From Tetrahymena thermophila SB210 (lineage: Eukaryota; Ciliophora; Oligohymenophorea; Hymenostomatida; Tetrahymenidae), in the NCBI RefSeq assembly GCF_000189635.1, contig NW_002476302.1:62001-126000 (forward strand): a DNA stretch of 64,000 nucleotides. Reading direction: 5' to 3'. The stretch's first letter is position 1, and every line of letters begins with the position of its first letter. Below are positions 1-64,000 of the stretch, one piece after another. The notes beneath the pieces are model-generated. The model was given only the letters and a program-made list of their open reading frames with translations. It was not told the DNA's origin and did no database searches. A program made the translations under genes and the position numbers.

Positions 1-1596
1 TAGGTAATTTACAAAACCAAAGATTTCTAATGACTAAATGAGTGAATCAATTATCAATTGGAAAATAAATTCCAGAGAGAATAGAAAATAAATACATAAA
101 AATAAAAATAAACGTTTTTAGTTACCTTTAAATTAATTTAAAATAAAAGTCAGTGTATTTATTTAAATTATTATCATTAAGTAATCTAAAAATTTATCAT
201 GGAAATATATATTTTATTTTTAATTAGCGCTGTTATTTATATTATTTTCTATTACTTTTGAAAACCAACTTTCTCAAAAAATAACCCATATTACATTAAA
301 TAACCAATAAATATTATTAATTATTTAAATGCCAATTTTTAATAAAAAAAGGAATAAATTTCACTTAATTTAATTTGATGGTTTTTAATCTATGTAAATA
401 AAAAAGGTTAACTTACTTTTACTTCAAATAATTTAGAATAACTTAAACTAATTTAATAATTATTTATAAAAATATATTTTTCTTTTCTTAATTTGAATTT
501 ATTCAAAGAATTATTTTAATTCTCTTAATAAAAAATTTATGTGATTGATTATTAAATTAATATCTAAATTTGTTTAAAATATTGTAAGCACCAAATATTT
601 ATGAAATAAATAAATCAAAAAAATGATTTAAACTTTTTAAAACCTAAATAGTCAAATTAATTTTAATTGATTTTTAATGAAATTCTTTTTTTAACTTTAA
701 TGAAATTTTAAAACAAATGAAATAATTAATTGTTTCATTCTTTCAAAAAACTAAACATTTATTAATTTTCTTATTATAATCAAAATATTTATCAAATTTA
801 GTTTATTAAATGTTTTATCTTTGTTATTTCAAATTTTATCAAAAAATTAGTTTAAATATTGCAATCAATTTTAAGAAAAAATAAATTATGTTAGAATTTT
901 ATTAATTTTTAATCAAATAAAAATCTATTAAAACAAATTATATTTTAAATATTATTAAAATTATTTAAATTTATTAATGAATAATCCTTATTTTTTAAAA
1001 AGCTTAAAGTTCTAAAGATTCATATAAAAAATCTACTTTATTTATTATTCCATTAAAGTAAAATTTAGCTTAAAAATTTGTTGTTAATTTAAATAAAATT
1101 AAAATTTCTATTCATTCCTAAAATTTAAAATGTCTTTTTATTTATTTATTTATAAAAAATTGAACATTTATCTAAAAATAAAATCTAAAATGAAAGTAAT
1201 TATTTAAAACTACATGTTTGTATATAAAATTTAAAATAAGAAATATGCAAGTTGATTGATATATTTATTGTAAGAAAGTATGTACATTATATAAGATTAT
1301 TATAGATTTATTCAATTAGCTTATAGTTATTTTATAATTTATTTAAAAATAAAATAGAATTAATATATTTTGTATAATATCAAGTAATATCAAATATTAT
1401 TATTTATTTTTGTTTTATTAAACTTTATTAGTTATAAATTTATCAATTAATTATTAACTATAAAACATTCATTTATTTTTTTATTGCCTTTGAGAATTTT
1501 AACAAGCCTTTTACAAATATAACCTCATTTTTTAAAAATTGTATGTTTCATAGCTAGTTGCAAAGTTTATTCAAAAATAGATATTTTTGCTTATGA
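1..1596. other. AT-rich non-coding stretch
   Basis: No reading frame with coding-like composition is visible on either strand when only TGA is treated as stop. It holds poly-A/T runs and lies downstream of the minus-strand kinase gene. No telomeric repeat is seen. Confidence 0.6.
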
Positions 1597-4056
1597 TCAA
1601 GAGTTTACAGGATTTAACTTAGAACGTACATAATCAAATTTATGAGCTACCAATTCTTATAAAGAATCAGGTTTATATTTTTTGATATTCTCAAAATATT
1701 TTTATTCTACATATTTTGAGTTGACATCAATGAAGTTTTCAAAGAATTCTTCTATCATAAATGAGTCCAGCATTTCATTAACATGAAGAAGTACTTAACG
1801 TGTTTCGTTTGTGAGTGCCATATATTAATGAGAAGTAGTAGACATCTACTGTAACTATAAATGGAGTTCTTTGGCTTTTGAAAAGATTTCATCCACATAA
1901 TTGTAAATCGTTGTCTAAAAGAATGAGTTATCAACTGATTGTATATTATTGATTTCATTTTTTAGCAACTGATTGTCTTAGTAATGAGGTGATGTTTTTA
2001 TCAGTCTTAGAATTTCAACTTTAAAGAGGTCAACTATGTTAGATATTAAATGGATCTCCCTTGTCAAGATTCCTTTGAATTTTTTAAACTCATTTGAGTT
2101 TTCGAAGGTCTCAATTTTTTCCATTCTTTTTGATAAATTTGTAGATTTTAATGTATTAACAGTTAATTTTAACTGATCTGTATAGATATTAATATATTTC
2201 ATTATTAAGAAGGCTACTACTGGAGTTTTTATAGAGTAATTAAACTCTAAAAGAGTGCCAAGTACATTTGATAAAAAATTTATTTTGTTTCTTTCCCTTA
2301 CTAGAATACGCATATTCATACTCATTTTAGTCTTCTCTTCCTGAGTAGATCCACTACCCAAAGTGTTACCAATAGTATTAACATTGCTGTTATTGCTAAT
2401 ATTGTTGCTTGGAATTAAGAAATTTTGGTTTAAATTACCATTTTGAACTGTGTTGTTCTATTAATTTTGGTTGTTTTAATACGGAGCATTATTTAAATAA
2501 TTACCATTGTTATTTCCATTATTATTGCTGTTAGGTGGCAAAGAATTGATTGCGCTGCTGAAGTGGTTTAACATGTTATTTGTATTACTATTGTTAGAAG
2601 GGGAGAGAACATTTAATATGTCTTTGTTTGCAGAAAGTGGCGATATTCCGTTAACAAGACCTGTCCCAACACCACTTAGAGAAGAAGAAGGGTTAGTATT
2701 AAAATTATTTGAATAATTAAGGTAAGTTGTTCCTTAGCCTTAGTTATTATTGTTTTTAGAAGGTAAAAAGTTTAAGTTATTGCTAGAACCAAGGTTGTTG
2801 GTGGAACTAACATTGTTGTTATTATTAGTAACTCCTTAAATGTTATTATTATTATTAAACCCAAGAATATTATTATTATTATTGGTTGATAATCCAAGTC
2901 CTTATATTTATGCATTGCTCCCTAAAGAATTTCCTAAACCAAAGTTATTTGTATTATTTGTGCTAACTCCAAGATTATTATTTAAGCTTCCTAACATAAT
3001 ATTGCTACTGTTTTGTCCTATTCCTAATCCATTAAGAGAATTTAAATTTGGAGGTTATTATGAATTTGGTGAAGTGTTGACACCAAGATTAGAAGAGGAA
3101 TGTTTTTTCATTAAGAGCGGTTGTTATTGTTACTGTTGTTAAAAGTGCTACTATTAGTTTTACTAGTTAGATTGTGTTGCGTTCTAAAGTTGAAGAGGCT
3201 AAGGTGATAAATTTGAATTCAAATAAGTGGTAGTCAAGAAAGTAGATCCTATTTAAATATGAAATTTTTCTTCAGTGAGGGCAAAGAGCTATGGCCAATC
3301 TACACGTTTACGAAAATCGACTACAAGCATTGCGCGAATTAAGTCTTCAGCCTTCTTGGAAATTTAATTTATATAACGAGGAATTTATAATTCTGTGTTA
3401 TCAATTTGAGTGATTAGCTTAGCTATACTTTAGTCTTCATAAGGGCAGTACCCAAACAGACACTCAAAAAAAACCACACCCATAGACCAAACATCAGCCT
3501 TTGTATTGTATGGCATGCCTTTTAATACTTCTGGAGCCATGTAGATAGGAGAACCAACCATAGTAGAAGTCATATCCTAAGGATTCATCAAAGATTTACA
3601 GAATCCAAAATCCGCAATTTTAATTACATTATTGTGGAATAAAATATTAGATGGCTTTAAGTCTCTATGAAGTATATTTTCTTTAATCATAGCCTTAAAT
3701 GCATTCAATAGTTAAGCGAAAATCTTAATAGTTTCGCCCTCAGAAAGAAATTTTTTGCGATGAATTGCTTGTTCAAGTGTTCCTCCATTGCAATATTCGT
3801 ATATTAAATACATGTTATTTGAAGTTTTTAACATTTCCTAGAACTTAACACAATTAGGGTTATCAATCTTGGCTAGGGTACGAATTTCGTTCATAGTGAA
3901 TTCATGCAGCTTTGGAATTTCTCTAAATTTGTCCATTTTTACTACTTTAATAGCTACTACTTAATCATTGTTCATATTCTTAGCCTTATAAACCTTACCA
4001 TATTACCCACTGCCGATGACTTCATTTAAAACATAATTTTCTATTACTTTACTCAT
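1597..4056 (-). CDS. ULK/ATG1-like serine/threonine protein kinase with Asn-rich middle
   Basis: Single-exon gene of 819 codons reading from ATG at 4056 to TGA at 1599-1597; in-frame TAA/TAG are read as Gln. The N-terminus is a full protein kinase domain (about residues 7-265): Gly loop IGSGQYGKVYKA, lysine motif VVAIKVV, catalytic loop [11 protein letters not shown], metal-binding DFG in [10 protein letters not shown], and APE in MAPEVLKG followed by the ADVWSMGV helix. The layout right at the N-terminus and the motif set resemble ULK/ATG1 kinases, which control autophagy and cilium-related processes; that assignment is by eye. Residues about 280-560 are Asn/Leu/Gln-rich low complexity. The last 260 residues are helical and charged without a recognised domain. 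The ATG is chosen because the kinase domain begins immediately after it. Its substrate is unknown. Confidence 0.88.
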
Positions 4057-5484
4057 TAACTTAACTATCTAGATGCTTTTTCTTTTTGGTATTATGATCT
4101 TTTTTTATTTTCTAAATGTTTCCTTGTATCAATAAAAATGCTAACTAACTAAATTGTCTTAACCTGTTTCATAAATATAAGAATAAGTTAGATTTTCACA
4201 AATTGTCATTTTCTATTCATAAAAGCTATTTTTAAAATTTTCTACTATGATTTCAAAACTATGTAAAGATCAAGTAAATGTAAAATATATATAATTATTC
4301 TGAGATCTAACTTTTTTTCATTTGAGTGGTAGATAAAAACACTGAAGTGAAGGATTGTGATAAAAATTACCTTGATGATAAATACGCTATATGATATGAT
4401 TAATTTTTAGTCTTTTGAATTGTTTTAATGAACTATTATCTTCTTACACTATTTTTGAATTAATTTTTAATATTGCAAAATATTAAACTAAATTCTTTTT
4501 AATTACTTGAATTATATACAAATATTATTAATTAGATTTTTTATCAAATTCAAAAAAAAAAAAATCAAATGAACTGTTTTGTTCATATAGTTAATTTTTG
4601 AAATTTAATAATGTCAAATCTTCTCTCCTAAATTAATCAAATTAATTAATTTAATTAGCTATTTGTTTAATGCATTATTTTATTAATGAATTAAGGAATG
4701 AATTGGTGATTGAATATATGAATGAATGATAAAATTGTAATTGTTTCTTGAATATTATTATCTATCTATCTATTTATCTACGATTTATGTTGACTATTTA
4801 GTATTTTAAAGTAAATTAAATGAAAATGCCAAACTCGTTTTTTTTACCTCACCTCATTCTAGCAAGATTATTTATTTAGTTAATTGAATTTTGAATGTGT
4901 GTCTAAATTAATATCGTTAGACTTAAATTCATTTGGATTACAAAATTTAAAATAACTAGGATTTGATTGGATGCAATTCAGCTTGATTATTTTATAAGGA
5001 CAGGAACTTGAATGGATTTTAAATTTAGAAACATAAACTAAAAATTAAATTAATTTTTAATAAATTAAACAATTATTTTATGATTAAATTTTTTAATTTA
5101 GTGAGCATATTTATACAAATTTTTTTCAAATATAAATATAAATTTACAAATAAGATTAATAAAGAATATGCAAATGTATCCATCCTTTTTTAATTAGCTA
5201 ATTCCAACATATGAGCCAAAATTTATTTTAAAATATAATTTAGAAATGTTAAGCCAAAAATTAATTTCTCTTACTTATTTGATTATTAGATGAATTATTT
5301 GATGATATAGGTTATATTAATTAGTATTATTATTATTATTAAATATATTAGATTTAGGGAGAATTGGAAGAAAAATTTCTTAGTTAACAATCATGTTTAA
5401 CTCAATTAGTATTTAATGTATGTTTAATTCATGAAATATTAAGGAAAAATAAATGGCGCTGTTTGAAATATTTCATTTAGTTTA
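4057..5484. other. intergenic region
   Basis: AT-rich spacer between two minus-strand genes. It should carry the promoter of the kinase gene. Short TCTA repeats occur near 4760. No gene or RNA is recognised. Confidence 0.6.
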
Positions 5485-7567
5485 TCATGCTTCAACAATT
5501 TCACTATGGTTTGGAGGTCTGAAGTATCTCCATAATGGGTCCATTTTTTTTGAGCTGTTTTGAGAATTAGATGAAGAAGAATTGCTTTCAGATTCTCCAT
5601 AAAATTCTTATGATTCTGATTTATTCCTATTTTAAATTAAAAATAATTTTAAAAAAATTATTTATCACTGTTTTTAAAATGAAAAAATTTTTTATTAATG
5701 AAATCAAAATAGATTACATTTCTATTCCTACTAGCAAATCATTAAAACAAACTTCAACATAATAATCAAGAGTTTCGTCGTCTGTTTGATTATCATCGTC
5801 AAGAGTTAGCTCTTAAATTTTTTTCTAGAATTTTTGATCTATACGTAAATCTTTATCCTTAAAACAGTTAAATTCGTAGTGTCTTATCCTATTGCTGTTT
5901 TAACTAGTATATCTTAATTTTTCATAATCTATTGTAAATGCACTATCAACTCCAAAACACTAGTTATTTTGTTAAGAGTTTTTAATCCTTTTTTAGAACA
6001 TTTAATTTAAATCTATTTATTCAGTTTCATTAACGTGATCCTGATTCCAAATATTTTAATTGTTTAGTTGTTTTATATTGAAAAAATCCAATTTATTATT
6101 ATTTTGTTTATATTAATTTTTTTCTGAACTGTTATGGTTTAAACATGAGTTTTTATTCCAAATATTTTAATCATCTATGTTTAAGTGAGTTTCATCTTAG
6201 GACTTTAAGCTACTTAACTTATTTGAAAATCTCAAATCTTCATCTTCATCAAAAAAGAAAAATGGTGCTTTATCTAAACCCTTTTTTGTTCCATTCTAAT
6301 GTTTTTCAAAGAGCTTAGATTACTAATTCCTCTCTAACTATTCTTTGCATTAAGTTACACTTGTTTAAGCAGAATCGGCTTTTCTAGTTCCTTAATTAAT
6401 GTATGAGCTATCTTTTGTCTCATTTTTAAGACATGCTTTATCGTTGAAAATATTATTTGATTTTTTTACTATTTTGAAAGATGGTTTTGAATTTTCATCA
6501 AACATCTTTTAATTCTGAAGATTTTTGTAATCCTTTTCATCAGCAAATACAAATCTATTCTCATTAGCTTTTCTATTATCATATGCTTTAGCTGTTTACC
6601 TTAGATAATATAATTCATCATCTTCTTCATCATCATCAAGTTCATTTTCTTAAGAATAATTTTTTTCATTTTTACGTTACTTAGGCTGAGTTGTGCTTGC
6701 TGCCCCAACTAAAAAGTTAGTTTTAGAAGCTTCAACACTACTTTCTTAGGAATTATTATAGCCTTTCTTCTTATATTTAGTCTTTTCTATTTAGCATATA
6801 TCGCTATCAGTAATTGTACTACAGTTCAATATACTATTCTAACTTTTATTCAAGTTCTACACTCCGACTGCCTTTGTAATATTTTTTTTTGCCATCCTTG
6901 AGGAAGTGTTACTGGAAATATTTTATTGAATCATTTTGTCTTTAATATGTTGCATGCCACTAAAAATATTATTGAAGATAATTTAATTCTAATTTTAAGA
7001 AGCAGATCTAGTTAAACGCTTATTAGAGGAATCAATACTATCAACAGATGACTAAAACTTGTTTCTATTAGGTTCAAATTTTATTGAGTTTGAAAAAGAT
7101 ATGGAAGAAATGGAGGCGCTTTTATCCTACTGTTCACTAAGGGGATCAACAATAGACTTAAGAGAAGTACACTTTTTAAGATTATTATTTTTTTTGTTTT
7201 CCTATTTACCTTTGTTTTTATTGGGTTTAGGCTAATTATTGGAAGAAGAAACTTTTATGCTTACTGAGGACTAAAAACTATTTTAGTATCCTTTTAATTA
7301 AAGATTGTTGTCTAAGCTGTTTTCAACTGAAATTGAAACAGACTATGTAGAGAAATGCTTAGCTTGCTTTTTATTCTAAGATTAGCAAAACGTGTAAATA
7401 GAGTCATCATCATATAAGGTCTAAGGTTAACTATAAGAAGACTAAGAGAGGTCCACCACAATTTATTGTTGAATTGAAGATATATCTTTATTCTAGTAAG
7501 TGTACACTCTTGGTCCTTACTTCCTACTTTTAGATTTTTCTTCTTTATAATATCGATTGCTGTTCAT
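5485..7567 (-). CDS. Ser/Asn/Gln-rich protein of unknown function, two exons
   Basis: Complement of 5718-7567 joined to 5485-5626, 663 residues. The first exon starts MNSNRYYKEEKSKSRKQG and is low in complexity, rich in Ser, Asn, Gln and Lys, with an acidic patch near 6620-6650 (ENELDDDEEDDELYYL). No catalytic or membrane motif is recognised. If read straight through, the frame ends in about 45 Ile/Phe/Leu/Asn-rich residues at 5588, unlike the rest. A GT..AG intron (5627-5717, 91 nt, phase 2) instead gives a hydrophilic tail including KSESQEFYGESES and DPLWRYFRPPNHSEIVEA before TGA at 5487-5485. That matches the body of the protein in composition, so the spliced model is preferred. Function cannot be inferred. 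Confidence 0.75.
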
Positions 7568-10040
7568 TTTATGCACGAATGAATATAAAATTTAGCAGAT
7601 ACAATTTAATTATTTATATATAGCTAAACAATTGAAAAAAAAATTTTTATTTTTTTTCTTAGCTTAAATTAATCAATTTTTAGTGGTATACTAACTTTTA
7701 GAAATCTTGAAATCTTTCAAATTTAAAAAGAAATATCCGCGAAAACTGATTTTATTTGATTATATATTATTAAAATAAATCAAGCTAACTAAATCTTTGG
7801 AAAGAAAGCTAATAAACAAATAAATACAAACATATTTATAAATAAATAATCAAAGAAAAAAATAAACAAGCAAACAAATAAACAAAGAAACACACTTTTT
7901 TATTAAATTTTATGAAATCAAAATAAAAAAAACACTACATTTTAGAAAATTCGAATCATTGGCTTACTTCATAATTAAAAAATTAAAATAAAGTTTTTTT
8001 AATTTTAAAATATATTTTTATTGTAAAGAAGTGCTTTGAATTTAATCATAAAATTTATCTCAAGGCGAAAATAATTATTTGAGTTGGTGTAAATCTTTTC
8101 TCTCAATCAATATTAGATAAAATTCAAATTGGATTAGTTTACAAAATTAAATTTAAAATATAAAAATTAAAAATATCAAAAATTAAGCAGAACAAAGAAA
8201 AACTGATTTATTGATATTGATGTGTTTATTAGATTAGTTTATTTTATAAATTTAAAAACTATTTAAATTGGCAATTAGTAATCTTTCTAGTTTATAAGTC
8301 TATATAAACTTAGAGTAATAAATTGCCTATATAAAAATGAACTTATTTAGATTGACACCAACTACAAAAATTTGAAATAGATATTTATATATCTAGATTA
8401 GATCTTTAACTAAGTTAATAGGGTGTGAATAAAGGCAAGTTCAAACAATTTAATATTTAGAGTTATTTAAAAAACATAAATTAATTATTACTCAGATATA
8501 TAATCAATTAAAATAATTTATTTTTTCAATTTATATAAATAAGAATTTGCGCATTCAAGTAGATTTAAATGAATATTATTAAAAATCAACTGAAATTTAA
8601 AAATAAGAAGATACTCTTTATCATCAAATATTATTTTGATCAACTTGAATATATTTCAAGACAGATAAAAAAAATTAATTTTGGTTATTAAAACCATCAT
8701 ATTATAAAATTAACATTTTTTTCAAATACAATTTATTACAATATTTAATTTTATTTAAATAATTAGAAAATTGATTTTTCTGCTTGCTTTAAATAAATAA
8801 TTAATAATTTTTTAAAATAAAAAATTCACTTATAAAAATAAAATAATATAATTAATATAGAAAGGTTTAAATATTCCAAAAAATTTATAAAATGTTAAAA
8901 ATGATGATAGTTAATAATAAAAAATAATAATTTTCTATTTTGAGCTTTTTTTAATTTAATGAAGAAATAAATAGAAAAATAAAATTTAACTTTTAAAAAT
9001 TACATATATAAATTTTAATTTAGAAATAATTTTTTTTTGTTATCTGCATTAATAAATAAGTGAAATTTAAGTAATGATTTTATAAAAATATCAAATATCA
9101 TTTTTATTGTTTTACTTAATTCATCTAAAAACCAATTTTATAACTAATCTTGATGAGTATTGCTTTGATAATTTATTATTTAAGCGAATTTTAATAAAAA
9201 AATTTTATACTTAACTATAATAAAATAATATTTTATTAATAGTTATATTTATCAAAATTATATTATTAGTTTATGTTCATTTAATAAATCAGACATATTA
9301 CATAGATAGAAGAGAAGCTATTTAACAAGTATTAGTATATTTTTTTTCAAAACTAGAAAAATAAAAACTTTTTTATATGCTTAGCTAAAAGCCATAAACT
9401 AGCTTATCTTATCTTTTTATATATTCAAATTATAAACTTTAAAAATTTCGAAATTTCACTATTTCTAAATAGCCATTTAAAAGGAAATAAAACTATATTT
9501 TAACTTTATTTCCTATTTTAAAATAAAAATAAATTTAATTTTTAAATAGATAAGTTTAGTAGTTTAAAAATGTGAAATAAATTTATACAGGAATTCTTAA
9601 TTATAAAAATATTATTTATTTATTTAAATCAAAATATTATTAAGGTTAAATTAAAAATAATAAGTAGATGTATTTTTTATAAAGAGTAAATAAATAAAAG
9701 AAAATAGTTTATCTTCATTATTAATAGAGTTATTTATTTTAATCTTTTATATCTAATAGAACAAATGTTTTTTTGTTAATTATTTTATAAACTATTTTTT
9801 TTTTATAAATTACTTAAATAAATCTTTTATACAAATATGAGTATTTAATTTGATGCTTGTGGTTACTTTTCTTCAATGAATTAAAATCTCAAGAAAAAAG
9901 TGATAATTCATTGATTATTGCCTTGAATAATATAGGATAGCAAGATTAATTAAGTAATTGATTACTCTGTATATTTAAAAATAGTATTATTCTAAGCTAA
10001 ATTTCGATAAATCATAAATACTCAAAATAATTATTGGGCA
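7568..10040. other. divergent intergenic region
   Basis: About 2.5 kb of very AT-rich DNA between divergently transcribed genes, so it should hold both promoters. Simple A-rich microsatellite-like sequence (AAATAAACAA type) lies at about 7800-7890. No gene, tRNA or repeat family is seen. Confidence 0.6.
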
Positions 10041-12171
10041 ATGAAACTTTAAATCTTGATTGCTACTTTGCTAATCTCAACTCTAACAGGAGTTTTGATA
10101 AGCAAAAAACAGTACTTTATTGGAAACCAAGGAGAAAGCAATATCCCAGATGATAGCACTCTCTCTAACATTTTAGATGTGCAGACAAAACATTTTCATT
10201 TAGAAATAGAAATTGATTTTGAATCAAAAAGTATATTTGGTAATTAAACACTTTCAATGGTTGCTTAAAAAAGCGGGGTTAAGTAGATAAATTTGGATGT
10301 TAGCAACTTATAAATCTATAAAGTAGTTGATCAAGAAGGAAATATCTTAAATTTCAACTACTTCAATCCTATCCCTAATATTTTCGGTGAATAATTACAA
10401 ATATTTTTGAAAAATCCTACTATTGAAGGCAGAGTCTATAATTACACAATTACTTATAAGTCAGAAAACGCTTCTGCTTCATCATGGTTAACTCCTAAAT
10501 AAACATCTTCTTAAGTTCTTCCGTAAAATATTACCTAAAGATTAAATATAGACTATCATATAACACAAATTTAACAAAAATAATTAAAATTACTTTACAA
10601 TTTTGACAATATATAAAAGTTTTATTATTCGATCTAATTAATTTGATATTTTAATATAGATATCTTTATACTTAGTGCTAATCAGTTTACTGTAGAAGTT
10701 TGGCACCATTTTAGGATACTCCTTTTATTAAGGCAACTTATACTGCTAATGTAACAGTTGTTGATCCTATTGTTGTTTATTTAAGCGCTAATGTGACATA
10801 ATCAACATAAGTACAAAAAGATAATCAAAATTATACAATATACTCATTTAGAAGTGATATCCCAATTGCATCTTATGTCTTCACTATTGTTGCAGGAAAT
10901 GTAGTAGAGAGAAAGATTGGAAGAAGAACTTCAGTTATTAGTGAACCAACTAATATTGATTTTTATGCTTAGGAGCTCTCTGATCTTGAGCTTTATTTAG
11001 ACACAGTTGAAAATTACACAATTCCTTATATTTGGGGATCTTACAAGATTGTAATATAGCCTCCTAGTTTCCCTATGGGCGGTATGGAAAACCCTCTTCT
11101 AACATTTGCTTCTCCTTCTATTATAGTAGGTGATAAAAGTGGAGTCTCTGTAGCAGTTCATGAAATAGCACATTCATGGACAGGTAACTAAGTCACTTGC
11201 AAGAATTGGAGAAATTTATGGATCAATGAAGGTTTTACTATGTACTTAGAAAGATAATCTGATTCAATAATGTTTGGTAAAGATTATGCTGTTGTAGATG
11301 CTATAGTTGGTAATGACACCATGGTTGATGATATGAATAACTTTGGAATGTAAAGCAATTACACTTCATTAAATCCAATGATATAAGGTTCAAACCCTGA
11401 TGATGCTTTCTCTAACATTCCTTACGAGAAAGGTTATTAATTCCTCAAATATATTGAGAGTGTTATTGGATAAGACTTACTTTAACAATTTTTAAGATCT
11501 TACATCAGTGAATATTCATTAAAAAGCATCGATTATGAAGAATTGCAAGCATTTTTCAATAAATTTATCAAAATTAATCGCCAAAGAGATGCAAAGAAGT
11601 TACTTTCTTAAATTGATTGGGATACATGGATAAATTAACCTGGTATGCCTCCTGTCAATTTAAAATTTTAAACTGATACCATTCCTCTCATAAAATCATT
11701 AGCATAAAGCTATATTGAGTAAAATCATTTTAGTATAAATCTAAAAATATTAATTTTTTTTAATAAAAAAGCTTATAAGGTAAAGGATCTCCTGCCAATT
11801 ACAAAGAATTCCTTGATTTTTCATTAAATGAAAAATGCATTTTCTTATAGTATTTGTTTGATCACACTAGTGAATATGATTCATAAGTTTTGATAAAAAT
11901 TGATTAAGATTATAACTTAACAAATAGCTCAAATCAAGAAATTTCATGGAGATGGTTTAGAACAACTATCATGGTTGGCTATAATTCTGTCTAAGACAAA
12001 ATAGAATAATTTTTAGGATTAACTGGGAGAATAAAAATGATTAAACCTGTATACTAGGCTTTTGTTTAAACTGGCTAAAAGTAGATAGCTCAAAATTATT
12101 TGGTATAGTATTAAGATTTCTATCATCCTTTGGCTGTATAGGCAATAAATAGAGTAATCAATGGAAATTGA
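10041..12171 (+). CDS. M1-family zinc aminopeptidase (leukotriene A4 hydrolase-like), paralogue 1
   Basis: Exons 10041-10522, 10660-11718 and 11772-12171 give 646 residues and end at TGA. The frame is exact across both introns (137 and 53 nt, both phase 2). An N-terminal hydrophobic stretch ([18 protein letters not shown]) suggests a signal peptide or membrane anchor. M1 landmarks: GGMENP near residue 301, the zinc motif HEIAH at 328-332 with the third ligand in NEGF at 351, the catalytic-Tyr motif PYEKG near 415-419, and a C-terminal helical domain with [13 protein letters not shown], comparable to the carboxylate-binding region of leukotriene A4 hydrolase. The family removes N-terminal residues from peptides, and animal members also hydrolyse an epoxide; the substrate here is unknown. 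All catalytic residues look intact. The motif SQVLP before intron 1 joins to YLYTQCQSVYCRS after it, exactly as in the family. Confidence 0.93.
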
Positions 12172-12455
12172 ACTTTAATAAAGCTTAAATTATAAAATCT
12201 ATATAAATTTCTAAATACTAACATTTTATATAAAATAGTATGTCAATGTCAATGTAAATGATCAATTTATAAAAATTAAACAAAAATATTATTTTTATTT
12301 AAATTAAATATTAAATTACATTTATTAAAGTATAAAAGACAGACAAATGATAAATGATAATTAGTTAAAATTTATTTGAAATATTGATTGAAATGTTTAA
12401 AAAGTTAATTTTGGGATAGGGTTAGTAGAGTATTTTTAAATATTTTTGTTTGAAA

Positions 12456-15319
12456 TCAATAAAGATTTTAGAGTTTTTTTTCTGAATCACTTGAATTAGA
12501 TGTTAAAAAAGAAGAATCAATACTACTTTAGAGGCTTTAAGATTTATTTTCATTAATACTTCCTATTTCACTAAGTTAAATAGAGAAGATTTAATTATTT
12601 TGTAATTTTGGTATTTTATTTTTATTAATTGAGAAAATGTTGTGATTGGAATTAGAGTTGTATTCCTCTTTTAGCTCGTTTATTTATATAATTTATTATT
12701 TTTACTCACTTTCTTTGTTTTATGTTGGATCAATTAGTAAAATTGAATTTTTTTATTTTGATTAGTCAAAAACTGTAAAATTGGTATTACTGCTTTAGTT
12801 ATTATTCATATTACTGTTTCCGTTTAAGTTAGTATCATTCAGGGCGTTAAGAATAAATTGGCTGTTTAAAGGCTCAGAACCTCTCGATTTGCTTTACTAG
12901 CTTTGCTTATAAGGACTAATTACTGGTGAAGGATTTAGTGATGAAACAGATATTCTAGGTATTCCAGCAATTGAACCTAATGAAAATCTAGAGTTGGCTC
13001 TATATTTTTTATAGCTTTACAGGAATTTTAATTCATTTAACTTTTCTTCCCTAATCTTAAACATCGAAGGGTTTTATCTTTCAAATCCGAATGGGCTAAT
13101 TTGTAGTTATCTCAATGGATCTATTTGTTTAATCAATGGTATATTTGAATCACATATTTTGCGTTTATTTAATATTTTAACTATTGGAGCTAATTATATG
13201 TTGAATAATACTAAAAGGCACAGGATTACTAAAGTAATTTCAATACATTTTATTGTTTGTATTATTTATGATGATGAATATGTAATAGAATCGTTTGAAA
13301 ATTTAATTTGGTCAATTTAAATTAAACAACATAATTTTAAAATATAGATAATCAACCAGATTATACTATTAATTATGTTAATAATATTATCTGAAGATTC
13401 CTTAAAAGGTCTTAAATATGCTAATACTATCAAATATATTGATTCTACCAGAAAAATACTGCAGAGCTAAGCAAGATACATACTCTGGAGAGATACAACA
13501 AGCAAAGGTATAACAATTACCTCTTTAAAAATAATAGAGAGATTATAATTTTTCTGTATCCATGTAGCGCTGTAACATCCGCTTTAGATCAAATTTTGAT
13601 TTATATCTTAAATTGAAATAGTTTCTTAATAATCTAAAATTATCTATTAGTTATTATTTTATTTGTATAAAAAGATTAAAATTGAAACAACTATGAGAGA
13701 ATTCACTATTACTAATACGATTTTCAAAGCAAAAAGACTATCGTTACTTAAACTTTGAGAGCTAATACAAGAATACACAATTTGTAGTATAACTCCTATC
13801 AGCATCACCTAAGTAGATATTATTAAAAGCTATATGAACACTCCACAAATATATTTTTTATAAGCTTCCAATATGCTATTTTATTTTTTAACCACCAATT
13901 AAATAATTTTGTATGTTAAAAATAAGTAAATAATTGCAAGCATAGCTCCTGAAGATGATAGTATGATATTTCCTTCAGCACTATTTTCATTGAATGAATA
14001 ATTAATTTGTGATTAGCTTTCACTTGATTTGAAAGGTATGTTTACCCAACTGGTGGATTTTAATATCTTGAATGGATTAATATCTATTAATAAATATAAA
14101 TTATTTAAAATTTTGGTAATTATGTGTTAATAGATGTAAGAAATAATTAAACAAGTATGTATTATAATCAAATAATAAATTAAAGTTAGTTAGTTGGTTT
14201 TACATTTGAATATTTCGAACAATCTTGACGTCTTTATGTTGGAGGAAGTGACTGATATTAAATTTAAAAAAAATATTTTTGATAATCCAAATAAAGTGTT
14301 TAGCAGGATTAAGTTCTTAGCTTTTAAGCAAGATAAGGCAATGCTTAGAGTGAATGAAGAAAGTAGTAAAAAATTTGCTAAACAAACAATAGTGGTAACA
14401 GCTGATTCACTATAATTTATGAGTTAGATATCAGTTATGCATTTGCCGTCATAATTATAATATTACTGCTTGCATATTTTGCATTAATCTTAAATTTCGC
14501 ACACTAAGCAATTAGAATTCTAATTTTAACACGCAGTTTGGAATGTTAGAATCCTTTCTTATTTTTTAACATTTTTAATGTCTTCCTAATTATGATTGAT
14601 TATATTTAATTTATAATTATCATAAGATAAGCTATTTTATTATTTCTATTTTTATTAAGACTGCTTAAATGAAAATTTCTAGAATAAAATATTCTGCATG
14701 TCAGATTTTATTTGTGAAATATCTTGTTGATTTATTTTTGATTATATTATGCAGTGCACATAAATAAATTATTAACCATCAAAAATGCAATTAATTTAAT
14801 ATTCTTAATTAATTTCAAAAGATAATTTTGTGGCAGATATTTTTTGCAATAACTAATCTGATCTATTTGTCTTATTATTAAATGCAATAGAATGCATCTA
14901 TTCCATTAATTTTTATAGCTGAAACATATTTTAGATATCTAATCTGTTTTCTAATTTATTAAAAAAAACTATTAAAATATTTGAAAAGGAAAATATCTCT
15001 TACCATCAAATTCATTATTAACTGCGTTTATGCTAAAGATCCTTTGAATATTTTGAAAATTTTCATTTTAATCGGAAACAGTTATTAATTGTTAGAAATT
15101 AATTTAATTTATTTTTATGTTAAGATAGTTGAAAAAAGCATTTATTTCCTCTTATTTTTTTTCATCAACTAGCAGCGAGTTTTACTATTTTTTCTCTAAC
15201 TATTCATATGCTATAATATTACAAATTGCTAACGTCTAGTTATTTAGCCCCTATTTATACCTGCAAGAGTATGCCATTTATTTAAAAGGCGAAAATTAAT
15301 TTTTTTATAAGCTCTTCAT
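12456..15319 (-). CDS. Multi-pass membrane protein with short Cys-rich segment, 5' end unresolved
   Basis: Two exons are well supported: 15319-15004 and 14938-12456 on the minus strand, joined across a 65-nt GT..AG intron (phase 1), giving at least 932 residues to TGA at 12458-12456. A Cys-rich segment (NCLVCEIQDQCKICK, then YYNYDGKC) is followed by eight or more hydrophobic segments, for example VCLANFLLLSSFTLSIAL, FALKIVLVIVNSLIVVSIL and EITLVILCLLVLFNI. The tail is Ser/Asn/Gln-rich and probably cytoplasmic. This Cys-rich-then-polytopic design is common in large ciliate surface proteins. The ATG at 15319 is only the best in-frame candidate: the frame stays open upstream and no signal peptide is visible, so earlier exons are likely. 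The gene converges on the first M1 peptidase, 284 nt away. Function unknown. Confidence 0.7.
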
Positions 15320-16279
15320 AGAAAGTGAATTAATTTCTTTTTTTAAAATAAGTTGATGAATAAATTTATTTTGATAAGATTTAAATGAAATTATTTATTA
15401 CTCGAAAATAATAAAAAAAGAGACAGTAGTATGTACATTAAGTATTAATATTGATTGAATTATTATTAAAATATAAGAAATATCATTTAAATTTCTATTT
15501 CTTTATTTATTTTTTTTCCTTTATTAATTTTTGAGAAAAAAATTTTTTATTAAAACAAAAGAATTCAATCAATATTAATTAATGTTTTACTTAATTTAAA
15601 CTTAATTACAAGATAATCATTTATTAATTTTATTAAGATAAGTTATTATTTAATTTAATTTTAATCTTTGGAGTAAATAACTTAGATAATTTCACTAATA
15701 TTTTACTAATCTTATTAATTAATACCACCAACAAATTAGTAATTTTGTAGATAATTTATTTTTATTTACTACAAAGACAAAAATAATATATTTAAAGGGA
15801 GAAAAAATATTCAAGAAAGAACTATCATCAAATATTACTATTGCTAGAATTTAATTTTTAGGAGAATTTATTTCTTCTATTTCAACTAATATTATCTTTG
15901 TAAGATTACATCTTTCCTTAATAAATTCCAAAATAATTGTATTTATTTTTGCTATTTTAGCCAATCAATTTATGATTATTATTTTTTTATTGAAATCTTT
16001 AGCCACTCTTTTTATTCACAGTTACTTTGTGTCATATTAAAAATTCTTTCTTAGTTTTTCTTAGTTTAGATTATGAGATGCTATCAGCTTTTATTGTTTG
16101 TAATTTGATTCATTCATAGTAAGTTTTCGTTTTGAATTTATTTTATAATCTATATTACTCCCCACTTCATTCCTATTTAGTGAGTTTAAATTTTTTTGGA
16201 TTACATTAAGCAATATGCGATAATATGCTTTCAAATATTTCGAATGATGCTCATTTTTTAAATTTGATTTTCTTAGCAA
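15320..16279 (-). other. Possible upstream exons of the membrane protein
   Basis: On the minus strand the frame remains open for about 100 codons above 15319. A second open segment at about 15955-15696 has coding-like composition (for example IEEINSPKNQILAIVIFDD) and ends at a GTAAAA donor. A further open segment starts at ATG 16279 (MLRKSNLKNEHHSKYLKAYY) and ends near a GTAACT donor at about 16027. I could not join these convincingly: the obvious acceptors give conflicting frames, and one join gives a short separate reading frame ending near 15882. Treat as candidate exons only. Confidence 0.3.
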
Positions 16280-17631
16280 ATAAATTTAGCTAAAAGATTT
16301 TTGAAAATATAATTTTATATTTAATCAATCATTCATCCTAAAAATACATTTTCAAAATTTTTAACATTATTTTAATAGTACTAAAAAATGTAATCTAAAA
16401 AACATACAGAATTTCACTTTAATCTCTAAAAAAAAAATTTAGTATATTTTATTATTATATTTAAAGATATTTATTAATAGCGATACTCTTTTTGTTTCAT
16501 TATTATTATCTTACTCTAAATTTTATGTTAAACAAAATTTTTTTTAAATTATCATGAATTTATGAGAAATTAATTAATGTAAATAATATATAAGTAATAT
16601 TTAATTTAATTAAATATTATTATTAAAATTAAATTAAATATTATTATTAAAATTAAATTAAATATTATTATTAAAATTATAAAATTAAATTAAATACAGA
16701 TAGATAGTGATGTTCCTGATTTTTTTAACAAGTAATTAAATTGAAACAATCTTTATACTGTTAATTTAAAATCTTACTGCTTTTCACTTTTATAAAATCA
16801 TATACTAATAAAATTTATTCATTAACTTTAAATAACTTTCAATATTTCTCTTATAGCTAATTTTGAAATATTATATTCTAAAATATCACTAAGAATTCTG
16901 AATTAATATTATTACATAAAATGTTAAATTAATTATTTTATTTGATGTATAAAATTTCAAGATTTATTTTGTAAGTTTAATATTTTTAAAACAATTATTA
17001 CCAAATCAATTTAAGCTTATTTATTTAATTAGCAAATATTAGTTTTTTTTTATTAAATTTAATAATTTTTTTTAAGTTAGATGAAGAAATCTATTAAAAA
17101 ATAGTATTCACATCAACTGTTTTTCTCATTTTAAATAATAATAAATAAATTATTTCTATTTTAATTTCTTTTATAAAAATAAATGAATAAACAAATATCC
17201 ACAGAATCATCTATGATATTTAACTATTCAATATTAAAAAATACTAAGTACAGGTACAAAATATTTTTAAACTAACATGTTACTATATAAAAAGAATAAC
17301 ATTGTTATAATTAAAATTAGATGAAGATAAATGTTTTAGGAAAACGACCAATTGTAAAATAAAATATCAGAATTAAATTAATTAATTATTTGTAAAAATA
17401 TTAAAATGTCATTCAAATCTAACTCTTTACAAATTTATATTAAACTATACATATCATATCATATCCAAAGTACTTCAACATATTAACAGACAATTATTTT
17501 TTTTAGTACCCTCTATAATCGTATGAATTCACATCAGTAATTATGTATGTCTATCTATCTAATAGACTTGAATATTTTAATTAACTTTATATTTTTTTAA
17601 ATTTTAACATTAAATAAGGATAATATGTTAA
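16280..17631. other. AT-rich intergenic region
   Basis: Very AT-rich, no coding-like frame on either strand. It contains the 24-nt tandem repeat listed separately and borders the 319-bp duplication. Confidence 0.55.
16611..16690. repeat. 24-nt tandem repeat, about three copies
   Basis: Unit TAAATATTATTATTAAAATT plus AAAT is repeated at 16611, 16635 and 16659, the last copy ending imperfectly. It lies in non-coding DNA. Confidence 0.85.
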
Positions 17632-18269
17632 TGAAAATAATTAAATAAATTATTATTAAAAAAAGAAAGAATGAATGAATTTTAAACATAAATTTAAATA
17701 AGCTATTTATTTTTAGTGATTTATGAATTAATTACAATTTATTTTAACATAATTTATATTAATTTTATTACATAAAATATCTCAAAATATTGAATTATTT
17801 ATTCTAATATATTCTATTCAAATTGAAAAACCATGTTTATTTAATGGTATTTTATAAAAGAAATTATTTACTCTATATTTTCCTCTTTAAAAAGAATTAT
17901 AAAAAAAGATAAATTGATTTATAAATAGAAAGATATAATTTAACAAAATCTGAAAATAATTAAAAAAATTATTTTTAAAAAAAGAAAGAATGAATGAATT
18001 TTAAACATAAATTTAAATAAGCTATTTAATTTTAGTGATTTGTGAATTAATTACAATTTATTTTAACATAATTTATATTAATTTTATTACATAAAATATC
18101 TCAAAATATTGAATTATTTATTCTAATATATTCTATTCAAATTGAAAAACCATGTTTATTTAATGATATTTTATAAAAGAAATTATTTACTCTATATTTT
18201 ACTCTTTAAACAGAATTCTAAAAAAAGATAAATTGATTTATAAATAGATAGATATAATTTAACAAAATC
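17632..18269. repeat. 319-bp direct tandem duplication upstream of the second M1 peptidase
   Basis: Copy 1 is 17632-17950 and copy 2 is 17951-18269, with a constant offset of 319 nt and only a few mismatches (mostly near the left end and scattered substitutions). The right end of copy 2 stops two bases before the start codon of the downstream peptidase gene. The duplicated segment therefore contains the 5' untranslated and proximal promoter region of that gene in two copies. High identity in freely drifting AT-rich DNA suggests a recent event or conversion. Confidence 0.9.
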
Positions 18270-18271
18270 AT

Positions 18272-20454
18272 ATGAACCTAAAATATAAAGCAATTATTCT
18301 TTTATTAGCAGGTTTAGCTGCTAGCTTTGTGCTTATAAATAGCATACATAAAAAAGAGTATGACGATTCACTGGGAGTCAGAGTTCCTTATGTTGATCAG
18401 ACTAGTTACTCCAACTTACTAGAAATTAAAACCACTCACTTCCATTTAGACATTTAACTTGATTTTTCATTAAATTAAATTAATGGAACATAAACACTAT
18501 TCATGACAGCAACTAGAAGTGGCGCTAGTCATCTTGATTTAGATATTGATGGAATATAGGTATAATAAGTCAGAGAAGAAAGTTAAGGTGAGCTAAAATT
18601 TGTAGTTAACTATCCTAAAGAAGTAGTAACTGGTGAACAGTTGTCCATTTCTCTAAAAGAACCTCTAATTAAAGGAAAATAATATATTTTCTACATAGAT
18701 TATTCGGTTTAGAATTCTTCAGCATCATCATGGTTGACTCCATAATAAACAGCTTCCAAAATTTTACCGTAATTATTAATCTAATTGAAACCAAATAATA
18801 TTTTATTTCAATACCAATTGCATATTTTAATTAACTAACAACTTACATTTTGATAGATAATTTCTATTAGAAAGTTTAGTAAGTGGGTTTAATACAAAGT
18901 AAAAGTTAAAGATTAATGATAATAAATAACTTTTTAAAAATAATAGTTACTTATTTACTTAGTGTGAATCAACATATTGCAGAAGTTTAGCACCATTCTA
19001 GGACTCTCCCTATATCAAATCTACTTATTCTGCTAATGTAACTGTTTAGGATCCAATAAACATATTTTTAAGTGCTAATTTAACCTCAAAAATACCTCAC
19101 CCAACTTTAAAAGACTACTCTATTTACTCTTTTAGAATGGATATTCCTATACCTTCTTATCTTTTCACTATTGTAGCTGGTAATGTAGTCCTTTAAATGA
19201 TAGGTGAAAGAACTGGTGTTATTAGTGAACCTACTCACATTTAGGCATATGCAAACGAATTGAGTGATTTAGAACTGTATTTGTAAACTTTAGAAAATTA
19301 CACTATTCCTTACACATGGGGTAACTATCAAATTGTTATACTACCTCCTAGTTTCCCATTCGGAGGTATGGAAAATCCACTAGTTACATTTGCTTCTCCT
19401 TCAATAATTGTAGGTGATAAAAGTGGTGTTTAAGTTGCCATCCACGAAATTGCTCATAGTTGGTTTGGAAATTTAGTTACTTTGCTTAATTGGAGAAATG
19501 TGTGGATTAATGAAGGTTTAACTGTTTATCTTGAACGTTAAGCAAATTTAATTTTAGGAGGAGAAGATAATTATCTTATTGATTCTTATGTTGGAAATAA
19601 TACTTTGATGGATGACATGAATGGATATGGACTTAATAGTAACTATACTTCTTTGCATCCTTTCGTTAAAGGAACAAATCCAGATGATTCCTTTTCTAAC
19701 GTTCCTTATGAAAAAGGTTTTTAATTTGTAGCCTACCTAGAGACTGTTGTTGGTAAAGAATTCTTGCAAGGCTTTTTGCGCTCTTATTTGCAAAAATTCA
19801 AATATCAAAGTATTGATCATGTCACATTCCGTGAATTTTTCACTGAATACTTGATTCTCAATAACCCTAGAAAGGCATCCAAGATCTTAACTCAAATAAA
19901 TTGGGATGCTTGGATTAATGGAGTTGGCTTACCTCCTGTCATTCTGAACTTCACAACCCCAATAGTCCCTGAAACATAATAATTAGCAAAAGATTATATA
20001 AGGTATTCTGATTTTGTTTAAATGTTTTTTTAATAAAATTTAAATAATATATTAAAATAGTTTAAATGGAACTGCATCTCCTAGCAATTACGATTTCTTC
20101 AACTAAATCACCTTAAATGCAAAGACTATATTTTTGTAATATCTATTTGATAATTTAAGTTCAGTGAACACAGCTATCATTTAAAGAATCGATTAAGACT
20201 ACTAACTCTCCAACAGCACTAACATGGAACTCTAATGGAGATGGTATAGAGTAACAATCAAGGTCGGTTATAATGCTAATATTGAATAAATTCATTCCTT
20301 CCTTGGAAGTATTGGAAGATTAAAAATGATATCACCAGTTTACTAAGCTTTAGTTGAGACAAATTAAAAAGCTTTAGCATAGCAATATTTCAATGAATAC
20401 TAAAACTTTTATCATCCTATCGCTGTAATTGCTATCAAAAAGATTGTCTAATGA
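18272..20454 (+). CDS. M1-family zinc aminopeptidase (leukotriene A4 hydrolase-like), paralogue 2
   Basis: Exons 18272-18768, 18947-20002 and 20061-20454 give 648 residues and end at TGA. Both introns (178 and 58 nt, phase 2) sit at exactly the same protein positions as in the paralogue at 10 kb, so the pair arose by duplication after the introns were present. The N-terminus [19 protein letters not shown] is a signal peptide or anchor. Key motifs: GGMENP, zinc site [10 protein letters not shown] with the first His at residue 332 and the third ligand in [15 protein letters not shown], and [13 protein letters not shown] near the C-terminus. All expected catalytic residues are present. The substrate is not predictable; secretion or a lysosome-like location is inferred from the N-terminus. 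A TAA codon (Gln) precedes the TGA. Upstream is a 319-bp tandem duplication. Confidence 0.93.
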
Positions 20455-21686
20455 GTACTCACTTGAACGAAAAATAATAAATAAAGCATTAATAAAAGTA
20501 TTAAATTTTATTTTAGCTTTATTTAAGTTCTTATAAAAGAATTTTAAATATTTTGTATCAATTTTACACAACAGACTAAAATTATTAATTTAAAAAAACA
20601 AAGGTTTATTTATAATTTATGAATAGCTAAAACCATACTTATAATTTTTGTAACAAAAAAAGATTTATTTGCTAATTATCTTTAAATAAAGTTTATGAAT
20701 ATTTTACAGTCTTTTCTAAACTATAAATGTATTTTTGTACTTCTTATCCTTTTAAAAAAATTCTTATTACTGTTGTTTCTTTGTTAATACCTGTTTTAAA
20801 ATTTAGATTCTAAAATGATTCCTAACACTCTTGTCAAAATAATTTTTTGGAATAAAAAATACAAAAAACTATTACATTAATCTTTGTTGATTAGCATTTT
20901 AAATTTAATAAAAATTGAAATAAAATAATATATGTTAAAATTTGAGTTCAAGAGATTTGGACTTAGACTTAATTAATTTGATATTGAGAAGATTTTGATT
21001 AAAACTTCTATCTGGAATATTTAGTACTTAAGTGTGTGGTGAATTAGTTTTTAAGTAAAATAGACTATTTAAAAAATTAAATTCAACTGATAACTATTTA
21101 TTTAATGTGATAAATCTATTTCAACAACAAGGTTTTTTTAGGGTTTTAGGCAAAGCTCAATTTAATTATTTACTTGATTATGGAAAACCTTTTTCTTTTA
21201 CATTTAGTTTTTTATTTTTACTCATAAAGATAATTCTCAATAATCTGAAATGTGTTAGCTACGAGCAAGCAAGTTTTTCATTCTTACTCATTCATTATAC
21301 AACTCTAGTTTCTATGGATTCATTTAGTTTTTGAAATAAATATATAAAAAATTTATTTTAAGATAAAACTTTATTGATAGTATTGTAAAACTTTTTCAAA
21401 AAATGGAAGAAGTCAATTTTTTTACAACTTTCATCTATTTTTTTACAATCATTCATTCGTTAGATAAGCTTAATTGTAGGTTTAAAGGAAAACAAGAAAG
21501 AATTTAGACTAATTTATTTTTTAATAAAAGAAAAATTAAATTAAAAATACAGATTAGATCTACCTTATCAGAATTAATTAACGTTTAAGTAACATTCAAA
21601 AATCCCAATTTAAATAGTAGTGTGGTCTACGAGTATTTATTAAAATTATAATAATTAAAAATTTTAGAAAACAAAAGATTTTTAGA
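20455..21686. other. intergenic region
   Basis: AT-rich spacer between two plus-strand genes. A 75-codon frame at 21107-21334 has no coding-like features and is treated as chance. Nothing else is recognised. Confidence 0.55.
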
Positions 21687-22247
21687 ATGGTAACAAAAGT
21701 TTTTGCAACTACTTTGATTTCCTTGCTTTTGATCACTGGAGCCGTATATTACTTCAGCTAAAGTAAAAGTATGCTCAATGACTTCCATGGAAATTTGACT
21801 CCTACTGAACACATGCTTTGCAAGGCTCAACAATTTTAACAGAATGACTACACTTGTATTGATAGTTTTCGTGATATGGAATGCTAACAACATTACTACA
21901 GTTTTCTCAGTCAATACAGATAAAATGAAACTAAATTTTACGAAATTTACAAAAGATAGCCTGAAGATGTAAAGTATGTAGTAGACGGATGGAATAAATC
22001 TTGCAACACTTTCGAGCACTACAGAAGATGTGGAGATGCAGAATACCTATTTACTCACTGCGTCTTTTCAGGACAAGTCTCTGACTGCTCTATTGAAAAC
22101 AGAGAATATATCGAAGCTGCTTGGGAATGCTCAAATGTTCCAGATGGTATTCCTTTCTGGAATGTAGATCTCTACTCTGCTAATTGCATGACTGGAATCG
22201 TTCATTTGGCTAAAGGTTCTTTGGCTGAAGCTTTAGCTTGTAAATGA
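21687..22247 (+). CDS. Small Cys-rich secreted or membrane-anchored protein
   Basis: Single exon of 186 residues, ATG at 21687 to TGA at 22245-22247. The N-terminus (VFATTLISLLLITGAVYYF, residues 5-23) is a signal peptide or signal anchor. The remainder is hydrophilic with ten cysteines at residues 45, 57, 66, 106, 115, 125, 134, 148, 167 and 185, an even number that fits disulphide pairing outside the cytosol. Codon use is noticeably less AT-rich than the flanks (TGC, TAC, TTC, GAC frequent), which suggests a well-expressed gene. The opposite strand is open by chance over part of it, but the Cys pattern and codon use favour this strand. I do not recognise the family. Five consecutive intramolecular disulphides are an inference only. 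Confidence 0.85.
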
Positions 22248-22676
22248 GCTAGCTGAATAACAGACATTTTATATATTAAAATAAGATACAGTCAATATTT
22301 GATTTATTATTATATAATTATAAAATAATATATATTAATTTTGTGCTTAAAAATAGTATTTTCTTTTATAAATTGTCATTTTTTAATTTTAAACTTATTT
22401 TTAAAGCAATGAATTGTAACCTCAAGTTTTTTTTAATAATTACCATAAAATACATACATGATTTTTTATGAAGAAATATTTTTACTCATTAACACGAAAA
22501 GTATAATAGTTATATTTTTAAATTCCTATTAACTGAAAAATAAATAATATTAACTAAAACTGAAAAAATTAATAATAAAAAATAATTTATTATCATCAAA
22601 GACAAGCTTAATAGAAAATATAATAAAAATGATTTATTTTATATACATGCTTTTATGCTTGACTTCATAACATCAG
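22248..22676. other. intergenic region
   Basis: AT-rich spacer between convergent genes; nothing recognised. Confidence 0.55.
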
Positions 22677-23054
22677 TCATAAAAATCTCACTAAAAATAG
22701 GCCAAAAAAGTGAAAACCTATTTAAAATAACAGAAGAAATATTTAAATAGAGTCTTGAGAAATAAGTAATTGCATAAAATGTTTGTTTTATGAAATTAAA
22801 CAGTTATAAATTGAAATATAACTACTCCAATCAAATAGAAAATGTTAAACATTAGCATCATGTTGCAATTAACTTTATTTTCTCTTTTAGAGATTAATCT
22901 GATTCACTTCCATCACTAGTTATATTTTATAAATTAATTTACTATTGCTGAGCTGACTTCTTTTCATTAGCAAGATACCCTATTCTAATCTACTCACTTT
23001 TTATCCAATATTATCATTTACTTCATTTATATTTGGATTTTGGTGATTCTGCAT
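22677..23054 (-). CDS. Small Gln/Asn-rich reading frame, copy 1 (possibly decayed)
   Basis: 125-residue frame, ATG at 23054 to TGA at 22679-22677. Its start (MQNHQNPNINEVNDNIGQK) matches by eye part of the frame at 32.2-32.6 kb (ILNHQNPNTNQLNDNVGEK), and the flanking DNA just upstream is also alike. In the 32-kb copy this segment is preceded by about 20 more residues from an upstream ATG. The equivalent ATG here, at 23110, is in another frame, so an indel separates the two parts and this copy may be a decaying one. After the matching start the two proteins diverge and this one ends in a hydrophobic tail. It lies about 0.7 kb downstream of kinase-MORN gene A, as copy 2 lies downstream of gene D. 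Function unknown. Confidence 0.4.
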
Positions 23055-23592
23055 TTTTTGTTTTATTTTTACTTTTTTAGATAATTTTTTGAAATTAATT
23101 ATTAAAACATTAAAAAAAATAAAATTATTACTTTGATGTAAGAAATATTTCTCTTTTTTATTTTCTTTTTGAAAATCTATTAGAAAATATAAATTATAAA
23201 TTGAAAAACACGAAAATTAATTAGAAGAAAAAAATGATACTGCTCAGCTTATCTAAGTAAATAACAAAAGAAATAAGTTAGGTATTCATTAAAATCCTTT
23301 CTTATTTTGCAAATATTGTTAGTTTTTTCTAAATTATTATAAACTAAAGTTAAAAATCTAAAATAAACTATTAAATATTAATTGCTTGATTAAAATATTT
23401 TGAGATAATTTTTAGAAATTCCATAAAATTTTTTATACCAAAAATTTATTTTATTATTAAAATTAATTTAAAAATGATGAGTTCTAAAAATAAAATTTAA
23501 AAAAACACTAGAACATTAAAACATATTTTTAGGTTTATAATTAAATCTTAAATTTTATTAGATAAAAAAACTTTTTTGGTCATATTTTAGTG
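23055..23592. other. intergenic region downstream of kinase-MORN gene A
   Basis: AT-rich. The part near 23100-23170 resembles 32640-32700. Nothing else is recognised. Confidence 0.5.
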
Positions 23593-23766
23593 TCATGTCA
23601 TATTCGCTATAAAATAAATTCCTTTTCCATTAAAATTACCATTTTAGAACTATCCTTCATAATTATGACCTTTTCTTGATTCTAAAATTCCAAAACCATA
23701 AAATATATCATTTATCCATTCACATTCATATTTCTTTGAGATATTTATTTAACTTTTATAAAGTAT
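23593..23766 (-). pseudogene. Relic MORN repeats beyond the TGA of kinase-MORN gene A
   Basis: In the same frame as gene A and directly after its TGA, the sequence still encodes recognisable but eroded MORN repeats: ISKKYECEWINDIFYGFGIL, then [18 protein letters not shown]. It then loses frame relative to the intact repeats and reaches another TGA at 23595-23593. This shows the ancestral array was longer. Confidence 0.75.
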
Positions 23767-26259
23767 TCACTTACCACTTATTTCATCATTTTTAAAGTTT
23801 CCTTCATATTTATCTCCATTCCAGTATTCTAAAGTACCTTTGCCTTCTTTCTTACCTTTAACCCAATAGCCTTCATATTTTTTTCTAATGTCATTTTCAC
23901 TATAAAAATAAATACCTTTTCCATTAAAACTACCATTTTAGAATTATCCTTCATACATATCACCTTTTCTATACTCTAAAATTCCAAAACCTTCAAATTT
24001 ATCATTTACCCATTCACCTTCGTATTTCTTTAAGATACTTGTTTCACTGTAATAAAGTATTCCTTTGCCAATTTTTTAACCATTTTTGAAATTTCCTTCA
24101 TATTTATCTCCATTCAAATATTCTATTCCTTTTCCATTAAAACTACCATTTTAGAACTATCCTTCATACTTATTACCATTTCTAAATTCTAAAATTCCAA
24201 AACCTTCAAATTTATCATTTGCCCATTCACCTTCGTATTTCTTTGAGATATTTGCTTCATTATAATAAAGTATTCCTTAACCACTTCTTTAATCATTTTT
24301 GAAATTTCCTTTATATTTATCTCCATTCCAGTATTCTAAAGTACCTTGGCCTTCTTTCTTGTCATTAACCCAATAACCTTCATATTTTTTTCTAATGTCA
24401 TTTTCACTATAAAAATAAATTCCTTTTCCATTAAAAATATAGTTTTAGAACTACCCTTCATACATGTCACCGTTCCTAAATTCTAAAATTCCAAAACCTT
24501 CAAATTTATCATTTGCCCATTCACCTTCGTATTTCTTTAAGGTATTTGCTTCACTATAATAAAGTATTCCGTTACCACTTTTTTAACCATTTTTGAAATT
24601 TCCTTCATATTTATCTCCATTCAAATATTATTTTCCTTTTCCATTAAAACTACCATTTTAGAACTATCCTTCATACTTATCACCATTTCTAAATTCTAAA
24701 ATTCCAAAACCTTCAAATTTATCATTTACCCATTCACCTTCATATTTTTTTCTAAAGGCATTATCACTATAAAAATAAATTCCTTTTCCATTAAAAATAT
24801 AGTTTGAGAACTATCCTTCATATATATCACCGTTTCTAAATTCTAAAATTCCAAAACCTTCAAATTTATCATTTACCCATTCACCTTTGTATTTCTTTAA
24901 GATACTTGTTTCACTATAATAAAGTATTCCTTTGCCGCTTCTTTAACCATTTTTGAAATTTCCTTCATATTTATCTCCATTCAAATACTCTATTCCTTCT
25001 CCATTAAAACTACCATTTTAGAACTATCCTTTATACATGTTACCATCTCTAAATTCTAAAATTCCAAAACCTTCAAATTTATCATTTACCCATTCACCTT
25101 CGTATTTCTTTGAGATATTTACTTCACTAAAATAAAGTATTCCTTTACCACTTCTTTAATCATTTTTAAAATTTCCTTCATATTGATCTCCATTCCAGTA
25201 TTCTAAAGTACCATTACCTTCTTTCTAATCATTAACCCAATCACCTTCATATTTTTTTATAATCTTTTATTCGCTATAAAAGTAAATTCCTTTTCCATTC
25301 ATCTTTCCCTCTTTCATTTCACCTTAGTACCTATCACCATTTTAAAACTATTTTACAACAATTTATCCTTTTTGATTGTCTGAGTTACTCTTCTCAAACT
25401 ATTTCAATTCATCTAAACAAAATTGAAGATGAATTCTATTTTTAGGTTCTACGCTCATCATTTGAAAAGCTAAATTAACTAACTCTTTACACGGGTTTTC
25501 TTAAATAGAAGGAAATATCCCTTTCTTTATATTAATCATATTCAAACCAAATATGTTTATATTACAAAGAAAGCAAATAATACATCCTACTGAGTAAATA
25601 TCAGATTATTTACTAAGTTTACCTTCAATTTATTCTGGGGACATATAATCCAAACTTCCACCTTTTGAAATAGTGTGAGATTTAGATCCTAAGAGTTATT
25701 TAGACATTCCTAAATCACATATTTTTATTTTATCATCATCATTGATAAGAATATTTTAAGGCTTTAAGTCGCTGTGTATAATATTTTTATCATGAATAGC
25801 TAAAACACCTTCAATAATTTAAGTACAAATTTCAACGATTTCTTCTTTTTTAATATCGTTTTGTTTAAAAAAGTTAAACAGATTACCTTTTTAACAAAAC
25901 TCTGAAATGATAAAAAAGCATTCATTGTCTTCATCGTAAAGCTGCTAATAACTTTTGATGACGTTGGGATGATTAATTAAAAGGCATTTCTAATATTCTT
26001 AAATATTTTCTTTTAAAATATCAGCATTTGTTACAATGATAATCTTTATAGCTACATATCTTTTGCTATTCGAAGAATCAATAGCTTTCATAACAACACC
26101 GAAACTTCCAGAATCTATCAATTAAACTACAAGGTAGCCATATTATGATAGAAAGTTTATAGATTGCTAAATTTAGTTAGAAGTTATATAACTTTATTTA
26201 CTTTGCAAAAAATCTTTGATTTCCTCTTTGCTTAGCTTTTAAACTTCTTTGTTTTACAT
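23767..26259 (-). CDS. Kinase-MORN gene A: protein kinase with about 22 MORN repeats
   Basis: Single exon, 830 residues, ATG at 26259 to TGA at 23769-23767. The kinase domain (about residues 45-300) has Gly loop [15 protein letters not shown], lysine motif YVAIKI, catalytic loop [17 protein letters not shown] in [12 protein letters not shown] and SPE in DYMSPEQIEG. The usual HRD is HSD and DFG is DLG, so this is a non-RD kinase. The catalytic Asp, Lys and Asn are present, so it may be active. From about residue 311 on come MORN repeats in pairs of about 46-48 residues (pattern YEGxW / [10 protein letters not shown] / YEGNF / GKGIYFYSE). MORN arrays bind membranes or scaffold cytoskeletal assemblies in other proteins. 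The TGA sits where paralogous repeats have GGA (Gly), so the gene ends early compared with an ancestral array. It is one of four tandem paralogues on this strand. Confidence 0.9.
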
Positions 26260-27224
26260 TTTAAAATCCAATATTTAAATTAATTAATTAATCAATTAAT
26301 AAATAAATATTCTAATTAATCTATAAATAAATAAGTTAATCAAAAAAAATAATAAATCTTTAATTTTAAATGATAACCACAATCTTTTAATTAGATGATT
26401 ATAACAAATAATAATTTTTTATATTTAGTAATAAAGCCTTTTTTTATTATTTTTAAAATTATATTTTTATTTTAAATTAAATAAATATTTTTATAACAGT
26501 TTTATGAATTATAATATTATACTTTTAATTTTTTTTATTGAAGTTAAATGAAATAAAAATATTAAAACTCACTTAAATTTTTTTAGCTTTTAAAAACCTC
26601 TATTTTCACTTTAAGATTGAAATAATTTTTCAATAATTTAAATAAAATTCTAACTAAATTTACTTTAAAATTTTCATTATAATAATTAAGCATATTATTT
26701 TTTTAAATAATAATCAATTATAAATTTAAAATTTAATACATCATTTTAGTTAAGTAACTCTTATTACAAATTTATAATATTTTATACAATATTTAATTTA
26801 TTTTAATATAAAAAATTATTAAATTGATCAATTTATTAAATATTTAAATCATAATTTATAAGATTTAATTATTTAAAACTAGTGTTGAGCAAAATTATTT
26901 GATATAATTTGTTACAATTCGTGTATGTAGCATTGAAAAAGACAGTACCTTAGGGTACTATATGTATATATATTTAAAATTATTATTTTTATGTTTTTAA
27001 ATGCTATTAGTTAAATAAATTCTATAAGGGAAAAATGAAAATTAAAGAAAGCAATTTAAATATTAAAATGAATTAATGAGATAAAAATCAAACCTTTTAT
27101 TAGTATTACAAATAAATCTGAATTTTTATTAGATAACTCCGTTTTTATAGTCAAAAACAAAAAAAAATAACTATTATATAAAATAGCTCAAAACTATTAA
27201 TATTTATTTATTTTTATAATATTT
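26260..27224. other. intergenic region between kinase-MORN genes A and B
   Basis: AT-rich spacer with the promoter of A. The part at about 27005-27224 (AATTCTATAAGGGAAAAATG and following) is shared with the 3' flanks of genes C (about 29380-29540) and D (about 32880-33060), so the duplicated unit included 3' flanking DNA. Confidence 0.6.
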
Positions 27225-28856
27225 TCAATTAGTTTAAAATTTATCATCAATCCACTCACCATTAAGTTTTTAACCATTTTAATCTAATTAGATTCCTTTT
27301 CCATTCTTTTTCCCATTCTTGAAGTTTCCTTCATATTTAGTACCATTTTTATACTCTAAAATTCCAAAGCCTTCCTATTTATCATTAACCCATAATCCAT
27401 CATAGCTCTTTTTAATATCATCTTCTTTATAGTAGAAGATTCCCTTTCCATTAAATTCACCATTTTTAAACTACCCTTCATACCTATTCCCATTTTTATA
27501 TTCCATAATTCCAAAGCCATCTTTTTAATTACTAGCCCACTATCCTTCATACTTCTTTATATTGTCGCCTTGTTTATAGTAGTAGATTCCCTTTCCATTA
27601 AAATCATCATTTTTGAATTATCCTTCATACTTATTCCCACTTTTATATTCCAAAATACCAAAGCCATCTTTTTGATTATTAACCCACTATCCTTCATACT
27701 TCATTTTATTATCACCTTCTTTATAATAGTAGTAAATTCCCTTTCCATTAAAACAATCGTTTTTGAAGTATCCTTCATACTTATTCCCACTTTTATATTC
27801 CAAAATACCAAAGCCATCCTTTTTATCATTAACCCACTATCCTTCATACTTCTTTCTTATATTATCTTCTTTATAGTAGTAGATCCCTTTTCCATTCATC
27901 TTTCCATCTTTCACTTCACCTTCGTATCTATCACCATTTTAAAACTATTTTACAACAATTTCTCCTTTTTGATTGTGTGAGTTAATCTTCTAAAACTATT
28001 TCAACTAATCTAAAGAATCTTGAAGCTAAATTCTATTTTTAGGCTCTACACTCATCATTTTAAAAGCTAAATTAACTAACTCTTTAAAGCAATTTTCCTA
28101 TATAGGAGGAAATATCCCTTTCTTTATATTAACCATATTCAAACCAAATATGTTAACATTACAAAGAAAGCAAATAATACATCCAACTGAATATATGTCA
28201 GATTATTTACTAATCTTACCTTCAATTTATTCTGGTGACATATAATCCAAACTTCCACCTTTGGAAATGGTGTGAGATTTTGATCCTAAAAGTTATTTAG
28301 ACATTCCTAAATCACATATTTTTATTTTATCATCATCATTGATAAGAATATTTTAAGGCTTTAAGTCGCTGTGTATAATATTTTTATCATGAATAGCTAA
28401 AACACCTTCAATAATTTAAGCACAAATTTCAACAATTTCTTCTTTTTTAATATTGTTTTGTTTAAAAAAGTTAAACAGATTACCTTTTTAACAAAACTCT
28501 GTAATGATAAAAAAGCATTCATTCTCTTCATCATAAAGCTACTAATAATTTTTGATGACGTTGGGATGATTAATTAAAAGGCATTTCTAATATTCTTAAA
28601 TGTTTTCTTTTAAAATTTCAGTATTTGTTACTATGATAAGCTTTATTGCTACATATCTTTTGCTATTCGAAGAATCAATAGCTTTCATAACAATACCAAA
28701 ACTTCCAGAATCTATCAATTAAACTACATGGTAGCCATATTATGATAGAAAGTTTATAGATTGCTAAATTTAGTTAGAAGTTATTTAACTTTATTTACTT
28801 TGCAAAAAATCTTTGATTTCCTCTTTGCTTAGCTTCTAAACTTCTTTGTTTTACAT
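27225..28856 (-). CDS. Kinase-MORN gene B: protein kinase with about 10 MORN repeats
   Basis: Single exon, 543 residues, ATG at 28856 to TGA at 27227-27225. The kinase part is nearly identical to that of gene A, with HSD in the catalytic loop and DLG in place of DFG. The MORN array (about residue 308 onward) is the shortest of the four. Its last full repeats end [26 protein letters not shown] and a degenerate cap LNGEWIDDKFQTN before TGA. The same cap motif ends gene C and, out of frame, gene D, so it is the ancestral C-terminus of the family. The opposite strand is open by chance (27570-27980) because the MORN repeats have a regular codon pattern. It probably phosphorylates proteins at a membrane or cytoskeletal site held by the MORN array; this is inference. 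Confidence 0.9.
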
Positions 28857-29542
28857 TATAAAAACCAATATTCTAATAAATCTATTAAAAAATATATTTT
28901 TTTAATAAATATTAAACTAAATATAGTTAATCAACAAATATACAATTAATCATTAGTTTTAAATGAGGATCACAATAAAGAAAATATAAATTTTTATTTC
29001 AACTAATATGGTCAAATAAATAAAAAATAAAATGTACCATAAGTTCTGTTTATTTAAATGTGACCTTAAGGGAAATTTAATAAAAATATTTTATATTTTT
29101 AAAAATCTAAAATTTTAAAAAAGCTGTTAATTAAAATAATTACCTAGAATCAATCATTCGCAATAATCTGCAAATCTTCTTATAAATAATATTCTCAATA
29201 TAAATTTAATATTTTTATTAAACTAATTAGAAAATTTATTACTAAACTTATCAATAATTCAAATTTAAATATATCAAAATTGACCCAAAAATTATGATTT
29301 CTAAAAACAAAAATAGTAATAATTTACAAATTTTTAGGAAAAATTCTTATTTTTAAGTTTTTAAATGCTGGTAATTTAATAAATTCGATAAGGGATAAAT
29401 GAAAATTAAGGAAAGCAAACAAAATCTTAATATTAGTGAATGAGGTAAAAATAAAATAATTTTTAAGGATTACACTGAAGTTTTATAAGATAACTCAACT
29501 TTTATTGTCAAAAAAAAAATAATAACTATTATATCAAATAGT
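28857..29542. other. intergenic region between kinase-MORN genes B and C
   Basis: AT-rich spacer with the promoter of B. The part from about 29380 repeats the 3'-flank sequence seen after genes B and D. Confidence 0.6.
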
Positions 29543-31657
29543 TCAAAACTATTAATATTTACTTATTTTATAATATATTTAATTATTTTAAAATTTATCA
29601 TCAATCCACTCACCATTAAGTTTTTAACCATTTTAATCTAATTAGATTCCTTTTCCATTCTTTTTCCCATTCTTGAAGTTTCCTTCATATTTAGTACCAT
29701 TTTTATACTCTAAAATTCCATAGCCTTCCTATTTATCATTAACCCATTATCCTTCATATCTCTTTCTAGTATCATCTTCATTATAGTAGTAGAAGATTCC
29801 CTTTCCATTAAAATGATTATTTTTAAACTACCCTTCATACATTGAGCCATTCTTCCATTCAAAAATTCCAAAACCTTCAAACTAATCATTTACCCATTCA
29901 CCTTCATATTTCTTTGAATCATATCTTTCACTGTAATATATTACTCCTTTGCCATTTCTTGAGCCATATTTGAAATTACCTTCATATCTACTCCCATTTT
30001 TATATTCCATAATTCCAAAACCTTCTTATTTATCAGAGACCCACTCTCCTTCATACTTTTTTTCTTAATCTTAATCACTATAATAGTAAATTCCTTTTCC
30101 ATTAAAATCACCATTTTTAAAATACCCTTCATACCTCTAGCCACTCCTCCATTCCAAAATTCCAAAGCCTTCAAACTAATCATTTAACCATCCACCTTCG
30201 TATTTCTTTGAATTATTTGTTTTACTGTAATATAATACTCCTTAGCCATTTCTTGAGCCATTTTTGAAATTACCTTCATACCTATTTCCATTTTTATATT
30301 CCATAATCCCAAAACCTTCTTATTTATCCGAGACCCACTCTCCTTCATACTTTTTTTCTGAATCTTAATCTCTATAATAGTAAATTCCTTTTCCATTAAA
30401 ATCACCATTTTTAAATTACCCTTCATACCTCGAGCCGCTCCTCCATTCAAAAATTCCAAAACCTTCAAACTAATCATTTACCCATTCACCTTCATACTTC
30501 TTTGAATCATATGTTTCACTGTAATATATTACTCCTTTGCCATATCTTGAGCCACTTTTGAAATTACCTTCATACATATTCCCATTTTTATACTCCATAA
30601 TTCCAAAACCTTCTTATTTATCAGAGACTCACTCACCTTCATATTTTTTTTTTGAATCTTGCTCTCTATAATAGTAAATTCCTTTTCCATTCATCTTTCC
30701 ATTTTTCATTTCACCTTCGTATCTATCACCATTTTAAAATTACTTTACAATAATTTCTTGTTTTCGTTTTTGATTATCTGAGTTACTCTTCTTAATTAAT
30801 TTCAACTAATCTAAGCAATCTTGAAGCTAAATTCTATTTTTAGGCTCTACACTCATCATTTGAAAAGCTAAATTAACTAATTCTTTATAGGAGGTTTCTT
30901 ATATAGAAGGAAATATCCCTTTCTTTATATTAACCAAATTCAAACCAAATATGTTAATATTACAAAGGAAGCAAATAATACATCCAACTGAGTAAATGTC
31001 AGATTATTTACTAATCTTACCTTCAATTTATTCTGGGGACATATAATCTAAACTTCCACCTTTTGAAATGGTCTGAGATTAGGATCCTAATAGTTATTTA
31101 GACATTCCTAAATCGCATATTTTTATTTTATCATCATTATTAATAAGAATATTTTAAGGCTTTAAGTCGCTGTGTACAATATTTTTATCATGAATAGCTA
31201 TAAGACCTTCAATTATTTAAGAGCAAATTTCAATAATTTCTTCTTTTTTAATATTATTTTGCTTAAAAAAGTTAAACAGATTACCTTTTTAACAAAACTC
31301 TGTAATGATAAATTAGCATTCATTCTCTTAGTCATAAAGCTGCTAATAATTTTTGACGACGTTCGGGTGATTAATTAAAAGGCATTTCTAATATTCTTAA
31401 ATATTATCTTTTAAAATGTCAATATTTGTTACTATGATTAGCTTTATTGCTACAAATTTTTTGTTATTCTAAGAATCAAAAGCTTTCATAATAACACCGA
31501 AACTCCCAGAATCTATCAATTAAACTACATGGTAGCCATATTATGATAGAAAGTTTATAGACTGCAAAATTTAGCTAGAAGTTATTTAACTTTTTTTGCT
31601 TTGCAAAAAATCTTTGATTTCCTATTCGCTTATCTTCTAATCTTTTTTGCTTTACAT
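29543..31657 (-). CDS. Kinase-MORN gene C: protein kinase with about 17 MORN repeats
   Basis: Single exon, 704 residues, ATG at 31657 to TGA at 29545-29543. The kinase domain follows the family pattern (HSD catalytic loop, DLG). The MORN array starts near residue 312 and uses a somewhat different repeat subtype from D (for example WNGGxARGYEGxF and [11 protein letters not shown]-like units). After the family cap LNGEWIDDKF the frame runs on for about 16 residues (QNNQIYYKISKYQQF) to the TGA, whereas gene B stops four residues after the cap. Frames were checked across the array and no internal TGA is present. Function as for the paralogues: a kinase tethered by MORN repeats, target unknown. 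Confidence 0.9.
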
Positions 31658-32215
31658 TTTAAAATCCAATATTCTAATCTCTTAATAAATATTCTAATTA
31701 ATCTAAAAATAAATATTTTTACAATAAATATTAAACTAAGTATTTAATGAAAGAAACAATAAATCTTTAGTTTTATATGAGAACCATAAAAAAATAAAAA
31801 TAAATTTTTATTTCAATAGAATATTGTCAAATATAGCATATGAATAAGCTATAAATTAGATTAATAAAATAAGTAATAATTTTTTTATTTAGACATTAAG
31901 ATTTTTTTATCAATTTTAAAATAAAATTATTTATTCTAATATTTTATGAATTACAATATTATAATGTTAATTTATTTTTATTGAAGTAAAAATTTATAAA
32001 AATAGTAAAATTTTATTATTTTTTTAGTTGGGTTGAAAGAATTTTTAAATAAAATAAAACCTAAATTTATTTTAATTTATTTTACAGTTAATTAATTTAA
32101 ATAATTTATTTATCTCATAAATTTATTAAAATAAAAATGAAAAATAATTCTTAAATTTTATGAGCTATTAACAAATATAATAACCAAGTTTTAAATATAC
32201 TTAATTCAAAAATTA
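31658..32215. other. intergenic region
   Basis: AT-rich spacer upstream of kinase-MORN gene C; nothing recognised. Confidence 0.55.
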
Positions 32216-32644
32216 TATTTTAACAGAAGCATATTTTAATAAAATAAACTGAATAACTCCTACTAAATGTATATTTTATTTTTTATAATATGTTTTTATT
32301 GTAAACTCTTTGTAGAATAATATTTCTTTTTCTTATCCTCTTTCATCTTTTTCTCTTCTAATATATAAGTAAGGCTCCTATAAATATTCTATTACTTTAA
32401 ATGGCTTGATTATAGTTTGTTTTCTATCTAAATTTTGGTGTCATGCAAATATTTTAATGGATTTAAAGCTAAATAATCATCATTTTATATAATAAAATCT
32501 TATGTATGAGATTATACTTTAATCTAATTGGTTTTTTCTCCAACATTATCATTTAACTAGTTTGTATTTGGATTTTAATGATTCAGTATGTCCTGTTCAT
32601 TTTGGTTTTTTAGATAATTTATTTAAATTAATTATTCATACATT
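32216..32644 (-). CDS. Small Gln/Lys/Asn-rich protein, copy 2
   Basis: 142-residue frame, ATG at 32644 to TGA at 32218-32216, with TAA/TAG as Gln. It begins MYEQLIQINYLKNQNEQDIL and continues NHQNPNTNQLNDNVGEK, which matches the frame at 22.7-23.1 kb. The middle has a Lys/Glu cluster (EEKKMKEDKKKKYY). No domain, signal or membrane segment is seen. It lies about 0.4 kb beyond the end of kinase-MORN gene D, mirroring the copy beyond gene A, so it was probably carried along when the kinase gene duplicated. Whether it is a real protein is uncertain: in this code frames of this size can occur by chance, but shared protein-level similarity with copy 1 favours a real or formerly real gene. Confidence 0.45.
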
Positions 32645-33057
32645 AAAAAAAAAATTACTACATCAAAGTAATAATATTTCTCTTTTTTATTTTATTTTTT
32701 TGAACAAAATTGACCCAAAAAATTATGGATTGTAAAAACAAAATTAAAAAAAATACTATACTATTTCATTAAAATATATTTATCAGTTAGAGTGCTTGTG
32801 CTTAACAACTTGAGCTTGCTAAAATAGCAATAATTTACAATTTTTTAGGGAAAATTATTATTTTTTTTTTATAAATGTTATTAGTTTAATAAATTTGATA
32901 AGGGATAAATGAAAATTAAAGAAAGCAATCAAAATCTTAAAATGAGTTAATGAGGTAAAAATTAAACCTTTTATAAGGATTAAAATTAAATCTGAAATTT
33001 TATTAAAAAACTCCGCTTTATAGTTAAAAATAAAAAATAACTATAATATCAAATAGT
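32645..33057. other. intergenic region downstream of kinase-MORN gene D
   Basis: AT-rich; carries the family 3'-flank sequence (about 32880-33057) also found after genes B and C. Part near 32640-32700 resembles DNA downstream of gene A. Confidence 0.55.
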
Positions 33058-36000
33058 TCAAAACTATTAATATTTATTTATTTCTGTAATATTTTCAATT
33101 ATTTTTAAATTTATCATCAATCCACTCACCATTAACTTTTTAATCAATATAATCTAATTAGATACTTTTCCAATCTTTTTCCCATTCTTGAAGTATCCTT
33201 CATATTTAGTACCATTTTTATACTCTAAAATTCCAAAACCTTCCTATTTATCATTAGCCCATTATCCTTCATACTTCTTTCTTTTGTCACCTTCATTAAA
33301 GTAGTAGATTCCCTTTCCATTAAAATTATCATTTTTGAATGATCCTTCATACTTACCCCCATTTTTATATTCCAAAATACCAAAGCCTTCTTTTTTATCT
33401 TTAGCCCACTATCCTTCATACTTCTTTCTATTGTCACCTTCATTATAGTAGTAGATTCCCTTTCCATTAAAATCGCCATTTTTGAATGATCCTTCATACT
33501 TATCCCCATTTTTAAATTCTAAAATACCAAAGCCATTCCTTTTACCATTAGCCCACTATCCCTCATACTTCTTTCTATAGTCACCTTCATTAAAGTAGTA
33601 GATTCCCTTTCCATTAAAAAGATTATTGTCGAATTATCCTTCATACTTATCCCCATTTTTAAATTCCAAAATACCAAAGCCATTCCTTTTACAATTAGCC
33701 CACTATCCCTCATACTTCTTTTCACAGTCATCTTTATTAAAGTAGTAGATTCCCTTTCCATTAAAAAGATCATTGTCGAATGATCCTTCATACTTATCCC
33801 CATTTTTAAATTCCAAAATACCAAAGCCATTCCTTTTACCATTAACCCACTATCCCTCATACTTCTTTCTATTGTCACCTTCATTATAGTAGTAGATTCC
33901 CTTTCCATTACTAAGATCATCTTTGAACTACCCTTCATACTTATCCCCATTTTTATATTCTAAAATACCAAAGCCTTCTTTTTTACTATTAGTCCACTAT
34001 CCTTCATACTTCTTTCTTATGTTATCTTCTTTATAATAGTAAATTCCCTCTCCATTAAAAAGATCATTGTCGAATGATCCTTCATACTTATTCCCATTTT
34101 TCAATTCTAAAATGCCAAAGCCTTCTTTTTTACAATTAACCCACTATCCCTCATACTTCTTTCCACAGTTACCTTCATTAAAGTAGTAGATTCCCTTTCC
34201 ATTAAAAAGATTATTGTCGAATGATCCTTCATACTTATCCCCATTTTTAAATTCCTAAATACCAAAGCCATTCCTTTTACCATTAACCCACTATCCCTCA
34301 TATTTCTTTCCACAGCCACCTTCATTATAGTAGTAGATTCCCTTTCCATTAAAAAGATTATTGTCGAATGATCCTTCATACTTATCCCCATTTTTAAATT
34401 CTAAAATACCAAAGCCATTCATATTATTATTAGCCCACTATCCCTCATACTTCTTTCTATAGTCACCTTCATTATAGTAGTAGATTCCCTTTCCATTAAA
34501 AAGATTATTGTCGAATGATCCTTCATACTTATCCCCATTTTTAAATTCCAAAATACCAAAGCCATTCTTTTTACAATTAGCCCACTATCCCTCATACTTC
34601 TTTTCACAGTCATCTTTATTAAAGTAGTAGATTCCCTTTCCATTACTAAGATCATCTTTGAATTATCCTTCATACTTATCTCCATTTTTCAATTCTAAAA
34701 TGCCAAAGCCTTCTTTTTTACTATTAACCCAATATCCCTCATATTTCTTTCTACAGTCACTTTCATTATAGTAGTAGTAGATTCCCTTTCCATTTAAAAG
34801 ATTATTGTCGAATGATCCTTCATACTTATTCCCATTTTTAAATTCCAAAATACCAAAGCCATTCCTTTTACCATTAGCCCACTATCCTTCATACTTCATT
34901 CCACAGTCACCTTCATTATAGTAGTAGATTCCCTTTCCATTACTAAGATCATCTTTGAACTACCCTTCATACTTATCCCCATTTTTATATTCTAAAATAC
35001 CAAAGCCTTCTTTTTTACTATTAACCCAATATCCCTCATATTGCTTTCTACAGTCACTTTCATTATAGTAGTAGTAGATTCCCTTTCCATTTAAAAGATT
35101 ATTGTCGAATGATCCTTCATACTTATTCCCATTTTTAAATTCCAAAATACCAAAGCCATTCCTTTTACCATTAACCCGCTATCCCTCATACTTCTTTCTA
35201 TTGTCACCTTCATTATAGTAGTAGATTCCCTTTCCATTTAAAAGATTATTGTCGAATGATCCTTCATACTTATCCCCATTTTTAAATTCCAAAATACCAA
35301 AGCCATTCCTTTTACCATTAGCCCACTATCCTTCATACTTCATTCCACAGTCACCTTCATTATAGTAGTAGATTCCCTTTCCATTAAAAAGATCATCTTT
35401 GAACTATCCTTCATACTTATCCCCATTTTTATATTCTAAAATACCAAAGCTTTCTTTTTTACTATTAGCCCACTATCCTTCATACTTCATTCTTATATTA
35501 TCTTCTTTATAATAGTAGATTCCCTTTCCATTCATCTTCCCATCTTTCATTTCACCTTCGTATCTATCACCATTTTAAAACTAAATTACAAAAATTTTTC
35601 CTTTTTGATTGTGTGAGTTAATCTTCTAAAACTATTTCAACTAATCTAAAGAATCTTGAAGCTAAATTCTATTTTAAGGTTCTACACTCATCATTTTAAA
35701 AGCTAAATTAACTAACTCTTTAAAGGAATTTTCCTATATAGGAGGAAATATCCCGTTCTTTATATTAACCATATTCAAACCAAATATGCTAACATTACAA
35801 AGAAAGCAAATAATACATCCAACTGAATATATGTCAGATTATTTACTAATATTACCTTCAATTTATTCTGGGGACATATAATCCAAACTTCCACCTTTTG
35901 AAATGGTGTGAGATTTAGATCCTAAAAGTTATTTAGACATTCCTAAATCACATATTTTTATCTTATCATCATCATTGATAAGAATATTTTAAGGCTTTAA

Positions 36001-36492
36001 GTCGCCATGTACAATATTTTTATCATGAATAGCTAAAACACCTTCAAAAATTTAAAGGCAAATTTCAACAATTTCTTCTTTTTTAATATTGTTTTGTTTA
36101 AAAAAGTTAAACAGATTACCTTTTTAACAAAACTCTGTAATGATAAAAAAGCATTCATCCTCTTCATCATAAAGCTGCTAATAATTTTTGATGACGTTGG
36201 GATGATTAATTAAAAGGCATTTCTAATATTCTTAAATGTTTTCTTTTAAAATTTCATTATTTGTTACTATGATAAGCTTTATTGCTACATATCTTTTGCT
36301 ATTTGAAGAATCAATAGCTTTCATAACAATACCGAAACTTCCAGAATCTATCAATTAAACTACATGGTAGCCATATTATGATAGAAAGTTTATAGATTGC
36401 TAAATTTAGTTAGAAGTTATTTAACTTTATTTACTTTACAAAAACCCTTTGATTTCCTCTTTGCTTAGTTTCTAAATTTCTTTATTTTACAT
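33058..36492 (-). CDS. Kinase-MORN gene D: protein kinase with about 34 MORN repeats
   Basis: Single exon, 1144 residues, ATG at 36492 to TGA at 33060-33058; no TGA interrupts the frame. The kinase domain is the family type, but the catalytic loop reads NIVHGDLKPQN (HGD rather than HRD or HSD), with DLG at the metal-binding site. The array from about residue 307 is by far the longest of the four and very regular: units of about 47 residues such as NGNKYEGSFDNNLLNGKGIY, then [20 protein letters not shown], then EGFGILE. Several units are near-identical at DNA level, pointing to recent internal amplification. Near the end (about 33145-33195) one base is missing relative to gene B, so the family cap motif is replaced by about 30 unrelated Ile/Lys/Asn-rich residues. 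Start and strand are set by the kinase domain. Confidence 0.9.
33195..35570 (-). repeat. Amplified MORN-coding minisatellite in gene D
   Basis: About 2.4 kb of head-to-tail units of roughly 135-147 nt, each encoding two MORN repeats. Long stretches such as the segment containing TATCCCCATTTTTAAATTCC recur many times almost unchanged. Unit-length changes stay in multiples of three, so the frame is kept until the last unit. Confidence 0.9.
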
Positions 36493-37762
36493 GATAAAAA
36501 CCAATATTCTAATAAATCTATTAAAAAATATATTTTTTCAATAACTATTAAATTAAATGTAGTTAATCAAGAAAGATACAAATAATTATTAGTTTTAAAT
36601 GAGGACCACAATAAAGAAAATTTAAATTTTTATTTCAATTAATATTGCCAAATAAATCAAATTAATTTTATCATAAGTCATTTATTTAAATGTGACCTTA
36701 AGAATAAAAATATTTTATATTTTTAATAAAAAAATCTTCTTAATGCTTAAATAATTTAATAAAATATATTAATTTTATAACTTTTTGATAGATCTAACCA
36801 TTTATGTTTAGTTATACATAAAAGGGTGGGAAGTGACAAAATATTTAGTCATATAATTTTTTAATTATGTTTGATAATCCACTATTGCTTTTAATTTACC
36901 AATTCTTTGTTGCCAAAAAAACCCCCCATAAAATAAAATTTAATACTATAAAAAAGAATAGTATTCTTTTTTTATAATTTCAGCATCATTTATTTAGATT
37001 GTTTAATTTTATTAATGAATATATTATGTGTAAGAACATATCTTTATTGATTGAGATTACAAAAATTTCAGAAGTGCTCTGAATTAAAAAGATTTTTTAT
37101 AAATTCTCTTAATAATATTAAATTTTCAAAATTGAAATCATTAAATTAATGTTTTAATATGTTTCTTCTTAATTCAAAGTAATAAGATGAGTAGTTTAAT
37201 TATTTAATTAATAGAAAATATATATTATTCTTATACTCAAAAGAAATTAGTTTTTAATTTTTAGTTATGCAAAGCTAGATGATTTACTAAAGTGGAAAAG
37301 AAGGAAAAGCTAACATATTTTGATTAGATTTATGCAGGTATAATTAATGATGGCTTTTAATAAAAATTTTTAAAAATGATATATTTTTGAGAATTTATTT
37401 AGTTATTAAAGAAGTTAAAATATCTGATTATAAATTAAAAATTATTCTTAAATTAAGAAATACATCAATTCATTTAAAATTTTTCGTGTTTTTTACTGTA
37501 CTTATTTTATTTATAAAATGCCAGCTTGAAATTTCATTTATGGCTATTATTTACATAATTAAATTATATCATATTAATATTATCAGACTTGTCAGCTTAA
37601 TTTTGATTAGAGATATTAAGTTTACTATAAATTAAGATTATTTGTTTACATTTTTCGCATTATAATTAAAGATTTCTAAAATAAAAGAAATTAGGAATAT
37701 TACATTTGTAAAGGCTAAAGTCGATTTAATAGCAATTTTCGAGTTTCAAATATTTTATATAG
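36493..37762. other. divergent intergenic region with a short palindrome
   Basis: AT-rich spacer between divergent genes, holding both promoters. At about 36950-36972 there is a near-perfect palindrome (AAAAAAGAATA / TATTCTTTTTT arms) next to a run of six C (36921-36930 region), unusual in this AT-rich DNA. No gene is recognised. Confidence 0.55.
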
Positions 37763-40700
37763 ATGTCTCGTTTAAATGCCTTTTTTCAGCTCGTAGATGA
37801 TCCCTAAACCCCTCCTTGGAAGAAGTAGGCTCATAGCTAAATCAAAGAGCTTAGCAAACATTCTAAAAAACAAACTGAATTAGATGCTTAAGAAAAGAAA
37901 AGATTAAATCTAATTTAGCAAAAATTCGCAGGATTTTTGTAATTCGATTATGTAAAAGAAACAAATTAAGATAAAGATGGCGATTCATCATATTAATCAT
38001 CAGAAGATTATCCAGATGATGATGAGTATAATGCTTTTTAAATGTAAGATGAAGAGAATACTTAGTTTAACAAAATAGGCATTGATTCTATTATGAAAGC
38101 TTTATCGAAGAAGAAAAAGTCAGCCTTCGAAGTTAAGCTTTTGTCTCATGCTTTAATGCACAACCCTTTTTTTAAAAAGATGAGAAAGTAAATAACTGAG
38201 ACATTGTATGAAGAGCTATTTAAGGAAATTTATCTGGAAAGCTACAATTCATTAGATACTGTATTTGAGTTTGGAGATACTGGTGACAAGTTTTATATAA
38301 TTTTATAAGGCGAGGTTTATATACTATCTCCTACTTAGCTTGGTATAGCACTTTAGTAAATAGAAAAATAAAAAGAAGAATAAGCAATAGATAAACTAAA
38401 GTAAGAATCTACCCTTCAATCTTAAAAAATGAGCGCTAATTTCAACTAAAGCTAAATGCCAAATGATAAAATCAATGAATTATAAAGAAACTCTTCAAGG
38501 CACAAAATGAGTTATAGTAAAAATATAGCTACAGGAGAAGATGACTAAACTCCTAATTCTTTCTCTTCTCAATCTCCTGTATAGCAAATTAAAAGGTAGC
38601 AAGAGAGTCTAAGAAAATAAGCTATTAACAGAAATCATAACTAATAAAAATTAAATGACTCCTTTTCAAGTTTTATTTCCTCTGAATAGACACCATTAAA
38701 TTAAGAGAGCGAAAATTATAGTAAATTTTTGGAAAAAGATTAATAATTAGATTAAGACGGGGCAAGTGAAAGAGTTCGATCTCGAAATTCTTCGTTTAGT
38801 TCATCTAAATCCCAAAGCATTAGGCCTAAGCAATTATCTTTAAACGAGCGTTAAAAAGAAGAAAAGAAGTGTGTAATTGAGTAAAAGATTTACCAAAAAT
38901 ATCCGAACTTTTACATAGTAAAAAAACTCTAAACAGGAGATAATTTTGGAGAAATAGCTTTACGTATGGATAAAGAAAGGACAGCAACAATTGTATGCAA
39001 GAGCAATTGTAAGTTTGCAGTTATTTCTAAAAAAGGATTTCAACGTATTTTAGGAGGTAATTGAATAATATTTTTAATGATAAACTTAAAATATTTTAAA
39101 ATTAAATTATCAATAGATTTCTTTAGACTTTAGTTAGAGGAAAAGGAATAATTCTTGTAAAACATTGAATTATTTAAAGGCTATAATTTTGCATTTTTAG
39201 CAAATATTTTGATGAACATAAAAAAAAAAATTTATAACTTTGATGATATTATTTATGAAGAGGGTTAGGACTCAAATAAAAAATTATATTTTATAAAATC
39301 TGGAGAAGTTGAGCTTAGCAAAAGAGTGGTTATTCCTGATGACCCTGCTGATACACCTCAATCGAAATAATTTAAAAAAAATGATAGAGTAGTAATTGCT
39401 TAGAAATAATCAAAGGAGTGGTTCGGCGAAGTTGAAATTATGTAAAATATGAAAAGATTCACAAGAGCTAGATGTGTTTCTGCTAAGTTAGAAGTTTTTT
39501 ACATTACAGCTTTGAAGTTTTTTGCAAATATAAATATCGAGCAAATGATAACTGATATGAAAAAAAGCTCATAAATGATAGATGAGTGGAGATAGAAACA
39601 TTATGAATAAATGGTTAGTCGCATTTATAACAGCAAAAGGGATCCTCTTAGAAAAACGTTTTCGAATATGCAGGTAGCTCATGATTTAATAAATTAAAAA
39701 TTTAAATAAGAATTCATGAAGGTCAAGCCATAATAAATTATACTAAGTAAGCCTGAAGAAACATCATTAGCAGCAAAAATTGTATATTTTAATTCAGTAA
39801 AGTCCTATGTGAATAAGATAAGTGATGTGATTGGAACAATCTCAAAATAGAAATACCAAAGCATTATTGAATAAAAAAAAGATGCTAGTCAAAAAGAAAA
39901 TGATTTAAATAAAAGAAAAGAGCAAGCTTTGCAATTAAGGTCTCTATCTTTACCAAGAAATAGCCAAGTAAATCTAAATTTTTTATTTGAATTTTATATA
40001 TCTACTAGCTTATTAATTAACTAATGTGTAATTTTTAAATAATTAATTTAGATTCTAAATACTTCTCAAAACTCTATATAATCTCATGCAAGGAATCTTT
40101 CTTAAAGTTCACAGCATCAAAACACACCCTGCAAGTTACCTCTAATATTGTCTGCTGAGTAATTTGATGAAATTAGTGCTAAAAAATCCATTTCTACAGC
40201 TAAGAATTCAACTAATACTAATTTGGCTAGCAAGTCTGTAATTATTAATGCTGAACATGAGAAACTGCCTCAATTAAATTAGCATTAAATTAACAAGTTT
40301 TAAACTGAGAAATCATAAAATTTTTAAACTGAAATTTCATAAACAACAGATAGAGAAAGAAAGGTTTAGTCATCATTTTCTACACCGATGAATAAGAAAA
40401 TTAAGTTGAACTTGAATAAAAAAATTTTATCACATTTATGCTCTCAGAATGAATTGGAGGATTCATCAGCAAGAAATAATCTTAGTTAAAATTTTCCTTT
40501 AACTACCCCTCACACAAGCTGCACATTAAATTATATATAACACCCTTCTAAGCCTCTTATTTCTGATAGATTGAATACAGATAATGAAATTTTAGAAAAT
40601 CTCTACTAAGAAATTGTAGGTAATAAACAGAAATAAAGTAAACTTATTTTTAATAAAGAAATGAACTAAAAAATGGTTGAAGAGGGAATGAGAAAAAAAA

Positions 40701-41182
40701 ATCTATAGTTGCACTAATCAAAATAACATGGATGTGATTTTACCAACTTATAAAGTAGCATGGCTTCATTAGTAGGTATTCCTAATGAAAGTCTTGGATA
40801 AGACCAACTCAAAAAATTGAAGCTGTATAGAAAGTTAAAATTAGATAATATCCTAGATTATAAGTATTAAAACAAATTGAAAATAGAATTAGCATAGAAA
40901 CAGCTTCAAAAAGAAGCTTATTAGAATTAAATATAAATTAATAAGACCAAAGATGGAATAGAAAGTATTTAAAATAATCTAAAATTCACAAAAAACTAAA
41001 CTTCTTTGATTCCTAAAACATTTTCTAGCAAAATTATTCAAAGCAAACAAAAATTCCCAAATGCTTTTTCCTAAATTTCTCTGAAGCTTCCTCTTCCATA
41101 AACAAATTAACTTGTAAATAAAAGTTTGAATCATCATGATATTTTTAATAAAAATACAATTAAAAAAAAGTAATTTGAATGA
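37763..41182 (+). CDS. Protein with two cyclic-nucleotide-binding-like domains, the first split by an insert
   Basis: Exons 37763-39056, 39117-39967 and 40052-41182 (introns 60 and 84 nt) give 1091 residues to TGA. Domain 1 starts near residue 167 (VFEFGDTGDKFYIILQGEVY) and its phosphate-binding cassette appears only near residue 395 (FGEIALRMDKERTATIV). About 190 residues of Gln/Ser/Lys-rich low-complexity sequence lie between, where other proteins have a short loop. Domain 2 (about residues 445-540) has YEEGQDSNKKLYFIKSGEVE and WFGEVEIMQNMKRFTRARC; its cassette departs from the E-x(5)-R-A consensus. The rest is coiled and Ser/Asn-rich. cNMP-binding folds regulate kinases and channels, but no kinase or channel follows here, so it may be a stand-alone sensor or scaffold. 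Binding of cAMP or cGMP is possible for domain 1, which keeps Glu and Arg; it is doubtful for domain 2. Confidence 0.88.
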
Positions 41183-42146
41183 TTTAAATAAAAAAAATAA
41201 GTTATTTGCACTTAATATTTGGAAAAAAATAATTATTTATATAGTCTTAAATTAATTTAGTGATTTAAATATTAATAACATTTTATTAATCAATATTAGT
41301 ATTTACTTTTATATACTAAATAGTATTGATGTTTTTAAATTTATCTAACAATCTTTCAAATAAAATAAAAATTGTATAAGATAAAGTCGATATTTATATT
41401 TAGATGCATTAGATAAGTTATTTTTAATGATTAACTTAAATCCAAAAAATATTTTTTAAAAACTTAATAATTAATTTATTAGAAAAAGTAAAAAAAAATA
41501 ATTTTATAAATTAAAAAATTATTCAAATTATTTAAACTTTTTTTAATAAATTATTTCTCAAAATTAATTTATTAACTGCAATATCTCAATCAAAATATGG
41601 TTTATAAATGTTGTAAGTAAAAACCCACAAATTGAATTTTAGAAAAATTAATAAAATTTAATTAAGGAATTATTTGTTTGATATTTTGAAGAATTATGTT
41701 AAAAAAATTTTTTATTAAGATTTTATGAAAGTATTTTTAATAAAAATATTAGGATAAAATAATAATTTCATTTAAAATAATTAGCATGTAGAATTTTATA
41801 CATATTATTTTAAATTAAAATAGAAAGATCAAACATCATCATAAATATATCTTACTTTGCTTGTTAGATACAATAAGTTGATAAGTTTTATAAGACTCTT
41901 TTTACATATGGCATTCGTAGAATTTATTATAAATTTAAAAGCTTGAATGAGAAATGTAGATAAGAAAAGTATATGACAAAAAAAAAAATCAGTGTTAAAT
42001 ATTAATGTTTAATACATAATATTAGCTGTCTTTTTATTTATTAGATTTATCATCCAAAAAACACATAAAAATAATAATAAACTGAACTTATACACTTGAT
42101 TTATAAAATTTGATAAAAAGTAAATTTAGTAATTAAAAAATTAGCA
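41183..42146. other. intergenic region
   Basis: AT-rich spacer between two plus-strand genes; nothing recognised. Confidence 0.55.
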
Positions 42147-43615
42147 ATGATGCAAAATCTCTAAAATAATAAGAGGACTCATGAGTAGTCAATAAAAGAA
42201 GAATATAAGGGCGAAATAATAAGTTAGAACTAGTTTTAGAATATCCCTCAAAATTTATCAGAGGAATTTGAAAATCAAAACCCTGATCATGTTATTGATA
42301 AGAATTCCAACATTTGGTGGTGCATGGATTGCGATAAAAAATATAAATCCTATCCCGCCTTCTACACACATAATAAGATAAAGCATAATGGAAATCCTCC
42401 ATAAAAGTACAGAATTCCTAGAGCTTTAGACGCTATTTCAAAAGATAGAGGTCGTCCTAGAGTAATATCTTTAGTTTATAACCTTTAGAAATATATAAAA
42501 AAGTTATTATAATTAGGCAGACAATAACCCAAAAATGAAATTTACTACTGAAGATAAAGCCCAACATAATTTAGAGGATAATTTATTTGACTTTTTAGGA
42601 AATTTAGGTTCAAAAGTAATAATTGTATTTTTCAATTCTAAACATATTATTAATGTCTTAATAACTTAATATAGGAAAGTAGCAATACAATTATTAGAGA
42701 ATACCTTAAAAAGCCTCTTGATGCATCTGATGTGCTTGATAAGATTAAAAATACTTTAATTTAAAGAAAAAATATATTATAAATCTACAATATCATAGAA
42801 TTTGAATTTAGGTAAATAATTTTTTAATATTGAAATAATCTTTAAGAACAAATACAGCAATAATTTTTGGACTGCATTTAATTTTAAAAAAGTTCGCATT
42901 ATTTGTTATTTGGTGTTACTTTAAAATTTAAAGTAAATCATACAAAGCAAAAGCAAAAATAATAAAATTTTATCTATAATATCAAAGGAAGTTAAACTAA
43001 ATTCTAAAAGATCACGAAAATGATGAGTTTATTGATCCTCTTGACATAGATCCTGATGCTCAAGATGATATATCTTTATATAATATCAAAGGACTTTTTA
43101 ATTATATGAGAGACCAAAAATAATTAACTAGGTTTTCAATTTTAGTCATATTTTTAGCATGGCTTGGTAAAGAATTAACTGAGGCAGCATTAAAGGAAGT
43201 TTTAATTATATGCATTGAGTATTTTTCCTATTTTTCTGCATTTTTGGATCAGAAAGGAAGTATTCAATCAAAACAAATAGAAAGCAGAGATGCTGCTACA
43301 AATTAAGTTAGGTAGTTATATGAGACTAATTAATCTACTTTTAGTTTATTAAAAAAATTTGATGATGCCAAAAAGTTAGTTGAATTTTTCCATTAATGGT
43401 ATTGCAATTATGAAAAGATGATTTCTAGCAGTATTCAATAGACAAATATGCAATAAGGACCTCCTCCTCAATTTCCTTAGTAGCAATAATAATAAATAAG
43501 AATACCTTAATAAATATCCCAACCTAACCCAATGTAATATCAGCCATTTTAAATGATGTAAATGCAAAATATGCAAAGTAATTAAAATGATTATTAATTT
43601 CAACAAAAATTTTGA
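42147..43615 (+). CDS. C2H2 zinc-finger protein with Gln/Pro/Met-rich tail
   Basis: Exons 42147-42461, 42517-42615, 42675-42811 and 42988-43615 (introns 55, 59, 176 nt) give 392 residues to TGA. The exons were joined because each intron has GT..AG ends and restores a TGA-free, hydrophilic frame; unspliced, the first frame hits TGA at about 42547. Near the N-terminus is a finger with Cys at residues 59 and 62 and His at 75 and 80 (C-x2-C-x12-H-x4-H, in WWCMDCDKKYKSYPAFYTHN), the classical zinc-binding spacing. The middle is helical and acidic (HENDEFIDPLDIDPDAQDD). The last 80 residues are Gln, Pro and Met-rich (GPPPQFPQQQQQ). A DNA- or RNA-binding or chromatin role is plausible but not shown. 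A second ATG lies at codon 2. Confidence 0.82.
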
Positions 43616-44426
43616 TAAATTTAAATATTTATAAATAGACCCATTAAGAATGGTTATGGATCCAAATTAAATGTTAAACAATTAATGAATAGTTCAAGAA
43701 AAATAAATTGAAAATTAAATATAAACATTATGACTAAATTTCTATTAAAAAATTAGAATTAAATCTCTATTTTAATAAAATATTTTACTAACGAAAATAA
43801 ATTGTTGTAAATATATATGTTTGTTAGCTTTAAGCTGTTATATATTATTAATAGTTTTATCAATTTCATTTATTTCTTTGTATAAATATTATGTGCAAAA
43901 TTATCTTTAAAATTTATTCTTCGTAAACAAATATTTTAATTTATAAGAATCAAAAATAAAATAACATTTTTAATTTAAATGTGAATAAGTATTGTTACTA
44001 TAAATAATAATAAATTATATTTGATTTTAAAATTAAAAAGAAAAGAATGAAAAGTATTTTTAGAATTGTTTTTTATCTTTAAAAGATATAAATTAAGCGC
44101 TCTATAATTTTTGTTTAGTAATATCAATTTATTTAGCTTGTAATTGGTTATCTGATTTTTTGAAAATTCAAATTCTATCGTATAATATTTATAATTAATT
44201 AATCAGCATTTTATTTTGATTTAATTCAAAAAGATTTTTAAAGATCTATTTGACTGAAAAATTAATAATTATTTATTTAATTATTTCATATAAGTGGTTT
44301 TAAAAATAAAATTTGATTGATTGATTAATAATCTAGTCTTTATATATTTGAAAACTTAAATACAATTCTAATTAATTATACATAAGAAGAATTAATATCC
44401 ATTTTATAAAGCTATACTGTAAAAAT
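43616..44426. other. intergenic region
   Basis: AT-rich spacer between two plus-strand genes; nothing recognised. Confidence 0.55.
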
Positions 44427-47379
44427 ATGTCTTACAAGCTTAATAACTCTAACACATTCTCTCCTTTAAGAGCAAATAAATCAATACCAAGTTTAGGAGG
44501 AGGTATAAATATTAGAGATACAGATGCATATTCCACAATGATAGTTGAAGATTTACTTCAGGTCTACTAAAAAATATATAAAATTTATAAATTAGCATTT
44601 CGTACTAAATATATCAAATAGAATCCTAATAAATAGCAAATATTTGTGAAATGAAATATTTATTTCAATTTGAATGAGTTAAATCTTAAATTTTTAAATT
44701 ATAGGGAGCTAATGAGTGGAGAAATATTTAAGATATTATTAGATTAACTCTAAGAGCATTAACAGATGTAGTAAAAGCATAATCTGATACAATAAGAGAA
44801 ATAGAAAGGTAACTCCCTACAAAGGTAATGAAATGAATTAAAATAAGTTTAGTGAATAAGCATTTTTTAAAAATGATAGATTTGCATAATAATATCTTTT
44901 AATTCTCTTAATTTATTTTAAAATCAATATTATAAAATATATATAATATAGGCTAGTAAAAGTGAAATGAACACCTAATTAGCATAAAAGGCGAATATTA
45001 CTGAAGTCAGTAGAACAATAGCAGAAATAGCATAAGGAATAGACAACAAAATTTGTTATGATGATCTCTAGCTTATGTTAAAAGATTTTGTTTCAAAGAA
45101 TGATTTGTAATACTAGCTTTCTAGTAAAGTTAATATTGAAGAAGTTAGATCACTTCTTTAAACTAAAGCATCGAATATGGATTTAAAGCAAGAATTATAA
45201 TTGTTAAATGTAAAATTCGAAGAACTTTAACGCGAATTTGCAAAGAAAGCTGCTACAAATGTTTAGCATAAAGATATTGAATATGTTATCAGTTAATTAG
45301 AATTAAAGGCAAATGTTCAAGATGTAAATGAAGCCCTTGAGACAAAAGCAAACAAAGCAAGTGTCTCTAATGCTCTTCATCGTAAAGCTAACAAAGTTGA
45401 TATTGAAAATTAGTATGCTAAAAAGTAAGATATTGCAAATATTGGAAATCTTTTAAATAATATGGATGAAAAAGCTGAATACTCTAGCATTGAAAAAATT
45501 ATGTAGATTTTAAATAATAAAGTTGATAAGTCTGACTTTGCTTAACTTTGTAATACTTTAGATCAATAAGGGGGAGATCCAAAAGAAGTTTAACTTTTAA
45601 AAAATGAGTTTTCTTCATTCAAGAGTAACTTTTCTTAGATTGATCGCTAACTTGGTTTAGATAAAATTCGTGCTGATATTAATGGCTTAGACCAGACTAT
45701 TCAAGCTCTTATTTAGAACAATTTAGGAGGTGTTTAGAGTGATAAAGTTTTGCTTAGCTTAGAAAAAAAATGTGATGTGTCTTAGGCATTTGATTTAGTA
45801 AACAAAGCCAAAAACGACTTTTAAGATTCTTTGATAAAAATATAAGATGAACAGTCGAAATCATAACAAATTTTCACAGATAAATATTTTAAAATCTTAG
45901 AATCTGTTAAAGATGAGATCATAAATGTAAAACTAATTTAATATTTTCAAAATAAGTTTAATGAATTAAATTTAAAGTTAAAAGATTAATTAAATCATTC
46001 AAATGAGGAGAGATATTAAACAGAATAATAACTAACTGATTATATTAAACAATAAAGTGAGTTGGTTTAAAGTGATTTAATGTAGGAAATAGATAAAGTC
46101 TATAATGAATTAGACGAAGTTCGTAAGTAAATAGATGATGTTTCTTCTCTCAAAATTGACAAAAAAGAGCATGGCGAATTTAAATCTAAAGTTATGGGTA
46201 TCTTAGAAGATAAAGTTGATCTTTCAGAAGTTTAATAAGCCTTAAATGTTTGCTAAGCAGATATCTCGGCTAGATTTGTGGAATATAAAGAAGAAATGAA
46301 ATTAAAGTTAAAGAACGTTGAAGGAGATATCCTCAATGCTGTATCGAAGAAAGCTAACCTGCAAGATATTCAAGACATCTTAAATTCTAAAGTAGATGCT
46401 AGTATGGTCCAATAGATCATAAGTAAAAGAGCTAACTCTAAAGAAGTAGAAGCACTTAGAGTAATAGTTGACAAGATATCAGTAGATATAGAGGAAAAGT
46501 TAACTGTAAATGACTTTGAAAACCATGTACTATAAACTAAAAATGCTCTCGATGCTATTTAAAAAGATATGATACTAAAGGCAAATATAAAAGATGTCTG
46601 TGCTCTCTTAGACACTAAAGCGAGTATATTTTATTTGATTTTAATTATATATTTTTATTTACCTATTTAAATTTAATCAGATATTGACGACATGAATAAA
46701 GCTTTGACTGAAATCTATAAGGATTTAGACTCTAAATCTAGCTAAGAAGATTTAAATATTATAATTAATGACCAAGCTATCATAAATGAATCTCTTTGTA
46801 CTGAAAATATTGTCGGCAGATGGACATGGAAAAGTTAAAATTTGAAATAAGGAAATTTAGTTCCTTGGGAGTCTTAGGTCGTCAATACATTACCTGATAA
46901 CTTCTAATGGGAGAAAGATAAATCTTATATTATGTGTGTTACTCCTGGTTTATACTAGGTATATTTTTTATTTTATTTTTTTAATTTTATGATTTCAATA
47001 ATTAAATTTTAGGTCAGTTTTGGATTCTTTTGTTCAAAGAAACCCTCCATTTAATTACTGGTTAATGGAGAGCTTGCTATTTCTACACTTGGTAATGAGG
47101 GCCACACGTAAATTAATTTATTTGACAGATTTTATGAATATTTTATTTATTTTTTAAAAAGTGTAAACTAGAAGTTTATTAATTATGGCAATCATCCTAG
47201 TGGAAACATAACAGGTAAACAAATATAAATTCACTTGAAATTATTAAAGATTAATAAATTTTACTAAATTAGGTATGACTCTTAATGAATTCTTAGTATT
47301 ACCTGAAAGAGCTAGAATTAGCATTATATATGAAGGTGATTTTGGTGCTGAAGGTTTCTTAGGATTAAAGAGATTGTGA
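44427..47379 (+). CDS. Long coiled-coil protein with C1q/TNF-like C-terminal domain
   Basis: Seven exons: 44427-44561, 44705-44824, 44952-46623, 46681-46958, 47013-47107, 47162-47214, 47273-47379, giving 819 residues to TGA; all junctions keep frame. Residues about 85-660 are a coiled coil with a recurring K-A-N-x(2)-D-V-x(3)-L-x(2)-K motif (for example LELKANVQDVNEALETKANK, then ALHRKANKVDIENQ), a 14-15 residue periodicity typical of long oligomeric rods. Residues about 688-819 form a compact domain starting VGRWTWKSQ and including WEKDKSYIMCVTPGLYQVSF, then KPSIQLLVNGELAIS and ending GDFGAEGFLGLKRL. The Gly-Leu-Tyr-x-(I/V)-Ser-Phe strand and the C-terminal G-F-L-G-L look like a C1q/TNF-type jelly roll, which forms trimers. 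There is no signal peptide, so it is probably cytoplasmic, unlike most C1q proteins. The homology is by eye. Confidence 0.82.
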
Positions 47380-47859
47380 GAAAAATTTTGAAAATTTATA
47401 ATTAACTAATGAGTAATAAATAAATAATGAAATAAATATCAAAAAATAACTAAAATAATTAAAAAGGTAATATAAATAAGTAATCAAAATAAATTGATTT
47501 AAAGATATTAAATATAAATATATATTAAAAATATCATGTTAAGATAGACACACAGATAATTAATTGTTGAAAGTATGTATATAAAGAAATCAATAAATTA
47601 ATAATAATCAAGCAAACATACATACAGACAAACAAACAAACATATTACACAGGAATTTTAGATGCAACTTTGTCCAATCAAACTCATCAATTTATATTTA
47701 TATATATTAGTATTTCATCTCTAATTTTATTATTAAAAGATTAATTTAATATTGTTCCTTTGTGTCTATTTTTTAATTTTGAAGAAATTATATAATTATT
47801 AAAAAAATATATCTATAATTTGATCAGTACGTCTACTAAGTTAATCAATCATTTAGGAT
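47380..47859. other. intergenic region with microsatellite-like sequence
   Basis: AT-rich spacer. A short CATA/AAAC-rich simple-sequence tract (ACATACATACAGACAAACAA) lies near 47618-47645. Nothing else is recognised. Confidence 0.55.
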
Positions 47860-49089
47860 ATGGATTCTTTGAAAAATATTTTAGCAAAAAAAAAGGAAAC
47901 GGTTTAAAAGCAAGGATAGGTTGTTAAAAAAGCTGACTTAGAAAAGGAAAGAGAAGAGAATTACTGGAAATAATAGGCTGAAATACAAAAATAGGAAGAA
48001 TTAAGAAAATAATAATATTTGGAAGATTTGCAAAAATATTAAGCTAATCCTTACAAAAAATTAAAGAAAGATGAAAAAAAGGATGAAGGTTAGTAAAATG
48101 AAAACAAAGAAGAAGAATAGCCTCCTATACCTAAAGCAGAAGTCATTAAAAAATTGAGATAATTTGGAGTTCCTGTAACTTTTTTTGGTGAAACTGATTA
48201 ACAAAGATACAAAAGATTAAAAAAACTAGAACTTGATGCTACTGAAAATAAAAATTAGGGTGGTAACGTCTATGATAAAATTTTAAAAATGAATGAGGAA
48301 GACTTCAAAAAGAAATAAAGAGAGGAAGCTGATTATATTGATGAAGAAAAAATTTAAAAACTTTTTGCAAGGTTAAACTAACCAGAATAAAATATTAGTA
48401 CTGAAAAGGTAACTAATAAAAAGCAGTAAGAATTAGAAATAGAAAAACTTAAGCAAGTGTCTAACGATACTAAAAATGAAGATATTTTAATATGGAGTTA
48501 AAAAACACTTCGTGATTGGGAGTAGAAATTAGAATAGAGATTCACAACTGATGAATAGAAAAAATCTGTTTTAGCAAGAAAATTAATTGGTAATTTCCGT
48601 CAAACATCAGAGTACTTGAAACCTTTGTTTAAGCTTTTAAAAGAAAAGAAATGTAGTTAAGATATTCTAGATGGATTATACATAGTCGTAAATTATGCAT
48701 TATAAAGGGAGTATGTAAAAGCAAATGACAAATATTTAGCCTTAGCTATTGGTAATGCTGCTTGGCCTATGGGTGTCACAATGGTTGGTATCCACGAAAG
48801 AGCTGGTCGTTCCAAAATTTTTAGTTCTTAAGTTGCACGTAAAATTCTATTAAAATAAATTAAAATTTCTTTAAATGAAAATAATTAATAAAAAAGATAT
48901 ATTAAATGATGAAACAACCAGAAAGTATTTGTAATCAATGAAGAGACTTGTTACAGTTTAATAGCTTATGTATCCTTCTGAAGATAAAGCTAAGATGATA
49001 AATTATGACAGTAAATATTTTTTTAATTTAAATAAAATAATATTAATCTATATTTTAAATAATTAGCAACAATGGAGGAGTTATTTTGA
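47860..49089 (+). CDS. PRP18: Pre-mRNA splicing factor Prp18
   Basis: Exons 47860-48838, 48897-49010 and 49067-49089 (introns 58 and 56 nt) give 371 residues to TGA, close to human PRPF18 (342). The N-terminus is charged and coiled. Around residues 95-120 is the PRP4/SFM-type motif [20 protein letters not shown], shared by splicing factors Prp4 and Prp18. The C-terminal Prp18 domain has the diagnostic conserved loop ending [20 protein letters not shown], then [28 protein letters not shown] and [14 protein letters not shown]. Prp18 acts with Slu7 at the second step of pre-mRNA splicing, stabilising the 3' splice site in the U5-containing spliceosome in the nucleus. The last exon encodes only TTMEELF after an intron whose removal gives a normal end; reading through instead would append unrelated AT-coded residues. 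Confidence 0.96.
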
Positions 49090-49410
49090 ATTATTTTGAA
49101 TTTTTGGCTTTATTTTAAAGATTTTATAATAGCAAGGAGTTGATATTTCTTTCAATAAAATATATTAAATTATCTTAAATGTAATATTTGTTGATCTATA
49201 TTTTTATATTTATTTATTGTATTAACTTAAAAATTTACAACTAAATAAGCAAATAAAAACATCAAATACTTTTACAAAAAATTAACAAATTTTTAAATTG
49301 AATACAATTATTTATTCCATGTTAACTAATATGCTAAGGAAGGTTATTTTATTTTCTTAAAAAAATAGCTCTTTAGTGGAAATCTCTGCGTAAGTAAGTA
49401 AGATTATATT
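49090..49410. other. intergenic region between convergent genes
   Basis: AT-rich 3' spacer between PRP18 and the minus-strand receptor-like gene. It must contain both polyadenylation signals; none can be singled out. Confidence 0.55.
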
Positions 49411-52400
49411 TCATTGATTTGTTTTTAAATTGTTAACAAATTCATTTAGTTAAATTTCCTCTTATGCTTTATCGATTTTTTCTTCGTTTTTCTTAAATAT
49501 TCTTTTTGGGGTATTCATATGATCATTAATTTCAAATATGTCTTCATCATCACTTTGATTATTAGCTTCTTCAGCTGGTAAAACTTCTCCTTTTTGCTAA
49601 TATTCTTTGATTTTATCTTCAATATCTAAAAATTCATAAACTGGATAGTAGAAACCTCTTAAAGTGAATAAAAGAATTATTTTCGATTTTTCTGATTGTG
49701 AAAATATTTTGATAAAGCAAAAGCTTATAAGGATGATAATATCAAGAATGTTATCAATAACGAAGGAAGCAAATACAGAGGTAAAGAAAAATTAATTTTG
49801 TTAGCTGTTAAAGGAGAGAATAAGGATAATTATTGGTATTCCCATTCCAGCTTGCAACATAAATACCAAACCATAGTTCATTAAATGGAAAATTTTAAGA
49901 CTTTTAGTGACTTACTCTACTATTTCTGTAGTTATTTTGTCCTGCTTAAAATCTAACCATTTTTACTTGATATACCATTTCATTTTGAAAAGATTTACCA
50001 TGCAAATAGTCAAATAATATGTTACGATAGAACAAGCAACTGAAGTTGAGCTTATCTAAATGCTAATTATTTATCTTTTACCTACATTTTACTATAGCTC
50101 TTATTCACTTGGAAGACTATAAACTAGCACAAAAATAGCATTATATAGAAATAGATTTATAATTAGTTAGGCATAATTAATACTACGCTGTAAACGAGGA
50201 AAGAAACTTGAGTAGGGTCCAAAAATCAGAGAATAAATTGGATGTACCAACCAATAAGAGTCTGACTCCTTAATATATGTTTCTTAGTCTTTCCTATCTC
50301 TAATGATACTTATTACTATAAAAATAGTAATAAAGATGATATATATTAATAAGGCATATAACAGAGATAAATTTGGATTAAAACTAGATTGACTCACTTA
50401 AGGGTTTTCATTTGTTCCATTATTATTATTTGAATTTATTAGTTGATTTATGAAGTTTATAAATTATTAGTCATTAGCATAAATCTATTAAGTAGCATTC
50501 CAAATCACAGTTAAAGAAAGATTTGGATCAATATACTCTTAATTAACAATAACTCCATAATTTCCTGATATCTACTCACTTCCACATATTACATGAGTAG
50601 AATTTTCTCTTAAATATTACACTCCGTCTTATTTATAAACCTAAGAAACCTTTTAAAAGTTGTAAAATAAATTTAACATTAATTAATTATTTTTAATTTA
50701 AATTCAAAATTTTTACTGAATCGAAGTATATGCAAGTGTATGGCTAGTAGAAAGGTCTTATAACTGAAAGAATAGGAGTAGGTAGTATTTTAGGGATAGC
50801 TATTTCAACTATCTAACTAACAGTTGAGATTTGTATTTCTGTTTATTATGAATAAATAACTAACTCAGTTATACAACTTATAAATGGTGCTTAATATTAG
50901 CTTTATGAAAGAAATGGGTTTGAATTCCATTTGATAACTGCTGTTGACAGTGATGATTTGGGTGAAAATTAAGTAATATCGAAAGTATATGATATTTAAT
51001 CTCCATAAAACACAATCGGTGTTTGTTATTGACCATCTGAAGCACCATTATTTGACATGAAAGCATCTAATAAATCATTTTAATAAATTAAATTCAAATT
51101 TATATTGGAAATATCTGTTTAAAATGATGTTTAAACTTATTCCTAACTTTTCAAATCATCAAATGATTTTGCAAAATTTTATAAATATAAATTAATTTGA
51201 GAATCAAAATCGTTCATTGTTTTCATGAGCAAAGATTGCTAGTCATTATAAGATAGTGTTTAGTCTTCATTTATGAGATTTATTAATTAAGAAGTTAATT
51301 TAGAAATCTTAAAGAGGATTTTTTCATCAGATATATTTGATTACACTCTCTAAAGCTGATTAAATACTTGGAAGTAAACATTTATCAGTGTGTTAAGTGT
51401 AAACTCATCAAAAATGCTGTAAAAATATGTAAGTTCTAAAAGAACTTCTATTGTAAAAAACAAATCGCTTGATTTATTTAATGGAATATTGCTAATTAGA
51501 TCAGTTAGGGCTATTAAATGCTACCTTGCAATGTCAAGCTGATAGCTATTTTATTTAAAATAAAATTTAATTTAAAGTTTTTTTTGTAAATAAAATTATT
51601 ACGATTAAAATTCGCAGTATCTACCAGCATAATTAATATTACAAATACATAAAATTTCATTATAGTTATCTTAGCTCCAAAGGCATTTTCCGTTTCCTGA
51701 GCAGTTGATATTCGAATCACATGGTATCTGTACACCCTTTAAGGAAGAATAAACCTAATTTAATTTTAATTATTTTTTATTTTATCTAATATTTTATCAA
51801 TAAATACATACCTGATAAAACAAATGCCTATTAAAGATAGTCTAGCTAGTTGTTTATGATGACATCAAATTTTGCATTTAACTGTAAAATTAATAAGATA
51901 AGCTTTGTATTTGTTGCAAAGTTGTGATTTTAGAGTAAACTGAATCTAAAAATTCATCAATAGATATAGTTGTTTGTTGAAGATTTAAATTCAGGGCGAT
52001 TAATAACTGCTATATTTAAACATCGAAGTCGTTATAAATGACTAAAAAGAATTATGCTTTGTTGTCTTAAAGATCATAACTTAAGTTTGGTATTAAGTAG
52101 GTAAATCTGCCATCTTAATAATTTTAACCTTTATCGAAAAAGAAATAATCGTTTCCAGTTAATTTTACATATAAATCAAAGCTAATGTTGTCAGGAACTG
52201 AGTTAAATAACCATCCGCTAATGATTAAAGTCAACTATAAATAAGCACTATTTATCTCAATGTTGAAGTTTCCTTTTGTTATAGCATTCATTGTTTAAAA
52301 TGTTTATTACACCATACAATCATTTTCATTCTAGCAGTTGTTCGCTAAATCAAGAATAGAAGCTTATATAGTGTACTAAGTGTTGCTTTATAAACTTTTT

Positions 52401-55400
52401 GGAGGAAAAACTATGTAGTCAAAACGATTTTAAATATAACTCTGGATAGGGCCATTGCTTATATCAGTATTTCCAGTAAATAGTCTCCATTTAATAGAAA
52501 ACAGATTTTTAGAGTAGACAAGTAATTACAAACTAATAGTCTAGCTATTATTATTTACACTATTTCCTAAATTTTATGCAAATTAGATACTAGGTTTAGA
52601 ATTAAAGCTGCAATTCTCCTTCTAGGCTGTAGTTCCAAAAGGACACTATGTGAAGCAAAGCCCTAATAAAAACTAATATCCAGAACTACATCCATTAATA
52701 CAATTGTAAAGACAAGGAGAACACTGAGGAATTGAAGGATCTTGCTAATAATAACCATCAAGGCATGTGCTACTACAAGTTGTAATATCTAGATGTAATA
52801 AATACCCGCTTGAACATTTTGTGCACTGTGAACTGCTCTTTCCAAAACATTAAATGCAATTCTAGTGGCAAGAATAGCATTATTTATTAACGGAATCATA
52901 ATAGAAACCTTTAAGATGAAAAATTTTTTATCTTATTTAAAAAAATTTACATTTATAAATATTTTTTACCTATATCGCATTGAGTATCAGTTTAGCTTAC
53001 TTTTTTCTTACAAACATCAAACAACAAAGTGTAATCTGTTGTTGTTTGACAGCTTATACATGAATCATATGTGGTTCCTGAGCATGTAGAACAATACGGG
53101 AAACAAGTTAAACATTGTCCATCATATAAATATTAACCAGGTTTACAAATCGGTTAATTCAAACAATCAGTTATATTTGGTCCTAAGCATTCGTTATTTG
53201 AGCTACATTAGCTACATTATTAGCAAGTTCCATCAGTTTTCAAATACGATCCTTTAGGACAAGATATGCATTAATTATTTGCTCCACCATAGCACTCTAA
53301 GCATGAAGCATCACATGGAATACAAGCCTATTATGTAGTATCTACATAAAATCCAATTAAAGGGCATTGCTAAACACATGAGTTAGTTTAACTATATAAG
53401 AAATACCCCTAATTACAAGATTGACAAGTATTCATATCAGTGCAAGAAGCACATTATTAAGGACAAGGATAGCATACATTGTAATTCTATTAAAGATAAT
53501 AACCATTTAAGCACGATATGCATGAGTTAAATGTACCGTTAGTGCAACTAGAACATCCAAACCCACAAAGAGAGCATTAATTTGTTGACGAATTCATATA
53601 AGTACCATCAGAAGCACAAAAACTTTTGCATTCTGGCTTTAGATACTCTAAGAAATATCCATTCATACAGGAATAGCATGATTTATTATTTCCATTAAAG
53701 CAAGAGGAGCATTCTTAAGAGCAAGGCAAACATGCTTAAGTCGTTTTATCTCCATACATCGGATTATCTAAAATTATTAAAGTTAATATATAAATTATAA
53801 AATGAAAAGTATATTATATTTGTATTTACTTTAGCTTGATGGACAAGTATAGTAGCACTAATTATTGTATTTAAATAACATATTATTTGAGTCGTATATT
53901 TGACATGTTATGCAATCTATGTTATATTTATTTATTTTTAAATATTTTAAACATGAAATATTTATTTTACCAGTTTATGCGGGGCCTTAACATGTTTAGC
54001 ATTATTAATTACATACCTAACAAGAATTATTTTTGCTATTTTAATAAAAACCTTTAGGACAAGCAGGAACACAGTTTTATTAAAAAACTGTTCCTTGAGG
54101 CCCATTGTAAGTAATTTGAGCAAATATGTAAGTTTATCCTTAGACCTATCCATTAGGAGTATAGGTAGCACATGTTAAACAAACTGAAGCACTTAAGCAA
54201 GTTTGACAAGGGAATACACAAGGAAGACACGATCTAGTTGCTTCATCTTAATAATAAGTCTAATCAGGGCATGTTTTAACACATGTACCGTTATAAAGAT
54301 AATATCCTCTTTTGCACAAAATAGGTTTTATCAAATCGAAATTACTTTTATCTTGTTCGCATTACTCCATTTCATTAGGGCAATAGTCACAAATTGGTTG
54401 TTTCAAAGGATCTATTTTTTATTTATTTATTTTTACAGAAATTCTAAGGAAAAAATGTTTTCTCAATAATATTTTAATTACCTGCATACTATCTAGCAAA
54501 TGTGTAAAAGCCAACAGGACAAATAACCAAACATTAAGTTTTATATAAATAATATCCAGTTTTGCATGCTGTACATTATTAATTATCTGCTCCAAAGCAT
54601 TCTGAGCATGCTGTATTACAAGAAAGACATAAAGAGCTATTTTAATAGTTTCCATTAGGGCAATTATTCTAGCAGGAGGAAGGAGACCCAGATGTTAATG
54701 AGTATCCGTTCTGACATTGTAAACATCCTTAATTAGTTTAATCAGAGCAATTTTTGCAAGTAGCATTACATGGAAGACACCTTTAAGTAGCAGCATCTAC
54801 CACATATCCAGATACACAATTTTTAACACATAATTAGTTTTCAATATCTAAAAAGTAACCTGACACACAACTTAAACAAGATTCGACTGTAGAAGGATTC
54901 GATGGATTTGTATTATAACAAGTTTGGCAACCAGTAGGGCAAATTTTACAAATTCCATTTATTTTATATTGAAGCTATGGACAAGTGCTAACACATTAAT
55001 TTGTTGCTGTATTTAAGTACATATTATCTTTACAAGTTAAACATTATTATGCATTAGTTTAACTACATGTTCTACAATTATTATCACAAGGTATACATAA
55101 AAGCTATTAGCTTGCTCCTATATTTACAATTTACTAGGTATATCCATCTTCACACTACTTTAAACAACTTGAATTAATCTAATTATAGTAAAATCCAACA
55201 CTGCAAGCTAAACACTATGTATTTTTGTTCCCAAAACATTAAGTACATGAACTGTCACATGCTTAGCAAATACAACTACTTCCAGAACAACTTACATATG
55301 TTTAAGCCTAAGGACATTAAGTCAAACATTAATTTTAGTATAGATAGAAACCTAAATTATTAAATACAAATTTTAATATTTTTTAAGTAAATATTATTTA

Positions 55401-55834
55401 AGATTAGCTTAAAGATTTAATTTCATTGAATTAATTTCTTTTTTTAAGTTAAAAGTATTCACAATTTTTAAATTTCTACTATATGTGATTTAAAAGAAAA
55501 ATGGATAAAACTCTTTTTGTTTATATAAGCATGTTAATTTAATAAATTTTTATGGATGCCCTAGGCCTTTAATAATAAATATCTAAATTTAATAATTACC
55601 ATTTTAGCATTAAGTACAATAAGTTGGATAATAATTACAAGCACTACAAGCCTAATCACAATTTGCGCATAGGCCTAAATTACTATCATAATATTATCCA
55701 TTTGGACACTATATTGCAGTACAGCTTCCTTAGGTCATTTAATATCCAGTTGGGCAAATAGATTATGCAAATATATTTTTCTTTAAAACAAATATCAAAG
55801 CTAATATGTTAATTAGCTCCTTTTTGAATTTCAT
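49411..55834 (-). CDS. Polycystin-1-like surface protein: GFR repeats, REJ-like region, EGF-like module, GPS-like motif, C-terminal membrane domain
   Basis: Minus-strand exons 55834-55600, 55351-54482, 54411-53971, 53916-53830, 53767-52970, 52908-51812, 51754-50717 and 50649-49411; 1934 residues to TGA. All eight junctions keep frame. A signal peptide (INILALIFVLKKNIFA) is followed by about 850 residues of furin/growth-factor-receptor-like Cys-rich repeats (C-x2-C with xCTxCxxGYYL patterns). Then comes a REJ-like region (SIKWRLFTGNTDISN, VFPPKSLQSNTQYTIQASIL), an EGF-like module near 1177-1226 (CSGNGKCLW to CICNINYAGRYCEF), a helical stretch, and a GPS-like motif at about 1515-1555 (YTCIYFDS joined to VSQVYKQDGV, then STHVICGSEQISGNYGVIV). 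At least five membrane segments follow. PYSSFFPRLQRSINYAQLII resembles the polycystin-1 segment around its conserved R-x-Q-R. No PLAT domain is seen between the first two membrane spans. A surface mechanosensor or adhesion receptor role is inferred. Intron 53917-53970 is 54 nt and could be read through. Confidence 0.85.
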
Positions 55835-56732
55835 TTTTTTGTATTTTATAGTTCCAATTTAAAAAATCTAATAAGATCTGATTTATTTTTTACAAAATAT
55901 ATTTGAAAACGAAAAAAATATTTGACTAAAAGGATAATAACAAGATTTTATTGCTTGATGAAAAAGTATATACCAACTAATTAATTAATTGATTTACAGA
56001 TTATTACAATTTTTATAACTAGCTTTAAATAAAGGAAATATTTGCATTTTGTAAAATTAATATGATTTTTTTTTTTAAATAGAAATTTTATATTTTAACT
56101 AATTATTTAATTTTATTTTATTTATTCTTAAAATTATTTTTAAAATATAATTAATTATTTTTTATTTAGTTAAATAAGTTATTTAAAGAAGTATCATAAT
56201 ATTATTAGTCAGTCTACAAAACATAATATTTACTCATTATATAATGGATATTAAGAATAAAACTTCAAAAAGATACTCAAATTACTCAAAGTCTAATTCA
56301 ATTATTACTAAATTATATAAATCGAACTATATATAAAAGCATGCAATATTGATGCAAGGATGCAATTATCCATTGTATATCTCAACCTGAAATTAATATA
56401 TTGAATAATCAAATAAATTATTTCGTAATAAAAAAAAAATTATTTGCAATAGATTTAACATTTTTAGTAAGTAAGATGCTAAATGATTCGTTGGGTAATA
56501 ATTAACAGATAAATTGATATGATTTATAAATGAATGAATGAAAGAAATTAAGACAGAAATTTAATCTAAGCTGATCAAAATCAAGTAATTAAATTAAGAA
56601 AATAATATAATTAAAATTTTTCTTTTTTAACTATCCAATCAAAGAAAAATATTTAGTTACTAAATTAAACTATAAAGTTAGTTTCTAAGTTTGATAATCA
56701 ACAATAAATATTAATCTTTTTTATAAACTTAA
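55835..56732. other. divergent intergenic region
   Basis: AT-rich DNA between the receptor-like gene and the large plus-strand gene; should hold both promoters. Nothing specific is recognised. Confidence 0.55.
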
Positions 56733-59700
56733 ATGATACCTTTGAGGTCAGTAAATGCCCACAGTTTGGAAAATGGAAGCAAATTGAGTTTCACTGGTAA
56801 AAAGTAGAAGTTAAAACAATCTAAAAATATAAATATTTCTAATCTCCTTGACTATGATGACGATACAATGATTGAGAGAATATCCTTAAATTCAGCATTA
56901 TATTCTACTCAACGCAACTCTAAAACTAGTAAAGGGACAAGCAGAAAAAAAGCATTTTCGAAAGGAGATAGATTTAAAATTTTGAATTAGAAACTTTATA
57001 CTGATTAGGATTTTAGTGTCTCTAATTAAAACAACGAATAAGATGATATAGTCCAGTTGTATTAGTTTGATGTAAATGAAAGATGCAATACTTCAGAAGC
57101 TAGGCAATCAAAATATAATAGTCGCCCAATATCTTCAGAAGCTCATCGTTTTAAAATAAAAAATGATAATGATATTAACTTATAAAGATAATTATATAAT
57201 AAGAATTTAAACAATACAAATTCTATAATATAAAAAGATGCTAATAACAGTTATTACTAGAAATAAAGTACTATGGACTTTTAAGATAAAGAAAATTAGG
57301 GATGTGAATAAAAGTTGCAATTATTTATAAGACCTTAATATCTAAAGTAAAGAGATTATTTAAGTATTGATGTTAGATCTAGAAAACAATCTATAGGTGT
57401 TGATTAAAGGAAAATGTTAACTAATAAAGGGGATACAAGTTTGACTTTAAATGCATCAAATTAACAACATGATTAAAATTATGATAATTATCCAAATAGA
57501 AGGACAAGCAATAGTTGTATGGGTAAATACACTATTGACATACCCTAAACTTAATCAATAGCGAATTCATAAACAATTAATTTTCAGGAAAAAGGAATAA
57601 GGTGCAAAACACCATCTATTTTATCTAGTTCTATAAATACCACAACTTTAACTCTAAATAAGTCTTTTACTAAGGGTAAAAAATCATTAACTTCAAGCAA
57701 TAATGGGTCTCTATTGAGCTAAGTGCCAAATAAAAAAAAATTAAGTATTAAATATTTCGGTCAATAATAGTTATTAATAAATTTTATTTTATAAATAAAT
57801 TTAAGAAATATTCCAAAAAAAGGAGAGTAAAAGTCCTCAACCTCATGAAGTTGTGCCTTTTAGTGTTTCTAGCCAATATTCTCGTAATGCTCCACTAAGA
57901 CTATCAAAAACACCTGATTTAAAAATAATATCTATTCTTGGTGCTTATGTAAGTTTGTTTATTCATTAAATTTATGAATTTTAAAGATATTTTATAAAAT
58001 AATTTTAAAATAGGATTAAATAAATTTAGGAAACTTTGTCTTTAACAAAAAATAATTTAAATAATACCTTAAAACACTAAACTTTAAAACACCTTAGGAA
58101 GAATAATAAATGATTAAATATATGTTTATTTATTTCAAGCAATGGTAAAAGAAAATTAACAGAAATTTAGATACAATAAAGCTTTAGCTTTTTTCGATTA
58201 AAGTAGAAGATCTAGAGGAAGAGAGTAAAGACATATAAAGATATATAAGAAAGAAAGCAAATTAAGCTAAAAGGATTAAGAAATGCATAAGTGTTTTACT
58301 CAATTATACCAAAAGTAAAAGAGATACCAGAAAGCTCAAATAAATAAATTAAAAGTGCAGTGAGTATGATTCTCTTTTAAAGACAATAAATGTTATTCAT
58401 ACTTTAAAAATGAGAGTTGAGGGGTATTTGATAAATAAAATATAAAAAACCTCACCTTTAAAAACAAAAATTCCTACTTAATAAGAATTAAATCATGTTA
58501 GTTATTAAAATAATTATATAAATCCTGATGATCAATATCAAGATGAAGAAAATAACAATTAACAATATGCTTCAAAAGTATTAGATAAAAATGAATTTGA
58601 TCAATTTAAAGGAATACATGCTTAGTAAAAAAGAAATTCAAGTATATCTACACATATTTTTACTGCTAATTTAGATTAAGATCCATCCAGAGCTTAATCT
58701 AGAAGAATTAATATGGATCTGAGTGATGATGACTTTTAAATTAGCTAATCAAGAGTTAATTCAGAGGGAGTTAACTTATATGATAAACGAAGATCTTAAG
58801 AAAACCCAAATTTAATCTTATAGCAATAATAATAAATTCTTAATAATTAACATTAAGTTACTCCATTAACAAGTTAGACTCCCACTATGAAATCTTAATA
58901 AAATAAAACAGATCAATAAGTTAATTTTTATGACGTTTCTATGAACCAGAATTTTAATGAAGATATTAGATCCAAAGATTTCGGAAATGCATTAAATATT
59001 GATTTTTAAAAAGATGTCATCAATATTAAAAGTATCAAGCCTATTTCAATAAATAATGAAGAAGAGGAGCAATAAAAAAATACAATAAATTAAGCTTCAG
59101 TTGATAACATGATTAAAAACAATGGATCACTTAACACAAATTATTAAGAGAGTTTTATAAATGGTAATTCTTAAGAAAAACAGTCACCCAAATTTATTTT
59201 AAATAAGCAGTCAATAAATTCTTAAATAAATGAAGAGAAAGAGGAGCACGATACTCCTAGAAGGAAGTAGTTAAATAAGAAAAAGCAGACAAATCAGAAT
59301 CAGGTTAATCCTAAATTAAAATTTGAATCTCTAGAGAGAGTAATTAAGGAAACAATAGCTGAATAGTCATTAAGTATAAAGCATAAAAATATTTTTTAAA
59401 ATTACTTGGATTCTATTAAAATACCATTAGAAGATCTGCAAAAATAAGGCGAAGATGCCTAACACATTTTTGAGATTTTTAATAATCTTATGGCTTCTTT
59501 TGAAGTAAAAATTTAAGACCATTCTAGAAACTGCACTGATTTGAATAAAGTAAATTTATAAATTGATATAAACTAATAATTAATGTTTTAATTGTAAAAA
59601 TATATAATTAAATAAATAAAAGTGGGATATATTGCTTTAGTACTTAAAAGATTTTGCATAATTAATTGATGAAACAGTTAAACTTGGAAGCGAATTAATG

Positions 59701-62700
59701 AAATTATCACAGAGTAGGGCGCTTCCATTAAATGTGACTAATAGAGCGGTTGTTTACTTACAGGAGGCTTAGGAAAAATACAGAGAAGTTTAAGGTCGAG
59801 TCAAAGATTCTCTTAAAGAGCTAGTAAATCATATGTGGGAATTAATTGAAGAAGGTATACATTTAAATTCTTGTGATGTTCAATATGAGTAGATATTCAA
59901 ATTTATGGCAAGTATAAGAGATAGTGTAAGATAAAGCCAAGTTAATGATTATTAAAATAAAGAGAAACTTTAAATGATAGATGAAATAGCTCTTTCACTT
60001 AATGAACTATACAAAATTTCATACAGCATATAAAGCATAGTAACAACTAAAAAGCTTGAATTTGTTGATTCACCCTCTTTCTCTCAAATAAAAGAAGTTA
60101 AGAATTTATGCCATTAATTCAAAGCTATTTATCATAATTTAATGGACCGTTTGGTCTCACAAGGTGATATTCCAATATATTAGAACCAAAATTCATACAA
60201 CTAAAATAAAGCTACTTCTCTCAATAGAGGAAATCAAATAGCTTCAAAATAAGACACTCAATAGAATAAAGGAGTGAAGGGAAATTTGAGAATAGAAAGA
60301 ACTAATAAAAATGGAGATTTAATAGGAATTTCTTTAATTGAAAGATAATGTGAAGAAATAGAAGATTTATTTGAAATAAATAGATGGTTCATTTCAAATA
60401 GTTAAGATATTGACAATTTAATAATATTTTAAGACCCTTAAAACATCCCAGAAATATATCCGCCAAATGAAGAAGGTAAAAGAAGATTCTTTAGCGAAAT
60501 TAGCATTGGTGTTGGTGTAATTTTATAGTTAAGAGAGAATGCAGAAGATATCGTAGATATATCAGGTAGTTAAAATCTTTCTAATGTAATTAAAAATGTA
60601 AAGCTAGCTCAATAAAAATATTAAAATATTGCAAATATCTCAGTTGCTGCTGCTGAGTTGAGCAATTTATAAAATTTTATTTACCCAAAATAACCCATTT
60701 CTGATGTTGATTAATAGAATGATAAAAATGAAGGACAGTATGATTCTATCACACACATATATGACTGCTTGAATAGAATTTAATTATAGTTTAATCATAT
60801 CATATAAAACAATGAATGGTTTGATAAATTTTTTAAAAGATTAATTAATGGAACACTTTATTTTGATTTTGTGGCTGGTGATTATCCATTTTTGTGTGAA
60901 AGTATGCACAGTATACTCAGTGAGTATAGTAGTAGAAACAAATATTCGATCCCTTCAACAGAATAATTCTATAATAAAAAGAATATTGCTGAGTAGAAAT
61001 TAGAAAAGGTTCGTAAAAACAATCACCTTTGTGAGAACGGGATTGCCCAAGCAATAATGAACAAAATATCATTTTTAGATCAAAGAATCACTTTCGCTGT
61101 AAATTTATTTGGTTCTAATAATTTTGTTCTTCCTAATGGTTCACTGCTTTGTAAAATTTTGGAAGCTTTCTTTGAAAGAATCGTTCATCAAAAATCTTTT
61201 TAAAAACTTTGTGAATAATTTGAAAAGCTAAGGAATTTTATGCTAAAGGGAATAGAAATAATTTGTAAAGAAAAAGAAGTTTTATGCAGCAAAAAAATGA
61301 AGGAGAATTCTAATTCTCTAAATACTTTTTCTAATGAATAGGAAGAAAGTTAGCTTTAAGTTTTATTAAATAAAAAAAAACCTAAATCGCAAACTTTATA
61401 TTGTCATCAAATAAAGAATAACAATGAAATAGAGCCTAGTTTAAAGTCTTCACATACTACAGCTACTGCTTAAGGAAATAATAATTTAAATACAAGCTAA
61501 ACTATTTCTCTTTCTTCAGCAATAAAGTCCTAATTAAAAACTGAACCATATGCATCTTCAGGAATTAAAAAGTGTTAAGTTATCAGAGAAATTAGATTTG
61601 AACAAGAACAAGGATCAGTTTCAACAAATGGTAAAAGTAGTAGTGTTGATTACAATGAAAAATTTACTGGAAAACTAAACTACTACGATAACATTTTAGA
61701 AGAGGCAGAAAATCTTTGTAAGCATTGCTCTTTATTTATTCCTTCAAGAGAAGAAGAAAATGATTTAAATAATTAAGAAGGCGAGTTGATAAAAAGTTTT
61801 TCTATTTATCAATATGATGAATTTCAGTAATTTGTTTCAAGATATTTGCTTGCAAAAAGGGATAAAGTTAATATTTACTCTAATACTCAACTAAGAGTAA
61901 AATGGATTGCACCTTATAACGAAGATTTTAGCATATTTTAGTAAAAGTATGCCTTTATTTAGAAATACTTATTACCTCCTGATTCTAATAGTTCATAGGA
62001 AACAATTATTGAATATACTAAGCATATAAACCAAGTTTTTCATAAAAACGGACCTATTTTTTATAAGTATGAGTTTCAAACATTTTAATCCTACCTTCAA
62101 ATATATATTGATACACCAAATAGCAATTTTCATATTATGATTACTTTGTTATAAGATCCAAGTTGCATCCTGTATTCAGGTAATTTAGAAAACTAAAAAT
62201 TCATAACAACCTTAGCAATAAATGATATATATGCAAATGTTAAAATGACAATTACCAGCAGAGATATATGTTAAGGAAGTGATTAAATGATGATTTCTCA
62301 ATATTCTTCTAGATTTAACTAAAATTAAGAAAGAAATAATGATGATTAAGAAGAATAAATTTAAGAATATTAAAATAAATAAAACAATAGCTCAAATCGC
62401 AAATAGTCAAAAGATAAAGTCTCAAAAATAGATTCAATAAATTCAAATATAAAAGTATCTTAGATAAATAAAGATTAAAAAACATTTGTTAGACACAGAA
62501 GTATCCATGAATTTTTGATGAGGGCATAAAAAATAACCCAGCTTAGAATCTGCAACCTCAATTATAACTTAAAGGATGATGAACTATTTAAAATATTTTA
62601 TCGCCAAATTGAGAATAGCTAACAAAATAAATCTTAGACAATTTTTCATAAAAAACCTTAAATTGAAGTTTATGCTATTATCAATGAAAAGGAGGTTATT

Positions 62701-63157
62701 TGTAGAAGAAAAAGTATATCTTTAGATAAAAATATTTTCTTCACTTAAAATAATCAAAATACTTAAGAATGGACGATTCTCTAAAGTTATTTCAAACAAA
62801 ACCTAGAATAAAACACAAATTTTATTGACTTTTATGTAAAAATAAACAATGTAGAAGAGGGTTCCTTTTATGTATATGATAAAAATAATTACTATTCAAT
62901 CAAAAGTTCTCTACTATTAAAATGTAAATATATTATTATTTTTCTTTCCAAATTGTAACTATTTTTTAAATATAGAATAAGACGTCCTTAAAGAAGCAGG
63001 TATTTCTAGTAATGAAGAAGACAAAGATTTAATAATTAAAAATGTAAATAATCTTTTAAATTAAAAATATTGGTATGCCTTTACTATTGCAGGTAATAAT
63101 TCATTTATTGAAAGATCAAGGCTAACATCCTAACCATCAGTTTTAAATGATCTTTGA
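56733..63157 (+). CDS. Very large (2057-residue) protein of unknown function
   Basis: Exons 56733-57744, 57806-57948, 58014-59549, 59623-62923 and 62976-63157 (introns 61, 65, 73, 52 nt), all keeping frame, end at TGA. Residues 1-385 and about 500-800 are Ser/Asn/Gln-rich low complexity (for example SRKKAFSKGDRFKILNQ). Between them is a conserved-looking stretch starting SILGAY joined to DQINLGNFVFNKKQFKQYLK. The 3.3-kb fourth exon (residues about 898-1997) is less biased, with helical segments (VKLGSELMKLSQSRALPLNV, ERQCEEIEDLFEINRWFISN) and a later, more beta-rich half (YEFQTFQSYLQIYIDTPNSN). There is no signal peptide or membrane span. The first intron has two possible donors (57745, preferred, GTATTA; or 57761, GTCAAT), both phase 1. 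I do not recognise the family. Cytoplasmic or cytoskeletal location is only a guess. Confidence 0.8.
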
Positions 63158-64000
63158 ACCAAAAGAAAATTTAATTGTGGGTGTAGAAAAAATTTGAATG
63201 TTAAAAACTAATAAATAAAATAAATTTAAAATAAAAAAATATAAATCAATTTAGAATAAAACAAGCATCATTTTTGTTAGTATATTCTAAATATAGCTTA
63301 AATACAATTTAATGCTTGCCAATTAGCAGTGTTTATTAAATGAAATTAACAAAATAGAGTTCAAAATTTTATATTTAGAATAATTAATTATTCAATAATT
63401 CCTTATAATGTATTAAATAATTTTTTGATTTGTAAATAAAATATTATGTATAGATTTGTTTAAAAAAACTTAAATAATTATAAAATAAATATTTAAAATA
63501 TTTAGTTTTTATTTTATCATTTAAGGACTTTGTTTTTTTTTGTGTTTATAATAAATTTATCTGAATTTTTAAATGTTCGTTCTTACGGAAATGTATGAAA
63601 TACTCTTTTTAAATATCTTATTTATTTGTAGTAAGATTGTATTTTAAAGAGTATTTTGAAAAATTGTAAAAAATTTGCCCTATATTTATTTAAAAGTAAT
63701 TTTAATTAGCGAAACTTGAACTTCCTTAAATACTCATAAATCAATCTTTGAGAGTAAATTGTACTAATTTACCTTCTAGTAGAAATAAGATGAGTCATTA
63801 GAATCAAAAAGTTTAAAAACACTGACTTAACATAAAGAATGAATTTGTTTGAGTGACTCATTGATAAAAACCAATTTTAAAAATTAATCTTAAATTTTAT
63901 ATATCTCCAATAAAATAATCAGTTGAAATTAAGAGTTGAAAAGATACCCACCTTATTAAACAAGAAAGAATAAGAAAAACAATAATTATAGATATTATAA
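63158..64000. other. AT-rich region at window end
   Basis: No coding-like frame or RNA gene is seen. It contains an 8-bp inverted pair ATGAGTCA / TGACTCAT at about 63790 and 63854, of doubtful meaning. Confidence 0.55.

Follow-up and report, generated by a model that had tools for sequence, protein, structure and literature searches.

A putative CRMP-like surface receptor of Tetrahymena thermophila with a degenerate GPS and a plausible family-level link to polycystin-1

The receptor gene and its surroundings

The window is the whole stretch of Tetrahymena thermophila SB210 DNA analysed here, 64,000 nucleotides long; the genome searched comprises 101 Mb in 445 contigs. The minus strand of the window carries an eight-exon gene (Table 1), for which TAA and TAG were translated as glutamine throughout. 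Seven GT..AG introns of 54-248 nt, with a GC content of 9-16%, connect the exons, all 1934 codons are open, the splice sites are intact, and the gene ends at 49411. An in-frame 54-nt intron before exon 4 was left out by the gene finder's own model. The rebuilt gene model agrees exactly with the eight exons, 1934 residues and module order given in the first-pass annotation. The 67-nt intron placed there within the GPS, with CIYF joined across it, is confirmed, exon 7 carrying the GPS start CIYFDS. The receptor gene is real as described, and its gene model is consistent.

Table 1. Features of the receptor gene and its predicted protein (positions in the window)
Feature	Position	Strand	Basis
Whole gene, 8 exons, 1934 aa	49411..55834	-	genetic code 6
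Exon 1; signal peptide, residues 1-24, at 55763-55834	55600..55834	-	signal peptide judged by eye
Exon 2 (GFR repeats)	54482..55351	-	
Exon 3 (GFR repeats)	53971..54411	-	
Exon 4 (GFR repeats)	53830..53916	-	
Exon 5 (GFR repeats)	52970..53767	-	
Exon 6 (GFR end and REJ-like region)	51812..52908	-	
Exon 7 (EGF-like module, most of GAIN region, GPS start CIYFDS)	50717..51754	-	
67-nt intron within GPS	50650..50716	-	
Exon 8 (GPS remainder, five helices, cytoplasmic tail)	49411..50649	-	
Cys-rich GFR/furin-like array, residues 27-911	52607..55756	-	Pfam and CxxCxxxCxxC count
REJ-like region, residues 912-1130	51950..52606	-	collinear with relatives; L021 matches PF02010
EGF-like module, residues 1187-1223	51614..51724	-	Pfam EGF
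GAIN region to GPS, residues 1224-1550, spans intron 7	50566..51613	-	leave-one-out models
QIS, residues 1548-1550, where the HLT triad sits	50566..50574	-	family alignment
TM1, residues 1611-1642	50290..50385	-	hydropathy
HPIYSLIF...RLQR segment and TM2, residues 1658-1703	50107..50244	-	
TM3-TM5, residues 1725-1841	49693..50043	-	hydropathy

In the protein, the cysteine-rich array has 14 CxxCxxxCxxC units and is matched by the Pfam families Furin-like_2 (5e-12), VSP (3e-10) and GF_recep_IV (2e-8). Pfam EGF gives 0.032 for the EGF-like module of the window protein, and its best value, 0.00058, is found in a relative. Hydropathy indicates five helices, with a short loop between TM1 and TM2. 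GFR, EGF-like and GPS-like parts in a multi-pass receptor, as read in the first-pass annotation, are borne out by Pfam, hydropathy and the relatives discussed below. A Pfam search for REJ, GPS, PLAT and polycystin channel domains had also been proposed there; at a threshold of E 1, the whole protein matched none of these, the Cys-rich repeat families and a weak, below-cut-off match to DUF7018 (E 0.006) being all that appeared. The absence of a Pfam PLAT after TM1, together with the short TM1-TM2 loop, agrees with the remark that PLAT was apparently missing. As regards the polycystin channel (TM6-11), the protein has five helices only and no PKD_channel match. A PDB sequence search with its C-terminal part returned no match.

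Several other genes lie in the window. A Prp18/PRP4-like splicing factor gene (47860-48981, plus strand; Prp18 2e-39) and the receptor gene lie tail to tail. On the minus strand at 23767-36492, a tandem array of predicted genes encoding a protein kinase domain and, after it, MORN-like repeats (Pkinase 7e-45 and MORN 2e-5 in the one copy tested) coincides with a strong GC skew at 24-36 kb. Two adjacent predicted genes on the plus strand at 10041-20454 have N-termini that are alike and may be M1-aminopeptidase-like. As for the wider genomic setting, macronuclear chromosomes of Tetrahymena have CCCCAA repeats at both ends. The only contig with matches listed starts with such repeats and has them again, on the opposite strand, at 465.6-465.9 kb, which is probably its other end.

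Relatives in the same genome and the GAIN/GPS end

Used as a query against its own genome, the window protein finds itself alone, and the relatives were reached by a GPS family search for this reason. That search marks seven places in the genome, none of them in the window gene, and six lie in long genes (L019-L024). The layout of these six is that of the window protein: GFR repeats, REJ-like region, EGF-like module (incomplete in L019), GAIN/GPS, TM1, a loop and further helices. Between 7 and 24 CxxCxxxCxxC units precede the GPS in the six, counted on predicted models of which L020, L021, L023 and L024, and probably L019, start at the edge of the fetched stretch and have incomplete N-termini. 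With the window protein included, Pfam GPS is present in six of the seven members (missing in the window protein) and Pfam EGF in four. Five helices follow the GPS in the window protein, L019, L020, L022 and L023 (5/7) at one or the other of two hydropathy thresholds; L021 and L024 have four. The TM1-TM2 cytoplasmic loop is short in the window protein and L020 only, and the helices after the loop open with an H-P-x-x-S motif, its HP present in four members and its serine in all seven. In the family tree, the window protein forms the longest branch and has no firm placement, so its function may have drifted. Its EGF-like and GPS parts place it, strongly diverged, in a ciliate receptor family of the GFR-EGF-GAIN-multi-helix type.

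Among the relatives, L023 and L024 (G000 contig C91) lie ~15 kb apart; the GPS is canonical in both, and the loop between TM1 and TM2 is predicted to be very long. The seventh place, a 128-residue frame on a contig of 10 kb (L013/L025, G000 contig C298), repeats the GPS of L012/L019, either as a recent partial copy or as an assembly variant; being a partial copy, it was kept out of the family alignments. A shared intron position between the GPS of the window protein and those of L021, L023 and L024 was considered and rejected, the predicted introns being six codons apart.

The GAIN/GPS end was examined with models built from the relatives, the window protein being left out. Such a model recovers the window protein at 43 bits, the GPS model scores 14.4 bits on it (best of 2000 shuffles, 7.6), and GAIN plus GPS without the EGF-like module gives E 0.0027. 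The GAIN core without EGF and GPS is undetected by sequence in the window protein (-3.2 bits; shuffles up to 8.5), and its REJ-like and membrane parts, taken singly, are not significant in the leave-one-out test. The earlier claim of a GPS accordingly stands in the sense that the relatives' model finds one, and falls as far as a Pfam GPS in the window protein is concerned. Moreover, a profile of all seven EGF-GAIN-GPS regions, window protein included, matches chains of adhesion GPCRs, most strongly at the GPS (ADGRF1, 1.4e-7); its hits on ADGRG2 and latrophilin-1 are longer and weaker, and many EGF modules are found as well. AlphaFold models from single sequences of the membrane part (within exon 8) and of most of exon 7 have pLDDT values of 47.6 and 41.7, respectively, and speak neither for nor against a GAIN fold. 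The exon 7 model runs from helices to strands, a GAIN-like order, with only 36 of its 329 residues reaching pLDDT 70, and Foldseek with both low-confidence models gave no match at E 0.001 or better.

The GPS of the window protein is degenerate, a feature absent from the first-pass annotation, in that QIS stands for HLT and one cysteine pair is missing. In the alignment of the seven members, HLT and four GPS cysteines are present in L020, L021, L023 and L024. L019 and L022 are without the second and fourth cysteine and retain HLS or HLT, and the same two are missing from the window protein (DGV, CGS). These two cysteines are both present in four of the seven members and both absent in three. 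Since the tree joins L019 with L022, the pair may have been lost twice rather than three times. Self-cleavage of the GPS requires the histidine. The cut is made between HL and T/S, as described in PMC9672506 and PMC11697300. With HLT changed to QIS, the window protein would therefore be expected to stay uncleaved, and this is probably the case.

Ties to the REJ-domain family and to polycystin-1

A REJ-like region had also been claimed for the protein. At the family level this claim survives through one weak match: L021 matches PF02010 at 4.7e-5 (22.6 bits, with a cut-off of 25), alone among the seven members. For the window protein it is not supported as stated, as Pfam finds no REJ there and the region alone is not significant against PF02010. 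Elsewhere in the genome, PF02010 gives 74 matches. In each of the five predicted proteins of this REJ-domain family that were examined, REJ parts are followed up by a GPS-like site and TM1 among the recognisable features. Four of the five reach TM2-5, which starts with an FHQFFSIF-like sequence (H-x-x-x-S/G-I-F), and GFR repeats are present in all three examined models of full extent. The REJ-GPS-TM plan resembles that of the window protein; however, REJ is strong in these proteins and xPT replaces HLT. This replacement is seen in 18/18 distinct REJ-type GPS sites read among the loci collected; the pattern used called for a T or S preceded by P or L, and sites of another form would escape it. 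The family is partly clustered on G000 contigs C25, C223, C150, C19, C148 and C134, several contigs being 15-37 kb long, and the scores of three copies, found on C408 and C410, are identical.

Profile-profile comparison ties the receptor family to the REJ-domain family at three places. The TM2 regions score 37.8 (probability 67%, E 5e-5), and none of 300 column shuffles is as high (max 26.2). For the GPS, six receptor members without the window protein were compared with the 18 REJ-type sites, giving 34.4 (probability 57%, E 1e-4; 0/200 shuffles, max 22.7). The REJ-like regions score 20.8, which none of 200 shuffles reaches, though narrowly (max 20.0), and their own E is no better than 0.065. 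HMM searches with the TM2-5 model of either family leave the other family unlisted at E 0.1.

These ties, like the REJ match of L021, would also be expected if the window gene encoded a true polycystin-1 relative, having REJ, GAIN and TM1-5 without PLAT and channel and serving as partner of a polycystin-2 channel in cilia, a reading that we regard as unlikely. The genome has seven PKD_channel matches elsewhere, six of them above the family cut-off. In addition, TM2-TM3 of the window protein aligns in register with human polycystin-1 (sequence from PDB 6a70) at a score of 55, which 9 of 10,000 class-preserving shuffles equal and none of 699 control segments reaches, though the best control has 53. 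However, the ungapped score is not unusual, being reached by 8/150 shuffles. When 19 family members were compared with polycystin-1 in the same manner, the window protein (0/400 class shuffles), L021 (3/400) and perhaps L032 (8/400) stood out and most showed nothing. Membrane-part profiles searched against the PDB miss polycystin-1 and bring up weak, unrelated matches only, and hhalign of the membrane part with polycystin-1 gives E 0.12-0.25. PLAT was not found in a search of the whole genome whose positive control was equally silent.

The resemblance that the membrane part bears to human polycystin-1 is no more than suggestive. The stronger statement, that this part is polycystin-1's, was rejected as it stands because the single-sequence signal lacks profile backing. 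Of the polycystin-1-like membrane segment reported in the first-pass annotation, the pairwise TM2-TM3 signal is what is left, profiles finding no polycystin-1. A polycystin link is plausible for the family and at most suggestive for the window protein itself. The broader label of a polycystin-1-like ciliate receptor gives way to a closer published match, the CRMPs (cysteine repeat modular proteins), for which GAIN, five helices and mucocyst exocytosis are described (PMC9670195).

Proposed function and comparison with known receptors

On shared architecture, we consider it fairly probable that the window gene encodes a CRMP-type ciliate surface receptor, with a GFR array, a REJ-like stalk, an EGF-like module, GAIN/GPS, five helices and a short tail. 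Two Tetrahymena CRMPs, TtCRMP1 (TTHERM_00442310) and TtCRMP2 (TTHERM_00637180), are described as having an EGF-receptor domain, five predicted helices and, by HHpred, a GAIN domain; they are required for mucocyst discharge, as their apicomplexan counterparts are for rhoptry secretion (PMC9670195). With its five helices, the window protein would be oriented N-out/C-in, the GFR array and REJ-like stalk lying outside the cell and a short tail in the cytoplasm, and would have a full GAIN fold. The GFR array may bind a ligand or a neighbour, and either binding or pull would reshape the GAIN end, including the buried strand SGNYGVIV. The strand could then act on the helices, as in adhesion receptors, without prior self-cleavage, given that QIS stands in place of HLT and that the GPS has lost one cysteine pair. 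By analogy with TtCRMP1 and TtCRMP2, the receptor might in turn set off regulated exocytosis (of mucocysts) or a contact response of a related kind.

A receptor for cell-cell recognition of the mating-type kind would have a comparable outline, since MTA, MTB and MRC1 of the recognition complex are each described with a GFR domain and five TM helices (PMC10901506). This likeness is one of architecture only, and the passages that describe these proteins name no REJ, EGF or GAIN. Moreover, the furin-like stretch of MTA and MTB, as described in PMC3608545, covers ~80 residues in the terminal TM exon, whereas the array of the window protein is long and far N-terminal; order and size of the Cys-rich part set the two apart by description, and a mating-type-like role seems improbable. 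That the protein is a decaying or purely structural coat protein, with GFR repeats on a membrane anchor and a non-functional GAIN end, is hardly to be expected: the longest family branch, the loss of cleavage triad and cysteine pair, and a VSP-type Pfam match that reflects the Cys-rich repeats would fit, but the reading frame and splice sites are intact, the helices are retained, and the two GPS cysteines are gone as a pair, in L019 and L022 too, which suggests ordered change.

More tentatively, and with more doubt than confidence, the CRMPs, the large REJ-domain family of ciliates like Tetrahymena, perhaps MTA/MTB/MRC1, and animal polycystin-1 could be branches of one ancient plan consisting of a REJ-like stalk, GAIN and a five-helix unit. 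In this scenario, the polycystin branch would have gained PLAT and the cation channel later, and self-cleavage would have been lost repeatedly (in the window gene and at the 18 REJ-type GPS sites). If true, a single receptor module would underlie the triggering of secretion, the recognition of gametes and sensing in cilia. The findings bring polycystin-like modules next to a family with an established part in the regulated secretion of ciliates and apicomplexans, and the origin of REJ, GAIN and the polycystin membrane unit becomes testable in a genetic model. Intact and decayed cleavage sites among relatives in one genome, moreover, offer a natural test of the purpose of GPS self-cleavage. As GAIN holders, two reviews name adhesion GPCRs and the PKD1 family only, in their passages on the domain (PMC9672506, PMC11697300), and a large ciliate GAIN branch would therefore widen the picture. 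A brown-algal multi-pass protein with REJ and GPS is described (PMC4700764) and GAIN is reported to predate Holozoa (PMC12716839); the occurrence of REJ and GAIN beyond animals is thus not in itself new. In the open-access literature, we found no paper on Tetrahymena and REJ domain, nor on Tetrahymena, GAIN domain and polycystin; Tetrahymena and GAIN domain led to PMC12716839 only, though PMC9670195 words the domain differently. The words polycystin, PKD and REJ are absent from the main text of PMC9670195, as are polycystin and PKD from PMC9815656.

Compared with the polycystin-1/sea urchin REJ (PKD1) family, the window protein has in common a REJ-like region (at the family level), a GPS before TM1 and a multi-pass membrane part. 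It differs in having GFR and EGF-like parts instead of PKD repeats or lectin, in lacking PLAT and channel, and in a REJ that is not significant. Within that family, the SpREJ members are described with 0 to 11 TM, and PLAT in only five of ten (PMC1934368). Adhesion GPCRs share the GPS/GAIN, the family profile matching ADGRF1, ADGRD1, ADGRG2, ADGRL3 and latrophilin-1. In contrast, they have seven helices where the window protein has five, and their HL[TS] triad is replaced by QIS.

The CRMPs are likened to the window protein by architecture, not alignment. EGF-receptor-type repeats, five C-terminal helices and GAIN, as described for the Tetrahymena proteins, have their counterparts in its GFR-type Cys-rich repeats, its five C-terminal helices and the GPS end of a GAIN, the GPS of the window protein being degenerate. 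Toxoplasma and Plasmodium CRMPs differ in having nine helices, some with Kringle and lectin-like domains. By described architecture, the closest published match is with the Tetrahymena CRMPs, not with polycystin-1, and the protein is best filed as CRMP-like. By this analogy, the window gene appears to encode one more receptor of the type by which ciliates trigger secretion, and not a true polycystin-1.
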